A DNA stretch of 50,270 bases, taken from the IMG/VR virus record IMGVR_UViG_3300015195_000008, positions 1 through 50,270 of that record. One strand, 5' to 3'. This stretch comes from a virus. Positions 1-50,270 of this stretch are shown in pieces. The notes under the pieces are model-generated. The model worked only from the letters and a program-made list of their open reading frames with translations. It was not told where the DNA came from and ran no database searches. The first letter of the stretch is position 1. Every line of letters begins with the position of its first letter. The translations under genes were made by a program, and so were the position numbers.

Positions 1-142
1 GTCTCCGATGTCACTTCCTCCGGTGAACCACTGATCGAACTGACCGATGTGCTGCAGGTTGTTACCGAGCACGTTCTGATTAGATTCAGCGTCCGTGAAG
101 ATATGATTCGTAGCCCATCCTAGCTTCCACCAAGACTGAGAC
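1..142. repeat. Terminal direct repeat, left copy
   Basis: Bases 1-142 repeat at 50129-50270. They differ only at window positions 9 (t here, g at the right end) and 16 (t here, g at the right end); positions 17-142 are identical. The repeat lies inside a protein-coding gene whose frame is kept across the junction. This fits an assembly overlap of a circular or circularly permuted genome better than a functional terminal repeat, although a short terminal redundancy cannot be excluded. Confidence 0.95.
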
Positions 143-1473
143 CGGAGATCGAAGAAATACGTGAGATTCAGTCTAGGGAAGCTAATGTGGTACATGCGAT
201 CGTACCAGAACCCGACGGCAGTGTCTAAGTCCGTATCGTTTAATGTCCTGATAAACTTCTTGATGTTCGATACTTGGTACTGCCCGTCTGACATGTTCTT
301 TGGAGTCGTACCGTCAGAGAACCAGACGCCTCGCTTGTTTATCCACCCCGACATTCCGTCAAGAGTTGCAACAGATAGACCCGAACGACACCCGGTGTCA
401 GATATCTTGATAGCAATGAAGTCAGCATTAGTTGAGCCATATACGGCATACAGGCTTCGATCCTTGTTAAGCAGTAAGACGCCTCCCTGGCTTGTCATAC
501 CAGCAGCAGCGTCATTGAAAGAGTTCTCACCGACCGGCAAGAATCCCTTAATGAGGTCGAAGCCCCAAGGCTCGTTCAAGTTGGAGTAGTAGACCAGGGA
601 GGGGTCCAAGGGAGTTCCCCATCCCCAAATGCGCTCCTGGTGAGTACAGATGAATTTGAACGGGAACGGGACATCTCGGTTCACCGTGAGGAGCTGCCCA
701 GTAACGTCTACATCGGCTAGGTTGTCGTTATAGGCCGTCGTTGTGTTATCGAAGATCGTATGAACCAGGTAGAACTGGTTAAGTACGCCTAAACCTAGAC
801 GGTAAATGTTTCTTTGGGTAACTTGAGGGTCTGGTGAAATAGGTATGTTGGTTAAGTTGATGCTTTGATTGTTTACTGTGACAGGAAGAGAGACAATGCC
901 CTGTGAACTCTCCTGGTTGATATTTCCGAATGTAATGCAGTAGTAGTATGTCACAGGGAGAGGTGTGCCTAAGTTGCCTGCCCCGTTCCCTGTTACCGTA
1001 GGCGCCGTAGGAGCAATGATACCCCAGAACGTAACCACGAGATTGAGGTCGATTTTTAATGGACGATCGACACTGTTATTGACGAAGCACCACTTCAGGG
1101 AGAACACGAACTGGGTATTGAGGCCAGGGGTGAGGACCTCGGGTAGGGCCAGGGGGTTGTATGGACCTAAGAGAGGTCCCTCATACAGCGTACCTACTCC
1201 GCCTACATCGACCGCGAAGATGTACGTATCGGCGAACCCTGGACGGATGAACTTCGTGAAGCCGTTTATCGGGCCTGGTAGTGTGCCGACGAACGATCGA
1301 CCAAGGGCCGTAACGTAAGACCCAAAAGTGTCGTTGGGGGTAACATTTGTTGCGTCCACAATGTTATCTGGAGCGAGACGAAAAGGAGCGGTGGTAGCAT
1401 CAATGCCCATAACAGGACCGACAGTAAGTATCGGTTGAACATTGTCTCCCTCAACCTCTATAGGGACGGCCAT
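1..1473 (-). CDS. Tail nozzle / packaged-DNA stabilisation-like protein (N-terminal 491 codons, runs off the left edge)
   Basis: The ORF starts at ATG 1473, overlapping the stop of the upstream gene (TAATG), and is open for 491 codons to base 1. It continues in frame at 50128 down to the stop at 49787, giving about 604 residues in the closed genome. The sequence resembles tail nozzle proteins (P22 gp10 / T7 gp12-like, beta-rich): a segment of the type VYYSNLNEPWGFD near mid-protein, then LLLNKDRSLYAVYG, and a C-terminal stretch with SFPRLNLTYFFDLRSQSWW. The adaptor and portal lie upstream in the same operon, which fits a role as the distal part of the short tail tube that holds DNA in the capsid. 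The family call rests on pattern recognition, not a search. Confidence 0.75.
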   Translation of the reverse strand, partial: MAVPIEVEGDNVQPILTVGPVMGIDATTAPFRLAPDNIVDATNVTPNDTFGSYVTALGRSFVGTLPGPINGFTKFIRPGFADTYIFAVDVGGVGTLYEGPLLGPYNPLALPEVLTPGLNTQFVFSLKWCFVNNSVDRPLKIDLNLVVTFWGIIAPTAPTVTGNGAGNLGTPLPVTYYYCITFGNINQESSQGIVSLPVTVNNQSINLTNIPISPDPQVTQRNIYRLGLGVLNQFYLVHTIFDNTTTAYNDNLADVDVTGQLLTVNRDVPFPFKFICTHQERIWGWGTPLDPSLVYYSNLNEPWGFDLIKGFLPVGENSFNDAAAGMTSQGGVLLLNKDRSLYAVYGSTNADFIAIKISDTGCRSGLSVATLDGMSGWINKRGVWFSDGTTPKNMSDGQYQVSNIKKFIRTLNDTDLDTAVGFWYDRMYHISFPRLNLTYFFDLRSQSWWKLGWATNHIFTDAESNQNVLGNNLQHIGQFDQWFTGGSDIGD

Positions 1474-2798
1474 TAGGTAACCCTGAAAGCTGTTATTTGG
1501 ATATTGGACGTACTAACAGAAACGGCACCGGAACTAGATACCGTACACGTAACAGTATCTCCAGGGTTTGCTAATCCGTTTAGCTGTAAGGTAAACTGCC
1601 CGAATGTAGTTGCAGGCAAATTAGCAACCGGATCTGAACCTCCTTGCCAAGCTCCTCCCGCAGTACCTCCCGTACCCGTCACATTAAGGGTACTGACACC
1701 CCCGGAGGATGTGTATTGAATGAAAGCCTGGCAAACAACATTCCAAGATGCCCCGTTAGATGGCACCGTAAGAGATAAAGGACTTCCTCCATACGAAACG
1801 ACCGCTCCGCCGATCGAAATGTGGTTTGCCGTAGTCGGGGCCTGTACGGTGTATGAGTGCGAAGTAGGCTGAGATATAGTTATACTACCGTCAGGAGACG
1901 ATAAAGTGACAACCGGAGTCGTTCCGTTCACATCTATATGCGTGCCTGGGTTAAGAGTGACGTTAGCTAGTTGGGTATGCCCTAAAACGTCTAAGGTACT
2001 GTTTGCAGTTAACGAAGCATCTACTGTAGCCCCCCCAGTAACATGCAGACTGCCTGTAGTAGTTAGCCCTACAACGAACAGAGTCGTGTCTGCAGTAAGT
2101 GACGAGTGAAACGTGCCTGCGCCGAACACATCAAGGGTCCCTGCTACAACGGTTGCGCCTGTTAAGGTAACATTATTGAAGCCAGGGAAGGGCACAAGGC
2201 CGGTTATACGGGCCGACGGGATAATCCCGGTTACGAGCGTGCCTGTCTTATCAACAGCCCACTTCGATACCCCGTTTACTACCAAGTTATCAAGGAGAGA
2301 GTTCGCGGCAGACGCTACATCAGTTACCTGGAGAAGCCTTCCCTGAACCTGTACCCCAACACCTGGGTCCCATGTAACGAAAATCTGCTGTGACGCCTGA
2401 TTTATCGTCAAGACGGTCAACGGGACGCTAATGACCTGCCCCTTATTGTCAATTTGGAAGAGTCTCGTCCAGGTTATCGGCGTGGAAGGTATGTTGGTAG
2501 GCGGAGACTCCCAACGAGTCATTGACCCGTCTGCGCCTAGTTCAAGAGCATACGCAGGCAGGCCAGTGTTCTGAGGCGACTCTTGGTCCCACTGCAGTAG
2601 GTTCTGATTCCACATAGCGTTCGTAACGAGCCAGAGGTTGCCTGAGACTTCGCGAATCTCTTGGTACTCGCCGTTCGGTTCTGTCGGAAGGAACTGAATG
2701 CCGGGAAAGGCTGTAGCCCCTATGACAATATCAAAAGGAAAGTTCCCTGAAGGGGAGACCGCATTGTCTGGGAGAAAAGGGTAAATACTCTCAGCCAT
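1473..2798 (-). CDS. Tail fibre / appendage protein, repeat-rich
   Basis: 441 residues. The first ~150 residues look globular (many Trp, Pro and aromatic residues) and could anchor to the tail. Residues ~150-330 are low-complexity beta-type repeats rich in Thr, Val, Gly and Leu (units such as GTFHSSLTADTTLFV and GSLHVTGGATVDASLTAN), as in trimeric phage fibres. The C-terminal ~110 residues look like a separate beta domain. There is no signal peptide, unlike the fibre-like proteins at 12103-16753. The gene lies directly between the adaptor and the nozzle and starts next to the adaptor stop, so it is probably a structural tail component. The receptor is unknown. Confidence 0.65.
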   Translation of the reverse strand: MAESIYPFLPDNAVSPSGNFPFDIVIGATAFPGIQFLPTEPNGEYQEIREVSGNLWLVTNAMWNQNLLQWDQESPQNTGLPAYALELGADGSMTRWESPPTNIPSTPITWTRLFQIDNKGQVISVPLTVLTINQASQQIFVTWDPGVGVQVQGRLLQVTDVASAANSLLDNLVVNGVSKWAVDKTGTLVTGIIPSARITGLVPFPGFNNVTLTGATVVAGTLDVFGAGTFHSSLTADTTLFVVGLTTTGSLHVTGGATVDASLTANSTLDVLGHTQLANVTLNPGTHIDVNGTTPVVTLSSPDGSITISQPTSHSYTVQAPTTANHISIGGAVVSYGGSPLSLTVPSNGASWNVVCQAFIQYTSSGGVSTLNVTGTGGTAGGAWQGGSDPVANLPATTFGQFTLQLNGLANPGDTVTCTVSSSGAVSVSTSNIQITAFRVT

Positions 2799-3596
2799 TT
2801 AAAACCCCCACCATCCGCCACCGCTCCAGCCACAGGAATTGTTCCCTCTTGAACGACGTACCCAAGGTACAAAGTTTAGAGACTTCGTAGCTTGAAACTT
2901 GTTCACGTTCGTCTGCAGCTTCTTAATCTGCGCCATGTACAATTGAGCGTTCTTCATGCTATCTGCAGAACCGTCCGCTTGTCTCGAGTACTCCGACATC
3001 TTGTAGACCAGAGCATCTCGGTACATTTCGGGGAACGCTAAAAGGTCAGATGTATTGACGACTGTAGGAGGGATAGGGATAAAATCCATACAGACAGTGA
3101 AAACAGCGTTAGGAGGAGGTACGAAACCAATGTTACCATATCTGCGATACCATCTCGGAGGATTACTCCAGTTCCACATTGAAGCAGGGTGACCCTGACC
3201 TTGGCGCTGTGGCGAACGATAAGGATAAGTGACGGGTTTTTGTGCTATCCATTGGGGGGTAAGAGGCGGTTGACCTTGAATGAAGTCAGAGGAAGCGTCG
3301 AATATGTTTGCGTTCTCGCCTTCCATCGTCGGTATGTCGGTAGGCTCAATGAGCTGCTTCGCTCCGTTAGGGCCTAACATGTAAACACGAAGAACACGAA
3401 TGTTCTCCGTCATAGCATATTCCTGCTGGTTCGCGATCGTCGGGAACGTGTCAGTACCTTCGGTATAGGGGAGATCAAGAGCAGTCTGTACTTGAGCCTT
3501 GTTTAAGAGATCAATAGAATCAGCAACAGTGAACCTGTTTGTACCAGGTTCATTTACGTTACGTCGCCAATCGTTGATTACTTGACCACTGATCAC
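2799..3596 (-). CDS. Head-tail adaptor-like protein
   Basis: 265 residues with a GTG start at 3596. The N-terminus (VINDWRRNVNEPG, then FTVADSIDLLNKAQVQTALD) and the later helix FPEMYRDALVYKMSEYSRQADG resemble the helical-bundle adaptor proteins (T7 gp11 / phage adaptor family) that sit between portal and nozzle. The very C-terminus is rich in Gly, Trp and Ser. The position, immediately before fibre and nozzle genes and after capsid genes, supports the call. The predicted ribosome-binding site is weak, so translation may be coupled to the gene upstream, whose stop is 3 bases away. Confidence 0.6.
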   Translation of the reverse strand: MISGQVINDWRRNVNEPGTNRFTVADSIDLLNKAQVQTALDLPYTEGTDTFPTIANQQEYAMTENIRVLRVYMLGPNGAKQLIEPTDIPTMEGENANIFDASSDFIQGQPPLTPQWIAQKPVTYPYRSPQRQGQGHPASMWNWSNPPRWYRRYGNIGFVPPPNAVFTVCMDFIPIPPTVVNTSDLLAFPEMYRDALVYKMSEYSRQADGSADSMKNAQLYMAQIKKLQTNVNKFQATKSLNFVPWVRRSRGNNSCGWSGGGWWGF

Positions 3597-3598
3597 TT

Positions 3599-4399
3599 CT
3601 ACCCACTTTTTTTCTTGCTTTTCGTTGTATTGACGGGATTATCGCGACGAGTATTCTTGGAACCGTCTCTGTTAAATGTCTTAGGTTTTGTTCCTGTCGT
3701 TATACGAGGAGTACGTTCCTTAGAACGGCTATACACTTCGCCCTTAGATTCAGCATGTGCTTTCCGCATTTCCCTATTCTTAATAATGTCACTAGTAGAC
3801 ATTTTAGGAGCTTCCGGCTTTTTGCTATATGCAGGTAAAGCCTTTTGCCCAGAACCCTTTTTGGACATCTTTGAAAGTTCTGCTTCAAACTCGTTATGGT
3901 TGCCCGAAGGGAGAGCCTTAGGTTTCGGTTTGCCGATGCTATCAAGTCTCTTCGTAGATCCGCCAGAGAGAGACTTAGGAGGCATAGCTCCCGCAACTTT
4001 CTGACCCTTATTTGCGACATTCCCAAGCTTTTTCGCTCCTGACCCAAGAGCTTTCTTGACAGGTGTAGGCGTACGAAGTTTTTGGACGGCTCCTTCGGCT
4101 AAGGAAGTACCTTTTTTTCCGCCCATAAAGGCTTTAGCCGCTCCGCCAAGAGCCTTAGCTGCACGGAACTCAGGAGCCGCAAACATGCCTGCTATAGGAC
4201 CAGACTTTTTAAGAGAGTCTACGGTGTCCTTAGCAAACCCTCTGGCTTCGTCTCCAAGGTTCAGCTTACTGTGGATCTTACGCGATTCTGAGCTACCTTT
4301 AGCTTCGGCACTACGTCGCTGCAAAGTATAAAACGCCGCTTTGCGCTTGCCTTTATCTTTTATACCTTGTACGGCTTTTTCGTCATCAGACATTGCCAT
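3599..4399 (-). CDS. Lys/Ser/Gly-rich basic protein of the head module
   Basis: 266 residues, very rich in Lys, Ser, Gly, Ala and Pro, with few hydrophobic stretches other than residues ~65-95 (an Ala/Gly/Phe segment). No family recognised. The basic, probably disordered composition suggests a nucleic-acid-binding or minor virion protein. It may be a large relative of the tiny Lys-rich proteins at 14774, 16750 and 48904. The start at 4399 follows AGGTG; a second ATG two codons on is also possible. It sits between capsid-module genes and the adaptor. Confidence 0.7.
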   Translation of the reverse strand: MAMSDDEKAVQGIKDKGKRKAAFYTLQRRSAEAKGSSESRKIHSKLNLGDEARGFAKDTVDSLKKSGPIAGMFAAPEFRAAKALGGAAKAFMGGKKGTSLAEGAVQKLRTPTPVKKALGSGAKKLGNVANKGQKVAGAMPPKSLSGGSTKRLDSIGKPKPKALPSGNHNEFEAELSKMSKKGSGQKALPAYSKKPEAPKMSTSDIIKNREMRKAHAESKGEVYSRSKERTPRITTGTKPKTFNRDGSKNTRRDNPVNTTKSKKKSG

Positions 4400-4406
4400 G
4401 ATGCAC

Positions 4407-4847
4407 CTATCCTGGGAGAGCGAACGCTAAAAGCGTAACAGTTCCTGATATTGTACCACCAATGACCGTTCCGCTAACGGCACGTACCGCAACAAGGGGA
4501 GCAGTGACATAAAGGGCACTGTTATCTGGCTTGTAGATAGGATTTGACCACTGGAAGCCTGCTTCTACTGAAGGAGCAGGAAGAGGGAACCACTCGTTGC
4601 CTGTAGATCCGTAGTCGTTGACTGGGCGTTGCTCTGGAGGGAAGTTCTGGTAGGCGGTAACGGTGTCAATTGTCCCATACAAGGTGATATTGTAGCCAAG
4701 GCCAGCACCCACCACTTGAAACATCCACTTCGGCCAGCGTGAGCATTCGGTTACTAACGGTAACACGCCGGAATCTTGTCCTGACGCTGTAAACGTGAAG
4801 ACGGGCTTTCCGCCCGCGCTTCCTACACTGGTTATGCTGCTTCCCAT
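4407..4847 (-). CDS. Hypothetical structural protein, beta-rich
   Basis: 146 residues, translation-coupled to the preceding gene by a TAATG overlap. Composition is beta-type (Gly, Thr, Val, Ser) with conserved-looking aromatic and Pro segments (WPKWMFQVVGAGLGYNITLYG). No family recognised. Its position in the capsid/adaptor block makes a minor capsid or decoration role plausible. Confidence 0.7.
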   Translation of the reverse strand: MGSSITSVGSAGGKPVFTFTASGQDSGVLPLVTECSRWPKWMFQVVGAGLGYNITLYGTIDTVTAYQNFPPEQRPVNDYGSTGNEWFPLPAPSVEAGFQWSNPIYKPDNSALYVTAPLVAVRAVSGTVIGGTISGTVTLLAFALPG

Positions 4848-6472
4848 TACAGTTGCTCATTAGTGATCTGGAAGCCTTTGCCGGTTGAAACGCTCCCTGG
4901 AAGGTAGTAGTGAAGGTCCATCGGCACGCCCCAGAGGATCACGTTCAGACCGCCTGCAACAGTACCGTCGGCAGTAATGCGGAGAGTCAACTCCGTACCA
5001 GTAGGCCAGAAGGCGTCGAAGTTCTCGAGTGCATATACTTCCCCAACAAGGTCAGCCTGGCTAACATTGAACAGGGGGAGAATGATGTCCTCGGGGAACA
5101 AGGCGTTACCAAGGGTCGCAGTCAATGAAGGGGTTATCCCTTGATTCGTCGTGTCGAGTGGAGGAGAGACAGGCTTCGCTCCGGCGACACCGGTAACCAT
5201 GTTCGCTCCACTTGCCACTACCGTACCAGCGATGCTGGTTGTCGAGACGGAGAAGGTCGGAGTAGCTGTATCGTAAGCGATGGTCTGAATGACGATCTCT
5301 GCTCCGAGGGAGTTTGCACGATACAAGGTACTGAAGGCAGGGTTCACGCCGGTCATAGCCTGGAGGTTGAGCGATGCAGTCATGTTAGCCGCGAGCTGAG
5401 TCAGATTCGCCGCTGCGCGTCCAGTGACTTCGTACACGTAAGGAACGGCTGCGATTAAGATTGTGATCTTCTCGCCTGCCTGGTAGGTACCGCCGAGGGT
5501 CAGATACGCATACGAGGAAGCTGCTCCAGCCCCTTCATAAGGTCCTTTACCTGAAACGATGTTGAAGCCCATCTTACCTGCGGCGAAATGTCCGCCGGTA
5601 GGAACTCCAGTAGATCCGCCTGAAGGAGGAGGCACAGGGGTAGGAACAGTGATAGTGTTCGTATCCATCGTCAACGCGCCGTTACGAGCTAACATTCTAC
5701 CTACAACCACGGTGCTGGTATCGACGGTGATCGACGTTAGCGCCATAATGGTACCGTTGAAAGTGGAGGTAACACCTAACGTCGCGGAGCTTCCGACCTG
5801 CCAGTAGACATTGTTCGCATTGGCTCCATTGATTAACAAGACGTTGCTGCTTGTAGCGGTAGTGAGAGCAGTAGGCACTTGGAAGATCCAAACAGAGTTC
5901 GGGTTACCTCCAGCGTCAAGAGTGACCGTGCCAGTGATGCCTAACGAGGTAGCCGCCATGTAAAGGCCGGGAGACAGGATCAAACCGCCGATGTCAGCCG
6001 GTATGGAGATAGCGCCTGAACGAGCAGCAGCGTTGTTATACGCTGCAGTGAGATCGTTTTTAGCGGTAACTGCTGCAGGGTTAGCGATATTGGTTTGCCC
6101 TGTGACCGTAGGAGAACCAGTAACCGACGCACCAGGGGACAGGCCGAGGTCTCCGTTAATAGTCGTTGCGCCGGTGTTCGTGACTGTGGAACCAGCTAGC
6201 CCTCCATAGGTTGATGCAGTAGCGAGAGGGACAGCCGACGGACCTGAAGGGACGACAGGAGGAGCAGCAGACGGAGGTAGAGCTTCAATGTCGCTCAACA
6301 CATACGAGACATGCGTGAATTTAAAATTGAGTCCTAGGGGTTTTATACCTTGAGTTGTTAGCGAAGGCTGTGCAATTGCAGGAACAAACATAGGCTGAAA
6401 CTGCAAAGAGTCCCATGCACCGTAAAGAAGGGCCTGGGGATTACACTCCTTGGCCCGAATTTGGATACTCAT
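4847..6472 (-). CDS. Virion protein with an embedded DUF3494 ice-binding-like domain
   Basis: 541 residues directly downstream of the major capsid gene (3-base gap, GGAG 7 bases before ATG). Residues ~82-278 match the DUF3494 / type 1 ice-binding protein family closely: VTNTGATTINGDLGLSPG, AAYNNAAAR, LSPGLY, GTVTLDAGGNPNSVWIFQ, NVYWQVGSSATLG, FNGTIMALTSITV and GRMLARNGALTMDTNTITV appear in the family order. The Cys usually seen before NVFWQVG is Asn here. Pro-rich linkers flank the domain on both sides (PPSAAPPVVPSGP and PTPVPPPSGG). Residues ~320-435 form a second beta domain resembling part of the neighbouring 7434-8378 protein, and the C-terminal ~90 residues look structural. In bacteria DUF3494 proteins bind ice or act in adhesion. 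Here the domain is probably displayed on the virion, which is an inference. Confidence 0.8.
   Translation of the reverse strand: MSIQIRAKECNPQALLYGAWDSLQFQPMFVPAIAQPSLTTQGIKPLGLNFKFTHVSYVLSDIEALPPSAAPPVVPSGPSAVPLATASTYGGLAGSTVTNTGATTINGDLGLSPGASVTGSPTVTGQTNIANPAAVTAKNDLTAAYNNAAARSGAISIPADIGGLILSPGLYMAATSLGITGTVTLDAGGNPNSVWIFQVPTALTTATSSNVLLINGANANNVYWQVGSSATLGVTSTFNGTIMALTSITVDTSTVVVGRMLARNGALTMDTNTITVPTPVPPPSGGSTGVPTGGHFAAGKMGFNIVSGKGPYEGAGAASSYAYLTLGGTYQAGEKITILIAAVPYVYEVTGRAAANLTQLAANMTASLNLQAMTGVNPAFSTLYRANSLGAEIVIQTIAYDTATPTFSVSTTSIAGTVVASGANMVTGVAGAKPVSPPLDTTNQGITPSLTATLGNALFPEDIILPLFNVSQADLVGEVYALENFDAFWPTGTELTLRITADGTVAGGLNVILWGVPMDLHYYLPGSVSTGKGFQITNEQL
5639..6229 (-). other. Segment encoding the DUF3494 (ice-binding-like) domain
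   Basis: This marks residues ~82-278 of the virion protein at 4847-6472. The segment is bounded by Pro/Ser/Gly linkers, as expected for a module inserted between the N-terminal ~70 residues and the structural C-terminal half. I see no leftover mobile-element sequence at its edges. Confidence 0.8.
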
Positions 6473-6474
6473 TA

Positions 6475-7431
6475 TTAAGCTCCTTGGCTACCGACAATAC
6501 CGCGCCATGAATCGACACCGTTCGAGACACGAACCTTGGCTTCATGTACAAGGTTTTCCGTGTTCACATCGACGAACGCGCGTTGACGGTTCTCTTTAAC
6601 GAGTGCGAACATGGAGTGCGAGTTCTCGAGTGAACCTTTACCCGTTGCGACCCACCAGGGGAAGGGACCTGCGCCTTGATTCGGGTTGAGGTAAGGGATC
6701 TCGATGGGCTCAAGCTTCGTTCTCTGCTGAGAAACGACGTTGATACGGTTCTGATCGGTTGACGGGTAGAGATTGGTCTGAAGGATTTCAGTAACCTGCT
6801 GGTGATAGCCAGGCGGGTAGATGATGTTCTTCGGGATGTAACGGATCAGTTTACCGCGTGGGTCTCTCGTGAGGGCGAACATCGTGATAACCGCTTGCAA
6901 CGATTCGACCGTGAAGGCGACGTTACCGAGGAAGTTGCTCTGAGTGACGCCTGGGAGTCCAGTGATCGGGTGAGCCGCGTTGATGAGCGAGAGACCGTCA
7001 TCGACGTTGTACCCACCTTGAGCTTCGCTGAGGAAGCTAAGGTTAAGGTTGTTGAAGAACAGGTACTCAAGGGTTTCATCGACTGACCGGCGAAGCATGC
7101 GGGGGAGCTTGCTGAAGATCGACTTCGGGTCTTCGATGCTTGCGGTTCTCGTGATGATGTACCGGAGACCGAAGTCTTGGAAGGTGAACATCATCGTGAA
7201 CTCTGGACTAGCCGAGTCTAAGTCAGGAACGCTTCCTTCACCGACAGGTGCAAGGAGACCTAACGGGATTAACGAATGGTTCTGAAAGAACCGACGTTTT
7301 GGATCGTAGTCAGGAGTGTTGAAGATTTCCTTCCAAAAGGTAGGATTCTCAAGGCCTTCCTTGACATACACATTCTCAAGGATCTTGGTAGCGGCTTCCT
7401 TGAAGGTATTGGTAAAGTGAATGGAAGGCAT
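6475..7431 (-). CDS. Major capsid protein, HK97-like
   Basis: 318 residues. The pattern fits Mu gpT-type / HK97-fold capsid proteins: an N-terminal helix, a segment from RYIITRTASIEDPKSIF to LPRMLRRSVDETLE, then NAAHPITG, a long helix (ESLQAVITMFALTRDPRGKLI), a P-domain-like strand (IPKNIIYPPG) and a C-terminal IEIPYLNPNQGAGPFPWWVA region. It lies three bases after the 7434-8378 gene and has a strong GGAG site. Scaffold and portal genes are upstream, the usual order. It is short for an HK97-type protein because no N-terminal delta domain is visible; the separate scaffold candidate at 8951-9712 explains that. Confidence 0.75.
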   Translation of the reverse strand: MPSIHFTNTFKEAATKILENVYVKEGLENPTFWKEIFNTPDYDPKRRFFQNHSLIPLGLLAPVGEGSVPDLDSASPEFTMMFTFQDFGLRYIITRTASIEDPKSIFSKLPRMLRRSVDETLEYLFFNNLNLSFLSEAQGGYNVDDGLSLINAAHPITGLPGVTQSNFLGNVAFTVESLQAVITMFALTRDPRGKLIRYIPKNIIYPPGYHQQVTEILQTNLYPSTDQNRINVVSQQRTKLEPIEIPYLNPNQGAGPFPWWVATGKGSLENSHSMFALVKENRQRAFVDVNTENLVHEAKVRVSNGVDSWRGIVGSQGA

Positions 7432-7433
7432 TC

Positions 7434-8378
7434 TTAAACTCCTTGAATGATGGCGAGCGCACTAGCAAGGAACACGACATATACTCGGATACCGAGGATA
7501 CCTGTAGGGTCATTCTTGTACTGATTATTGATAAGAGCGTTGTTCACGCTATTGTCAACGTCTTGGATGACGGCCACGAGGTTCGTAGCAGTTGGGTCAG
7601 CGATGTAGTACCCAGTAGCCGGATCAATCGCGAGGCCAACAGGCGTCCCGTAAGTCGCTTGCTGAGTCCCGCCAGTCATCCACCCAGTTGAGGCAGTGAG
7701 GTTCATAACCACGACATTTGGAGGCCCAAGGGTAAGGACTGGAATCTGTCCAGGCATCGCTGAGAAGAGGCCAGACCCGACTTGCGATTCGCCGAACACG
7801 GAGTCAGGGTAAGCCTTACCGACTGCCGGGTTGCCTTGGTAGGTCATCTCTGACGAGCATTGAGCGACACCGACGAGACCGCCGGTGACGTTCGCAGGAG
7901 CCGAAGAGATTCTGCCAGGCATGCTGAGAGCTGAACCGCCGACAAGAGTCGCGCCCGAAGGAGCAACTTCTCCAGTGGCCGAAGTAGTGGAGATGGCAAG
8001 GGTGATTGAGTTACCGGCGACTCCGCCGAGATTAGCGGTGATAATGACTAGGTTTCCGTCAACCTCTGCAGTAACCAACTCGGTCACTGAAAACAGGTTA
8101 ATGTCAACAACGAGTCTAGCAAGAGCGTCTGCGTTACTAACGACCGCGATTGCCGGACGAACAACACCATTGATTGAGTACGTGATCGTGTCCCCAACAA
8201 CAAAAATTCCTCCTAATAGGAAGAACCCTTCAGCCTTGGTCCCCGTCGCGAAGTAAACAAAGTCTGCATCTTTTATTAGGCCAGTTTCAGCAGGAAGATA
8301 GATTGGTGACATCGAAATTGCCGTAGTCGGCAACTGGACAACCGGTTTTTGAACCGCTACGACTATCGGAATCGCCAT
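7434..8378 (-). CDS. Putative capsid decoration / virion protein
   Basis: 314 residues, beta-rich and low in charge. Residues ~60-150 contain a motif set (GDTITYSINGVVRPAIAV, ADALARLVVDIN, GNLVIITANLGGVAGNSITL) found in various phage structural proteins and also present in degenerate form in the C-terminal half of 4847-6472. The rest is Gly/Val/Thr-rich. It is the first gene after a small gap with a promoter candidate (8411-8439) and lies immediately upstream of the major capsid gene, as capsid-decorating proteins often do. Specific function not established. Confidence 0.7.
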   Translation of the reverse strand: MAIPIVVAVQKPVVQLPTTAISMSPIYLPAETGLIKDADFVYFATGTKAEGFFLLGGIFVVGDTITYSINGVVRPAIAVVSNADALARLVVDINLFSVTELVTAEVDGNLVIITANLGGVAGNSITLAISTTSATGEVAPSGATLVGGSALSMPGRISSAPANVTGGLVGVAQCSSEMTYQGNPAVGKAYPDSVFGESQVGSGLFSAMPGQIPVLTLGPPNVVVMNLTASTGWMTGGTQQATYGTPVGLAIDPATGYYIADPTATNLVAVIQDVDNSVNNALINNQYKNDPTGILGIRVYVVFLASALAIIQGV

Positions 8379-8410
8379 GTAAAAATACCCTCACACTATC
8401 AGTTAATGCA

Positions 8411-8439
8411 AGGGTACCTCAACATTAAGACAATGTCAA
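8411..8439 (-). promoter_or_regulatory. Candidate promoter before the capsid genes
   Basis: Reading leftward there is a perfect TTGACA (8434-8439), a 17-base spacer and TACCCT (8411-8416), which keeps the three most conserved -10 bases. It lies in one of the few real gaps of the late operon, between 8451 and the 8378 start. The -10 match is weak overall. Confidence 0.4.
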
Positions 8440-8450
8440 CGGATTATGCG

Positions 8451-8951
8451 TTAGATTATCTCTCCGTTGTGCTCTAACTCGGCTAAAACCCCCGAATCAT
8501 AATCCTCGGCTGCAGACTGTACGTGACTGAAAGCTGTGTGGCCTGTAGCGTTCAAGAGACCTAAAATCGCTCTTGACTTGTACAGACGATCGTTCGCCTC
8601 CGGGGGTATCTTAACCAGGATGAGGTCTCCAACTTTAATGACTTCTTCTCCGGCGACTTTCTTTACCTCGACGGCTAAAGCACAGTCATCTCTGAGTTCT
8701 TCCTCATCGACGAGCACATAGTCTCCTGAACGAATACGTGCCTTCAAGTACTGATCGTCTTTCGGCCAGGCATAGGCCCATCCCTTTTCAATCTCTTTGA
8801 TGTACATCTCTGGTTTTTCAAAGGTCGTTTCAACTCGTCTAGGAAGGTACGTCTGGCTAATGAGCTTGATCTGCTCCTCTACGGTACGACGTTCGCCTCC
8901 AACAGCCATGTTCGGCATAGGGGCGTAAACTGGAGCTTTCTCGTCTGACAT
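8451..8951 (-). CDS. Hypothetical protein of the head module
   Basis: 166 residues, acidic, no signal peptide. The central part (SGDYVLVDEEEL, then VAGEEVIKVGDLILVKIPPE) is beta-like. It is start-coupled to the scaffold candidate (TAATG overlap, GGAGG upstream). No family recognised. The position between scaffold and decoration/capsid genes implies a head-assembly role, but nothing more can be said. Confidence 0.75.
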   Translation of the reverse strand: MSDEKAPVYAPMPNMAVGGERRTVEEQIKLISQTYLPRRVETTFEKPEMYIKEIEKGWAYAWPKDDQYLKARIRSGDYVLVDEEELRDDCALAVEVKKVAGEEVIKVGDLILVKIPPEANDRLYKSRAILGLLNATGHTAFSHVQSAAEDYDSGVLAELEHNGEII

Positions 8952-9712
8952 TATTGAATTCCTCCAAGCATCTCTTCAACTTCTTTCTTCGTCATTCCAC
9001 AGCTTGCAGCGATTTCCGCCACTTCACGCATGGACTGAACTTTCTCCTTCGACATCTTAGGCTTCGCGGCTTGATTCGATTCTCTGCCGAATGATCCGCC
9101 GCTACCGGCTGAGTATGCGGGAGGCTCTGCTCCGCGAGAAGTCTTCGTCTTACGGATGACTTTCCCTTCAGCCACGTCTGCAGCAGTCTCAATAGCGTGC
9201 AAAAGCTGCTGTGGAGAGAAGCTTGCAAACACTTCGTCGGTAGTCTCGTTAACGATCTTATCGAACTCTTTGCGAACGGAGGTTGTCATAGGGTTATCGT
9301 CGATGAACTTAGAGATAGCGTACTTAGCTGCCTGCGCTGCGATAGGGATGTACTGCGCCTTAGAGTTAAGCTGTCCTGCGTTGTAGGCCTCTTCTGCAGC
9401 CATGTTGATCGCTTCTGCAATGTCTCCCGTTGCCGCAAGACGATCTTGGATACGATCTTTGAGCGGTTTCGGCTTATCATCGTTTTGAACGGGAGCCGTT
9501 TGATGGAACCCTGCGAAGCGTTGGCTCTTGAGTTCAGCCAGTTCTGCCTTCATATCGGCTAACTCTTTAGCTCTCCGATCGTCCTCCGCCTTAGCTGCTT
9601 TCTTCTCTTCGTCGGCGGCTGCTTTCTTGTCGTCTTCACTCGGTTCAGGAGCAGGTTCGTTAAACAGATCGTCGATGGAAAGGTCTTCGTCTTCCTCTAA
9701 AATACCGGCCAC
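8951..9712 (-). CDS. Putative scaffolding protein
   Basis: 253 residues from a GTG start at 9712, chosen because GGAGG lies six bases upstream; a longer ATG reading begins 10 codons earlier without such a site. The N-terminal ~75 residues are strongly charged and predicted coiled coil (repeats of KKAAADEEKKAAKAEDD type). The middle is helical, and the C-terminus has a basic Ser/Gly linker followed by a helix ending EVEEMLGG. Size, charge pattern and the position between portal and capsid genes are typical of phage scaffolds. Confidence 0.6.
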   Translation of the reverse strand: MAGILEEDEDLSIDDLFNEPAPEPSEDDKKAAADEEKKAAKAEDDRRAKELADMKAELAELKSQRFAGFHQTAPVQNDDKPKPLKDRIQDRLAATGDIAEAINMAAEEAYNAGQLNSKAQYIPIAAQAAKYAISKFIDDNPMTTSVRKEFDKIVNETTDEVFASFSPQQLLHAIETAADVAEGKVIRKTKTSRGAEPPAYSAGSGGSFGRESNQAAKPKMSKEKVQSMREVAEIAASCGMTKKEVEEMLGGIQ

Positions 9713-9713
9713 G

Positions 9714-9980
9714 TTAATCCTCCAGCCACTTAGGCAGTTCAAGTTCGTGTTTCTTATACTGAATTTGGAATGCGTTGATTATAGCTTGTCTTGCGACGAT
9801 ATAGCCTATTCGCGTTCCTTGGTCAAGGTCCCGACTCGTTAGTAAGGTCTGTTTCCATTGCGAGAGTATATCCTTAAACATCTTCCTTGTCAAATTGTCC
9901 CAGACTTTAGACTCTAGGAGATAAGCGATACTATCGCTACTTTCTATCTCCAGAACCTCCCTGTCCACTATCTTGTGCAT
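9714..9980 (-). CDS. Small helical protein between portal and scaffold
   Basis: 88 residues, charged and helical, no family recognised. It overlaps the end of the portal gene by 44 bases, and its own end supplies the GGAGG ribosome-binding site for the scaffold candidate. Such compactness supports it being real and co-translated with head genes. Confidence 0.65.
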   Translation of the reverse strand: MHKIVDREVLEIESSDSIAYLLESKVWDNLTRKMFKDILSQWKQTLLTSRDLDQGTRIGYIVARQAIINAFQIQYKKHELELPKWLED

Positions 9981-11898
9981 TGATGCTCCCTATATCAGTT
10001 TGCTTGAGTACGTGCATAGCCATTTGCTCTTGCTGCTGCTTCTGTTGAGCGATTTGTTGGGCTTGCTGGAGCTGTTCGGCTTCGTCCATCGTTCCGATGA
10101 ACCCGGTTACGTCTGGGTAGTCGAAGGTCTCGTACAGGTTGCGCGTGACGTTGTAGACGTGCTTCATGTTGCTCGAGACCAGAGGGTTCTGAAGGCCCAT
10201 CTGATAGACTGCCATAGCGTCTTGTCTTCTATTCTCTTTGTCGAGAGGTCCTCCCTGCCCGTTTATACCCAAAATGTAGTTTTGTGCGAGGATTTCTCTC
10301 GGAACAGTGACCTGAATGTTCCCTTCGCTCGACGCTTGGAGCATCTGCATCTGATCTTTGCCGTATTTGACGTACAAAAGATGTGTAAAACGCAGAATGT
10401 CTTGCATCCAATCCCTAACCAGGGATATTGTACGGTTCGTTTGCAGCCCTTGCATTGCTGTGTTCTGCTGCATGACCCGGCTATTCTGTTTCCCGCCGCC
10501 TCCAGTTTGAGGAGGAGATCCGCCTGTCTGCGGGGCTCCGATACTGCGGTCTGCCATAGCGATGAGGGAGGCTTCTTCCTGGAAGAGTGCTTGAGGAGGC
10601 TCTCCAAGCTGCAAGAACCCGAAATCGGTAGGCGTATCGACCTCAAACATGACTCCAGGACCGAACCGGCGTGACTCGTTCTCGCCTTTGTTCTTGAAGC
10701 CAGGGGTTGCGTACGTAGACGGGTTCGACGCAATGTCTAACCAGTCGAGTCTTGCGTTTCTTTGGGCGGAGGCTTCTTCTTGAGCTGAGCCAGCGACATC
10801 AGGAACGGAAAATCCGTAAAAACGATTCGGGCGAGGCATAAGAGAGAGAGGAAAGTAGGGACGACCGCCTTCATACTCATAAGGCTTATAACCAGCCATA
10901 GTTTGACTAGTATCATGCACCCATATAAAGTTCTCTTCACAGACTCCGTCTCCATCCATGTCGTACTGACGTGTTAAGACCTGCCAAATCTCTACAGGCC
11001 CTCTGGACATTTTAATGCCTTCAGGAGAAGTCACCGAGTAGTCGCCGATCGCTATCTTTCCGCCGATCGTGTAGGTGAAGTTCCCTCGACTATCGTACGG
11101 GCGCTCATCCTGAGCAGATGACACGTACGACAGAATGGCTTCGACGGCTTCCCTCTTGAAGGTGCCTGCCTCAACCATAGCCCACATGTCGTGTTCGGCC
11201 ATGTAAATCTTACGTGCTACTCCATCAGCTTCTTTAATAGAAGGAGCATAATTAGGAAAAAGAATAAAATCGCGAAGCTCAACTGCAGTGTACTTAACGG
11301 CATCGTATTCCACCTTCTTCACAGTCTGCTTCTGCTTCTTTATGATCGGCTGCCCGTTCTCATCTTCCATCGGCTGTCCGTTCTCGTCCATGACAGGCCC
11401 GTCGATGAGCTGAGTCGTCTCAGAGACTTTCTTCTCCCACATCACTTCCAGAATGGCCGTACCGTCCCGCGCACTAAGCTCAATGCACGTATCTTGAGGA
11501 GCTTTCCACTTGTTGTTTACGTACTCCGAATTGTAGAACTGCTCGACAATGTGCGAGTACTGAGTCGAAATCGCATCGCTACCATGTACCGAATATGGCC
11601 TCGGTATCAGAGTCGATCCAGCGATACGGGCAGACATCTCCTTGACTGCAGTGAAGACAACCGGCACGACGATGTTCGCGCATCCATCCCACGGAGGATT
11701 AGCACGCTCTCCCATCATCTCATACAGGGCATTGCCGTAGTTCAGAGACTCTTCTAAGCCCCCACGGTTCCCCTGGTTCATGTCGATCAACTGCCAAACG
11801 GACTCACCCATCTGCCTCCACTGATCGTCGTCTAAACGACGTACAGGGCGCTCATTGATGGACTCGGGTTGATGCTCCGTAGTCAGCTTATTTTTCAT
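9937..11898 (-). CDS. Portal protein
   Basis: 653 residues from ATG 11898, which overlaps the previous stop (ATGA) and follows GGAAAG; an ATG four codons earlier is possible. The layout fits large podovirus-type portals: an N-terminal segment with NPPWDGCANIVVPVVFTAVKEM, a stem/wing region with VELRDFILFPNYA, later DIASNPSTYATPGF, and a long C-terminal helical barrel ending in a Gln-rich stretch (residues ~610-635). The portal is the dodecameric ring through which DNA is packaged and to which the tail attaches. The terminase lies upstream, separated by the unusual fibre cassette. Confidence 0.8.
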   Translation of the reverse strand: MKNKLTTEHQPESINERPVRRLDDDQWRQMGESVWQLIDMNQGNRGGLEESLNYGNALYEMMGERANPPWDGCANIVVPVVFTAVKEMSARIAGSTLIPRPYSVHGSDAISTQYSHIVEQFYNSEYVNNKWKAPQDTCIELSARDGTAILEVMWEKKVSETTQLIDGPVMDENGQPMEDENGQPIIKKQKQTVKKVEYDAVKYTAVELRDFILFPNYAPSIKEADGVARKIYMAEHDMWAMVEAGTFKREAVEAILSYVSSAQDERPYDSRGNFTYTIGGKIAIGDYSVTSPEGIKMSRGPVEIWQVLTRQYDMDGDGVCEENFIWVHDTSQTMAGYKPYEYEGGRPYFPLSLMPRPNRFYGFSVPDVAGSAQEEASAQRNARLDWLDIASNPSTYATPGFKNKGENESRRFGPGVMFEVDTPTDFGFLQLGEPPQALFQEEASLIAMADRSIGAPQTGGSPPQTGGGGKQNSRVMQQNTAMQGLQTNRTISLVRDWMQDILRFTHLLYVKYGKDQMQMLQASSEGNIQVTVPREILAQNYILGINGQGGPLDKENRRQDAMAVYQMGLQNPLVSSNMKHVYNVTRNLYETFDYPDVTGFIGTMDEAEQLQQAQQIAQQKQQQEQMAMHVLKQTDIGSINAQDSGQGGSGDRK

Positions 11899-12101
11899 AA
11901 AGCTTTCCATTGAGCTGCGCCTACTGTCGAGTCAATGCACATGTACATAGTAGTTACTCCACTGTCTACATATTGCCAAAGGGAGGCATCGCACCACCCC
12001 GAACTAATGTCATCGTTAGGTCCGGGGATAGTAGTCATTGCTTGGCCGTAAGGTACTGAGCGGAGGCCTACTTCATCGGAGTAGCAATAGATTTGAGGCA
12101 T
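11895..12101 (-). CDS. Small hypothetical protein
   Basis: 68 residues with several Trp, Tyr and Cys. ATG at 12101 follows AGGATGG, and the stop overlaps the portal start. No family recognised. It belongs to the same operon as the fibre cassette upstream but has no signal peptide. Confidence 0.6.
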   Translation of the reverse strand: MPQIYCYSDEVGLRSVPYGQAMTTIPGPNDDISSGWCDASLWQYVDSGVTTMYMCIDSTVGAAQWKAL

Positions 12102-12102
12102 G

Positions 12103-13383
12103 TTACCATCCTATGCAGATACCGGCAACTGTATGAGTTGTGCCGCCGTTGTTGACAAAGTTCGCTGCCGTAGTCGTTGGTGCAGGGTTCATGGAGACCG
12201 CCTGAGAGGTCGAGCTGCCCACCACTCCTCCCGTACAATCTGGAGCTGCAGTGTACGCCGTGTTGAAAGTGAGCGTGAATGCGGCTCCTGCCGCTGCTGA
12301 TCCGCTGCCGGTTTCAACATGCAGTCCGCCTAAGCGGGTCCCATTTTGGAAACTCTTGGGGCAAGCTTCCCCACTCGAAATCATCTGCTTACTTCCGTTC
12401 GTTCCTGCGCATTGACTGGCTGTGAGGCCGTTGTTTATGATGTTACCTACAGTAACGGTGCCTGTGTAGGTAGGCGCGTTTGTCTCAGAAACTACTGGGG
12501 TAGTCGTTCCGTTCGTTACCGTTATGTTTCCAGTTCCGGTAACGTTGGTAACCGTACCAGTTCCTATGGGACCGCCTGTATAGTACTCAGTAACGACGAT
12601 AATACCAGAACCGCCTGCTCCGCCTGCAAAACCCGTCGTACCTGCCGTTCCGCCTGTACCTGCTGCACCTACGGCGTAAGCGTACGTAGCTGCAGGGGTG
12701 CTAATAACCGCTTCAATACATGCCCCGGAACCTCCACCAGCGGCGTTGGCCGTAGAACCTTCCGCACCGCCTCCGCCGCCTCCGGTGTTTGTAGCTCCAG
12801 CAATGCCTACCTGATTCGTGTTGTTGCCACTACCGGAACCAGCACCCCCTAAACAAGATGCAGCACCCTGACCGGAGCCTGTAACCGTGCTAGCCGGAAC
12901 GCCGTAACCGCCATTTACAGCATAACCCAACGGTCCTGCTGCAAGCGTGGCAGTTCCTCCTGCCCCGCCGTACCCATTCGAGCTGCCGCCAGTAAAACCA
13001 CCTACTCCGCCTCCTGAAGTTATGAGCGATGTTCCGAAAGTGGTGTTACCGCCATTTCCCCCGTTACCGGCAGTCGCATTGGATCCGCCGCCTCCGCCAC
13101 CGCCTCCAACGGCAAGGACTTTAATCCACTGGACGCCTGAAGGAGTAGTGTAAGTCCCTGAACCCGAGAGGAACTTTTGCGCTGTTGGAGGGCTGCTATT
13201 GCCGCCTGGGCATGCAGTTGTGATTAACGTACTCACGCTATCCGTACAGACTGGACTACTTGCAGACAGTCCTGTAACAGTTGCATTGCGTACAACGATA
13301 TTGTTTACAGGGAAAGCGAAGGCGGGCACTGATATGCTCAGTGCCGCCACTAAAGCGAGGAAGAACCGCTTCCACCTTCTCAT
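12103..13383 (-). CDS. Secreted Gly-rich tail-fibre-like protein (cassette member 1)
   Basis: 426 residues. The N-terminus has a clear Sec signal peptide: basic start RRWKR, hydrophobic core, cleavage site ~AFAFP near residue 24. Residues ~90-270 are Gly-rich with poly-Gly blocks, reminiscent of poly-Gly sandwich tail adhesins. It contains the Cys-pair motif LTASQCAGTNGSKQMISSG followed by EACP, and a C-terminal ~75-residue domain with LTFNTAYTAAPDC and a final GICIGW. That domain recurs in the two genes upstream and resembles gp53-like fibre tips. A signal peptide on a fibre-like protein is unusual: it suggests export to the periplasm or cell surface rather than simple cytoplasmic virion assembly. 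Confidence 0.75.
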   Translation of the reverse strand: MRRWKRFFLALVAALSISVPAFAFPVNNIVVRNATVTGLSASSPVCTDSVSTLITTACPGGNSSPPTAQKFLSGSGTYTTPSGVQWIKVLAVGGGGGGGGSNATAGNGGNGGNTTFGTSLITSGGGVGGFTGGSSNGYGGAGGTATLAAGPLGYAVNGGYGVPASTVTGSGQGAASCLGGAGSGSGNNTNQVGIAGATNTGGGGGGAEGSTANAAGGGSGACIEAVISTPAATYAYAVGAAGTGGTAGTTGFAGGAGGSGIIVVTEYYTGGPIGTGTVTNVTGTGNITVTNGTTTPVVSETNAPTYTGTVTVGNIINNGLTASQCAGTNGSKQMISSGEACPKSFQNGTRLGGLHVETGSGSAAAGAAFTLTFNTAYTAAPDCTGGVVGSSTSQAVSMNPAPTTTAANFVNNGGTTHTVAGICIGW

Positions 13384-13384
13384 T

Positions 13385-14041
13385 TTAGAACCCTATGCAG
13401 ATGACATTGAACACTGCGGCACTCTCGCTACCGTCGAAGATGACTGCAGCAGTCGTGCTCTCTGAGACAACATCGACCGGGATGGGGTTAGGACCTGAGT
13501 TGAACGAGGTCGCGGTGCAAAGAGGTGCAACTGTGTAAGCTGCTCCGAAGGTCACAGTCGCTTCCCAAGGAGTCGTTGCCGAGGTCGTGACCTGCTTGGT
13601 TTCGATGTGGAGACCGCCTGCTCTCGCTCCTGCGATGTAGGTCGTCGGACAGAGTTCGCCACTGGAGACCATCTGCATCGAACCGTTAGTCTGAGCACAC
13701 TGTGATGCGGTCAGACCGTTGTTGATGAGGTTGCCTACCGTTACCGTACCCGAGAACGTAGGGTTCGTAACGGTCGTGATGTTCGGAGTTGCTCCGCCTG
13801 AGCTGAGGATGTTCCCTGAGCCTGTAACCGCTGTTACGGTACCTGCACTACATGCAGACCCCGTAGACACGACAGTCTTGCTAGCATCCGTTGCTAGGCA
13901 CTGTGAAGCCGTGTTACCTGAGAGGTTCAAGGTATTGATAACCGTCGAGTTCGTCGGGGGAGCAGCCAAGGCAGGAGCCGATGCCAATGCAAAAGCTACT
14001 ACTGAAGCTGTTAGGGACTTACGCGCTTGTGCAATGAACAT
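13385..14041 (-). CDS. Secreted tail-fibre-like protein (cassette member 2)
   Basis: 218 residues from ATG 14041, chosen because AGGAG lies nine bases upstream and the signal peptide then begins properly (basic ARK, hydrophobic core, cleavage after ALA near residue 26). Two Cys-pair units occur: NTASQCLATDASKTVVSTG then SAC, and LTASQCAQTNGSMQMVSSG then ELC. The C-terminal domain (VTFGAAYTVAPLC near residue 160, ending NVICIGF) is shared with members 1 and 3. It overlaps the end of member 3 by 23 bases, so the two are translated as a set. It could be a fibre tip, a secreted receptor blocker or a surface protein; the sequence does not decide. Confidence 0.75.
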   Translation of the reverse strand: MFIAQARKSLTASVVAFALASAPALAAPPTNSTVINTLNLSGNTASQCLATDASKTVVSTGSACSAGTVTAVTGSGNILSSGGATPNITTVTNPTFSGTVTVGNLINNGLTASQCAQTNGSMQMVSSGELCPTTYIAGARAGGLHIETKQVTTSATTPWEATVTFGAAYTVAPLCTATSFNSGPNPIPVDVVSESTTAAVIFDGSESAAVFNVICIGF

Positions 14042-14777
14042 TGTACGTTGCTCCTGTCTCGCTGCTGTCAAAAATGGTCACGGCTGTTGTGCTCTCAGAC
14101 ACTATCGTTGCCATTGTAGTGTACGGAGCTGAACTAAAGCAAGTTGCTACGCATAGGGGAGGCGTAGCATAGGGGGTACCGAACGTGAAAGTCCCCTGCC
14201 AGGGAGAGGAGGCAGAGGTCGTAACTTGAGCGACCTGCGTTCGCGTTGTAGATTCGCAGGTAGGACAAGAAACAGTCACGACACCGCCGACTGTGTTGGT
14301 AACGATCGGAGAGTTACCGCTAACTGCTGTGATCGCTCCGCTGCCTGTGATATTGAACAGTACCCGGTTGATCCCGCCACCTGCGGCTAACAAAGTGATG
14401 GGCGTTCCTGTGCCGGTAGTCCCGTCGAGTCTCACTGCTATCATGTCCGCACAGTTGAAGGCATAACTGCCGGGAGTAGAGATGGTCACATTGGGGTTCA
14501 GTCCGTCAGGAGTGACAGTAAGGAGAGCAGGAGTCCATATCTGAGTGCCATGGTACAACCCCTCAACGTGCCATGTCCCACCAATCGCTCCGTTCAGCCC
14601 GACAACACAAGCACTCTGGCCTGTCAAACCTGGAAGGACAAGGAAAGGCCCTGTAGGATGATATGGGTTGCCTGTGATCTGCAGGAAGGCTAAGTCTGCT
14701 GAAGCCATACTCGGGGGCACGACAGAACAAATAAACCCTAAAAAGAAGAGGAAGAGCAGTACGCCCTTCTTAATCAT
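14019..14777 (-). CDS. Secreted tail-fibre-like protein (cassette member 3)
   Basis: 252 residues with a strong signal peptide (MIKKGVLLFLFFLGFI, cleavage near ASA, residue ~26). The middle is beta-rich. The C-terminal ~75 residues match member 2 closely (FTFGTPYATPPLC, then VSESTTAVTIFD, then YNVHC). The start overlaps the stop of the Lys-rich mini-protein at 14774-14887 (ATGA). Cys residues are frequent for a phage protein, consistent with folding in an oxidising compartment. Confidence 0.75.
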   Translation of the reverse strand: MIKKGVLLFLFFLGFICSVVPPSMASADLAFLQITGNPYHPTGPFLVLPGLTGQSACVVGLNGAIGGTWHVEGLYHGTQIWTPALLTVTPDGLNPNVTISTPGSYAFNCADMIAVRLDGTTGTGTPITLLAAGGGINRVLFNITGSGAITAVSGNSPIVTNTVGGVVTVSCPTCESTTRTQVAQVTTSASSPWQGTFTFGTPYATPPLCVATCFSSAPYTTMATIVSESTTAVTIFDSSETGATYNVHCTSA

Positions 14778-14887
14778 TTCTTTTTCGCCTTCGGTTTCAT
14801 ACCCTTTTTCATTGCCATTTCCTCTACCATCTTCATGATCGACATCTTCTTGACGGAGGTACCGCTCTTATGAGGCTTCTTAGGCAT
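14774..14887 (-). CDS. Lys/Met-rich mini-protein
   Basis: 37 residues, about one third Lys, with several Met, ending KPKAKKK. It is coupled to both neighbours: its ATG is 2 bases past the upstream stop and its TGA overlaps the next ATG. No family recognised. The polycationic composition suggests nucleic-acid or membrane binding. A similar 40-residue gene lies two genes upstream. Confidence 0.55.
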   Translation of the reverse strand: MPKKPHKSGTSVKKMSIMKMVEEMAMKKGMKPKAKKK

Positions 14888-14888
14888 A

Positions 14889-15272
14889 TCAGTTACCTAT
14901 ACAGATGACTTCTGCTTGAGTTATTACACTTCCGCTGTAATTATTTACAAGCACCTGACCATTTCCGGGAGGAATTAGCAAATTCAGAACAGGGGTACTG
15001 TTTGAAGAAGAAACTGTGCAGACGGGGTTACCGATATAAGGTACTACGTATGTGAAAACATGGAACGTACTTGGCTGTATGGTTGTCGGGCCAAATGCTT
15101 CAATATGCACAGGCAGGTTATTAGGTGAGTTGTTAAGGTATACCTGCGTATTAGAAACTACTGCGTTCCCAGAGATAGTGAGCTTATGACCCTCTTCAGA
15201 ACTATCCGCAAAAGCAGTTAGAGGAGCGAGAGCTAAGACTGTTGAGAGAATGACTGAAGCAAGTTTTTTCAT
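14889..15272 (-). CDS. Secreted fibre-tip-like protein (cassette member 4)
   Basis: 127 residues from ATG 15272, preceded by AGGAG with ideal spacing; a longer reading to 15317 lacks a site. It has a signal peptide (MKKLASVILSTVLALAP, cleavage near AFA, residue ~22). It lacks the Cys-pair repeat but keeps the C-terminal pattern: FTYVVPYIGNPVC, then a final EVICIGN. It looks like the shared C-terminal domain alone, with its own export signal. Confidence 0.75.
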   Translation of the reverse strand: MKKLASVILSTVLALAPLTAFADSSEEGHKLTISGNAVVSNTQVYLNNSPNNLPVHIEAFGPTTIQPSTFHVFTYVVPYIGNPVCTVSSSNSTPVLNLLIPPGNGQVLVNNYSGSVITQAEVICIGN

Positions 15273-15280
15273 GATATCTC

Positions 15281-16753
15281 CTAAGTTCCTATGAAAACTT
15301 CGCAGTTGCCTACCCATTGGGTTGTAGTACCGCTAACCGCAGTTACCAGTACGACTAAACTATCACCAGCCAATACTGTGTAGGGAGTAATGGATGATGT
15401 GCTGTGGGTTACCCAGGGGCCTCCCTGGGGACTGTCAGGAATAACGACAGAGCCTAAATTAAACGGAGCACTTCCCGAAAATGTCCCGTTGGCTATTCCG
15501 AAACTAAAAGTAGCTCCGCCTAAGCCTGCAGCACTGAGAGGGGTATAGACCGAATTGCCTGCTGCCGCGTCCGTTGCATTGAAGTCCTGGCAAGATATGT
15601 TGATCTCACTGATTACAGCGCCGAGAGGTAGTCCGACAACGCCCCCGTTAATAGCTGCCCACGAAGCAGGAGCATTTACTTGAGCGGATCCAAAACCCGG
15701 TAGGCCTGCATCGACGAGTTTCAACGAAGGAGCGCCGCCGCAAGCCGAACCAGTGTCAATGATTCTACCTCCAGTAGTTGCCCTTAGGCAGTTACCAGGT
15801 GTGAGGTTCGCTCCGTTCAAGTCTGCTGCTCCTAGTTCACCGATGTTGTTGATCGCAACCAAGTCAGTTGAACTACTTGTGTCACGCAGACCGAAGGCGT
15901 TCGCATTGATCCCGGCGACTGTACCGCTGCCCGTTGTACGCAGAATTATGTTGTCGCCAGTATTCGCTACCCAACTAACAATCGCTCCTATCGTCGAAGG
16001 TATATGAAACAGGAGTGCTGTAACTGCCCCGGTAAAGGTAGGAGCGGCAACTATATCCCCAATAACTGCTCCTGTAGTAGGGGCAAAAGTAAGATTCGCC
16101 GAAGGACCTGCTGTTACTGAAGAAACCGCTCCGCCTCCAGCAGCACAAGCCGACCCTGTATCCACTATTCTACCGTTTGTAGATGCTCTCAAACAATTGC
16201 CGGGGGTTAAAGTATTTGAGAAGAATGCGCCAGTAATTGAGAAGTCTTTTGAACTGTCTACAGTAAAGTAAGGAATACTAGAACTGTCAGTAAGAGCGAG
16301 AGCCGTTCCAACGTTGCCGTCTACCGTACAGTTCGTACTGCTAGGGCATGCTAGAAGATTTGAATAACCGCCTGCGGCAGTGCTACCGATCTGAAAAGCT
16401 TGACTCAAGGACCCTGCTCCGACCGCTGAAGTTCGATGAAGAGGTGAAGTAACTGACGACGAAAACGTAGGGGAGTTAGAGAAGTTAAGTCCAACTGCGC
16501 CAGTTGTAGGAGAAGCAGTCAGGTTAGGGTTGGAAGAGGTGACTGAGGAAACTGCTCCGCCCCCACCGCCACAAGCTCCGCCAGACGAGACTAGTTTCTT
16601 ATCAGCGTCTGTCGCTACGCATTGGTTAGGGGTGAGACTCTTCACTCGTACGTTGCCGTCAAAAAACTGGTTATAGGGGTAGTGAGTCACTTGGTCTGCA
16701 GCAACCGAAAGAGGAAGGAGAGCGAATAACGCTAAACTAGCGTATCTCTTCAC
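15281..16753 (-). CDS. Secreted tail-fibre-like protein (cassette member 5)
   Basis: 490 residues. GTG start overlaps the stop of the Lys-rich mini-gene (GTGA). Signal peptide MKRYASLALFALLPLSVAA, cleavage near residue 19. Three Cys-pair units (LTPNQCVATDADKKLVSSG then GAC; LTPGNCLRASTNGRIVDTG then SAC; LTPGNCLRATTGGRIIDTG then SAC) alternate with fibre-like beta repeats and Gly stretches such as GGGGGAVSSVTSSNPN. The C-terminus ends NCEVFIGT, a diverged form of the shared end. It is the largest and first-transcribed member of the cassette. Confidence 0.75.
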   Translation of the reverse strand: MKRYASLALFALLPLSVAADQVTHYPYNQFFDGNVRVKSLTPNQCVATDADKKLVSSGGACGGGGGAVSSVTSSNPNLTASPTTGAVGLNFSNSPTFSSSVTSPLHRTSAVGAGSLSQAFQIGSTAAGGYSNLLACPSSTNCTVDGNVGTALALTDSSSIPYFTVDSSKDFSITGAFFSNTLTPGNCLRASTNGRIVDTGSACAAGGGAVSSVTAGPSANLTFAPTTGAVIGDIVAAPTFTGAVTALLFHIPSTIGAIVSWVANTGDNIILRTTGSGTVAGINANAFGLRDTSSSTDLVAINNIGELGAADLNGANLTPGNCLRATTGGRIIDTGSACGGAPSLKLVDAGLPGFGSAQVNAPASWAAINGGVVGLPLGAVISEINISCQDFNATDAAAGNSVYTPLSAAGLGGATFSFGIANGTFSGSAPFNLGSVVIPDSPQGGPWVTHSTSSITPYTVLAGDSLVVLVTAVSGTTTQWVGNCEVFIGT

Positions 16754-16872
16754 TTCTTTTTAGCCTTTTTCATCTTCTTATTGCTTTCCATATTGAAGGC
16801 CATAGCTTTCCCCATCTTGCCGCCTCCCTTACCGATCTTACCCACTTCTTGAGGCTTCTTTTTCTTCTTCAT
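16750..16872 (-). CDS. Lys/Gly-rich mini-protein
   Basis: 40 residues, starting MKKKKK and ending KKMKKAKKK, with a short central AMAFNM segment. ATG 16872 was chosen because AAGGA lies seven bases upstream. Its stop overlaps the GTG of the next gene. It is the first gene after the terminase and follows a promoter candidate. Probably a small basic DNA-binding or condensing protein, by composition only. Confidence 0.6.
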   Translation of the reverse strand: MKKKKKPQEVGKIGKGGGKMGKAMAFNMESNKKMKKAKKK

Positions 16873-16921
16873 GCCGGTATCCTTCATCACAAAAAGAGGG
16901 AGGGAAGGTATAATCCCCATA

Positions 16922-16950
16922 ATTCTACCACGATTTGTCAATGTTTCCAA
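16922..16950 (-). promoter_or_regulatory. Candidate extended -10 promoter for the fibre cassette
   Basis: Leftward reading gives TTGGAA (16945-16950), a 17-base spacer ending in TGG, and TAGAAT (16922-16927). The TG before the -10 box makes it an extended -10 type. It overlaps the terminase stop and would start transcripts near 16915, ahead of the mini-gene at 16872 and the fibre cassette. The motif GTGGTAGAAT here is echoed at 49315-49324 (GTGGTAAAAT). Confidence 0.5.
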
Positions 16951-18584
16951 TTCATTCCGAAATAACCTGCAGAGGAGTGCCCTGCCTTCTTTTCTTCGGG
17001 CCAGAGGGGGTCTTGAGGCTTGTTCAGCTCGAAAATGTCCTTCGTGTCCGGTATTCTCTGCCTCGCTTGGTACGTTCTGCCCTCGTGTTTGGCGAGAGAG
17101 TCGAGAATATCCTCATGCACAAGCTCGTTCGCGGCTGAGAAGTTGTCGATCTGTTCGATAAGCGACCTCTGGCTAGGCAAAACGTACAACCTGCCTGCCC
17201 GTACCCTTGGCTCGAGCATCTGAATGCGGGTGGACTTGTTCTGACCGCCCACTTTGTCCTCTTCGATAAGAACGCTCAGCCCCTTTTCTCTCAAGGCTCT
17301 CTGCAGCATGGGTATCCACAGGCCGTAACCGCCGACGTTCTCCACTATGATCTTCGTCGGTAGGTAGAACTGAATTTGAGCGATCATGCGCTCAAGTATG
17401 CCAGAGACGGAGTCCTTCCACCCGTCTGCTACGAGGGTCCACCAACGATCGGCGAAGTCCGTACCTACCACGGTTACGCCGTGAAAGTCGCTCTTGCGGG
17501 TAGGGTTCATGCCTGCCGGGTCCCATGCCATTGTGATGTTGACCGGGTACTGCTCTCCCGTAGGCAGGCGGATAATGTTCGTCTTGCCTATCTTAATGAG
17601 GGAGAAGTCCATGACGTTGACGTTTGAGATATCGAATACGCGATCTTCGTCGGCAACTGGTTTGTTCTCGTAGTTGGACGCGAACCTTCTTGCTCCGCCT
17701 TTACGGTTACGCATGCTCTCAAGGAAGTCGAACCCTTGTCCGACAGGGAAGAAGAGACCTTGAGGCCCGTCCCAACAGGAGCGAATGAACTTCTTGTAAC
17801 GCTCTTTTCCACCGTCTGAGACGCGCTTTTCATCGTCCTTAATGATCCGCCCGAATGCGTCATCAACATGCCACCGGGTACCTGTAACCATGAGCGTTCC
17901 GCGCGGGTCGAGCATAGACTGGAGGCTGTCGAGGTACTCAGCCGTAGCGTCCCGCTGCTCCTGCGTAACGACGTTCTTCTCGTTTACAAGATCGTCTGCG
18001 ATGATGAAGTCATAGTGAGTAGACGTTAAGTCGGAACCCAGGGACCCAGTATCGACGGTAGGCTCAATCAATGATAAGTTAGTTCTTTTTCCTACGGTGA
18101 TCTGAGAGTCAGACCATACAGCTTCGCGAAACTCAGGCTTCCACCCATACCCGTACTCCTCGAGGAACTCAGCGTTATGCGAGAAGTGATGCTTGATGAC
18201 TCGGAGACGGCCAGAGGACACCTTCTGCTTATGTGTGACCCAAAGAATACGTACGTCGGGGTTCTCCTTGATGACTCCGATACACGCGCCTACTAAGATG
18301 GATGACTTGAACGTGCCACGAGGCATGAGCATCATGTAGAGCTTCTGAATGTCACTGCGGAACTGGAAGTCTCCGATCGCCTCTTCAATGAAGATGCACG
18401 GCTCAGTATGCGTCTCTCGCTGTAGACCTATCCCTGAGCTGGAGGTCTCGTCGGACATGTTGAGGTAGTCGGTACATAGGGAAAAGAGCCACTCCGATTC
18501 GGAGGGCTCTTCATTGATATCTACGCCTTTATCTTCCTTGTTCCACCCTTCGGTGATTTTAAGAAGATCCTTACCGAATCCCAT
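16938..18584 (-). CDS. terL: Terminase large subunit
   Basis: 548 residues from ATG 18584; a TTG six codons upstream (18602) is an alternative. ATPase part: Walker A variant MPRGTFKSSI near residue 95, Walker B YDFIIADDL near 180, coupling motif MVTGTRWHVDD near 230. Nuclease part: TMAWDPAGMNP (first Asp), IIVENVGGYG, and HEDILDSLAKHEG near the end, as in RNase H-like terminase nucleases. It cuts and pumps concatemeric DNA into the prohead through the portal. No small subunit was recognised nearby. The start overlaps the MazG-like gene. Confidence 0.9.
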   Translation of the reverse strand: MGFGKDLLKITEGWNKEDKGVDINEEPSESEWLFSLCTDYLNMSDETSSSGIGLQRETHTEPCIFIEEAIGDFQFRSDIQKLYMMLMPRGTFKSSILVGACIGVIKENPDVRILWVTHKQKVSSGRLRVIKHHFSHNAEFLEEYGYGWKPEFREAVWSDSQITVGKRTNLSLIEPTVDTGSLGSDLTSTHYDFIIADDLVNEKNVVTQEQRDATAEYLDSLQSMLDPRGTLMVTGTRWHVDDAFGRIIKDDEKRVSDGGKERYKKFIRSCWDGPQGLFFPVGQGFDFLESMRNRKGGARRFASNYENKPVADEDRVFDISNVNVMDFSLIKIGKTNIIRLPTGEQYPVNITMAWDPAGMNPTRKSDFHGVTVVGTDFADRWWTLVADGWKDSVSGILERMIAQIQFYLPTKIIVENVGGYGLWIPMLQRALREKGLSVLIEEDKVGGQNKSTRIQMLEPRVRAGRLYVLPSQRSLIEQIDNFSAANELVHEDILDSLAKHEGRTYQARQRIPDTKDIFELNKPQDPLWPEEKKAGHSSAGYFGMNWKH

Positions 18585-18855
18585 CCTCTTCCAATCTTGC
18601 AACCCAAGAGACTGCTATCGCTGCTATTTGAACCAGTTCTTCCTTGAGGTTCGACTCGTCGAGTTCTTGAATCGCTCTAGCCACTTCTCCCACTTCTTCG
18701 GTTAGCATAGCCAGTCGGACAATCAGAGGACACTCCTTGTCGTATGCGATGTAGGTGAACTTGCCCTGCTGCTGGAGGTCTGTCTGCCGTCTGAGTTCAC
18801 AGTTCACGAGGAACTCTGCTCGTTCGATGTTAGCGGTGTACTTAAAGTTTTGCAT
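18571..18855 (-). CDS. MazG-like nucleotide pyrophosphohydrolase
   Basis: 94 residues. The motif LTEEVGEVARAIQ followed by EELVQIAAIAVSWVARL is the EExxE...ExxD-type helical core of the MazG/all-alpha NTP-PPase superfamily; the usual second-helix Asp is replaced in QIAAIA. Such phage proteins hydrolyse nucleotides or modulate (p)ppGpp levels. It overlaps the amidase stop and the terminase start, so it is part of the same transcript. Confidence 0.7.
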   Translation of the reverse strand: MQNFKYTANIERAEFLVNCELRRQTDLQQQGKFTYIAYDKECPLIVRLAMLTEEVGEVARAIQELDESNLKEELVQIAAIAVSWVARLEEDGIR

Positions 18856-19399
18856 GAAGGTTCTCCGTTACGTACTTCTTAACGAGAGGTATTAATTTGT
18901 AGAGTTGGTCTCCAGGACAAGCAGTGCTGTATGATGCAGTGTCGTGCGGATAAAAAAGCGGTGCAATGTCCCGGTGTCCGATGGTTCTTGCGATAGAGGG
19001 TATGTGTATATGAGACAAGACGGCAAGTCTATTGAGGGCGTCGAGCTGTGATCCAGTTGGCCTACCAGTGTATCCAGGATCGCTTGACTCGAAATTTCCG
19101 ATAAGACTGACTGCAACGCTCTGCTGATTTCTTCCGTAAGAAGCTGCGGATGACCATTCAATTGGGCGTCCCTGGAAAATTGTTCCCTGGGCGCTAATAA
19201 CCCAATTGTACGCGATAAACGCCATGCCTTTAGCGCGGTGTTCGGCATCAATGTCCAGAACAGTCTGATAAACCGGACCAGCCGTATGATGAACGATGAA
19301 GTCGGTGATATCCGATATTGATCGGACTGCATAATTTTCTCCTGGCTTAGGGTAAGAAGGAAGGGGCGCGACCGCCCCAAACATGTCAGGTTCTTGCAT
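18842..19399 (-). CDS. Endolysin: N-acetylmuramoyl-L-alanine amidase (Amidase_2/PGRP fold)
   Basis: 185 residues, single catalytic domain, no signal peptide. Zinc-site motifs: IVHHTAG near residue 38, IGHRDIAP near 143 and the TACPGD Cys near 162. The segment YNWVISAQGTIFQGRP is typical of the fold. It would cut the amide bond between muramic acid and the stem peptide at lysis. The small membrane-protein gene at 19822-20055 just upstream is a holin candidate. Confidence 0.88.
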   Translation of the reverse strand: MQEPDMFGAVAPLPSYPKPGENYAVRSISDITDFIVHHTAGPVYQTVLDIDAEHRAKGMAFIAYNWVISAQGTIFQGRPIEWSSAASYGRNQQSVAVSLIGNFESSDPGYTGRPTGSQLDALNRLAVLSHIHIPSIARTIGHRDIAPLFYPHDTASYSTACPGDQLYKLIPLVKKYVTENLHAKL

Positions 19400-19407
19400 A
19401 CTGTCTC

Positions 19408-19644
19408 CTACGCGAGAGAGATCGTGATCGCAGTGTTGCCGATCGTAGTTGAGAAAGGAAGGGCAGGACTGATCGCAAACGCTGCGATAGCGTTAAGGAG
19501 CTGAGACATACTCAGGAACTGGTGCTCTGCGGTATACGAGATCGTAACGAGATACTTGCTCTTACCTGCGTAGAACGAGAAGCTCGTCTTCTGACCGAGG
19601 AACATGAGGACAACGAAGAGCTGTGCTTTTTGGATGAAGTTCAT
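19408..19644 (-). CDS. Small protein of the lysis region
   Basis: 78 residues. The N-terminus has a moderately hydrophobic stretch (KAQLFVVLMFLG) and the C-terminus another (LLNAIAAFAISPAL). No family recognised. The start overlaps the upstream stop (ATGA). It lies between the amidase and the holin candidate, so a lysis role is possible but unproven. Confidence 0.6.
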   Translation of the reverse strand: MNFIQKAQLFVVLMFLGQKTSFSFYAGKSKYLVTISYTAEHQFLSMSQLLNAIAAFAISPALPFSTTIGNTAITISLA

Positions 19645-19829
19645 AACGTGCCTTCTTTCAAATCTTGTAGCATTTTTTTGACTGCCGCTAAGGCAAGGGT
19701 TCTCTGAATGAGGTTGTCTTTACGCTCTTTGTCATGGTCTTTCGTCAGTTCGTTAAGGATAGCATCTACCATGAAGATGCACGACGAGAGCGTCATTTTT
19801 ACGTCTATCGGTTTGTGGAGATTATCCAT
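19641..19829 (-). CDS. Small helical hypothetical protein
   Basis: 62 residues from ATG 19829, chosen because it overlaps the end of the holin candidate. A 24-codon longer reading exists but would overlap that gene deeply. It is charged and helical (LTKDHDKERKDNLIQRTLAL). No family recognised. Confidence 0.6.
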   Translation of the reverse strand: MDNLHKPIDVKMTLSSCIFMVDAILNELTKDHDKERKDNLIQRTLALAAVKKMLQDLKEGTL

Positions 19830-20055
19830 GAGCGGGCGGGACTGAGGGAGGGGGAATCTCTGGGTCCGGGGGCTGTGTTTGGTAGATGTGTATGATCTCA
19901 CCAGCTATTGCTGATACCACGCTAATGATCGCGATCACCTTTGTTGCGTTGGGACCTAGGAGCTGTGTGATGCCCTGAGTGAAGGTAACGTCCGTAGCGA
20001 GGGCTGAGAGGCCTGCGAGACGGGCGAGGATGCCGAGGGCGTTAAGTTTACTCAT
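19822..20055 (-). CDS. Holin candidate
   Basis: 77 residues. One clear membrane segment (KVIAIISVVSAIAGEIIHIY, residues ~38-58) is preceded by a moderately hydrophobic N-terminal helix (ALGILARLAGLSALA). It has a Pro-rich cytoplasmic-type tail (PPDPEIPPPSVPP). The size, location beside the endolysin and topology fit a small phage holin. Homology is not established. Confidence 0.5.
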   Translation of the reverse strand: MSKLNALGILARLAGLSALATDVTFTQGITQLLGPNATKVIAIISVVSAIAGEIIHIYQTQPPDPEIPPPSVPPAHG

Positions 20056-20056
20056 A

Positions 20057-20221
20057 TCAAAGCCATTTCGTGTGCATGCGGATGAGGTACTTCTCTAAGA
20101 TGTTGTTGCATAGTTCTTGTACGCGCATCGAGATGTTAGGAGTTGATAAAAGAAGGGCGACAGTCTCCACAAGGACTCCGTACTCCGCTAGCTGCTCTGG
20201 GATTAGGTCTGTATCTTTCAT
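20057..20221 (-). CDS. Small hypothetical protein
   Basis: 54 residues, ATG 20221 preceded by AGGAGA at good spacing; the TGA is two bases from the next ATG. A mostly helical sequence with LVETVALLLSTPNIS in the middle. No family recognised. The ribosome-binding site and tight packing are the evidence that it is expressed. Confidence 0.6.
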   Translation of the reverse strand: MKDTDLIPEQLAEYGVLVETVALLLSTPNISMRVQELCNNILEKYLIRMHTKWL

Positions 20222-20229
20222 AGTTTCTC

Positions 20230-20649
20230 CTAAATAGGGACCGGGATGAGGTTATCTTCGACCTTTGCGAGGATTTCCCTCTCGTGAATGATGGCAATGG
20301 GCTGTTTTTCTCCTGGGATCATCGAATCTTCGTAGGTTACGAGGCGTTCCGCCCATCTCTCGTACATAATCAGGTCACCTGGGAAGAGGTTGAGGGCGTT
20401 GTTCGGGCTGCAAGCTAGGACGAATCCCCATATTCTAGCCCATAATTCGTTCAGCTTAACATAAAGCCCCCCTTCCGTGAAGCCTTGAGGCGAATACGGA
20501 CGTATAAGGTAAGTGTTTGGCCGGATGTCCATATCCCAGACCTTGGAATGATCTAGTTCATGGTGAATCAAGGCGCTATCGTCGAACTTTGGGTACTTCT
20601 CCCTAAAAGAACCGCGATCTGGTCGGCGTTTTGGTCTCTGGTGGATCAT
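20230..20649 (-). CDS. GroES-like (Cpn10) co-chaperonin-fold protein, diverged
   Basis: 139 residues. The core from ~residue 42 follows the Cpn10 order: IRPNTYLIRPYSPQGFTEGG (first strand and GG turn), a variable mobile-loop region, ALNLFPGDLIMYERWAERLV (GDxVxY-type strand) and IAIIHEREILAKVE (the xxxREDDILAVxE end). It has an unusual basic N-terminal extension of ~40 residues. It may cap the host chaperonin for folding capsid proteins. A second GroES-like gene lies at 21637-21936. Confidence 0.6.
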   Translation of the reverse strand: MIHQRPKRRPDRGSFREKYPKFDDSALIHHELDHSKVWDMDIRPNTYLIRPYSPQGFTEGGLYVKLNELWARIWGFVLACSPNNALNLFPGDLIMYERWAERLVTYEDSMIPGEKQPIAIIHEREILAKVEDNLIPVPI

Positions 20650-21298
20650 TTTTAACCTTCTTCTTGGCAGGTTCAGTGAGTTTCTTCTCGGGAGTTCTTG
20701 TTACCTCTGGGAAAACGGGGTACTGACGGAGTTCTTTGGCGAGGTACTCGAGGCCGTAGGCGTTCAGGGCCAGGAGGATAGCGTTTGGGAGGACTCCACT
20801 AATCTCCCACATCTGATATACCGGCAGTAGGTACTGGTTCGGTATGGTCAGTGAGACCGTAGTAGTTCCGTTAGGCTCATCCTTGAGCGCCCGGAACTTC
20901 GCGGCTGTCATGTGGAACTTCGTCCTGCTCCGTTTCTTCGTGTGCTGGAGGTCTGCGAGGTGCTGCGCGAACTTGGTAAGCTCTTCCGTGTTGATGTTCT
21001 TCCGTTCTGGGGAGGCGAACACCTTGATGAGATAACCCAAGCCGTCTGGGATAAGCTCTCGCTTTGCGAGTCTCTGCCTAATAGGAGCGTGCTGCCCGCC
21101 CTTCTTGATCTCGTGTCTCTGGGTCCTGTGTCTGACCAGTCCTTCGATGTGTCGGAACTCGTACTGACAGACCATGCAGCAGATGGGAGTCTTGTGGCAC
21201 TGGTTGCACATGCAGTGAATATCATGCTTCAGGTTACGGGAGGCTGCGATCTTCTCGTAGTAGTCGGGTTCTCTATCTAACGTGGTGAACTGCGGCAT
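20603..21298 (-). CDS. Protein with a classical C2H2 zinc finger
   Basis: 231 residues from ATG 21298 (a TTG four codons earlier is possible). Residues 41-62 fit the classical finger exactly: C41-x2-C44-x3-F48-x5-L54-x2-H57-x4-H62. More Cys (29, 31, 34, 40) precede it, so a second metal site is possible. The middle is helical, and the C-terminal ~45 residues are Lys/Pro-rich. Classical C2H2 spacing (12 between the pairs) is typical of eukaryotes; bacterial Ros-type fingers have 9. Likely a nucleic-acid-binding protein; target unknown. The GroES-like gene overlaps its end by 47 bases. Confidence 0.7.
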   Translation of the reverse strand: MPQFTTLDREPDYYEKIAASRNLKHDIHCMCNQCHKTPICCMVCQYEFRHIEGLVRHRTQRHEIKKGGQHAPIRQRLAKRELIPDGLGYLIKVFASPERKNINTEELTKFAQHLADLQHTKKRSRTKFHMTAAKFRALKDEPNGTTTVSLTIPNQYLLPVYQMWEISGVLPNAILLALNAYGLEYLAKELRQYPVFPEVTRTPEKKLTEPAKKKVKNDPPETKTPTRSRFF

Positions 21299-21392
21299 AC
21301 AACCACACAAACATTCCGGCTAGGCCCAATACCGAAGAGCACAATACTACGAAACATAATGCCTTGGCCTCATCGCTGTCGAAATTTGTCAT
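21273..21392 (-). CDS. Single-pass membrane mini-protein
   Basis: 39 residues: acidic N-terminus (MTNFDSDEAK), one membrane span (LCFVVLCSSVLGLAGMFVWL) and a short HHVR tail. ATG 21392 overlaps the ends of the two ORFs upstream, and its end overlaps the zinc-finger gene start. The ribosome-binding site is weak (GGAT). Class III holin-like or spanin-like roles are possible; nothing decides. Confidence 0.45.
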   Translation of the reverse strand: MTNFDSDEAKALCFVVLCSSVLGLAGMFVWLYAAVHHVR

Positions 21393-21564
21393 ATTCATCC
21401 GTCAAGTGCTTCCAAGCTATCTTGTGCTTGATGTTGAAGATCGTTGTGGTAGATATGTTGATCTGGCGGGCGAGCTTGCGATACGAGGTCTGGGAGTAGT
21501 AGATAGTTCTGACCTCCTCTTCGTTCAGTAGGCTCCTCCCGTGGTCTAGTCCGTTGACTTTCAA
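21370..21564 (-). CDS. Stand-alone HTH domain related to the C-terminus of the HNH endonuclease
   Basis: 64 residues, TTG start with GGGAGG six bases upstream. The sequence LNEEEVRTIYYSQTSYRKLA, then INISTTTIFNIKHKIAWKHL, lines up with LTEEQVLEIRNSPNSLATL...YRVSKPAISNIKHGLSWRHL at the end of the HNH protein (21937-22530). It is a helix-turn-helix DNA-binding module without a nuclease part, either a relic of a second homing endonuclease or a small regulator. Confidence 0.6.
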   Translation of the reverse strand: MKVNGLDHGRSLLNEEEVRTIYYSQTSYRKLARQINISTTTIFNIKHKIAWKHLTDEYDKFRQR

Positions 21565-21640
21565 GTTCGTCCTCCCACTCCTGATTGGCTTGGTTTAGAG
21601 GGTCGATGGGATCATACTCGAATCGGTGAGTAAACATCAA
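21395..21640 (-). CDS. Small ORF overlapping the HTH gene in another frame
   Basis: 81 residues (MMF start or ATG at 21637), coupled to the GroES-like stop by a TGATG overlap. The first ~28 residues (FEYDPIDPLNQANQEWEDE) look protein-like. The rest covers the HTH gene in another frame and looks like a shadow. One reading is that the first part was once fused to the HTH domain and a frameshift separated them. Confidence 0.35.
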   Translation of the reverse strand: MMFTHRFEYDPIDPLNQANQEWEDELESQRTRPREEPTERRGGQNYLLLPDLVSQARPPDQHIYHNDLQHQAQDSLEALDG

Positions 21641-21936
21641 TCTTTCCTCGAGACGGCCAGTACCGCTTCCTCTTTAATGATAAGGTAGTCCTTACCGCCG
21701 ATTCTCGCGAGACTGGAAGTCGTGTTCGAGTAGTAGATCTCGTCTCCCGGCTGAAGCTCCGAGGGCTCCTCAGTACCGTCGGAGAACTTGCGCGGGGGTC
21801 CTACTGAAATGACCGTTCCATGTCCCTCGTACTTCGATTGGTGGGGGTCTGAGGTCACGTAGAGGCCAGAGGATGTGACGGTCTGCTCTGGGAACTCTTC
21901 GATGAGTAGTTTACCTGGCATTACTGTGAGCTTCAT
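21637..21936 (-). CDS. GroES-like co-chaperonin
   Basis: 99 residues, close to the usual Cpn10 length. In order: MPGKLLIEEFPEQTVTSSGL (first strand and mobile-loop side), GHGTVISVGPP (xGxVxAVGxG), LQPGDEIYYSNTTSSLARIGG (GDxVxY, then G) and KDYLIIKEEAVLAV (EYLIxREDDILAV). The canonical order makes the family call good. It has a strong GGAG site overlapping the HNH gene end. It probably cooperates with the host GroEL in capsid folding. Confidence 0.75.
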   Translation of the reverse strand: MKLTVMPGKLLIEEFPEQTVTSSGLYVTSDPHQSKYEGHGTVISVGPPRKFSDGTEEPSELQPGDEIYYSNTTSSLARIGGKDYLIIKEEAVLAVSRKD

Positions 21937-22530
21937 TTAGTTCTCCTTGGGAAGAAGGTGCCGCCATGAGAGGCCGTGCTTGATGTTTGAGATCGCAGGC
22001 TTAGAGACTCTATAGATGTTTGAAAGGGTGGCAAGAGAATTGGGGGAGTTTCGTATCTCAAGGACCTGCTCCTCCGTAAGTTTCGACTGCCTACAATCAG
22101 AACCCTTCGGTGCGTTGGGGACATTCTCGGGGTAGTAGGCCGTGAAGCTCTCGAAGAGGTGGTCAGGGTTGAAGCAGAACTTGTTCTTGCAGCTCGTGTG
22201 GATGAACTTCTTCTTCTCTTTCCACCTCTTGTACTGCTCGTTCAGTACTCGTGCATCGAACTCCTGATCGTACATGTAGAACGCGAACCTCGAGAGCTGT
22301 ACCGTGAACAGTTTACCGTTCTGCGTAGCATGCAACGTAAGACGCTTCTTACCGCTCTTGAGTCCCCAACACGGAACCCCTTCCTCATCTGGGGTATGTT
22401 CTCGGACGTTCTCCAGGAACTTTAGAGCTAGGAGCATCCAAGTGTAGAGGTTAGGAAGGGGGTCCTCGCACTCTTTTATCCTCTCACTGAGCTTGTCGAT
22501 ATCTTCTCGGGTTACCTGATGGAGTTTCAT
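21937..22530 (-). CDS. HNH homing-type endonuclease with C-terminal HTH
   Basis: 197 residues, AGGAA site upstream. HNH core: FIHTSCKNKFCFNPDHLFE (residues ~108-126) with the paired Cys, Asn, Pro and His of the zinc/HNH motif. The C-terminal ~45 residues (KLTEEQVLEIR to ISNIKHGLSWRHL) are a NUMOD/AP2-neighbour type HTH. Free-standing HNH genes in phages are usually selfish mobile genes that cut alleles lacking them. The matching orphan HTH lies at 21370-21564. Confidence 0.8.
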   Translation of the reverse strand: MKLHQVTREDIDKLSERIKECEDPLPNLYTWMLLALKFLENVREHTPDEEGVPCWGLKSGKKRLTLHATQNGKLFTVQLSRFAFYMYDQEFDARVLNEQYKRWKEKKKFIHTSCKNKFCFNPDHLFESFTAYYPENVPNAPKGSDCRQSKLTEEQVLEIRNSPNSLATLSNIYRVSKPAISNIKHGLSWRHLLPKEN

Positions 22531-22539
22531 TTTTCGTTC

Positions 22540-23748
22540 CTATCTCGGAGTAGGCGGGTTCAACCAGACCCATTTATTAGCGAAGTCTACGTGCTTGGTA
22601 AGGTCAATCGTGTAGCGGTCTCCCGCCCAGTCGGGGTTCCCCCAGTGATTCTCAAAGGCGGTCAGAGGGGTGCAAGGCGATCCGTTGGAGGGGCACCCGG
22701 TTCCCATGAACGTGTATCCTGAACCGGATAAGGAGTAAGTTGGATCTGCCTCCACTTGGATCTGGAAGCCATTGTTACCGTTGGTATCGCCCAAGTAGCC
22801 GCCGTAGTCCGCTAAGGCATACACGAGGGCCTTCTCGTCTGCTCCGGGTATACCGAGAGCGTCGATCTGAGCATGCGTCATGTTGAGGCGTCCATAGGCT
22901 CCGTATGGGGCTCCTTGCCCATTGGGGCAGGTTGTATCGCTCGAGTTACGGTAGTTGCTTGGGTAGACGGTTACGTTTGAGGTACAGGGAGCTACGATGA
23001 AGAGCGCGTGTAGGACCTGCGGTGTAGAGTTCGCTATTTCAGGAGCACGGACAACACCTGCCCAGAGTGCGAACCCTGCACCAGTTGCAGCTCCTCCGAT
23101 GCCTTCGTCAGTCGTCTGCAGCTTGCCCGACTCGCCTGTAGCGATAGTGCCTCCATTAGGCGGGAAGTTCGTTACGAGCCATGAGTCCATTTCAATGAAC
23201 CCGTGGGTCGGGTCGCCTTCGTTGAGGTCGATCATGCCCATGTGCTCGTCTCCACCGCCTGCAGGCCTCGCGTACGAGGGGACATGGAGCCAGTTAGTTG
23301 GGCATGTGAACCACGTGAAGACGCAGCTTACGTTATGGGAAGGGTCTGAAGTAGTGGTTGAGATGTAGATGGGGTGCTGCCACTGGTTCACTTGGTTCGT
23401 GTAACCGAACGACAGGTGGTTAAAGAACTGCGTGGTTGAACGGTAGTACGCTTGCCATGTGGCCGAAGAGGGAGAGACTCCTGAGTTCTGCTGTGCGACA
23501 GTCCTGTTAAACGGGCTGTTGGCGGAGTACGGTGTACAGTTCGGCGGCATGGTCAGGGAGAGGGTGCAACCGGAACCGGCAACGGAGAGGGGTTGTATTT
23601 GGGAGACTGGAGCAGTGGTCGCTGGAGCAGTGGTCGCAAGAGGTTTGGGAGTCGTTGTAGCCTTGATCGTTTGCGCGTGTCGTGAGGCTCCCAGGGTAGT
23701 AAAGGCAAAGGCTAGAGCTACGAGAGTTGAAGTTGTTACGAGTCGCAT
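22540..23748 (-). CDS. Secreted protein of unknown function
   Basis: 402 residues, AAGGGG site. N-terminal signal peptide (RLVTTSTLVALAFAFTTLGA), then a Thr/Ala/Pro-rich linker (residues ~27-50) and a folded ~350-residue domain with six or more Cys. Features such as YSANSPFNR, GDEHMGMIDL, GGAATGAGFALWAGVVRAPEI, LHALFIVAPC, and DEKALVYALADYGGYLGD recall a family of secreted hypothetical proteins common in actinobacteria, but I cannot name the activity. It could be a secreted depolymerase or a cell-envelope modifier. A phage gene with this architecture is unusual. Confidence 0.65.
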   Translation of the reverse strand: MRLVTTSTLVALAFAFTTLGASRHAQTIKATTTPKPLATTAPATTAPVSQIQPLSVAGSGCTLSLTMPPNCTPYSANSPFNRTVAQQNSGVSPSSATWQAYYRSTTQFFNHLSFGYTNQVNQWQHPIYISTTTSDPSHNVSCVFTWFTCPTNWLHVPSYARPAGGGDEHMGMIDLNEGDPTHGFIEMDSWLVTNFPPNGGTIATGESGKLQTTDEGIGGAATGAGFALWAGVVRAPEIANSTPQVLHALFIVAPCTSNVTVYPSNYRNSSDTTCPNGQGAPYGAYGRLNMTHAQIDALGIPGADEKALVYALADYGGYLGDTNGNNGFQIQVEADPTYSLSGSGYTFMGTGCPSNGSPCTPLTAFENHWGNPDWAGDRYTIDLTKHVDFANKWVWLNPPTPR

Positions 23749-24140
23749 ATAGGCCCCTTCTTTTTCTTTATGTAGTTCTTTTTCTTCTTTATGTAGTCAG
23801 GATGTGTCGGATATACTACGGGTAGGGTGTAGCTCAGTAAGGACTTAGTATGTGCTTTGTTGAGTCTGTCGATTAAGTCGTTAATCTCTTCGTTAAGTTC
23901 GTCGATTAGGGTGTGCCTCTCTTTGAGGAGGAGGTCCACTTCAAACTCGGAGTAGAACCTCGGGTACTCTGCAGGCCGGGTCATCTTCTCTACTTCAAGA
24001 GCGAAGACTCTTGCTGCTTGGACGGGGACGTAGAATAGATCGGCTTCGTTGTTGTTCTGGTGGAGGCCGATCTGAACGAACTCATCACTCTTTCCATTCG
24101 GGTAGGGTAAGACTGTCATTCGCGAAACGTGCAAGGGCAT
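23736..24140 (-). CDS. Coiled-coil protein, first gene of the late arm
   Basis: 134 residues from ATG 24140 (GGAG ten bases upstream). Residues ~65-95 form a charged coiled coil (KERHTLIDELNEEINDLIDR). The C-terminus has the repeat NYIKKKKG/YIKKKKN. It overlaps the secreted-protein gene by 13 bases. No family recognised. Confidence 0.6.
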   Translation of the reverse strand: MPLHVSRMTVLPYPNGKSDEFVQIGLHQNNNEADLFYVPVQAARVFALEVEKMTRPAEYPRFYSEFEVDLLLKERHTLIDELNEEINDLIDRLNKAHTKSLLSYTLPVVYPTHPDYIKKKKNYIKKKKGPICDS

Positions 24141-24348
24141 TAGTTACGGTCTCCTTTTATTGAGTGCCTCATCGTATAGGTATTCCCCAGTCGGACAAGA
24201 GAGTCCTTCTCTCGTTGTAAAAGAAAGGACTTTAGTCTCTACAGAGGGTACAAAGGTCTAGTCATTCAGAAACGAGCTTCCCCCCTGCCCCCCATTGTAA
24301 AGTTTTTGTCTGACCCGCCCTAGGGGGGGTGGTCGGGACGGGCACAAG
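24141..24348. other. Non-coding gap between the accessory block and the late arm
   Basis: No gene seen. It should hold the promoter of the leftward late arm, but I find only weak boxes (TATACG at 24155-24160, leftward) and no good -35. It also has a short dyad around 24194-24217 (GAGAG/CTCTC) and a run of C and G at 24283-24338. Confidence 0.5.
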
Positions 24349-24379
24349 AAAAACCCCTGGCACCATGAGGTGTCAAGGG
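24349..24379 (-). terminator. Rho-independent terminator of the accessory block
   Basis: Leftward reading: CCCTTGACACC, loop TCAT, GGTGCCAGGGG, then TTTTT. The stem has 11 positions with one mismatch and one G-T pair, and the U tract follows directly. It lies 30 bases after the last small gene (24409). Confidence 0.75.
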
Positions 24380-24408
24380 TCTTGGTCAAGGCTTTACTTT
24401 GTTAAGTC

Positions 24409-24576
24409 TTAGCTGCGTCTAGATGATACCGGAGGTACAGGAGTCAGTCTCTTTGGCCAAACTCTCGTTAGCGCCCTTACAGAACCAAACCGCTTTAGGG
24501 CTTTATACATGGCCTCCTCCTCATTACTCGCCTGTATGTCTATCACTCTTCCGTTGTAGCTCGCCTCGTATCTCAT
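24409..24576 (-). CDS. Small hypothetical protein (accessory block)
   Basis: 55 residues, ATG 24576 with AGGAAAGG upstream inside a leader repeated before 25005. The pattern RYEASYNGRVIDIQASNEEEAMYKALKRF, a strand pair and helix, is a common design of tiny phage proteins. Function unknown. Last gene before the terminator. Confidence 0.6.
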   Translation of the reverse strand: MRYEASYNGRVIDIQASNEEEAMYKALKRFGSVRALTRVWPKRLTPVPPVSSRRS

Positions 24577-24584
24577 TTACCTTT

Positions 24585-24606
24585 CCTTCTTCCTTCTATA
24601 TGGCGC
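24585..24606 (-). repeat. Repeated ribosome-binding leader, copy 1
   Basis: 22 bases, one mismatch from 25011-25032. Leftward it reads GCGCC, (A/G), TATAGAAGGAAGAAGG. Each copy ends a few bases before the ATG of a small gene. Confidence 0.7.
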
Positions 24607-24666
24607 TGCTCAAGTTCACTACGGTCAAGAAACGCGCTCCGTCCTCTTCGCTGAATGTGTTAAGTC

Positions 24667-24807
24667 TTAGCTCTCTATGATTCTTATCGCTTTTGTCTCG
24701 TTATAAGGACTAGCCTCTTCGTCGCACACAGGGCAGTACCCGCTGTCATCAGGCTCTCGGTACTCAACGTCGTACAAGGCATTACAGTTGGTGCATACAA
24801 GCTTCAT
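24667..24807 (-). CDS. Zinc-ribbon mini-protein
   Basis: 46 residues, ATG 24807 with AGGA upstream. Two CxxC knuckles (LVCTNCNALY at residues ~5-8 and YCPVCDEE at ~25-28), spaced as in small zinc ribbons, followed by an acidic tail. Function unknown; such proteins often bind nucleic acid or host enzymes. Confidence 0.65.
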   Translation of the reverse strand: MKLVCTNCNALYDVEYREPDDSGYCPVCDEEASPYNETKAIRIIES

Positions 24808-24825
24808 GTCCTGGTCCTTCCTTTG

Positions 24826-25005
24826 TTAAGTCTTAGTGTACTGTGGATACTGCTTGAGGCTTAGTTCGCTATTGGTTCTATCTAGTGCTTTTAACCAGAA
24901 CCTATGTTCGTTGCTGCTAGGTAAGCAGTCTAGTAGCTCAGCTAAGCATCTCTTAGAGTGAACCTTAAGTTCATCGATGGTCATCTCTTCGTACATTTTA
25001 GGCAT
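24826..25005 (-). CDS. Small hypothetical protein (accessory block)
   Basis: 59 residues, ATG 25005 with AAGGA upstream in the repeated leader. Helical with two Cys (RCLAELLDCLPS). No family recognised. First gene downstream of the promoter at 25062-25090. Confidence 0.6.
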   Translation of the reverse strand: MPKMYEEMTIDELKVHSKRCLAELLDCLPSSNEHRFWLKALDRTNSELSLKQYPQYTKT

Positions 25006-25010
25006 GACGT

Positions 25011-25032
25011 CCTTCTTCCTTCTATACGGCGC
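25011..25032 (-). repeat. Repeated ribosome-binding leader, copy 2
   Basis: Same 22-base element as 24585-24606 with one mismatch. Contains the AGAAGGAAGAAGG ribosome-binding stretch for the gene at 24826-25005. Confidence 0.7.
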
Positions 25033-25061
25033 TCGCTGCGCTCAGTGCTGACTACTCTCTT

Positions 25062-25090
25062 AGTATAGCAGTTAACGACTCACTTGTCTA
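25062..25090 (-). promoter_or_regulatory. Strong sigma70-like promoter candidate
   Basis: Leftward: TAGACA (25085-25090), 17-base spacer, TATACT (25062-25067). Transcripts would start near 25055 and cover the three small genes down to the terminator at 24349. The spacer begins AGTGA, as does the spacer of the promoter at 25991. Confidence 0.7.
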
Positions 25091-25169
25091 CAGTGCTAGG
25101 GACTTCTTGACTCTAGCTTAACAGTCTAAAGTCTTTGTAAAGGGGATTGACAAACCTGAAAGTAGAAAC

Positions 25170-25198
25170 GTTGCTACATGGATGTTGCTACGTTGCTA
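25170..25198. repeat. Three short direct repeats (GTTGCTA)
   Basis: GTTGCTA occurs at 25170-25176, 25184-25190 and 25192-25198, each followed by C. Iteron-like or an operator cluster upstream of the promoter at 25062-25090. Short enough to arise by chance, but the spacing is tight. Confidence 0.4.
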
Positions 25199-25205
25199 CA
25201 TTATC

Positions 25206-25316
25206 TCATACTCGCTTTCTTAGCTCTCTCTCTTCTACAGTAGCAGCTAGGGAAGCTCTCGGTTGCAGTCCTGGTGGATTAGGGCTGATGTTGCGGGTGT
25301 TTAGCGGTGGGATCAT
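25206..25316 (-). CDS. Possible 36-residue ORF
   Basis: ATG 25316 lies nine bases after the preceding gene's stop, but no convincing ribosome-binding site is seen. The sequence starts MIPPLNTRNISPNPPG and ends in a charged helix. It may be non-coding leader. Confidence 0.25.
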   Translation of the reverse strand: MIPPLNTRNISPNPPGLQPRASLAATVEERELRKRV

Positions 25317-25324
25317 GTGAACAG

Positions 25325-25528
25325 TTACTTCGAGTATTCATGATACCAAGCAAGACTCTCATATCTCAGGCTCAGCTTCGTTAGGTAAGCGAGGGTACTT
25401 GTAGCCTGGTCCAGCCAGTAGGCGCGTTCCAAAGGTCCTGCATTGCTCTCAAAGTCTTCTAGGTACGTACGAACTTCCTTGGCGAGGTTAAACAGGTCTT
25501 GACGGGTGACGGCGACGTTGGTATTCAT
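25325..25528 (-). CDS. Small helical protein (accessory block)
   Basis: 67 residues, ATG overlaps the upstream stop (ATGA). Helical with AYWLDQATSTLAYLTKLSLRY. No family recognised. Last gene of the cluster that starts at the 25991-26020 promoter. Confidence 0.65.
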   Translation of the reverse strand: MNTNVAVTRQDLFNLAKEVRTYLEDFESNAGPLERAYWLDQATSTLAYLTKLSLRYESLAWYHEYSK

Positions 25529-25632
25529 GTTGTACTCCTAGCAGCGAGTGGAGGCATAGGTGATGTGATGTAGTCAGCGACGAAAGTGAAAGCGACGATC
25601 ATAAGAGCGATAAGTATCCACTTATGAGTCAT
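25525..25632 (-). CDS. Single-pass membrane mini-protein
   Basis: 35 residues: MTHK, then one span (WILIALMIVAFTFVADYI), then a short tail. It overlaps both neighbours (starts inside the end of 25622-25786; ATGA with 25528). Function unknown. Confidence 0.55.
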   Translation of the reverse strand: MTHKWILIALMIVAFTFVADYITSPMPPLAARSTT

Positions 25633-25786
25633 GGACTGATCCTAAAGCTTGGAGAAGGTTGTTGTATCCACCTACTACTGACGTACCTAAGCACATTGAG
25701 TGAATGGCGTCTATGAGGAGGACAACTGCTAACCCTGGTACGAGAAAGTAGAGATTGCCTACTGCGAAAGCTACTAAGGTGTTCAT
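25622..25786 (-). CDS. Small membrane protein
   Basis: 54 residues. Residues ~3-26 form a hydrophobic span (LVAFAVGNLYFLVPGLAVVL). ATG 25786 is one base after the upstream stop; AAGTAG is a weak site, so coupling is likely. Function unknown. Confidence 0.55.
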   Translation of the reverse strand: MNTLVAFAVGNLYFLVPGLAVVLLIDAIHSMCLGTSVVGGYNNLLQALGSVHDS

Positions 25787-25787
25787 A

Positions 25788-25946
25788 CTACTTCTCCTCT
25801 ACGATGCTGAATTCTTCCGCCTTGAGAGTCTTATCGTCGTACATACGGGCGTCGAATGAGGCTAGCCACTTCTTGGCTCTATCTATTCCGTATAGCCCGC
25901 AGGCTGCTAACCATCCCGACTTATGCACTATCTTATAGACTTTCAT
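25788..25946 (-). CDS. Small hypothetical protein
   Basis: 52 residues from ATG 25946 (AGGAGA site); an upstream in-frame extension would read back through the promoter. Strand-helix pattern MKVYKIVHKSGWLAACGLYG, a common shape of tiny phage proteins with Trp-rich cores. First gene after the promoter at 25991. Confidence 0.65.
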   Translation of the reverse strand: MKVYKIVHKSGWLAACGLYGIDRAKKWLASFDARMYDDKTLKAEEFSIVEEK

Positions 25947-25990
25947 ACTGTCTCTCCTAACGATCAAGCGATACTGTTTACTACTCACTT

Positions 25991-26020
25991 ATTATACCGC
26001 AGTAAGCTATCACTTGTCAA
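25991..26020 (-). promoter_or_regulatory. Consensus sigma70-type promoter
   Basis: Leftward: TTGACA (26015-26020), 18-base spacer, TATAAT (25991-25996); both boxes match the consensus perfectly. It overlaps the 3' end of the gene at 26010 and would drive the genes at 25946 and downstream. It implies host RNA polymerase use, early after entry. Confidence 0.85.
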
Positions 26021-26192
26021 CGACAACAGGTAAAGCCGGCGTTAAGGTCTCAACAAACGCTTCTGCTTCAAACAAGGAATCGAAAAACTTCCAATCATCG
26101 ACGCCGGTGGAGTCCGCTACTACGTACTCCACACTCCATCCATCGCCGACCCGTGTACTATAAGGACCTTTTACTACATATCGCTTACTCAT
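26010..26192 (-). CDS. Small hypothetical protein
   Basis: 60 residues from ATG 26192 (ATGA overlap with the upstream stop). Pattern MSKRYVVKGPY, then SVEYVVADSTG and a helix FFDSLFEAEAFVETL. Unknown. Its last codons overlap the promoter at 25991-26020. Confidence 0.65.
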   Translation of the reverse strand: MSKRYVVKGPYSTRVGDGWSVEYVVADSTGVDDWKFFDSLFEAEAFVETLTPALPVVVDK

Positions 26193-26347
26193 ATTGATTC
26201 TAACCTCTCCGCGTTCATGCGAGCGCATTTTTCGTCAGCCTCTTCTTTGGTACTCCAGAAGTCAGCACGTTGGTCCAAGGGGTCAAAGATACCCCACATC
26301 TCCGGGTCCCATCCTCCAAGCTCATGTACTTTGTAATAATCAGTCAT
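26189..26347 (-). CDS. Small hypothetical protein
   Basis: 52 residues from ATG 26347 (AAGGA site, overlapping the upstream stop by 8 bases). YYKVHELGGWDPEMWGIFD, then a charged helix. It has the same strand-plus-helix design as its two neighbours. Unknown function. Confidence 0.65.
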   Translation of the reverse strand: MTDYYKVHELGGWDPEMWGIFDPLDQRADFWSTKEEADEKCARMNAERLESI

Positions 26348-26489
26348 TGAGAGTATCCTTCCATATCTGAAACAAGAAGTCATCTAAGTCGAAGCCTTCC
26401 AAAGCACACACATCGCGCATACGTTCTAAAGGCTCGCTTGGTAGGTATCCGCTCTTCGTCCAGTCAGCAAGCGTTTGTGATAATGACAT
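26340..26489 (-). CDS. Small acidic protein
   Basis: 49 residues from ATG 26489, chosen because GGAG lies six bases upstream. A longer in-frame reading to 26726 would be a Lys/Thr/Pro repeat shadow of the neighbouring repeat ORF. Acidic C-terminus (GFDLDDFLFQIWKDTLND). Unknown. Confidence 0.6.
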   Translation of the reverse strand: MSLSQTLADWTKSGYLPSEPLERMRDVCALEGFDLDDFLFQIWKDTLND

Positions 26490-26490
26490 A

Positions 26491-26745
26491 CTATTCTCCT
26501 TCACGGGCTTCGTAGTAGGCTCCGTAAGCTTCGTTGTGGGCTTCGTTGTAGGCTCCGTAAGCTTCGTTGTACGCTTCGTTGTAGGCTCTGTAAGCTTCGT
26601 TGCAGGCTTCGTTGCGGGCTTTGAGAGCTTCTCCTTCGGCTTCGTTGTAGGCTCTGTAAGCTTCGTTGCGGGCTTTGAGGGCTTCTCCTTCGGCTTCGTC
26701 GCAGGCTTTGTTGAGGGCTTCTTCACGGGCTTCTTGCTTCGTCAT
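26491..26745 (-). CDS. Repeat protein rich in Asn-Glu-Ala-Tyr (copy 1)
   Basis: 84 residues: MTKQEA, then imperfect repeats NEAYRAYNEA, NEAYGAY, EGEALKAR. Predicted fully helical. It begins in the duplicated 111-bp leader (AAAGGGGATCC before ATG). The paralogue is at 27585-27791. The DNA is an array of a ~15-base unit, so it grows or shrinks easily. This frame is chosen because it has the ribosome-binding site and a good start; other frames of the repeat are also open. Confidence 0.55.
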   Translation of the reverse strand: MTKQEAREEALNKACDEAEGEALKARNEAYRAYNEAEGEALKARNEACNEAYRAYNEAYNEAYGAYNEAHNEAYGAYYEAREGE

Positions 26746-26838
26746 TAGGATCCCCTTTGTGAGTGTTCGCTTGGTGATGTAAACATCTTCTCACCCCGGA
26801 GCCTTGTCGTCAAGTATTCTCTTGTAAAGCCTAAGTAA
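26728..26838 (-). repeat. Duplicated 111-bp leader, copy 1
   Basis: Nearly identical to 27774-27884 (offset 1046, no gaps, a few mismatches). It covers the first codons (MTKQEA), ribosome-binding site, untranslated leader and probable promoter of the repeat ORF. It contains the dyad GATGT-TT-ACATC and TTGACG 17 bases before GAAGAT, leftward. Confidence 0.85.
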
Positions 26839-26983
26839 CGATAGTGTTCCATCCGGGTTCCTCATCGGTCCAAGTAGGGTTCTCAGCATAGACGTACTCC
26901 ATTGCTTGCTCCGTAGCGGTATCTAACACGTTCTCGCTAACCGATATCTCATGTAACGATCCCCAAGTAGGTAAGATATTCAT
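26831..26983 (-). CDS. Small acidic protein
   Basis: 50 residues from ATG 26983, overlapping the upstream stop (ATGA). Acidic with ATEQAMEYVYAENPTWTDEE. Unknown. Its stop lies at the edge of the duplicated leader. Confidence 0.6.
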   Translation of the reverse strand: MNILPTWGSLHEISVSENVLDTATEQAMEYVYAENPTWTDEEPGWNTIVT

Positions 26984-27186
26984 CGTGCACATCCTCCAAA
27001 GCATCCTTCTGGTACAGGTTCTCCACAGTCTTCGCAGTCTTCCTCTTCTTCGGTCTCGCAGGAACATCCGCAAGCGAAGCAGCAGCCCAAGCAGTCCTCT
27101 ACATCGGTATCCTTCGATGTCGCGCACCGGAACTCCTCCGGCCCGTCGATCCCAGTCCCCTTAATCCTCTCAAATTCGCAACTCAT
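26980..27186 (-). CDS. Cys-rich acidic mini-protein
   Basis: 68 residues with 11 Cys, most in residues ~33-66 (CLGCCFACGCSC and CEDCGEP). Glu/Asp-rich. The spacing could bind two zinc ions, or it may be a metal-sequestering peptide. Start overlaps the stop upstream (ATATGAG). No family recognised. Confidence 0.65.
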   Translation of the reverse strand: MSCEFERIKGTGIDGPEEFRCATSKDTDVEDCLGCCFACGCSCETEEEEDCEDCGEPVPEGCFGGCAR

Positions 27187-27422
27187 ATCAGCACCGCCGC
27201 ATAGTCGCCATTAGGAAGGACACCGATAGCGAAGGAGTGCTTACTCATATCAATACAGAATCGGTTCTCGAAGTATGCGTTGGCCAATATGCTTACTTGG
27301 GTATCGGTATCTATATCCTGATCGTACGTAACGTAAGTAGGACTATACCCTTCGCTTTGTACACTTATTCTTGATCCCTTAGTGTTCGTGGGTCTATGAT
27401 ACTTGATAAGTAAAGCCTTCAT
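27183..27422 (-). CDS. Small hypothetical protein
   Basis: 79 residues, beta-rich with ANAYFENRFCIDMSKHSFAI. Starts one base after the previous stop. Unknown. Confidence 0.65.
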   Translation of the reverse strand: MKALLIKYHRPTNTKGSRISVQSEGYSPTYVTYDQDIDTDTQVSILANAYFENRFCIDMSKHSFAIGVLPNGDYAAVLI

Positions 27423-27423
27423 G

Positions 27424-27588
27424 TTAAACTCCTACTTTCCTGGGACGCGATGAGAACGTGTAAGGCGAGCGAAGGGTAGATTCCATGGCCTGCCGCTGCA
27501 TCCGCATGTTGTACTTCTCGAAAAACTTCTCTTCTACTGTCTTACGGAACGGTGAGGATAGGAAGTACATACTCATTTTGCTAATCAC
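27424..27588 (-). CDS. Small basic protein
   Basis: 54 residues from GTG 27588, chosen because GGAG lies seven bases upstream and the stop of the repeat ORF overlaps (GTGA). A longer reading to 27840 is a Leu/Gln/Arg repeat shadow. Basic, Arg/Met-rich. Unknown. Confidence 0.5.
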   Translation of the reverse strand: MISKMSMYFLSSPFRKTVEEKFFEKYNMRMQRQAMESTLRSPYTFSSRPRKVGV

Positions 27589-27791
27589 GTTGCTTCTCCT
27601 TCGGCTTCGTTGTAGGCTCTGTAAGCTTCGTTGCAGGCTTCGTTGTAGGCTCTGTAAGCTTCGTTGCAGGCTATGTAATCTTCGTTGGGGGCTATGTAAT
27701 CTTCGTAGCAGGCTTTGAAGGCTTCGTTGTAGGCTCTGTAAGCTTCGTTGCAGGCTCTGTAAGCTTCGTAGTAGGCTTCTTGCTTCGTCAT
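27585..27791 (-). CDS. Repeat protein rich in Asn-Glu-Ala-Tyr (copy 2)
   Basis: 68 residues, MTKQEA then NEAYRAYNEA-type repeats, homologous to copy 1 at 26491. First gene of the leftward accessory block and divergent from the replication operon. It is shorter and has more substitutions (e.g. NEDYIA). Confidence 0.55.
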   Translation of the reverse strand: MTKQEAYYEAYRACNEAYRAYNEAFKACYEDYIAPNEDYIACNEAYRAYNEACNEAYRAYNEAEGEAT

Positions 27792-27884
27792 TAGGATCCC
27801 CTTTGTGAGTGTTCGCTTGGTGATGTAAACATCTTCTCACCCCAGGACCTTGTCGTCAAGTACTCTCTTGTAAAGCATAAGTAA
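27774..27884 (-). repeat. Duplicated 111-bp leader, copy 2
   Basis: Second copy of the element at 26728-26838. It lies in the divergent region between the leftward accessory block and the rightward replication operon. Confidence 0.85.
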
Positions 27885-27961
27885 ACTAATCCCTTATACA
27901 GGGGATGTGCTCCTATGTAGTCCTGTGGTAGCTTGAATCTATCCCTATAGGAGGTAAAACC

Positions 27962-28252
27962 ATGACGCAACTCAAGAAACCGAAGGTGCTTTTCTTCTAC
28001 GCAGGATGGAGTGGACCATGCGCCGCGTTCAGAATCGTTTTAAAGGCGTCTCTCGAGGCCTACAAGGACCTTTACCAGGAGATGGAGTGTTATGACACGG
28101 ACGCATCACCCGAGGGCCTTCTAGGGCAATGGCGCGTTTTAGGCGTGCCTACCACGATTCTCATATCGAAGTACGGTAGAGAGCTTGGCCGACTTACTGG
28201 CTACAACCAAAAGGACCACACGCTCAACTTTCTCAGAAAAGGTGTTTTATGA
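27962..28252 (+). CDS. Thioredoxin-like protein lacking one active-site Cys
   Basis: 96 residues with AGGAGG upstream of ATG; first gene of the rightward operon. It follows the thioredoxin order: VLFFYAGWSGPCAAF (active-site loop), then GVPTTILI with the cis-Pro. The catalytic WCGPC is WSGPC here (Ser17, Cys20), so ordinary dithiol redox chemistry is not possible. In T7, host thioredoxin is the polymerase processivity factor and does not need redox activity. Since this gene leads an operon with a family A polymerase, a processivity-factor role is an attractive inference. Alternatively it modulates the host ribonucleotide reductase system. Confidence 0.8.
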   Translation: MTQLKKPKVLFFYAGWSGPCAAFRIVLKASLEAYKDLYQEMECYDTDASPEGLLGQWRVLGVPTTILISKYGRELGRLTGYNQKDHTLNFLRKGVL

Positions 28253-29964
28253 TAGAAGATAACGAATACGAACAACGTAAAGAGTACGTTAAGAACTTAG
28301 ATATACATACAAAGTACGTTTCGCTCAAGAAAGGGGAAAAGTACTCAACGAACATACAAGGAGCCTCTAAGGACATACCCTGGTCAGAAAACTGGGGCAT
28401 CGTTCGCAACGACATGTACGTCGTCCTGGACTTCGACAAGGATACTCACCAGCGCTTCAAGGTCGAAGACATGTCATTCCCTACAACTTGGTGTCAAGAG
28501 ACTCCTAGGACTGACTGCAGAGGTATGCACTATCTATTCACGCTACCGTCGAAGTTGAAAGGCGTCAAACTGCCCGACGCGGTGAAATTCTACGACCCTG
28601 AAGGCAAAGCTCTCGGAGAGATACTCACAGGAGGTGCTCTCCCCGGTCCTGGATCTATCGTCGATGGAAGGCCCTACAAGCTCGTCAACAACTCTGCCCC
28701 GGTCCTGGCACCGGAATGGGTTGTAACCCTCATTCTAGAGGCTTCTAAGGGCATTAAAAAGGATTCCAGCAAGTCGGACGAGTTCGACATGGTCATGGAC
28801 GGGCAAGGGCGCGATGCGTTCGTGCATAAGATACTCTCAACTGCCAGGAAAGCGGGGCTCTCCGAGAAGGGGCTATACGCTTTAGGTAACGGAATACTTA
28901 ACTCTGGAATCATAGAACAGCCCGAAGGCGAAGAGAAGACTGAAGAGGACGTTGAGCGTATTGCACGATCTGTTACGAGATACAGAACAGAGATAGATCC
29001 TTCCTTCACAGTCAAGACTTCTCAGTGGAGAAGTGCTAGCGACCTACCGGCGAATCAACCTAACATTGAATGGATACTTCACCGATTCATCCCACAATAC
29101 AAGCTAACCTTCCAGTACGGCAAAGGCGGCATAGGTAAAAGCTCGTGGGTACCTTGGCTAGTCGGTAAGCTGCTCGGTGAAGGGTTGAAGGTAGGTTTCT
29201 CCGCTACAGAGGAAACATTCGAGCGATTCAGTAATGCCGTGAGACTCAGCACTAAGAATTTCTCTTTTGACCTTTTCAAAAATCTGTACGACCTTGATAA
29301 CGATTGGATGTTCCCTAGAGATGAGAACAAGTTAAGAGAAGGCTTGTCAAAGTGTCCTCTGGACTTCATCTACTTCGACTCCATATATGACATCTTCGAC
29401 CCAAAAGGGGCAGGCATCTTCACAAACACCCGTCAATGCTTAAAACCTCTGTCGATCATCTGTCAAGACTGTAATGTAACCATACTAGGCACCTTCCATG
29501 AGAACAAGTCCGGCACGTTCAACGGGTCAAAAGAGATGGAAAGCATACCGAGATCACTTATACACGCTACAGAGCACGAAGGAAGGCTAAGGCTTCATGT
29601 AGAGAAGTCAAATAACAGAAAACCTGAATACGATCTACTCTCAGTAGGGTCATGGGTACCAGAGAGCAACGCAGATGGATCTATCGTCAAAGAACGAAAC
29701 GAAGATGGTCAACTCGTAAATAGTGAAATCTACATCGTCGAAGGCTTCGAGAAGATTGAGTGCGGCGTCGACGTAGAAAATGGCGTCAAAGTCGAAGACC
29801 TCATACCAGATACCTCAGACGATGAAGCTTTTTGGAAAGTGTACACTTGTAAAAAAGAGAATCCTGCTTGGGGAAGACAAAGAATTTCAGAGCAAACTGG
29901 TTTATCGGTAAGAATTGTTCAAGTAAGATTAGAAAAAATGGGTATAAAAGAAGACTTAACCTGA
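28249..29964 (+). CDS. Prim-Pol / RepA-like helicase fusion
   Basis: 571 residues, ATG overlaps the thioredoxin-like stop. N-terminal bifunctional primase-polymerase (residues ~1-165): VVLDFD (Asp61, Asp63), RGMHYLF (His94) and PGPGSIVDGRPYKL. A linker of ~90 residues follows. A RecA/RepA-type ATPase has Walker A GKGGIGKSS (291-299) and a Walker B-like LDFIYFDSIYDIFD near 370. The C-terminal ~40 residues are HTH-like (GRQRISEQTGLSVRIVQVRL). It should unwind the replication fork and make primers, like T7 gp4 but from a different fold. Confidence 0.75.
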   Translation: MIEDNEYEQRKEYVKNLDIHTKYVSLKKGEKYSTNIQGASKDIPWSENWGIVRNDMYVVLDFDKDTHQRFKVEDMSFPTTWCQETPRTDCRGMHYLFTLPSKLKGVKLPDAVKFYDPEGKALGEILTGGALPGPGSIVDGRPYKLVNNSAPVLAPEWVVTLILEASKGIKKDSSKSDEFDMVMDGQGRDAFVHKILSTARKAGLSEKGLYALGNGILNSGIIEQPEGEEKTEEDVERIARSVTRYRTEIDPSFTVKTSQWRSASDLPANQPNIEWILHRFIPQYKLTFQYGKGGIGKSSWVPWLVGKLLGEGLKVGFSATEETFERFSNAVRLSTKNFSFDLFKNLYDLDNDWMFPRDENKLREGLSKCPLDFIYFDSIYDIFDPKGAGIFTNTRQCLKPLSIICQDCNVTILGTFHENKSGTFNGSKEMESIPRSLIHATEHEGRLRLHVEKSNNRKPEYDLLSVGSWVPESNADGSIVKERNEDGQLVNSEIYIVEGFEKIECGVDVENGVKVEDLIPDTSDDEAFWKVYTCKKENPAWGRQRISEQTGLSVRIVQVRLEKMGIKEDLT

Positions 29965-30013
29965 ACATGAACATCAATTATATAAGATATAGGGGTCATG
30001 TTCAGTGTTCAGG
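29961..30013 (+). promoter_or_regulatory. Inverted-repeat cluster between two replication genes
   Basis: CTGAACATGA (29961-29970) pairs perfectly with TCATGTTCAG (29996-30005). The left arm can instead pair as CCTGAACA with TGTTCAGG (30006-30013). It begins at the preceding stop codon and is AT-rich in the loop (TTATATAAGATAT). No T tract follows, so it is a poor terminator. It could be an operator, an RNA switch or a processing site. Confidence 0.5.
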
Positions 30014-30044
30014 TCTTAAACTTGTGTTCGATGAAAGGAATATA

Positions 30045-31394
30045 ATGAGTAACCTACGACCTTGGCAACAGGACGACCTAACAAAGTACTTAGGCACGCC
30101 TAAGAGAGCGATCTACGCGCAACCACGCCTCGGCAAGACGCGCCTAGCGATTGAGTACCTCAAACACTGGAACCCTCGTAGCTGCCTCATCACCGCGCCA
30201 AAGACGGTATGTCCATTTTGGATCGAAGAGGCCAAGAGCCTGGGTATCACGGTGCTGGACGGGTTCTCGGGAACGATCAAGGACACCATTCGCCTTTTAA
30301 GGACCGTTCCTGACCGCTGGACGGTCGTCAACGATGATCGGCTTGCCGCAATACTCAAAGAGATGCCCAAGCTCACTGTAGAGGCTCTAATTGCGGATGA
30401 GAGTCATAGGTTCAAGTCCGTATCCTCCGCCAGGGGCAAGGCATACCGTAAGCTTGCGAAGCGGGCGTGGTACGTACGCATACTCACCGGCACCCCGACG
30501 CCGAACAACTACGGCAACCTCTGGGGACAGATGGTAGGCCTCGACGAAGAAGACTGGTTCTCGTCCTTCCAGAAGTTCAAGAACAGATACCTTATCTGTG
30601 ATCAGATGTACCAGAGCAAGATCCTTGGGCACCGGAACCTGCCGGAGCTGGAGGGCAAGCTCAAGAAGTGGTCTACGATCGTGAAGCGAGAGGACGTCTT
30701 TGGAGGAGACCAGTATCAGTTTGTGGAACGTAAGGTGTTCTTACCGCCTAAAGTTATGACAATGTATAGAAAGTTGGCAAAAGAGTGGATAGTGGAGTTG
30801 AATGGACAAACGATCAATGGAACGCATGGCTTGACACGCTTCCAGCGTTTCCAGCAAATAACATCCGGGTTTGTGAACACGGAGAATGGATTGCAAAATG
30901 TCCATTCTGCGAAGATTGACGCAGTATGCGAGGACCTTGAAGAGATCATAGAATCTGGAGAGAAGGCTGTGATCTTTTGCAAGTACACTTGGGAAGTGGA
31001 AACATACGAAAGAGAAGTTACGGAGAGATTGAAATGCAAAGTAGTTGTGATACAAGGCTCTACCCCCATCTCGAAGAGACAAGAAGCTATAACTCTCGTG
31101 AACACCTCCCCTCATCCGGTTGTCTGTATTGCACAGATACAAGCGGCGTCCACTGGAATCTCCCTGGCGGGGGCCACGCATGCGCTCTTCACCTCGGAAA
31201 CCTTCAGCCACGCGGAGATGTCACAAGCGACAGACAGAATCTACTCCCCTGGCAAAAGCAAATGCGTGACCTCGTATCGCGTGCCGAATACAATTGATAT
31301 GTACGTCTCGAAGACGTTGGAGATGAAGAAGTCTCTCGGCGAATCTATTCAGAACCAAAAGCTCGAAGATATCCTATTAGGAGGAGTTTCATGA
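30045..31394 (+). CDS. SNF2-type superfamily 2 helicase
   Basis: 449 residues from ATG 30045 (AAAGGA five bases upstream; an upstream in-frame extension would read the intergenic hairpin). Motifs: Q-like RPWQQD, Walker A AQPRLGKTRLA (Lys31), motif II IADESHRFK, motif III LTGTPTPNNYGNLW, motif V-VI ASTGISLAGATHALF and QATDRIYSPGK. It is compact, with no extra domains. Phage SNF2 proteins act in replication or recombination and fork remodelling. The next gene overlaps its stop. Confidence 0.85.
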   Translation: MSNLRPWQQDDLTKYLGTPKRAIYAQPRLGKTRLAIEYLKHWNPRSCLITAPKTVCPFWIEEAKSLGITVLDGFSGTIKDTIRLLRTVPDRWTVVNDDRLAAILKEMPKLTVEALIADESHRFKSVSSARGKAYRKLAKRAWYVRILTGTPTPNNYGNLWGQMVGLDEEDWFSSFQKFKNRYLICDQMYQSKILGHRNLPELEGKLKKWSTIVKREDVFGGDQYQFVERKVFLPPKVMTMYRKLAKEWIVELNGQTINGTHGLTRFQRFQQITSGFVNTENGLQNVHSAKIDAVCEDLEEIIESGEKAVIFCKYTWEVETYEREVTERLKCKVVVIQGSTPISKRQEAITLVNTSPHPVVCIAQIQAASTGISLAGATHALFTSETFSHAEMSQATDRIYSPGKSKCVTSYRVPNTIDMYVSKTLEMKKSLGESIQNQKLEDILLGGVS

Positions 31395-31537
31395 GATACA
31401 CATTACAAGAACTTTTAGATTTATTAGAAACTGTTGAGGATAAAACACGTATAGTGTCCTTAGAGGGATGCGATTGTATCGACAACTGGAACGGGCAATT
31501 TTCGCTAGACGACGGTGAAATACTGCTGACAATATGA
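31391..31537 (+). CDS. Small hypothetical protein
   Basis: 48 residues, ATGA overlap with the helicase stop. Helix (LQELLDLLETVED) followed by an acidic beta segment with Cys (LEGCDCIDNWNG). Similar small proteins occur in phage replication operons; function unknown. Confidence 0.6.
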   Translation: MRYTLQELLDLLETVEDKTRIVSLEGCDCIDNWNGQFSLDDGEILLTI

Positions 31538-31553
31538 AGTCAGGAGAAATATA

Positions 31554-31640
31554 ATGAATTTGGGAGTCCTTTTAGGAACTGTGATTGCCTCCGCATGGTT
31601 TTTCATAACAGGCATGTTGCTAATAAGCTGCTTGCAATGA
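31554..31640 (+). CDS. 28-residue membrane peptide coupled to the polymerase
   Basis: ATG 31554 has a strong AGGAG site five bases upstream. The peptide MNLGVLLGTVIASAWFFITG, then MLLISCLQ, is almost entirely one membrane span. Its TGA overlaps the polymerase ATG (ATGA at 31637). It may be a true mini-membrane protein or a translational coupler for the polymerase. Confidence 0.5.
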   Translation: MNLGVLLGTVIASAWFFITGMLLISCLQ

Positions 31641-33886
31641 GATCGTGCAACCTGTGCCCCTTGTCCCTTCAATGTCTTTCCCCAGTACTCAAAACGGAAG
31701 TGAAAAGACGTGATATACTCATCGTTTGTGACAAACCAGACAGTAAGGCGGACTTTGAGGGTTCACCGTTCGCGGGTCCGTTGGGGAACCTTTTGCGAAG
31801 TCTTATCAAAAAGGCTGGTATCCATCCCGACGAATATAATGCAGTATACGCGGTTAAATGTGCGCTACGTGGCCATAGTGAAACACTGCCTCTCACTTCG
31901 ATTGAAGCGTGTCGTAGTTACCTCAAGGAAGAGATTGATCGTAGTAGACCTAAGTTCATTCTCTGTCTTGGCGATGTCGCGTTACGCTCTGTCACCAAAA
32001 GATCGGGAGTACGGAATAATAGAGGAATGGACCTTTCCGTTTTACATGAACTAAAAACAGATGCGAAGGTGTTCTGCTCCTACTCCCTCGAATACTTAGC
32101 ACAGAACTCCCAATTAGAACGTACGGTCATATCTGATATGCGCCGGTGCGTCAAACAAGCAACCGATACAAATGTTCCATGGAAAATATGGAAAGGGGAG
32201 AAACTAGATGGTGATATACTTGCCTACGATATCGAAACAGTGGATGAAGAAGGGAAATTCACAGATTATGCTACTCAAATTGCCGTGGCTAATGAAGAAA
32301 TTTGTTACGTCAGTACGGATGTATACGGCTTGGGTAACAGGCTCAAAACCTTATCGGTTGGTCACAACTCATTTAATTTCGATGGCCCCATACTTAGGAG
32401 GCAGGGAATACATATTAATGACTATCATGATACCATGTATATGGCGTTTTTCATGGATGAAACTCAGCCTAAAGGTTTGGAAGCACTAGCAGTTAAATAC
32501 CTCGGCGTGCCGGGGTGGAAAGAGTCATTCAATGCCAAACTCGGAAGTGAAGAGTTTTATTTCTACAACGCGCGCGATACCTGGTACACAATGCTATTGT
32601 TCAAATTGTTCAGAACTGTACTATCTAAAGATCGACGCTATTATCTCATCGAAAACCTCATTTACCCGGTACGAAGAGTTCTTGATAACATGTCTAGCAG
32701 AGGCGTTTGTCTTGATAGCAAATATATCCTCGACACTAAGAAAAGCGTATCCCTGGCTGTTGAGGAAAAAAGATCCATCATAACGGAAAAGATGGAAGAG
32801 TTACTACCCTGTGAGGATATAGAAGTTAACCCGAACTCTACGTTGCAGATCGCAGAGTGCCTTAACCGGCTAGGATGTGTCCTTCCTACAACGGACAAGG
32901 GACACCCTCAAACGTCTAAGGACGTGCTACAGGACTACCAGAGGCTACCGTTTGTGCGGGACCTGCTAGAGTACCGCGAACAGGCAAAGGTACTTTCGAC
33001 CTACGTGAAGCCGTACGAGAAGCTAATGAACCAGGGAGACGGGAAGGCTCACCCCGAGTATAAAATGGTCTCTGTAGAAACAGGCCGCACTTCTGCAACC
33101 AAACCGAACGTGCAGAACCTCGACCGTGAATTGAAAGGATTTTTCTGTGCTCCTAAAGGTAAAGTACTCGTTTCAGTTGATTACAATGCTGTCGAGTTTC
33201 GGATCGCCTCATGGCTTGCTGGAGAACGTAGCATCTTATCTCGATTCAAAGAAAATCCGTCATGGGACCCACATCGTTTCTTCGCGGCATTCTTTTACGA
33301 GATCAAAGAAGAAGCCGTTACCAAAGAACAACGGCAGATCGCGAAGTCAGCCAATTTTTCTCAGCTCTACTGCGGCAATGGGTTCACACTATACGAGTAT
33401 GCGAAGAAGCAGGGCGTTGAATTAAACCTCTTCCTCTGCGAGAAAGTCCATGAAAAATGGCATGCTACATTTCCAGGATTTGAAAGGTACTACAATGAAC
33501 GAAAATCAGAGATACTACAAACAGGGCAAATTGCATGCCCGACTGGCTTCATTCGGCACTTTGGGGACCCAGAGCTTATTCGGCAGAATTATGGCCATAA
33601 GTTCTTTGGGAAGCTCCGTCAAGCCGTTAACGTTCCCGTCCAGAACCTCTCCGCCCACATTGCCTTCCTTGCCATGAAACGCCTTGCATATTTCAACTTC
33701 CCAATGGTACTGTTTGTCCATGACTCAATAGGATTTGAACTTGATGATGACTACTCCCTCAACAACAAGGTTACGATGATCGAACATATTATGTGCAACT
33801 ATCCTGTAACAGCACTCAAAGAAGAATACAACGTTAACCTCGAAGTTCCACTCATGGTCGAAAGTACGGTGAAAAGAAATGCTTAG
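31637..33886 (+). CDS. UDG-like / family A DNA polymerase fusion
   Basis: 749 residues from ATG 31637, chosen because it is coupled to the peptide above; the 14-codon longer reading has no site. Residues ~1-185 resemble family 4 uracil-DNA glycosylases: Fe-S Cys 4, 7, 75 and 92 (C-x16-C), FEGSPFAGPLGNLL, VKCALR and ILCLGDVAL. The usual GEAPG is CDKPD and the HP motif is absent, so glycosylase activity is doubtful. 3'-5' exonuclease: YDIET (198, 200), HNSFNFD (243-249), YNARD (310-314). Polymerase: motif A SVDYNAVEFR (Asp515), motif B R566, K570, F574, motif C VHDSIGFEL (Asp696; Glu replaced by Ser697). Main replicative polymerase. Confidence 0.85.
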   Translation: MRSCNLCPLSLQCLSPVLKTEVKRRDILIVCDKPDSKADFEGSPFAGPLGNLLRSLIKKAGIHPDEYNAVYAVKCALRGHSETLPLTSIEACRSYLKEEIDRSRPKFILCLGDVALRSVTKRSGVRNNRGMDLSVLHELKTDAKVFCSYSLEYLAQNSQLERTVISDMRRCVKQATDTNVPWKIWKGEKLDGDILAYDIETVDEEGKFTDYATQIAVANEEICYVSTDVYGLGNRLKTLSVGHNSFNFDGPILRRQGIHINDYHDTMYMAFFMDETQPKGLEALAVKYLGVPGWKESFNAKLGSEEFYFYNARDTWYTMLLFKLFRTVLSKDRRYYLIENLIYPVRRVLDNMSSRGVCLDSKYILDTKKSVSLAVEEKRSIITEKMEELLPCEDIEVNPNSTLQIAECLNRLGCVLPTTDKGHPQTSKDVLQDYQRLPFVRDLLEYREQAKVLSTYVKPYEKLMNQGDGKAHPEYKMVSVETGRTSATKPNVQNLDRELKGFFCAPKGKVLVSVDYNAVEFRIASWLAGERSILSRFKENPSWDPHRFFAAFFYEIKEEAVTKEQRQIAKSANFSQLYCGNGFTLYEYAKKQGVELNLFLCEKVHEKWHATFPGFERYYNERKSEILQTGQIACPTGFIRHFGDPELIRQNYGHKFFGKLRQAVNVPVQNLSAHIAFLAMKRLAYFNFPMVLFVHDSIGFELDDDYSLNNKVTMIEHIMCNYPVTALKEEYNVNLEVPLMVESTVKRNA

Positions 33887-34169
33887 GTGTTTAATATGCT
33901 GTAATACAGGACACAAAGCCCAATTCTGTCCTCAGATATTTGCAAGTAGTCCTGTAAAAGATGAGAAGGTAAACCATCCTACGCACTACAGTCAAGTGCC
34001 AGGAGTTGAATGTATAGAGGTAACACGTTGGTTTAACTTTTCACTTGGGAACGCTATCAAGTACATCTGGAGAGCGGGTTACAAGGGAGACAAAGCGGAA
34101 GACCTGAAAAAAGCGATTTGGTACTTACAGAACGAAATCGAAAGATTGGAATATAAAGATGTCCCGTAA
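33879..34169 (+). CDS. Zinc-knuckle DUF3310 protein
   Basis: 96 residues, overlapping the polymerase stop by 8 bases. Residues 4-17 fit a CCHC knuckle (C4-x2-C7-x4-H12-x4-C17, with Gly before His as in retroviral nucleocapsids). Residues ~31-92 are DUF3310: VNHPTHYSQVPGVECIEVTR, then LGNAIKYIWRAGYKGD and EDLKKAIWYLQNEIERLE. DUF3310 proteins are common in phage replication operons and are of unclear activity. Confidence 0.8.
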   Translation: MLRCLICCNTGHKAQFCPQIFASSPVKDEKVNHPTHYSQVPGVECIEVTRWFNFSLGNAIKYIWRAGYKGDKAEDLKKAIWYLQNEIERLEYKDVP

Positions 34170-34827
34170 CTACAGGAACACCTCCGAGAAGTTTACATGG
34201 GAGCCCCGCACTAGGTCACAGATTGTGCTTCGTGACACGATCGCCAAGAAACGAATCACGTTGGCCGTAGGTCCTGCCGGGACAGGCAAGACTTTCGTAA
34301 CCGTTTGTTGTGCCTTTGAGGAATTGTTCTCCCGACGAGTTAGTGGTATAATTGTCTCCCGTCCTTTAGTGCCTGCAGGCAGAGACTTCGGTTTCCTGCC
34401 AGGGACTCTCGAGGAGAAGATAAGCCCCTTCCTGGCTCCTATACACGAGACGATCTTGGACCTCAACCTACCGAATACGCAGAGCCTCGTTGAAGGACTA
34501 GATGACTCTATTGAATGCGTGCCTCTGGAACTTATGAGAGGACGTACGTTCACCGAGAAGTTCATCATCGTCGATGAAGCACAGAACGCAACGCCCAAGC
34601 AAATTGAAATGGTTATGACCCGGCTAGGCATAGGCTCTCGAATGGTTCTCTGCGGAGACGTTCACCAGACGGATCTAAGGTCAGAGAGCGGCCTATCGGT
34701 TGCACTGAACCTGTTCAAGCTGGAGGAAGCGTTCGGGATTGTAAGGTTTGGGTTAGACGATATTCAACGAGAAGGGATTACTAGAACAGTTATAGAAAAA
34801 TTCCAAGAGTTCTTTGAAAGGAATTGA
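34159..34827 (+). CDS. phoH: PhoH-like ATPase
   Basis: 222 residues. Walker A VGPAGTGKTF (38-45), then VSRPLVPAGRDFGFLPG, the strongly conserved PhoH signature, Walker B FIIVDEAQNATPKQIEMVMTR, GDVHQTDLR (sensor) and the RFGLDDIQR end. Widespread in lytic phages. Proposed RNA-associated ATPase/helicase functions; role in infection is unsettled. Overlaps the gene before. Confidence 0.92.
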   Translation: MSRNYRNTSEKFTWEPRTRSQIVLRDTIAKKRITLAVGPAGTGKTFVTVCCAFEELFSRRVSGIIVSRPLVPAGRDFGFLPGTLEEKISPFLAPIHETILDLNLPNTQSLVEGLDDSIECVPLELMRGRTFTEKFIIVDEAQNATPKQIEMVMTRLGIGSRMVLCGDVHQTDLRSESGLSVALNLFKLEEAFGIVRFGLDDIQREGITRTVIEKFQEFFERN

Positions 34828-34832
34828 TTCTT

Positions 34833-35039
34833 ATGGCTAAGAAGAAAAAATTAGAACGGCTTCCTGAAATAGACGAAAAAATTCTTCTAAAAGATAATAT
34901 TTTTGGAACGTGGTTCCCTGTAACAGTTGTTGAGGCGGATGACGAAGCGGGATATTTTTATGTAGATAACGGAAAAAGCAGCGTGTACTTAGAATATAGC
35001 GAATATCCTCGTGTATGGAAGTATGTAAATGATAATTGA
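34833..35039 (+). CDS. Small hypothetical protein
   Basis: 68 residues from ATG 34833 (AAGGA about ten bases upstream); a TTG at 34824 overlapping the PhoH stop is an alternative. Lys-rich start then an SH3-like beta sequence (LKDNIFGTWFPVTVVEADD, YFYVDNGKSSVYLEYSEYP). Overlaps the next start by 11 bases. Unknown function. Confidence 0.65.
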   Translation: MAKKKKLERLPEIDEKILLKDNIFGTWFPVTVVEADDEAGYFYVDNGKSSVYLEYSEYPRVWKYVNDN

Positions 35040-36747
35040 TTATGCAAGAAATAACTCACTAACAGAACTAGGTAGGAAGACTTTAGAGCGGTCGTACCTC
35101 CTACCGGGAGAGACTCCACAAGACTGCTTCGCTCGTGTAGCAAAGGCGTTCTCAGACGATGATGGACATTCTCAAAGACTATATGACTACATGTCTAACT
35201 TTTGGTTTATGCCTGCTACTCCCATTCTATCTAATGGCGGTACAGATCGCGGTCTCCCTATTAGTTGTTTTCTTAATGAGGTGCCTGATTCGTTAGAAGG
35301 CATCGTCGATACTTGGAACGAAAACGTCTGGCTCTCAGCCAAAGGAGGAGGAATTGGAACCTACTGGGGAAACGTCCGATCAATTGGAGAATCTGTCCGC
35401 AAGGCTGGAGAGACTTCTGGAGTTATACCCTTCATCCACGTTCAAGACTCCCTCACACTGGCTATCTCACAAGGCTCTCTACGACGAGGAGCTGCGGCAG
35501 TCTATTTGCCTGTGGACCATCCTGAAATTGAAGAGTTCCTCGAAATCCGAAAAGCCTCCGGTGACTTCAACAGAAAAGGATTGAATCTAAATCATGGAAT
35601 TTGTTGTAGCGATACTTTTATGCGTGCTGTTAGGGTTGGGGATACTTTTGCTCTTCGTAGTCCTGTCACAGGCGCTATTCTCAGAATGGTAGACGCTCGA
35701 GAACTGTGGCAACGCATACTCGAAACAAGACTCCAAACCGGAGAGCCTTACCTCATCTTCATCGATACCGTGAATCGCGCCGCCCCGGCGCATCACAAGT
35801 CTCTCGGTCTCACGGTCAAGACTAGTAACCTGTGCAGCGAGATCACACTGCCGACGAACGAGGAGCGCACAGCCGTCTGTTGCCTTGCTTCCCTGAACCT
35901 TGCGAAGTGGGATGCCTGGAAGGATGATACGCTCATCGTAGAGGACATCCTCCGCATGCTCGACAACGTGCTGTCGGACTTCATCACGAAGGCAGGACCA
36001 GCACACGCTAAAGCCGTCCATAGCGCATTACAGGAGCGTTCCGTAGGTCTAGGCGTTATGGGCTTCCATTCGTTCCTACAAGCTAATAGCATACCGTTTG
36101 ATAGCTTCCTGGCTAAATCTTGGAACAACAAGATGTTTCGACACATTAGAGATGCTGCGAACGATGCGTCCGTCAAACTAGGAGCCGAGAAAGGACCTTG
36201 CCTTGATAACATCAAAGTCGGATGTATCAGCCGATTCAGCAATAAACTTGCAGTCGCTCCCACTGCCTCAATTTCTGTTATATGCGGAGGGACTTCGCCG
36301 GGAATCGAACCTTACCCATCGGTTATCTACAACCACAAAACCCTCTCGGGTAACGTCATCATCAAGAACGAGAGTTTCGAGGAGTTACTTGAAGCATACG
36401 AAAGAAACACCCAAGAAACGTGGTCCTCAATTATAGAAAAAAAGGGATCTGTCCAATACTTAGATTTTCTTCTTCAAGAAGAGAAGGACGTTTACAAGAC
36501 TGCCTTCGAGATAGACCAGCGGTGGATCACCGACCTCGCGGCAGACCGTCAACGGTACATCTGTCAGAGCCAGTCTCTCAACCTGTTCCTACCGTCAAAT
36601 ATCAGTAAGTACGACCTGCATAAACTCCACTTCTCTGCTTGGGAGAAGGGCGTCAAATCACTTTACTACGTCCGATCGAAGTCAGCCAGTGTTGCTGAGT
36701 TCGTCGGAGAAACTAAAAAATACGAGGAGTGTTTGAGTTGTGAATAA
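35029..36747 (+). CDS. nrdA: Ribonucleotide reductase, class I alpha subunit
   Basis: 572 residues, without the N-terminal ATP cone, so it begins at the ten-helix domain (LTELGRKTLERSYLLPGE). Conserved Cys: PISCFLNEV, the active-site SNLCSEI, VCCLASLNL. Radical-path tyrosines in GVKSLYYVRS. Nucleotide site APTASISVICGGTSPGIEP. C-terminal redox pair ECLSCE. Reduces ribonucleoside diphosphates; partner is the next gene. The missing cone suggests it escapes overall dATP shut-off. Confidence 0.9.
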   Translation: MIIDYARNNSLTELGRKTLERSYLLPGETPQDCFARVAKAFSDDDGHSQRLYDYMSNFWFMPATPILSNGGTDRGLPISCFLNEVPDSLEGIVDTWNENVWLSAKGGGIGTYWGNVRSIGESVRKAGETSGVIPFIHVQDSLTLAISQGSLRRGAAAVYLPVDHPEIEEFLEIRKASGDFNRKGLNLNHGICCSDTFMRAVRVGDTFALRSPVTGAILRMVDARELWQRILETRLQTGEPYLIFIDTVNRAAPAHHKSLGLTVKTSNLCSEITLPTNEERTAVCCLASLNLAKWDAWKDDTLIVEDILRMLDNVLSDFITKAGPAHAKAVHSALQERSVGLGVMGFHSFLQANSIPFDSFLAKSWNNKMFRHIRDAANDASVKLGAEKGPCLDNIKVGCISRFSNKLAVAPTASISVICGGTSPGIEPYPSVIYNHKTLSGNVIIKNESFEELLEAYERNTQETWSSIIEKKGSVQYLDFLLQEEKDVYKTAFEIDQRWITDLAADRQRYICQSQSLNLFLPSNISKYDLHKLHFSAWEKGVKSLYYVRSKSASVAEFVGETKKYEECLSCE

Positions 36748-37753
36748 TTATGGACTGACCACATCTTCCGGTACTTACGATGTAACTAGATACCCTATAT
36801 TTTACGATTATTGGAAGCAGCAGCAGCAGACGCATTGGATAGGTGAGGAAGTCCCTCTAGGCAACGACATCAAGGATTGGGCTTCAGCCAGGATGACAGA
36901 CAATGATCGTGCCCTTCTGACTCAAATCTTCCGGTTCTTCACGCAAGCCGACGTAGAGGTAGGAGCTAACTACGTCGAACGTCTCATGCCGGTGTTCAAG
37001 CCGCTCGAGATACAGATGATGATGGCTGCCTTCACCAACATGGAAACGGTACACATCGACGCATATGCGCTCATCTTGAAGACTCTCGGCATGCCGCAGA
37101 CAGAGTTTGAAGCATTCCGTGACTACAAGGCCATGAGTGACAAGACTACGTACATGCACGGGTTCAAGATGGACACAGACGCCGATGTCGCTAAGACCCT
37201 CGCTATGTTCGGAGCCTTCACAGAAGGTATGAGTCTGTTCGCCAGTTTCGCCATGCTGCTTAACTTCCCACGGCGCAACTTAATGAACGGAATGGGGCAG
37301 ATCGTCACTTGGTCCGTACGCGACGAGAGCCTGCACTGTGAAGCGATGATTAAGCTGTACCACGCATGGAACAAGGAGACAGGTGCCGTAACCCCCGCCG
37401 TCAAAAGAAGTATCAGGACAATCGCCAGGAGGATGTGCGACCTCGAGGAGAACTTCGTCGATCTAGCGTTCTCTCTTGGACACGTTAAGGGAATGAACGA
37501 AGAAGAGATTAAGGCCTACGTTCGTTTCATTACTGACTGGAGACTTGTTCAACTCAAGCTGAAACCGATCAACGGTTACTTCGACAAGCAGGGCAGACAG
37601 ATCAGAGAACACCCCCTCCCCTGGATCGTCGAGATACTCAACGGCGTCGAGCACGCAAACTTCTTCGAGACCAGAGCAACCGATTATGCAAAAGGAGCCA
37701 GTACAGGAAACTGGCAGGAAGTATGGAGCAAAGTAGATGAAAAACACAGTTAA
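36740..37753 (+). CDS. nrdB: Ribonucleotide reductase, class I beta subunit
   Basis: 337 residues, overlaps the alpha gene end by 8 bases. Di-iron and radical residues: RFFTQADVEVG (Asp), METVHIDAY (Glu-x2-His and Tyr radical), FGAFTEGMSLF (Glu), SVRDESLHCEAM (Glu-x2-His). Tyr is present, so a tyrosyl radical (class Ia/b-like) is expected. C-terminal tail ends KVDEKHS. Overlaps the ThyX start by 17 bases. Confidence 0.9.
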   Translation: MNNYGLTTSSGTYDVTRYPIFYDYWKQQQQTHWIGEEVPLGNDIKDWASARMTDNDRALLTQIFRFFTQADVEVGANYVERLMPVFKPLEIQMMMAAFTNMETVHIDAYALILKTLGMPQTEFEAFRDYKAMSDKTTYMHGFKMDTDADVAKTLAMFGAFTEGMSLFASFAMLLNFPRRNLMNGMGQIVTWSVRDESLHCEAMIKLYHAWNKETGAVTPAVKRSIRTIARRMCDLEENFVDLAFSLGHVKGMNEEEIKAYVRFITDWRLVQLKLKPINGYFDKQGRQIREHPLPWIVEILNGVEHANFFETRATDYAKGASTGNWQEVWSKVDEKHS

Positions 37754-38348
37754 GCTCGTAGGATGGTATGGAGGAGACAAGACTCATGCCCAAGCCGCCT
37801 GGACGAGCACTCAAATCGAAGGCAAGGAAGAACGTATTCCAGGACTGTTGAAGATGCTTGCGGAGAACGAGCATGGAACGCCTTTTGAGCGTAGCCTGCT
37901 TCACTTCAATGCTACCGTCGATACGGCCACACACATTCAAATACTCAAGCATCGACACTTCTCAGTGAATGGAGAGAGTGCCAGGTACAAGGAGTACACG
38001 GAGGACAAGTATTACATCCCAGTAGATTGGGATGAGTTAAGCAGCAAAAACCTAAAAGAAGATGCAACAGAAGCATACGAGAGTTATCGCTACGCTTTAG
38101 AATACCTAGAAAAAAAACTAAAGGGAAGAAAGAGAGCAAAAGAGTCCGCTCGTTACTTCCTTCCTTACGCTATCCAAGTGAACCTAGACTTCTCGTGTAA
38201 CTTCAGAGCCTTCGTTCACTTTCAAAAGCTTAGAAACTCAGAGCATGCACAACTAGAGATTCGCGAGCTTGCTGCAGAGATGCTTCGACTTGTAAAGGAT
38301 GAAACCAATGGAGGTTATACATTCTCCCTGGCCGCTTGGAGTCTTTGA
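37737..38348 (+). CDS. thyX: Flavin-dependent thymidylate synthase
   Basis: 203 residues. ThyX signature: KHRHFSVNGESARY (canonical RHRxxSxNExSxRY), so the Arg becomes Lys and the Glu after Asn is Gly. Also ILKHRH, YYIPVDW, and FRAFVHFQKLRNSEHAQLEI, the conserved FRxxxHFxxLRxxxxAQxEI of ThyX. Makes dTMP from dUMP using methylene-THF, FAD and NADPH. Sits between reductase and dCMP deaminase, so one pathway is complete. Confidence 0.9.
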   Translation: MKNTVKLVGWYGGDKTHAQAAWTSTQIEGKEERIPGLLKMLAENEHGTPFERSLLHFNATVDTATHIQILKHRHFSVNGESARYKEYTEDKYYIPVDWDELSSKNLKEDATEAYESYRYALEYLEKKLKGRKRAKESARYFLPYAIQVNLDFSCNFRAFVHFQKLRNSEHAQLEIRELAAEMLRLVKDETNGGYTFSLAAWSL

Positions 38349-38700
38349 CCAACGGCCAGACTGGACGGACTACTTCTTAGATATCGCTAGTACAGTCTCT
38401 AACCGTAGTACATGCCCTAGGCTTCAAGTCGGATGCGTTATTACTCAAGGCAACCGAATCATAGCGACAGGGTACAACGGAGCGCCTCAAGGAAAGCCTC
38501 ACTGTTACGACGAAGGATGTTTCCTGATAGCCGGTCACTGTACTAGAGCGATTCATGCAGAGCCTAATGCTCTAATGTTCATTAGCAGTCACACGAAATT
38601 TTTATCTGCTTATGTTACTCACAAGCCTTGTGAATACTGCGAGGCATTACTCAAGGCTAACAACATAAAGAAAGTTTTCTACAGGAGCGTTTATCCATGA
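38308..38700 (+). CDS. dCMP deaminase
   Basis: 130 residues from ATG 38308, chosen because AAAGGA lies eight bases upstream; ATG 38299 would be too close. Zinc and catalytic motifs: TRAIHAEPNAL (HAE) and VTHKPCEYCEALL (PCxxC); further Cys in HCYDEGCF and GHC fit the second zinc site of phage dCMP deaminases. Converts dCMP to dUMP, feeding ThyX. Overlaps ThyX by 41 bases. Confidence 0.9.
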   Translation: MEVIHSPWPLGVFDQRPDWTDYFLDIASTVSNRSTCPRLQVGCVITQGNRIIATGYNGAPQGKPHCYDEGCFLIAGHCTRAIHAEPNALMFISSHTKFLSAYVTHKPCEYCEALLKANNIKKVFYRSVYP

Positions 38701-39575
38701 ACACACATTTTAAATACGACTACAACCGAACCGTGAAGTTTGAAGAGTGTTACGAGGACGATCTTCGTATCGACCCAGAAGAGCGCAAAGACATCATAAA
38801 GTCTGGCCTCGTCGTGTACATCCAAGGGAGCTGTGGACTAATAGGAGAATGCTACGGAGCTACTCCTTTCGCTCTGGAGTTCATCGACGAAACTCCCGAA
38901 GACTGTCATCCTTTAGATGAAGAGTCAATATACGTCTGCAACACGAAGATACTCCCCATGTACCAAGGCCAGGGGTACGGGAAAGCCCTCATTGAGGAGT
39001 TCGCCCGGCATGCGTCCGATCAAGGCTACGTGAAGCTCGTTGGTCACGCTACAACCCCAGCCATGAAGCACCTAAGAGAGAAGCAGGGAGCTATCTTTCA
39101 CGAGAAGGGCATCCATGAGAAATGGTACGGTACCGATCGTACAGCGCACTTCTACACCCAGTTCCTTACTCAAGACAAGGACCACAACTGCGGTCCCGTC
39201 GCCCTGGCTTACCTACTCGAGAGATTGGGCAAAAGCTTCCTCGTATACTACCTAGAAGCGTACATGGGCACAGACGAGGAGTACGGCACAAGTCCTGAGT
39301 CTATGGAGGACTTCCTCCGAGACAAGAAAATTCCTTACGAAAGAACCGGCACGTACCTTCGACCCAATTCGATCATCGACATCACAGTAGGAGAACCGGG
39401 AGATGAGGATGGGCATTGGATTGTACTGAATGATATGTACTACAGTACGGAAGGAAGCATGTACTGGAATGTTTACGACCCGGAAAAGGGATTGATTATT
39501 TATACACATGAAATGATTCTGAAAATGTGGAACTCTCCGCGCCACGGCAAAAATAAGGGATTTAAACTGCTATGA
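38697..39575 (+). CDS. GNAT acetyltransferase / C39-like cysteine peptidase fusion
   Basis: 292 residues. Residues ~30-145 are GNAT: YVCNTKILPMYQGQGYGKAL (Q/RxxGxG acetyl-CoA loop) and HLREKQGAIF. Residues ~150-292 are C39/papain-like: Gln in LTQDKDHNCGPVALAYLLER with Cys in NCGP, GTDEEYGTSPESMEDFLR, DGHWIVLNDMYY (His) and WNVYDPEKG (Asp). The Cys-His-Asp triad and oxyanion Gln are all present. GNAT-C39 fusions are known in bacteria, mostly uncharacterised. Here it may modify or cleave a host protein, for example in defence or translation; that is inference. It overlaps both neighbours. Confidence 0.75.
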   Translation: MNTHFKYDYNRTVKFEECYEDDLRIDPEERKDIIKSGLVVYIQGSCGLIGECYGATPFALEFIDETPEDCHPLDEESIYVCNTKILPMYQGQGYGKALIEEFARHASDQGYVKLVGHATTPAMKHLREKQGAIFHEKGIHEKWYGTDRTAHFYTQFLTQDKDHNCGPVALAYLLERLGKSFLVYYLEAYMGTDEEYGTSPESMEDFLRDKKIPYERTGTYLRPNSIIDITVGEPGDEDGHWIVLNDMYYSTEGSMYWNVYDPEKGLIIYTHEMILKMWNSPRHGKNKGFKLL

Positions 39576-40384
39576 GTGAGAAGCTAGTAATCTCCTACAG
39601 TAGCTTAGCAGCGTTCAAGAACTGCCCCAAGAGTTATGAGATAGAGTACGACTGGAAGCGCCAATCGAACCACGAGAACGAGGCTATTAACCGAGGCAGT
39701 ATTTTTCACCGTTACATGGAAGCAGCAGTAAAAGGCCCATATTATGAAGTGTTGCCCGAAGACGCAAACGAAGAGATGTTCCAAATTTCCTCAGACTACC
39801 TTCAAGCTAGAGGTCTACCTGGAAATATAAAGTACGTCGAAGAATCGTTCTACTATGAGATACTGCCTGAAGTTGATTTCCGAATCACGCCTGACCTTGT
39901 GTACGAGAAGGACAGTACAACCTTGATATGCCGCGACTGGAAGACCTTCGGTAAGAGTCCATCGGTAGACATCCATATTAGTGACCAGGCAAGGTTCTAC
40001 ATCGTAGTCCTAGAGGCTCTAAACCCCGGCTACAACGTCGAATTTGAGTTTGAGTACATCCGGTCAGCACGTATCGGAGTACCGCGCCCTAGGAGCCCTG
40101 CATGGACCGCACAAGACAGTTACTTTACCGTTCCTTACTCGTTAAGTCCCCTGCAGAAGGCAGGAACTTGGAGAGACCTCGAAGAAGGTATCATGTCCCT
40201 GGTGGGCGCTAAAGCACGGAAGGTGTGGTACCGCACAGGGAGAATGGGTTTCGGTATGGGGACCTGCACAAACTGCCTACAGAGGCCTTTATGCTCCGAG
40301 GAATGGGAGCACGGGTTTGTAAGCCAGGAGAGGCTACAAGCACTTTCAACAGAGCGAGAATCCCTAAAGATTGAGGATATATGA
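39572..40384 (+). CDS. Cas4/RecB-like Fe-S exonuclease
   Basis: 270 residues. N-terminal SYSSLAAFKNCPKSYEIEY (Cys18), GSIFHRYME (His), RITPDLVYE with LICRDWKTF (PD-(D/E)xK core: Asp, Asp-x-Lys), ISDQARFYIVV (QxxxY) and C-terminal CTNCLQRPLC. Cys18 plus the three C-terminal Cys fit a [4Fe-4S] cluster as in Cas4 and AddB. It is probably the 5'-3' resection nuclease of the recombination module with the following ATPase and SSB-like genes. Start overlaps the stop upstream. Confidence 0.8.
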   Translation: MSEKLVISYSSLAAFKNCPKSYEIEYDWKRQSNHENEAINRGSIFHRYMEAAVKGPYYEVLPEDANEEMFQISSDYLQARGLPGNIKYVEESFYYEILPEVDFRITPDLVYEKDSTTLICRDWKTFGKSPSVDIHISDQARFYIVVLEALNPGYNVEFEFEYIRSARIGVPRPRSPAWTAQDSYFTVPYSLSPLQKAGTWRDLEEGIMSLVGAKARKVWYRTGRMGFGMGTCTNCLQRPLCSEEWEHGFVSQERLQALSTERESLKIEDI

Positions 40385-41127
40385 TTTACTACACAAATTG
40401 TGATGGACACGGGCTAGACTCCGTGCGGAACATAATCCGAGACAACCCTACGGAAATAACCGTGATCGACGGCGGGACCTTTAAGGCGTTCAACGATAAC
40501 GCTACTAAAACCAAGTTCAAAGAGGGAGATACCTTCATAGTCGATACACTCTCAGAACTTTCAGCGAATTTAATCCGTGAGTACCGTTTCCGCAACATGA
40601 AAGAAGGGGAGTCCTTTGAAAGTTACTACAATACGTGGGATAAGACGAACTCCCAATCAGCATATGCTATGGCAGAACAAATCTTCATGCAGAGCATAAA
40701 ACTGCTTCACCATAAAGGAGTTAAGATCATACTGACGATGCACGAAGGTACTCAAATAAACGAAAAGACCGGGTCAAAGACTACTGGGCCAGAGCTGTCT
40801 CCTAAGTTTTTCAACAGGGTAAGCGGCTCATGCAACGCGATGTTCCGTTTGAAAATTGAGTACACCCAAAAACAACAAGAGAATGGGAAGGTGATACCCG
40901 TAGAGAAGCGAATACTTATGATTCGTCCGGTAGAGGACTTCATCTTGAAGTGCCACGCTCCCCCGGAAGAAATAGAGAAAATACCCTTCGAGCTAGTAAA
41001 TCCCACTATCCCTAAACTCCAAGCCAAGTTAGGCTTTGAACCGTCATTCATGGTCGTGTATGGACCTCCCGGAGCAGGGAAATCCACTTTCGTACTCTCG
41101 CAATTCGCAAAGGAGAAAACCAAATGA
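40381..41127 (+). CDS. Sak4-like RecA-fold ATPase, apparently circularly permuted
   Basis: 248 residues. The order is reversed relative to Sak4/RecA-like NTPases: the N-terminus begins with the strand normally just after the P-loop helix (MIYYTNCDGHGLDSVRNIIR), then TFIVDTLSEL (Walker B, Asp55), KIILTMHEG (115-123) and the substrate-loop side, and only at the very end comes FMVVYGPPGAGKSTFVLSQF (Walker A, 228-236). A normal Sak4 has Walker A near residue 15. The frame is clean from end to end, with no stop or frameshift, and both neighbours overlap its ends. Sak4 proteins are ssDNA-annealing/exchange ATPases that work with an SSB. Confidence 0.7.
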   Translation: MIYYTNCDGHGLDSVRNIIRDNPTEITVIDGGTFKAFNDNATKTKFKEGDTFIVDTLSELSANLIREYRFRNMKEGESFESYYNTWDKTNSQSAYAMAEQIFMQSIKLLHHKGVKIILTMHEGTQINEKTGSKTTGPELSPKFFNRVSGSCNAMFRLKIEYTQKQQENGKVIPVEKRILMIRPVEDFILKCHAPPEEIEKIPFELVNPTIPKLQAKLGFEPSFMVVYGPPGAGKSTFVLSQFAKEKTK

Positions 41128-41312
41128 GTCTGTTACAAGAAATGCAAGAAACCCACGGGAGACTCTTAAAAGAAGCAATTTCATACGCAGAGCAGAGAGG
41201 ACTAGAAGGCGCGTACATAGAGCTAACGATTGTAAAAGACAAAAGCAAGCCTGTTGAAGAAGTAGGCAACTCTCACGTTTTTACAAAGCAACTTAAAGGA
41301 GAAACCAAATGA
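41124..41312 (+). CDS. Small hypothetical protein
   Basis: 62 residues, coupled on both sides (ATGA). Helical N-terminus (LLQEMQETHGRLLKEAISYA) then an EL/IVK strand. Between the ATPase and SSB-like genes; probably a recombination-module accessory. Unknown. Confidence 0.65.
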   Translation: MSLLQEMQETHGRLLKEAISYAEQRGLEGAYIELTIVKDKSKPVEEVGNSHVFTKQLKGETK

Positions 41313-41779
41313 GCGGCCTTCGTAAAATCAATCTGTCAGAACTCGCAAGCACCTACGAACCTATCCCAGATGGCGAGTACGAGATCAAATTAGACAACCT
41401 CGACCCTACTGTGTCCGCCGCCGGGAACGATACGGTCAAAGTGACCTACGTTATTACAAAGGGTCCGCATAAAGGCACTGAGATTTTTCAGTGGTACACT
41501 CCGATGTCTACTAAAAACGGTAAAGTGTCCTATATGGGTCTCTCACAAATGGCCTCTATCTACAAGAAAATCGGTGTACATGAGTCGTTATACTCTGAAC
41601 TAAGCACGGACAAGGTCGAAGCCGGTAAACTCTTTCAGAAACTCGTAAAAGGCAAAGTCATGGAAGCTTACGTCACGACGGAGCAGCGCAAAGATGACCC
41701 GAACAAAACCTCTACCCGCGTGAATATCGTCGGACTAGCAGGCGGAACCGTTGCTGAAGAAGTAGAGGAGGAAGAGTAA
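41309..41779 (+). CDS. DUF669-like single-stranded-DNA-binding protein
   Basis: 156 residues. PDGEYEIKLDNLDPTVSAAG, KVTYVITKGPHKGTEIFQWY and GLSQMASIYKKIGV follow the DUF669 order, and the acidic end (AEEVEEEE) is typical of SSBs that recruit partners through their tail. Adjacent to the Sak4-like ATPase, as SSBs commonly are. Binds ssDNA at forks or during annealing. Confidence 0.7.
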   Translation: MSGLRKINLSELASTYEPIPDGEYEIKLDNLDPTVSAAGNDTVKVTYVITKGPHKGTEIFQWYTPMSTKNGKVSYMGLSQMASIYKKIGVHESLYSELSTDKVEAGKLFQKLVKGKVMEAYVTTEQRKDDPNKTSTRVNIVGLAGGTVAEEVEEEE

Positions 41780-42180
41780 TGCCTCTCACTCCAGAGAACA
41801 AGGCGAAGGCGCAAATCAAGAAGTACCTCGACACTCTAGCGCCTTACCTCTTCTACTTCTCGGTACCTGTCGGGCCTCACAGCCGGGCAGGTATCTCAGA
41901 CATCATCTGCTGCTACCAAGGACAGTTCTTGTCGATAGAAGTGAAGAGCCCTGAAGCGTACAAACGAAAGGAACACGGAAGAAGTCCTGCACAATCGAAG
42001 TTCTGTATGGACGTTTACTACGCAGGAGGACACGCTCTTACGTCTTGTGCGCCTGAAGAGATTAAAGAGTACATAGGTCTGTTTATGGGAAAGGTAGATG
42101 AAGGACTGTTTTTAAGACGAAAGGAAATAATGACTCCGTGGGTATCCCAACACTCCTTAGAAGAGGAAAAAGGGAAATAA
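41779..42180 (+). CDS. VRR-NUC nuclease
   Basis: 133 residues. PD-(D/E)xK VRR-NUC pattern: VGPHSRAGISDIICCYQG (Asp), FLSIEVKSPE (Glu-x-Lys) and SPAQSKFCMDVYYAGGHAL. Such phage proteins act as Holliday junction or branched-DNA nucleases. Last gene of the rightward operon. It overlaps, tail to tail, the leftward gene at 42083. Confidence 0.85.
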   Translation: MPLTPENKAKAQIKKYLDTLAPYLFYFSVPVGPHSRAGISDIICCYQGQFLSIEVKSPEAYKRKEHGRSPAQSKFCMDVYYAGGHALTSCAPEEIKEYIGLFMGKVDEGLFLRRKEIMTPWVSQHSLEEEKGK

Positions 42181-42340
42181 CGGCTATAGCCTTCATCAAC
42201 TTCTCAATGACGTTTATGCGTTTCAGAACCGTATTAGTCTTCTCCACAACACCCATACTCCGCTGAGACGCCGAGATCCAAATACCAAAAAGGGCTTCGT
42301 CATGTAAGGCAAGCTCTTTTTGCATTTCAGCCTGCGTCAT
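42083..42340 (-). CDS. Small protein with a membrane segment, end of the late arm
   Basis: 85 residues; ATG overlaps the upstream stop (ATGA). Helical N-terminus, one membrane-like span (LMKAIAVISLFPLLRSVGI). The last 98 bases run opposite to the VRR-NUC gene. Coupling to the upstream gene is the main evidence. Unknown; could be a second lysis or virion membrane protein. Confidence 0.55.
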   Translation of the reverse strand: MTQAEMQKELALHDEALFGIWISASQRSMGVVEKTNTVLKRINVIEKLMKAIAVISLFPLLRSVGIPTESLFPFVLKTVLHLPFP

Positions 42341-44592
42341 CTAGGCAACCATTCAAATGCGTGCTTCTTGGTGAATCGTTCATCTGCTTTCTCCGTTTTC
42401 TGCGATGGGTGATGGTGGATATGTTGATTGAGAGCGCCCATGATAGCAGCCGCCAAATGGTCTGTCAAAGTCATGTTTTGTCCAGCGAATGATTTGCCTT
42501 GTACGTTCTCAGCCAGGCCAGTAACCATGCCCAGGGGAGCAATGTGAGTCTCAGCTATGTCGAGGAGTCCCTTGTCCCAAGTCTCGCCGGTTTTTGAAGG
42601 GTGAGTCCAGTCGTTCGCTAGTCTGTTACCGTCAACCCACAGTTCGGGCATTGATGAACTGCTTAATGCGTAACCCACGGGATTGAAAACAGCTTTCGCG
42701 GACTCCGTAACCGGATCTCCAGAGGTGAGTTCATCCCTATGGGCTCCTTCACGGTTCTTCTGGTTCTGGTCCCGAAGACGGGCTACGGTCAGGTAGTTTA
42801 TAGGGTTCTCCTTCACGGAGTCGATGACTGCCTTCGGCAGAATGCCAAGATGGTACGCAACGAACGGACCGCCGATCGCAGAGAAGAACTTCACAAACGC
42901 CGACTGATTCGTGTAGTCCCCTAACTTCTTATTGATTAACGCGCCTTTGAGGTATTCTTCCTTAGAACCAGGGGAGGAGGGGCCTAGAACGTGGTCTAAA
43001 TGGTCAAGCAAGCCTGCTCTCCACCCATGCTCCATCTTCCCTAGGAGACTGCTCATCTTGTTTACCGCTTCAGCGTAACCGGGGAAGTAGTTGGGGGTAT
43101 GTCCTCCGATGTAATCCGGCGTACCGGAACCCATGGAGTCTAGGCGTCCTTTCACGACATGGTCGATAGGTCTGACCATGTGAGCGACGCCGTGAGCCAT
43201 CGCATTCATGCCGCCGCCGAGGGCGGATAACGTGCCGACGTTGGAGATGCCGTGAGGAAGAGGGTCAAGCTCAATACCCGCTCTACCTATGTCCGAAATC
43301 TTCTTCGTCCTCCTGGCTATGTCTTTGATGAGCTTGTCCTCAGGAGCTTTATACTGGCTCCAGTTGATCGCTCCACTCTTAGTCAGGGACTTGCCAGGAG
43401 CATGAGGCGAGAATACGTCGTTTGACTTACGCGCTAGCTCGTTATCATGGATATTGTCTCGGAGGTGCTTGAACGCCTCGAGGCGCTCGTCGGGAGTCAT
43501 CGCGCGTATCTCTTGCGACGTGTAGCTCTTCGTTAAGGAGCCAGAAGCCGGGGATGCAGAATGAAGGCTTGGATGCAGAACCGTAGCCGCTGCTGCAGAC
43601 CGCTTTGGAGATCCGTGTGCATGTACGTACTGCGCGTACCGTTGTACGGACTTATTCGCGTCATTAGCCACTTCTGCGTCGTGTAAGCTGTCCTTGTGTT
43701 TGGCGACCCGTTGGGCGTTCTCGAGCTGAATACGTACGTCGCGACCTTCGTGAGTCAGCCCGGCACGTAACAGGTCAGGTCTAGTTACGAACGTGTCCTC
43801 AAGGGTCCTGTGAGCGTTAGAGGCCATGTTCTTCGAGTTCTGGACGGCAGTCTTGAGATGAGCGAACGCGGGACCTGCTCCGTGGGCTGCCAGGTGATTA
43901 TAAACGTGCCCTGCAACAAGACGCGAGGTCCTCGCTCCAGCGTCTAGCAGAGGCTTCGTAGCCGGGTTCCTAACGGCTGCGACGGCTGCATGATGGATCA
44001 TCGTCGTAATCGGAGGGACCTCCTTGACCACTCCGAGATTCCGAAGAGCTGTACCGGCGTCGGATATGACTGCGAACGGGTCTCCGATCGTATCAGTAGC
44101 GACGTTGTTAACAGTCTTTAATGCGTTCTTAACATAAGGCTTAAGTTGGTTCAAGGCGTACCAGTTGCGCCCGTTTATCATCGTGTCGATGTCGGCGTCA
44201 TTGGACAGACCGAGGCCTGTCTGGAGTACGGAACGGGCCTTCTGTACCTTGGCATCGGTAGGGTGCCACACGAGGTCACTGACATTGTGCAGCGAATCCT
44301 GGAAGCTCGACTTATTGTGGATGTTCTCTGCAATGGCTCCCTCTAACCGTTGAGGGGCTCCAGCGGCTTGAATGATCGACCCTAACGGGTGATTACTGAG
44401 CTGTTTCCATGCGTCCCAAGTGCCTGATGACCAATGAGCCAAATGTTGCCTGACCTGCGTTCCGTTGTAATGAGGCATGAAAGGAGCGGCCTTGGGTTTA
44501 ACGGAAGGAGCCCCTCCTTGAGGGGCTGAAGGTAGATCGTGTTGAGGTACCTCGGAGCTTGTTGGAAGATCCGATTCAGGAACCTCAGTCAT
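42337..44592 (-). CDS. Large internal/ejection-type virion protein
   Basis: 751 residues from ATG 44592, which overlaps the upstream stop; a reading five codons longer exists. Pro/Ser-rich N-terminus, then long Ala/His-rich helical segments, and a Gly-rich C-terminal half. No enzyme motif recognised. Size and position (last big gene of the late arm, beside coiled-coil and Gln-rich proteins) suit an internal virion protein ejected with DNA, as T7 gp15/16, but no homology is claimed. Confidence 0.6.
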   Translation of the reverse strand: MTEVPESDLPTSSEVPQHDLPSAPQGGAPSVKPKAAPFMPHYNGTQVRQHLAHWSSGTWDAWKQLSNHPLGSIIQAAGAPQRLEGAIAENIHNKSSFQDSLHNVSDLVWHPTDAKVQKARSVLQTGLGLSNDADIDTMINGRNWYALNQLKPYVKNALKTVNNVATDTIGDPFAVISDAGTALRNLGVVKEVPPITTMIHHAAVAAVRNPATKPLLDAGARTSRLVAGHVYNHLAAHGAGPAFAHLKTAVQNSKNMASNAHRTLEDTFVTRPDLLRAGLTHEGRDVRIQLENAQRVAKHKDSLHDAEVANDANKSVQRYAQYVHAHGSPKRSAAAATVLHPSLHSASPASGSLTKSYTSQEIRAMTPDERLEAFKHLRDNIHDNELARKSNDVFSPHAPGKSLTKSGAINWSQYKAPEDKLIKDIARRTKKISDIGRAGIELDPLPHGISNVGTLSALGGGMNAMAHGVAHMVRPIDHVVKGRLDSMGSGTPDYIGGHTPNYFPGYAEAVNKMSSLLGKMEHGWRAGLLDHLDHVLGPSSPGSKEEYLKGALINKKLGDYTNQSAFVKFFSAIGGPFVAYHLGILPKAVIDSVKENPINYLTVARLRDQNQKNREGAHRDELTSGDPVTESAKAVFNPVGYALSSSSMPELWVDGNRLANDWTHPSKTGETWDKGLLDIAETHIAPLGMVTGLAENVQGKSFAGQNMTLTDHLAAAIMGALNQHIHHHPSQKTEKADERFTKKHAFEWLPR

Positions 44593-45889
44593 AATTCCAC
44601 TTACCATTCGTGTAGGTCATAGGCTTACCGCTCTTGGACATACTCTTAGAACCTTCTTGAGGGTTAGAACCGGAAGCCTTGCGAGGAAGGATGTTGCTCT
44701 GCTTACCGCTGTGCTGAGTAATAGCCATACCTTGGGGTTCGTACCCTTGAACCATGCTCTGGGCTCTCTTCTGTTTCTGTTTTAAAGCTGCAAGGGAGTC
44801 ATTCAGTCTGTGAACATTCGATTGAAGCTGTATTCCCATTTGATTTTCAGGCTGAATCACGCCGTCGGTTTGGGTTGCAGCGTACGCCTCTAAGGTCTTT
44901 TCGGCTGAGTCTAACTGCCCCTGAGTCTTTTCTACGTACCCGTCTAACTCTTTAGTGAAGCCCATCACGTTCTTCAGAGAATTAGGGCTCGTGTCATACT
45001 GCAGTCTAGCAATCTGCAAGTCTATTTCTTTGCCTCTGTCGTCTAGGCTCCTCTGCATAAGTGCGAGTCTGGGACCTACAGCAGAGGCTTCGACTCTCGC
45101 CTTATTTGCCTGAGCGTACAGCCCAACAATTTTGGCCTGCATGTAGCCTTTTTGTTCCGATGTCGTAGCTTCCACTAAAGCGGCCTTGGCACCATTTAGC
45201 CTCTGCCAAGTAGGCAGTTTTACGTCGTCTACATGCTCTTTGTGCAAGTCGTATTGACGCCGGGTGTCTGCGTTCTGTTGACCTGTATCTGCCTTTTTAC
45301 GTTCAGTTTCTTCTTTGTACGAATGAACAGGATTAGCAGACATGAAGCCAGCATCAACACCGCCGATGTCCCTCATCTGTGCCTTGCGGGAATTAGGATC
45401 TAGTCCCGCATAATACTGCTTTTGTTCCTCTGTGAGGTCGGAAAACTGCTTAGCTTTTATAGCGTCGGTATCAATGCTCCCATCTTTACCTAACACAACG
45501 GGTATGCCCAATAAATTGGATTGCTTAATATAATTCTCCCGAACACTCGGGTCTTTCAACAGGTCAGGATGGATCAACGCCTGCCTACGGATATTGTCCA
45601 CAGTCGTCTGTGCCGTAGACATCTGTTCGGCCTTAGCATCTTTAGCGAGACCTGCCTGAAGGGCAGTGTTCTCGATTCCTTGATGCTGAATGGTGGACTC
45701 GTCCATCTTCTGTTTCTCGTCGGCTTCTCGAGTTTTCTGTTTGTTCTCAATACCCTGCTGCTTTTCGGCCACCTTGCCTGCATGTGCAGCTTGGAACCCT
45801 TGGAGCCCCTGAGTAAGGAAGCCCATGAGTCCTCCGCCAGAGGCGTAGCCTCCGCCGCTTGATACGTCCGGTGTAACGAATCCGCTCAT
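44585..45889 (-). CDS. Coiled-coil internal virion-type protein
   Basis: 434 residues, AGGAGA site. A Gly-rich start (PDVSSGGGYASGGGLMGFL) is followed by ~350 residues of charged, Gln-rich helices. No catalytic motif. Probably partners the 751-residue protein in an ejection complex. Confidence 0.6.
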   Translation of the reverse strand: MSGFVTPDVSSGGGYASGGGLMGFLTQGLQGFQAAHAGKVAEKQQGIENKQKTREADEKQKMDESTIQHQGIENTALQAGLAKDAKAEQMSTAQTTVDNIRRQALIHPDLLKDPSVRENYIKQSNLLGIPVVLGKDGSIDTDAIKAKQFSDLTEEQKQYYAGLDPNSRKAQMRDIGGVDAGFMSANPVHSYKEETERKKADTGQQNADTRRQYDLHKEHVDDVKLPTWQRLNGAKAALVEATTSEQKGYMQAKIVGLYAQANKARVEASAVGPRLALMQRSLDDRGKEIDLQIARLQYDTSPNSLKNVMGFTKELDGYVEKTQGQLDSAEKTLEAYAATQTDGVIQPENQMGIQLQSNVHRLNDSLAALKQKQKRAQSMVQGYEPQGMAITQHSGKQSNILPRKASGSNPQEGSKSMSKSGKPMTYTNGKWNYD

Positions 45890-45891
45890 GT

Positions 45892-47217
45892 CTATCTCCT
45901 CATCGAATCGTTTGTACTATACCCGTATTTGAGCATTTCTTCGACATCTTTAAGTATAATCGATGCAGCATCGGTCCGATACATTAAATCCTGCACTGAC
46001 AACTTCTCCAGAAACTTGTAAATCGACTCGAAGCCCTTTGTTATTGAGGGAGACTCCGTGCAGGCTACTCCAACAAACCCAGTGGGATCGGATACGTAGA
46101 GGTCTTTTTGCTCGTCCCATGATACTCCCACTCCAACAAAAAACTTATCCCAAATCCCGTCATAGCCCTTGATACGTATACCCAGAGCGGAACTCTTGTC
46201 GAGCTTCACTTCGTTCGGGTACGGAGGTACCGAGAGCCTAACCGCGTGGTAGCACGTATCGACCTTGAAGAAGCTGTTCACATCCTGGCCGAGAACAAGA
46301 GCCTTCAGGAACTCATATAGGGAGGTGATCCCTCTCTGTGAAGTAAGCTCCGAGTCGATGCCGAGGCGGGGAGTCCACTCGAGGAACCAGGCTCCTTGCT
46401 TGTTAAGGATGCAGTTTACATCGTATAATCCAGGAGGAGCGTTGTTTAGACGGAACTCAACCTCGAGCTTATCGAAGTGAAGTTGTTCGTGTAGCTTAGA
46501 CTCTTCTGTGTAGAACCAAACGGTGTTTAAGGAGCACCCAGTAGCGGGTCCTTTGTTATTGTTCATTAGTTTCTTGTTCTCTATTGTTCCTTCGTATGGA
46601 CCCACAAAAGACTTACCGTTGAACCATCTGGCTGTACTAACCGCAACACCCTTAATCTTCTCCTGAAGAATGCAAGCAATATTATCCCCAAATCTCTCAG
46701 TGACATGTTCAAGGTGCTCCATAATCTGCTTCGTGTCTTTGCTTACCAGGGTTACGTCTGACCCGAGGAACTTGTTTGACTTCCAAGCCCATCCACCGTC
46801 GCCATGTTCTTGGTCAGGGTCAGACTCGAGGAACTTCACTGCCGCAGAAATAGAGGTGAACTTCTTGGTAGGAGGGCAGAGGATACCAACCTTCTCTGCA
46901 AGCTCCATGCCCCAATCACGATCCTTCTCGAGCTTGTCCATAAAAGGACCAGAGCCAATAACAAGTTTGCCCTTTTTACGAAGTTCCTCGGCGAACTCGC
47001 CTGCGCCCGAGCAGTCAAAGAAGTAGATCGTTTGAGGATCTTCCTCTCCCCAGGCTAGCCACTCTTCTTTGCTTTCGGTTAGAGGAACGAGTCCTTCTCC
47101 GACTTTGCGAGAGTCCTTCAGTTGGTGGTAAACGAGAACCTCACAGCCCTCGTCAAAAAGACGCCTTGCCCAAGCGATAGAAGAGCCTTCAAAAATATAA
47201 AAAGCGAAGCGAGTCAT
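45892..47217 (-). CDS. ATP-grasp enzyme resembling PurD
   Basis: 441 residues. The order is that of phosphoribosylamine-glycine ligase-like ATP-grasp proteins: an N-terminal Rossmann-like part (IYFFDCSGAGEFAEEL), GSGPFMDKLEKDRDWGMELA, then VGILCPPTKKF, ATP-site strands (ACILQEKIKGVAVSTARW), ENKKLMNNNKGPATGCSLNT and WFLEWTPRLGIDS (metal-binding Glu/Arg). Such enzymes join a carboxylate to an amine with ATP. Its place between virion genes, in the same operon and coupled by ATGA overlap, suggests it modifies a virion or host molecule; the substrate is unknown. Confidence 0.65.
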   Translation of the reverse strand: MTRFAFYIFEGSSIAWARRLFDEGCEVLVYHQLKDSRKVGEGLVPLTESKEEWLAWGEEDPQTIYFFDCSGAGEFAEELRKKGKLVIGSGPFMDKLEKDRDWGMELAEKVGILCPPTKKFTSISAAVKFLESDPDQEHGDGGWAWKSNKFLGSDVTLVSKDTKQIMEHLEHVTERFGDNIACILQEKIKGVAVSTARWFNGKSFVGPYEGTIENKKLMNNNKGPATGCSLNTVWFYTEESKLHEQLHFDKLEVEFRLNNAPPGLYDVNCILNKQGAWFLEWTPRLGIDSELTSQRGITSLYEFLKALVLGQDVNSFFKVDTCYHAVRLSVPPYPNEVKLDKSSALGIRIKGYDGIWDKFFVGVGVSWDEQKDLYVSDPTGFVGVACTESPSITKGFESIYKFLEKLSVQDLMYRTDAASIILKDVEEMLKYGYSTNDSMRR

Positions 47218-48125
47218 TTCCCGCCTATTTTAATCGGCGAGAACAGTCCTGCCGCCGACCCAAGTAATCCGCCGAGACCGCCACTCTGCTGATTCGCGGA
47301 TGCCTGTTGCCCGAACTGCTGTGCCTGACCTCCGTAGCCTGTGAACAGTCCTCCCTCTGCTCCGAGAGTCGCTCCGGTGTTCGCCGCTCCCTGACTAGCA
47401 GAAACAAGACCCTGGTTCAGTGCAGTATCTCCCAAACCAAGCACATTTATTAGATTGGTGAGAGCAGTCGTATTTAACCCTTGCCCGGTAGAGAACGCTT
47501 CCTGAAGCATGGACATGATCTGAGAGTCTTGGTTAGAAGCTGTCGAGGCTACTCCTGCCGCTCCCTGCCCCTTAATCGCCTGATTCTGTCCGGCGAGGTT
47601 GCCTGCGAGGTTGCCAGAGGCAGTAAGCAGCGAGTTCTGATTCGCCTGGGTCGTAGCGGCCTGATTCGTGCCAGGAGCAGCCCCCGCTTTAGCTGTGTTG
47701 TTCGCTATAGAGAACTGCTGCTGAAGCTGGTCCTGAGCGTTCAGCATCGCAGGTTGTCCCATGCCCTGCAGCATCTCGTTACCGTAGAACTGCTGTAGAC
47801 CAGAATTTGCCTTTGAAAGGTTCGTTCCTCCGGTGTTCGCGGAGTAGTTGACGAGGTTCTGCCCCTGCTGGTTCTGGTTCACGCCGGTCTGCCCGGACAT
47901 GTTACCCCCACTACCGAGGGCTGTACCGAGACCTTGGGCCATGCCAGGAGCAACGGCAGAAGCGTTCGCTCCGATAGCTCCGGTAGTTGCCTGAAGGGGC
48001 GAGTTCAACATGGACGCGCTAGAGTTCAGACTGTTTACTCCAGTGCCTATGGCATTAGCTGCAAGCCCCTGATTTTTTAGAGAGTCCTGCATTGCTCCTT
48101 GAGCTGCTCCGCCACTACCCTTCAT
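47214..48125 (-). CDS. Gln/Asn/Gly/Ala-rich virion protein
   Basis: 303 residues, GGAGGG site. Almost all Gly, Ala, Asn, Gln, Ser and Leu, in helix-prone repeats; no charged clusters. Resembles small internal or DNA-ejection proteins of podoviruses by composition only. It overlaps the next gene (47217). Confidence 0.65.
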   Translation of the reverse strand: MKGSGGAAQGAMQDSLKNQGLAANAIGTGVNSLNSSASMLNSPLQATTGAIGANASAVAPGMAQGLGTALGSGGNMSGQTGVNQNQQGQNLVNYSANTGGTNLSKANSGLQQFYGNEMLQGMGQPAMLNAQDQLQQQFSIANNTAKAGAAPGTNQAATTQANQNSLLTASGNLAGNLAGQNQAIKGQGAAGVASTASNQDSQIMSMLQEAFSTGQGLNTTALTNLINVLGLGDTALNQGLVSASQGAANTGATLGAEGGLFTGYGGQAQQFGQQASANQQSGGLGGLLGSAAGLFSPIKIGGK

Positions 48126-48543
48126 GTTGCCCTCCTGTTAGCTGAACTAGACGAATCCTGTTGCCTGCACAGTCCCGCTCGACGATAGGAGAGACCTCGA
48201 AGCCTCTCTTCATAAGTGCTAGCATCCATGCTTCGTTCTTTACGTCGATGTACCCGAACTTGTTCTTATACGAAAGGCTTAACACGTACTCTCCGAGAAT
48301 CTTGATTGATTTCGGACACCCGTAGATACCTACAATAACGAGGTCATCTGGCAGATCCGAGCAGATCATAATGCCAAGGACACCTTTGATCTCCCCGGCT
48401 ATCTGAGCGCCGTACCACTTTATGTACTTCCCGTATTCGGCTTCCCATGCTTCATCAAGAATGGTACCCATCGAAAGCACATGCGAAAGAACAAAAGGAT
48501 TTGCCTCCTCTTGTTCGATCGAAGTGATATAGTACTCAGTCAT
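48115..48543 (-). CDS. Possible GNAT-fold protein
   Basis: 142 residues. KWYGAQIAGEIKGVLGIMIC, a central strand (LVIVGIYGCP) and FGYIDVKNEAWMLALMKRGFEV recall the acetyltransferase fold, but the acetyl-CoA loop is poor. In podovirus-like structural operons a GNAT-like gene is often found here. Function unknown. Confidence 0.5.
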   Translation of the reverse strand: MTEYYITSIEQEEANPFVLSHVLSMGTILDEAWEAEYGKYIKWYGAQIAGEIKGVLGIMICSDLPDDLVIVGIYGCPKSIKILGEYVLSLSYKNKFGYIDVKNEAWMLALMKRGFEVSPIVERDCAGNRIRLVQLTGGQHEG

Positions 48544-48893
48544 TTTACGGTTAGCCCCATCTTAGACAACATTTGAAGGATCTGAGGAGGCTCCTGCGCC
48601 TGTTGCGCTTGCTGCTGCTGTTGCTGTCCCTGCTGTGCCTGCTGCGGGTTCTGAGACAAGAGATGAAGGAGCATCGGCATCAACTGCTGAAGTGAACCCT
48701 GAGCGACTTCCGAACCCCCTTGAGGAGCAGATTGGCCCGGCTGAAGATTGGGTCCAAGTCGCTGCAAGAAAGATAGGAGGGCCATAAGGGCTTCCGGCGC
48801 AACATTTGCAGGTTGACCGCCCCCACCTTGAGCTTGACCCTGTTGGGGTTGTTGGGACTGCTGCTGACCCATCTGAGGCATCATCCCGCCCAT
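48540..48893 (-). CDS. Gln-rich low-complexity protein
   Basis: 117 residues, GGAG site from the end of the gene upstream. Poly-Gln stretches (QQGQQQQQQAQQAQ) flank a short Leu-rich helix (LMALLSFLQRLGP). Probably disordered; virion or assembly role by position. Confidence 0.65.
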   Translation of the reverse strand: MGGMMPQMGQQQSQQPQQGQAQGGGGQPANVAPEALMALLSFLQRLGPNLQPGQSAPQGGSEVAQGSLQQLMPMLLHLLSQNPQQAQQGQQQQQQAQQAQEPPQILQMLSKMGLTVK

Positions 48894-48903
48894 AACTCAT
48901 CTC

Positions 48904-49080
48904 CTACGCTTTTTTCTTTGGGTTAGTCGCTCTGTAAATCGGGGACACTTGACGCCGGAAGTTGTCGAAACCTTCAGACAATTTCTTTCCAAAGCTCTCT
49001 TGAATAGGAGCGGCATTCTTCGCGTTCGCCTTAGGTTTAGCCGACGACTTCTTTTTTGCGCTTCCGTTTCCGCTTGGCAT
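48904..49080 (-). CDS. Lys/Ala-rich mini-protein
   Basis: 58 residues from ATG 49080. Lys/Ala/Ser-rich N-terminus, a short amphipathic middle (SFGKKLSEGFDNFRRQVSP) and a KKKA end. A competing 100-residue ORF in another frame is Arg-rich and lacks a site. Belongs with the other tiny Lys-rich head-region proteins. Confidence 0.55.
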   Translation of the reverse strand: MPSGNGSAKKKSSAKPKANAKNAAPIQESFGKKLSEGFDNFRRQVSPIYRATNPKKKA

Positions 49081-49125
49081 GAGTCTTCTCTCTTTCGTAG
49101 TAACTTAGTTGGCCTTGTTTGGCGA

Positions 49126-49308
49126 TCACTTTTTGTCTCCGCCCTTGAAGGGGTTGATCCTGGAGGCATATTTTCCGTAGAATTTGCCCATGTTGCCATA
49201 ATGTCCCTGAAACTGGTACCCGTCTACTCTCTTGGAGTAAAGGGACTCAATCTTAGGGATCTCGTAGGCGGACATGAGCTTGTTAAGCTTCGGATATACG
49301 GACTTCAT
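49126..49308 (-). CDS. Small basic/aromatic protein
   Basis: 60 residues from ATG 49308 (GTG 49314 possible). Tyr/Lys/Gly-rich (YQFQGHYGNMGKFYGKYASR). No ribosome-binding site precedes either start; the extended -10 box just upstream would start a transcript right at ATG 49308, so a leaderless message is possible. Confidence 0.5.
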   Translation of the reverse strand: MKSVYPKLNKLMSAYEIPKIESLYSKRVDGYQFQGHYGNMGKFYGKYASRINPFKGGDKK

Positions 49309-49314
49309 ACGCAC

Positions 49315-49320
49315 ATTTTA
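49315..49320 (-). promoter_or_regulatory. Candidate extended -10 box (TGG then TAAAAT)
   Basis: Leftward: TAAAAT at 49315-49320 preceded by TGG. It is similar to GTGGTAGAAT at 16922. A perfect TTGACA lies at 49327-49332 but too close to serve as its -35; TACTAC at the correct distance is poor. The expected start is 49308, the A of an ATG. Confidence 0.35.
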
Positions 49321-49328
49321 CCACAATG

Positions 49329-49787
49329 TCAAGACTGGTAGTACAATTGCGCATAGACTATGCCCGTAGTGATGAGGGGGTCCACTTGAGCCAGGAAGAG
49401 CCTGTAGGTGCCTGATCCGAGGGTGCCGCCGCCTATCCGTATGTTCGTAGACGTTATGACCACTGGAGAGGCCGGAACACCGCTTAAAATGAACTGCAGC
49501 GTACCACCTGCAGGTATTGTAAGGAACGACCCCTGAGCGGAGAGGTTGACTATGGTATTCGCCTGGTTCGTACGGTGAACGAGGTTCGAGAACGTATAGA
49601 GGTTCGAGGGGTTGTTGATAACGTCAATCTGCATGGAGTCAGACCCAAGCAGAATGGGAGGGTTTATGACAGGGCTGTTCGACTTCGATATGTTCGTGAG
49701 GCCCTTGAGAACGTCGTAGCCTTTACCTGTGGAGTACGTGCTTACGGAGCGCGTAACGCCTTGTATGTTCTGCGGAGGAATAGCCAT
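49329..49787 (-). CDS. Hypothetical virion protein, beta-rich
   Basis: 152 residues, coupled to the nozzle gene (ATG at its stop). Asn/Thr/Ile-rich, Pro-rich beta sequence ending VYAQLYYQS. Probably a tail accessory or capsid decoration protein. No family recognised. Confidence 0.65.
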   Translation of the reverse strand: MAIPPQNIQGVTRSVSTYSTGKGYDVLKGLTNISKSNSPVINPPILLGSDSMQIDVINNPSNLYTFSNLVHRTNQANTIVNLSAQGSFLTIPAGGTLQFILSGVPASPVVITSTNIRIGGGTLGSGTYRLFLAQVDPLITTGIVYAQLYYQS

Positions 49788-50270
49788 TACAGCGTACCCG
49801 AGACTTGAATGAGCTTGCGATCGACGAAGCCATAAATCGTCGCCTGCTGAACTTCGAGTTGATCGAAGGACAAGGTCTGAAGTAGCATCTGCACCTCGGA
49901 CCCTCGCATGGGTCGAGACCAGCTCTCCTGGTGCCGGACTCCGTTAAAGCTGTTGTTCAGGTCGAAGGTGACAAGGTCTGTATACTGCTGGTTGCCTGGG
50001 TTCGATATGCACGTAAGGTAAGCGAACCCTACTTGAGGCGGAGCAACCACCTCTCCATAACGGAAAATCTTGTCCGAGGAGGAGTCTCCTGCATCCGTTA
50101 TGCGTGTAAGTATCGAAGACATGATAGGGTCTCCGAGGTCACTGCCTCCGGTGAACCACTGATCGAACTGACCGATGTGCTGCAGGTTGTTACCGAGCAC
50201 GTTCTGATTAGATTCAGCGTCCGTGAAGATATGATTCGTAGCCCATCCTAGCTTCCACCAAGACTGAGAC
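49787..50270 (-). CDS. Tail nozzle protein, C-terminal part (enters at the right edge)
   Basis: The same gene as 1-1473, seen here from the right end to its stop. The region 50129-50270 duplicates the left edge; one of the two differences changes Ile (left) to Leu (right) and the other is silent. The in-frame ATG at 50200 is internal and not the start. Segments: IGQFDQWFTGGSD, RYGEVVAPPQVGFAYLTCIS, TIYGFVDRKLIQVSG. Confidence 0.75.
   Translation of the reverse strand, partial: SQSWWKLGWATNHIFTDAESNQNVLGNNLQHIGQFDQWFTGGSDLGDPIMSSILTRITDAGDSSSDKIFRYGEVVAPPQVGFAYLTCISNPGNQQYTDLVTFDLNNSFNGVRHQESWSRPMRGSEVQMLLQTLSFDQLEVQQATIYGFVDRKLIQVSGTL
50129..50270. repeat. Terminal direct repeat, right copy
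   Basis: Matches bases 1-142 except at 50137 (g instead of t) and 50144 (g instead of t). See the left copy. Confidence 0.95.

Follow-up and report, generated by a model that had tools for sequence, protein, structure and literature searches.

Predicted exported, cysteine-paired fibre-like proteins encoded between the terminase and portal genes of a soil phage

Background

The folding and attachment of tail fibres in tailed phages are generally assumed to take place in the cytoplasm. A locus in a soil phage raises the question of what five consecutive fibre-like genes with Sec-type leaders are doing within a head-tail gene block. Exported, cysteine-paired fibre-like proteins would either break the rule of cytoplasmic fibres or represent a previously unrecognised kind of secreted phage lectin that acts on cells outside. 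Annotators are also cautioned that a fibre-like gene with an export signal in a metagenome may come from a phage.

The cassette and its genomic context

The window (the whole stretch of 50,270 bp analysed here) is a nearly complete tailed-phage genome with recognisable genes for the large terminase subunit (TerL), an SU10-type portal and a capsid-like protein. Its ends, at 1-142 and 50129-50270, carry a 142-bp repeat with 98.6% identity (2 mismatches), and a tail gene spans their junction, which points to a circularly permuted or nearly complete genome. Apart from one distant portal, no related record was found in the phage collection.

Five minus-strand ORFs, designated W1 to W5, lie within the head-tail gene block between TerL and the portal, on the same strand as both (Table 1). 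Their starts at 16753 (GTG), 15272, 14777, 14041 and 13383 are exactly those given by an earlier sequence-only reading of this DNA. That reading also held that the set interrupts the usual terminase-portal adjacency, and the comparison agrees: in an outgroup podovirus, TerL and portal are 5 bp apart with no insert.

Table 1 Features of the cassette region and other relevant genes in the window
Feature	Position	Strand	Description	Basis
W1	15281..16753	-	Fibre-like, predicted exported, 490 aa; shaft with three C-x15-C modules	Leader score, Cys, tip model
W1 leader	16697-16753	-	MKRYASLALFALLPLSVAA	
W1 tip	about 15281-15670	-	Type B (jelly-roll-like)	
W2	14889..15272	-	Short fibre tip, predicted exported, 127 aa; type A tip	
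W2 leader	15207-15272	-	MKKLASVILSTVLALAPLTAFA	
W3	14019..14777	-	Predicted exported, 252 aa	
W3 leader	14697-14777	-	MIKKGVLLFLFFLGFICSVVPPSMASA	
W3 tip	about 14019-14249	-	Type A	
W4	13385..14041	-	Predicted exported, 218 aa; two C-x15-C modules	
W4 leader	13964-14041	-	MFIAQARKSLTASVVAFALASAPALA	
W4 tip	about 13385-13651	-	Type A, predicted pyocin-fibre/H-lectin fold	
W5	12103..13383	-	Predicted exported, 426 aa; C-x15-C module	
W5 leader	13315-13383	-	MRRWKRFFLALVAALSISVPAFA	
W5 Gly-rich domain	about 12580-13188	-		
W5 tip	about 12103-12363	-	Type A	
Small ORF	11895..12101	-	68 aa, in the cassette-portal gap, without leader	Weak fibre-like matches
Portal (SU10_portal)	9937..11910	-	Downstream cassette boundary	
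TerL	16938..18602	-	Upstream cassette boundary	
Endolysin (Amidase_2)	18842..19399	-	Upstream, same late block	
Probable ordinary virion fibre	1473..2798	-	441 aa, without leader; N-terminal part conserved, tip variable	
Sixth predicted exported protein	22540..23748	-	402 aa	Leader score

Relatives, defined as IMG/VR contigs with the same region and collected from TerL and portal scans, carry five (L004), six (L002) or eight (L008) cassette genes, and a second lineage with a 66% identical portal contributes further ones, some of them cut by contig ends. The longest cassette member (L015:869-3697) encodes a predicted exported protein of 942 aa that contains 22 Cys and has a Gly-rich tip. No relatives were found for the cassette proteins in 50,697 phage records, for one cassette protein in 72,556 plasmid records, or for TerL and W4 in 84,980 species genomes.

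Sec leaders

Leaders were scored with a home-made signal-peptide scorer, not SignalP, which combined a cleavage-site weight matrix, hydrophobic core and N-terminal charge and took 26 signal peptides of E. coli as its training set. Consistent with the earlier proposal of Sec signal peptides on all five proteins, W1 to W5 were among the six highest-scoring of the window's 68 genes, and the remaining member of this group was the gene at 22540-23748. Its product had no Pfam or NCBIfam match; alignment gaps suggest that the L002/L006 relative is too short at this locus to accommodate such a gene. When the first 35 residues of the five cassette proteins were shuffled, 1, 17, 19, 35 and 139 of 2000 shuffles matched the observed score, W5 having the weakest leader. 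Additionally, Shine-Dalgarno motifs were found at the leader-proximal ATG of cassette genes 2 and 4.

Across the window and its IMG/VR relatives, leaders were found in all 38 cassette genes whose start is complete, a few of them near-identical copies from sister contigs, versus 5 of 147 other genes (AUC 0.99). Under a strict cut (score of at least 4.7 plus core hydrophobicity of at least 1.9), 37 of the 38 were retained versus none of the 37 T7, lambda and Tunturi_3 virion proteins scored. The loose cut gave false positives for 4 of 19 T7 and lambda virion proteins, and for none once the hydrophobicity cut was added; single scores near the cut can thus be false, as these control proteins illustrate, and because the leader score is home-made, it is the group result that carries weight. 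All five leaders between TerL and portal are of the type-I Sec class, no lipobox was detected in any of the 38, and A-x-A sites are retained although paralogous leaders diverge in sequence. Export of the cassette proteins is strongly implied by these sequence features.

Paired cysteines

The cassette proteins had also been described as rich in Cys, and the count is clear: 2.2% Cys in the mature proteins versus 0.26% in 14 further structural proteins that the window encodes. Even Cys counts were found in 21 of 24 proteins and 28 of 30 clusters, a parity that is not a fully independent test because clusters share modules. A C-x(~15)-C module, whose alignment is too loose to serve as a scan query, repeats along the shafts (about 36 occurrences), and almost no Cys column varies across alignments of orthologues. 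Paired cysteines are the expected trace of folding with disulphides in an oxidising compartment, so that disulphides are strongly implied by the sequences.

Tips and predicted folds

The sequence-only reading had assigned to all five proteins a common C-terminal domain of the form AYxxxPxC...C, ending in ICIG and resembling gp53-like fibre tips. The motif holds for W2 to W5, but W1 carries a jelly-roll-like tip that is unrelated by profile comparison, and W3 ends in HCTSA. The gp53-like resemblance stands by predicted fold and through a relative, but not by direct family match: a search of Pfam and curated families with the window cassette proteins gave no gp53-like or H-type lectin match above the cut-off, whereas a cassette protein of L008 matched Pfam H_lectin above it, a sequence-level link between the cassette and that family.

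The W4 tip was modelled by AlphaFold2 mostly at pLDDT >90. In Foldseek searches, R1/R2 pyocin fibres ranked first, followed by Helix pomatia agglutinin and phage tailspikes or tailspike tips, with probability 1.0 and E-values from 1e-3 to 2e-2 for the pyocin fibre and the agglutinin. Against viral models, the same tip matched a gp53-like C-terminal protein (E 8e-5), an H-type lectin domain and a receptor-binding protein. The fold match was obtained on W4, and the tips of W2, W3 and W5 were assigned by alignment. A PDB sequence search with the W4 profile gave no match. The type B tip of W1 was predicted as a jelly roll of moderate confidence, with weak, generic matches to CBM and TNF folds that do not suggest a function.

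The cassette resembles phage gp53-like C-terminal/H-type lectin tips and R-type pyocin fibres in C-terminal position and predicted fold, and differs from gp53-like/H-type lectin fibres in its Sec leaders, paired cysteines and lack of a recognised virion-anchor domain. Ordinary virion tail fibres likewise have no Sec leader, unlike the cassette set.

Selection and gene exchange

Cassette orthologues are under purifying selection, with dN/dS of 0.07-0.15 and 0.05 for the tip. Two relatives, L018 and L022, share 97.4% identity across the final cassette gene and on to the end of the portal, but show no relationship left of that gene; moreover, the sequences of L022 and L023 agree at 98% once the portal begins, and their portal-proximal cassette genes differ. 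Such swaps between near-identical phages are typical of receptor-binding genes.

Similar genes in unrelated phages

A shaft query identified two unrelated IMG/VR phages with eight fibre- or tailspike-like proteins, all eight with even mature Cys counts. Leaders were clear by score in five of them; the proteins of 342, 528 and 1204 aa scored 0.4-4.3, at or below the cut, and their leaders were assigned by visual inspection. Among these eight proteins, G007_1871 matches gp12 of Tunturi_1 and Tunturi_2 (52% over 71 aa).

Fibre- or spike-like proteins with leaders were found in the cultured Acidobacteriota phages Tunturi_1, Tunturi_2 and Tunturi_4 (PMC11924767). In the podovirus Tunturi_1, leaders are present on gp12, gp13, gp14 (a tail spike by annotation), gp16 and gp17 (annotated as a virion structural protein), directly after the tail gene gp11, and no leaders were found on TerL, portal, capsid protein, gp11, gp30, gp31, gp33, gp36 or gp37. 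Predicted cleavage gives mature N-termini of QTAAYPNG for gp12, QTTGAPLN for gp13 and YTVTSN for gp14. In the siphovirus Tunturi_4, leaders are present on gp113 and gp114, and Tunturi_1 gp17 is 47% identical to Tunturi_4 gp114 over 751 aa (L050:475-4029, L054:40018-42324). The gene gp17 is also the one that differs most between Tunturi_1 and Tunturi_2. In the main text of PMC11924767, neither a mention of signal peptides nor virion proteomics for these phages was found.

The genes of Tunturi_1, Tunturi_2 and Tunturi_4 resemble the cassette in leaders, location in the structural block and, in nearly all cases, even Cys; they differ in that the phages are unrelated to the window phage and the proteins are linked by short stretches only, via intermediate phages. 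No leaders were found on the annotated fibres of Tunturi_3, which infects the host strain of Tunturi_1. Export imposed by the host was rejected on this ground, and the trait appears to belong to phage lineages. The window phage probably infects a diderm, perhaps one of the Acidobacteriota, although the acidobacterial assignment, made from module links, is a guess.

Predicted exported fibres that may join the virion outside the cytoplasm

We tentatively favour, at somewhat short of even chances, the reading that the cassette encodes exported receptor-binding fibres whose maturation takes place in the periplasm and which are loaded onto virions at lysis. Leaders, paired cysteines, a fibre-tip fold, modular swapping and recurrence in unrelated phages support fibres of this kind at the level of sequence; actual export, disulphides, trimers, virion loading and a receptor are what we infer from them. 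The fibre or spike subunits would be exported by Sec, lose their leaders and fold with disulphides in the periplasm. Opening of the inner membrane by the holin would then mix the compartments, and cytoplasmic heads and tails would meet the periplasmic fibres before or during rupture of the outer membrane. Several interchangeable tips per phage might provide a choice of receptor.

Virion loading is favoured because, of the structural genes tested in Tunturi_1, all large spike-like candidates belong to the exported set, none of that size and kind being found without a leader; this comparison shifts weight toward tail maturation outside the cytoplasm, one of the options raised by the sequence-only reading. 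Against it stand the leaderless fibre of the window phage (1473-2798) and the mature cassette proteins, which have only short strand-like motifs in common at their N-termini and no clear conserved virion-anchor domain there. Virions of tailed phages, moreover, are assembled in the cytoplasm. In the literature searched, mostly excluding subscription journals and preprints, neither a report of exported tail fibres nor a description of fibre maturation outside the cytoplasm of tailed phages was found. As a generalisation, again at somewhat less than even chances, several unrelated tailed phages, some of them on Acidobacteriota, may have receptor-binding fibres or spikes that are Sec-exported, disulphide-bonded and join the virion outside the cytoplasm.

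The main rival, rather unlikely in our estimate and less favoured than fibre loading, is that the proteins are free lectins that coat receptors on the producer, its neighbours and debris and thereby spare progeny, through superinfection exclusion or debris masking. They could stay periplasmic or cross the outer membrane, and would act at or before lysis. This explanation owes its rank to the leaderless fibre of the window phage, whose tip is unlike all exported ones and which could be its virion receptor-binding protein. It also has precedents: T5 Llp is a known exported phage receptor blocker, and infection is blocked when cells receive purified T5 pb5 (PMC9586334). Like the cassette proteins as predicted, T5 Llp and the Cor proteins of phi80 and T1 are phage-encoded and exported, and an intramolecular disulphide has been described for Llp and Cor (PMC9586334); unlike them, they are small lipidated superinfection-exclusion proteins and not fibre-like, whereas the cassette proteins, of 127-942 aa, lack a lipobox. 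Lambda Lom, with a leader score of 15.3, is likewise an exported phage protein encoded among tail-fibre genes, but is an outer-membrane beta-barrel (PMC12309495) rather than a fibre. However, a decoy should copy the specificity of the virion, yet no match was found between the tip of the 1473-2798 fibre and the cassette tips. Five to eight different tips and shafts of up to 940 aa also exceed what a decoy needs, and a large non-exported fibre gene was not seen in Tunturi_1. The cultured phages Tunturi_1, 2 and 4 make the choice between fibre and lectin directly testable.

A role of the exported proteins as enzymes or adhesins in remodelling of the host envelope, capsule or biofilm, as free depolymerases or in attachment of infected cells, is improbable. 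Pectate-lyase-like or beta-helix domains occur in some exported proteins of the unrelated phages, and the window encodes a further predicted exported protein of no known family at 22540-23748, but no enzyme domain was found in the window cassette, and its type A tips resemble receptor-binding tips, not enzymes. It is very improbable that the leaders go unused as hydrophobic N-termini of cytoplasmic fibres that mimic signal peptides: the scorer does produce false positives at the loose cut, but the complete cassette set scores, A-x-A is kept in diverged leaders, Cys pairing is expected only outside the reducing cytoplasm, and a leaderless fibre that has a short shaft stretch in common (L037) contains one Cys in 805 residues.

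Other observations in the window

A complete Ice_binding domain (PF11999, E 1.8e-56) lies in a loop of a conserved protein adjoining the capsid gene (4847-6472, minus strand); the insertion is cleanly absent in the relatives L002 and L014, and no similar domain was found in the phage collection records. On the plus strand, a thioredoxin-like protein (PF00085, 27962-28252) has WSGPC in place of WCGPC and has lost the first active-site Cys, and a single ORF at 38697-39575 combines a GNAT acetyltransferase domain with a following Peptidase_C39-like stretch.
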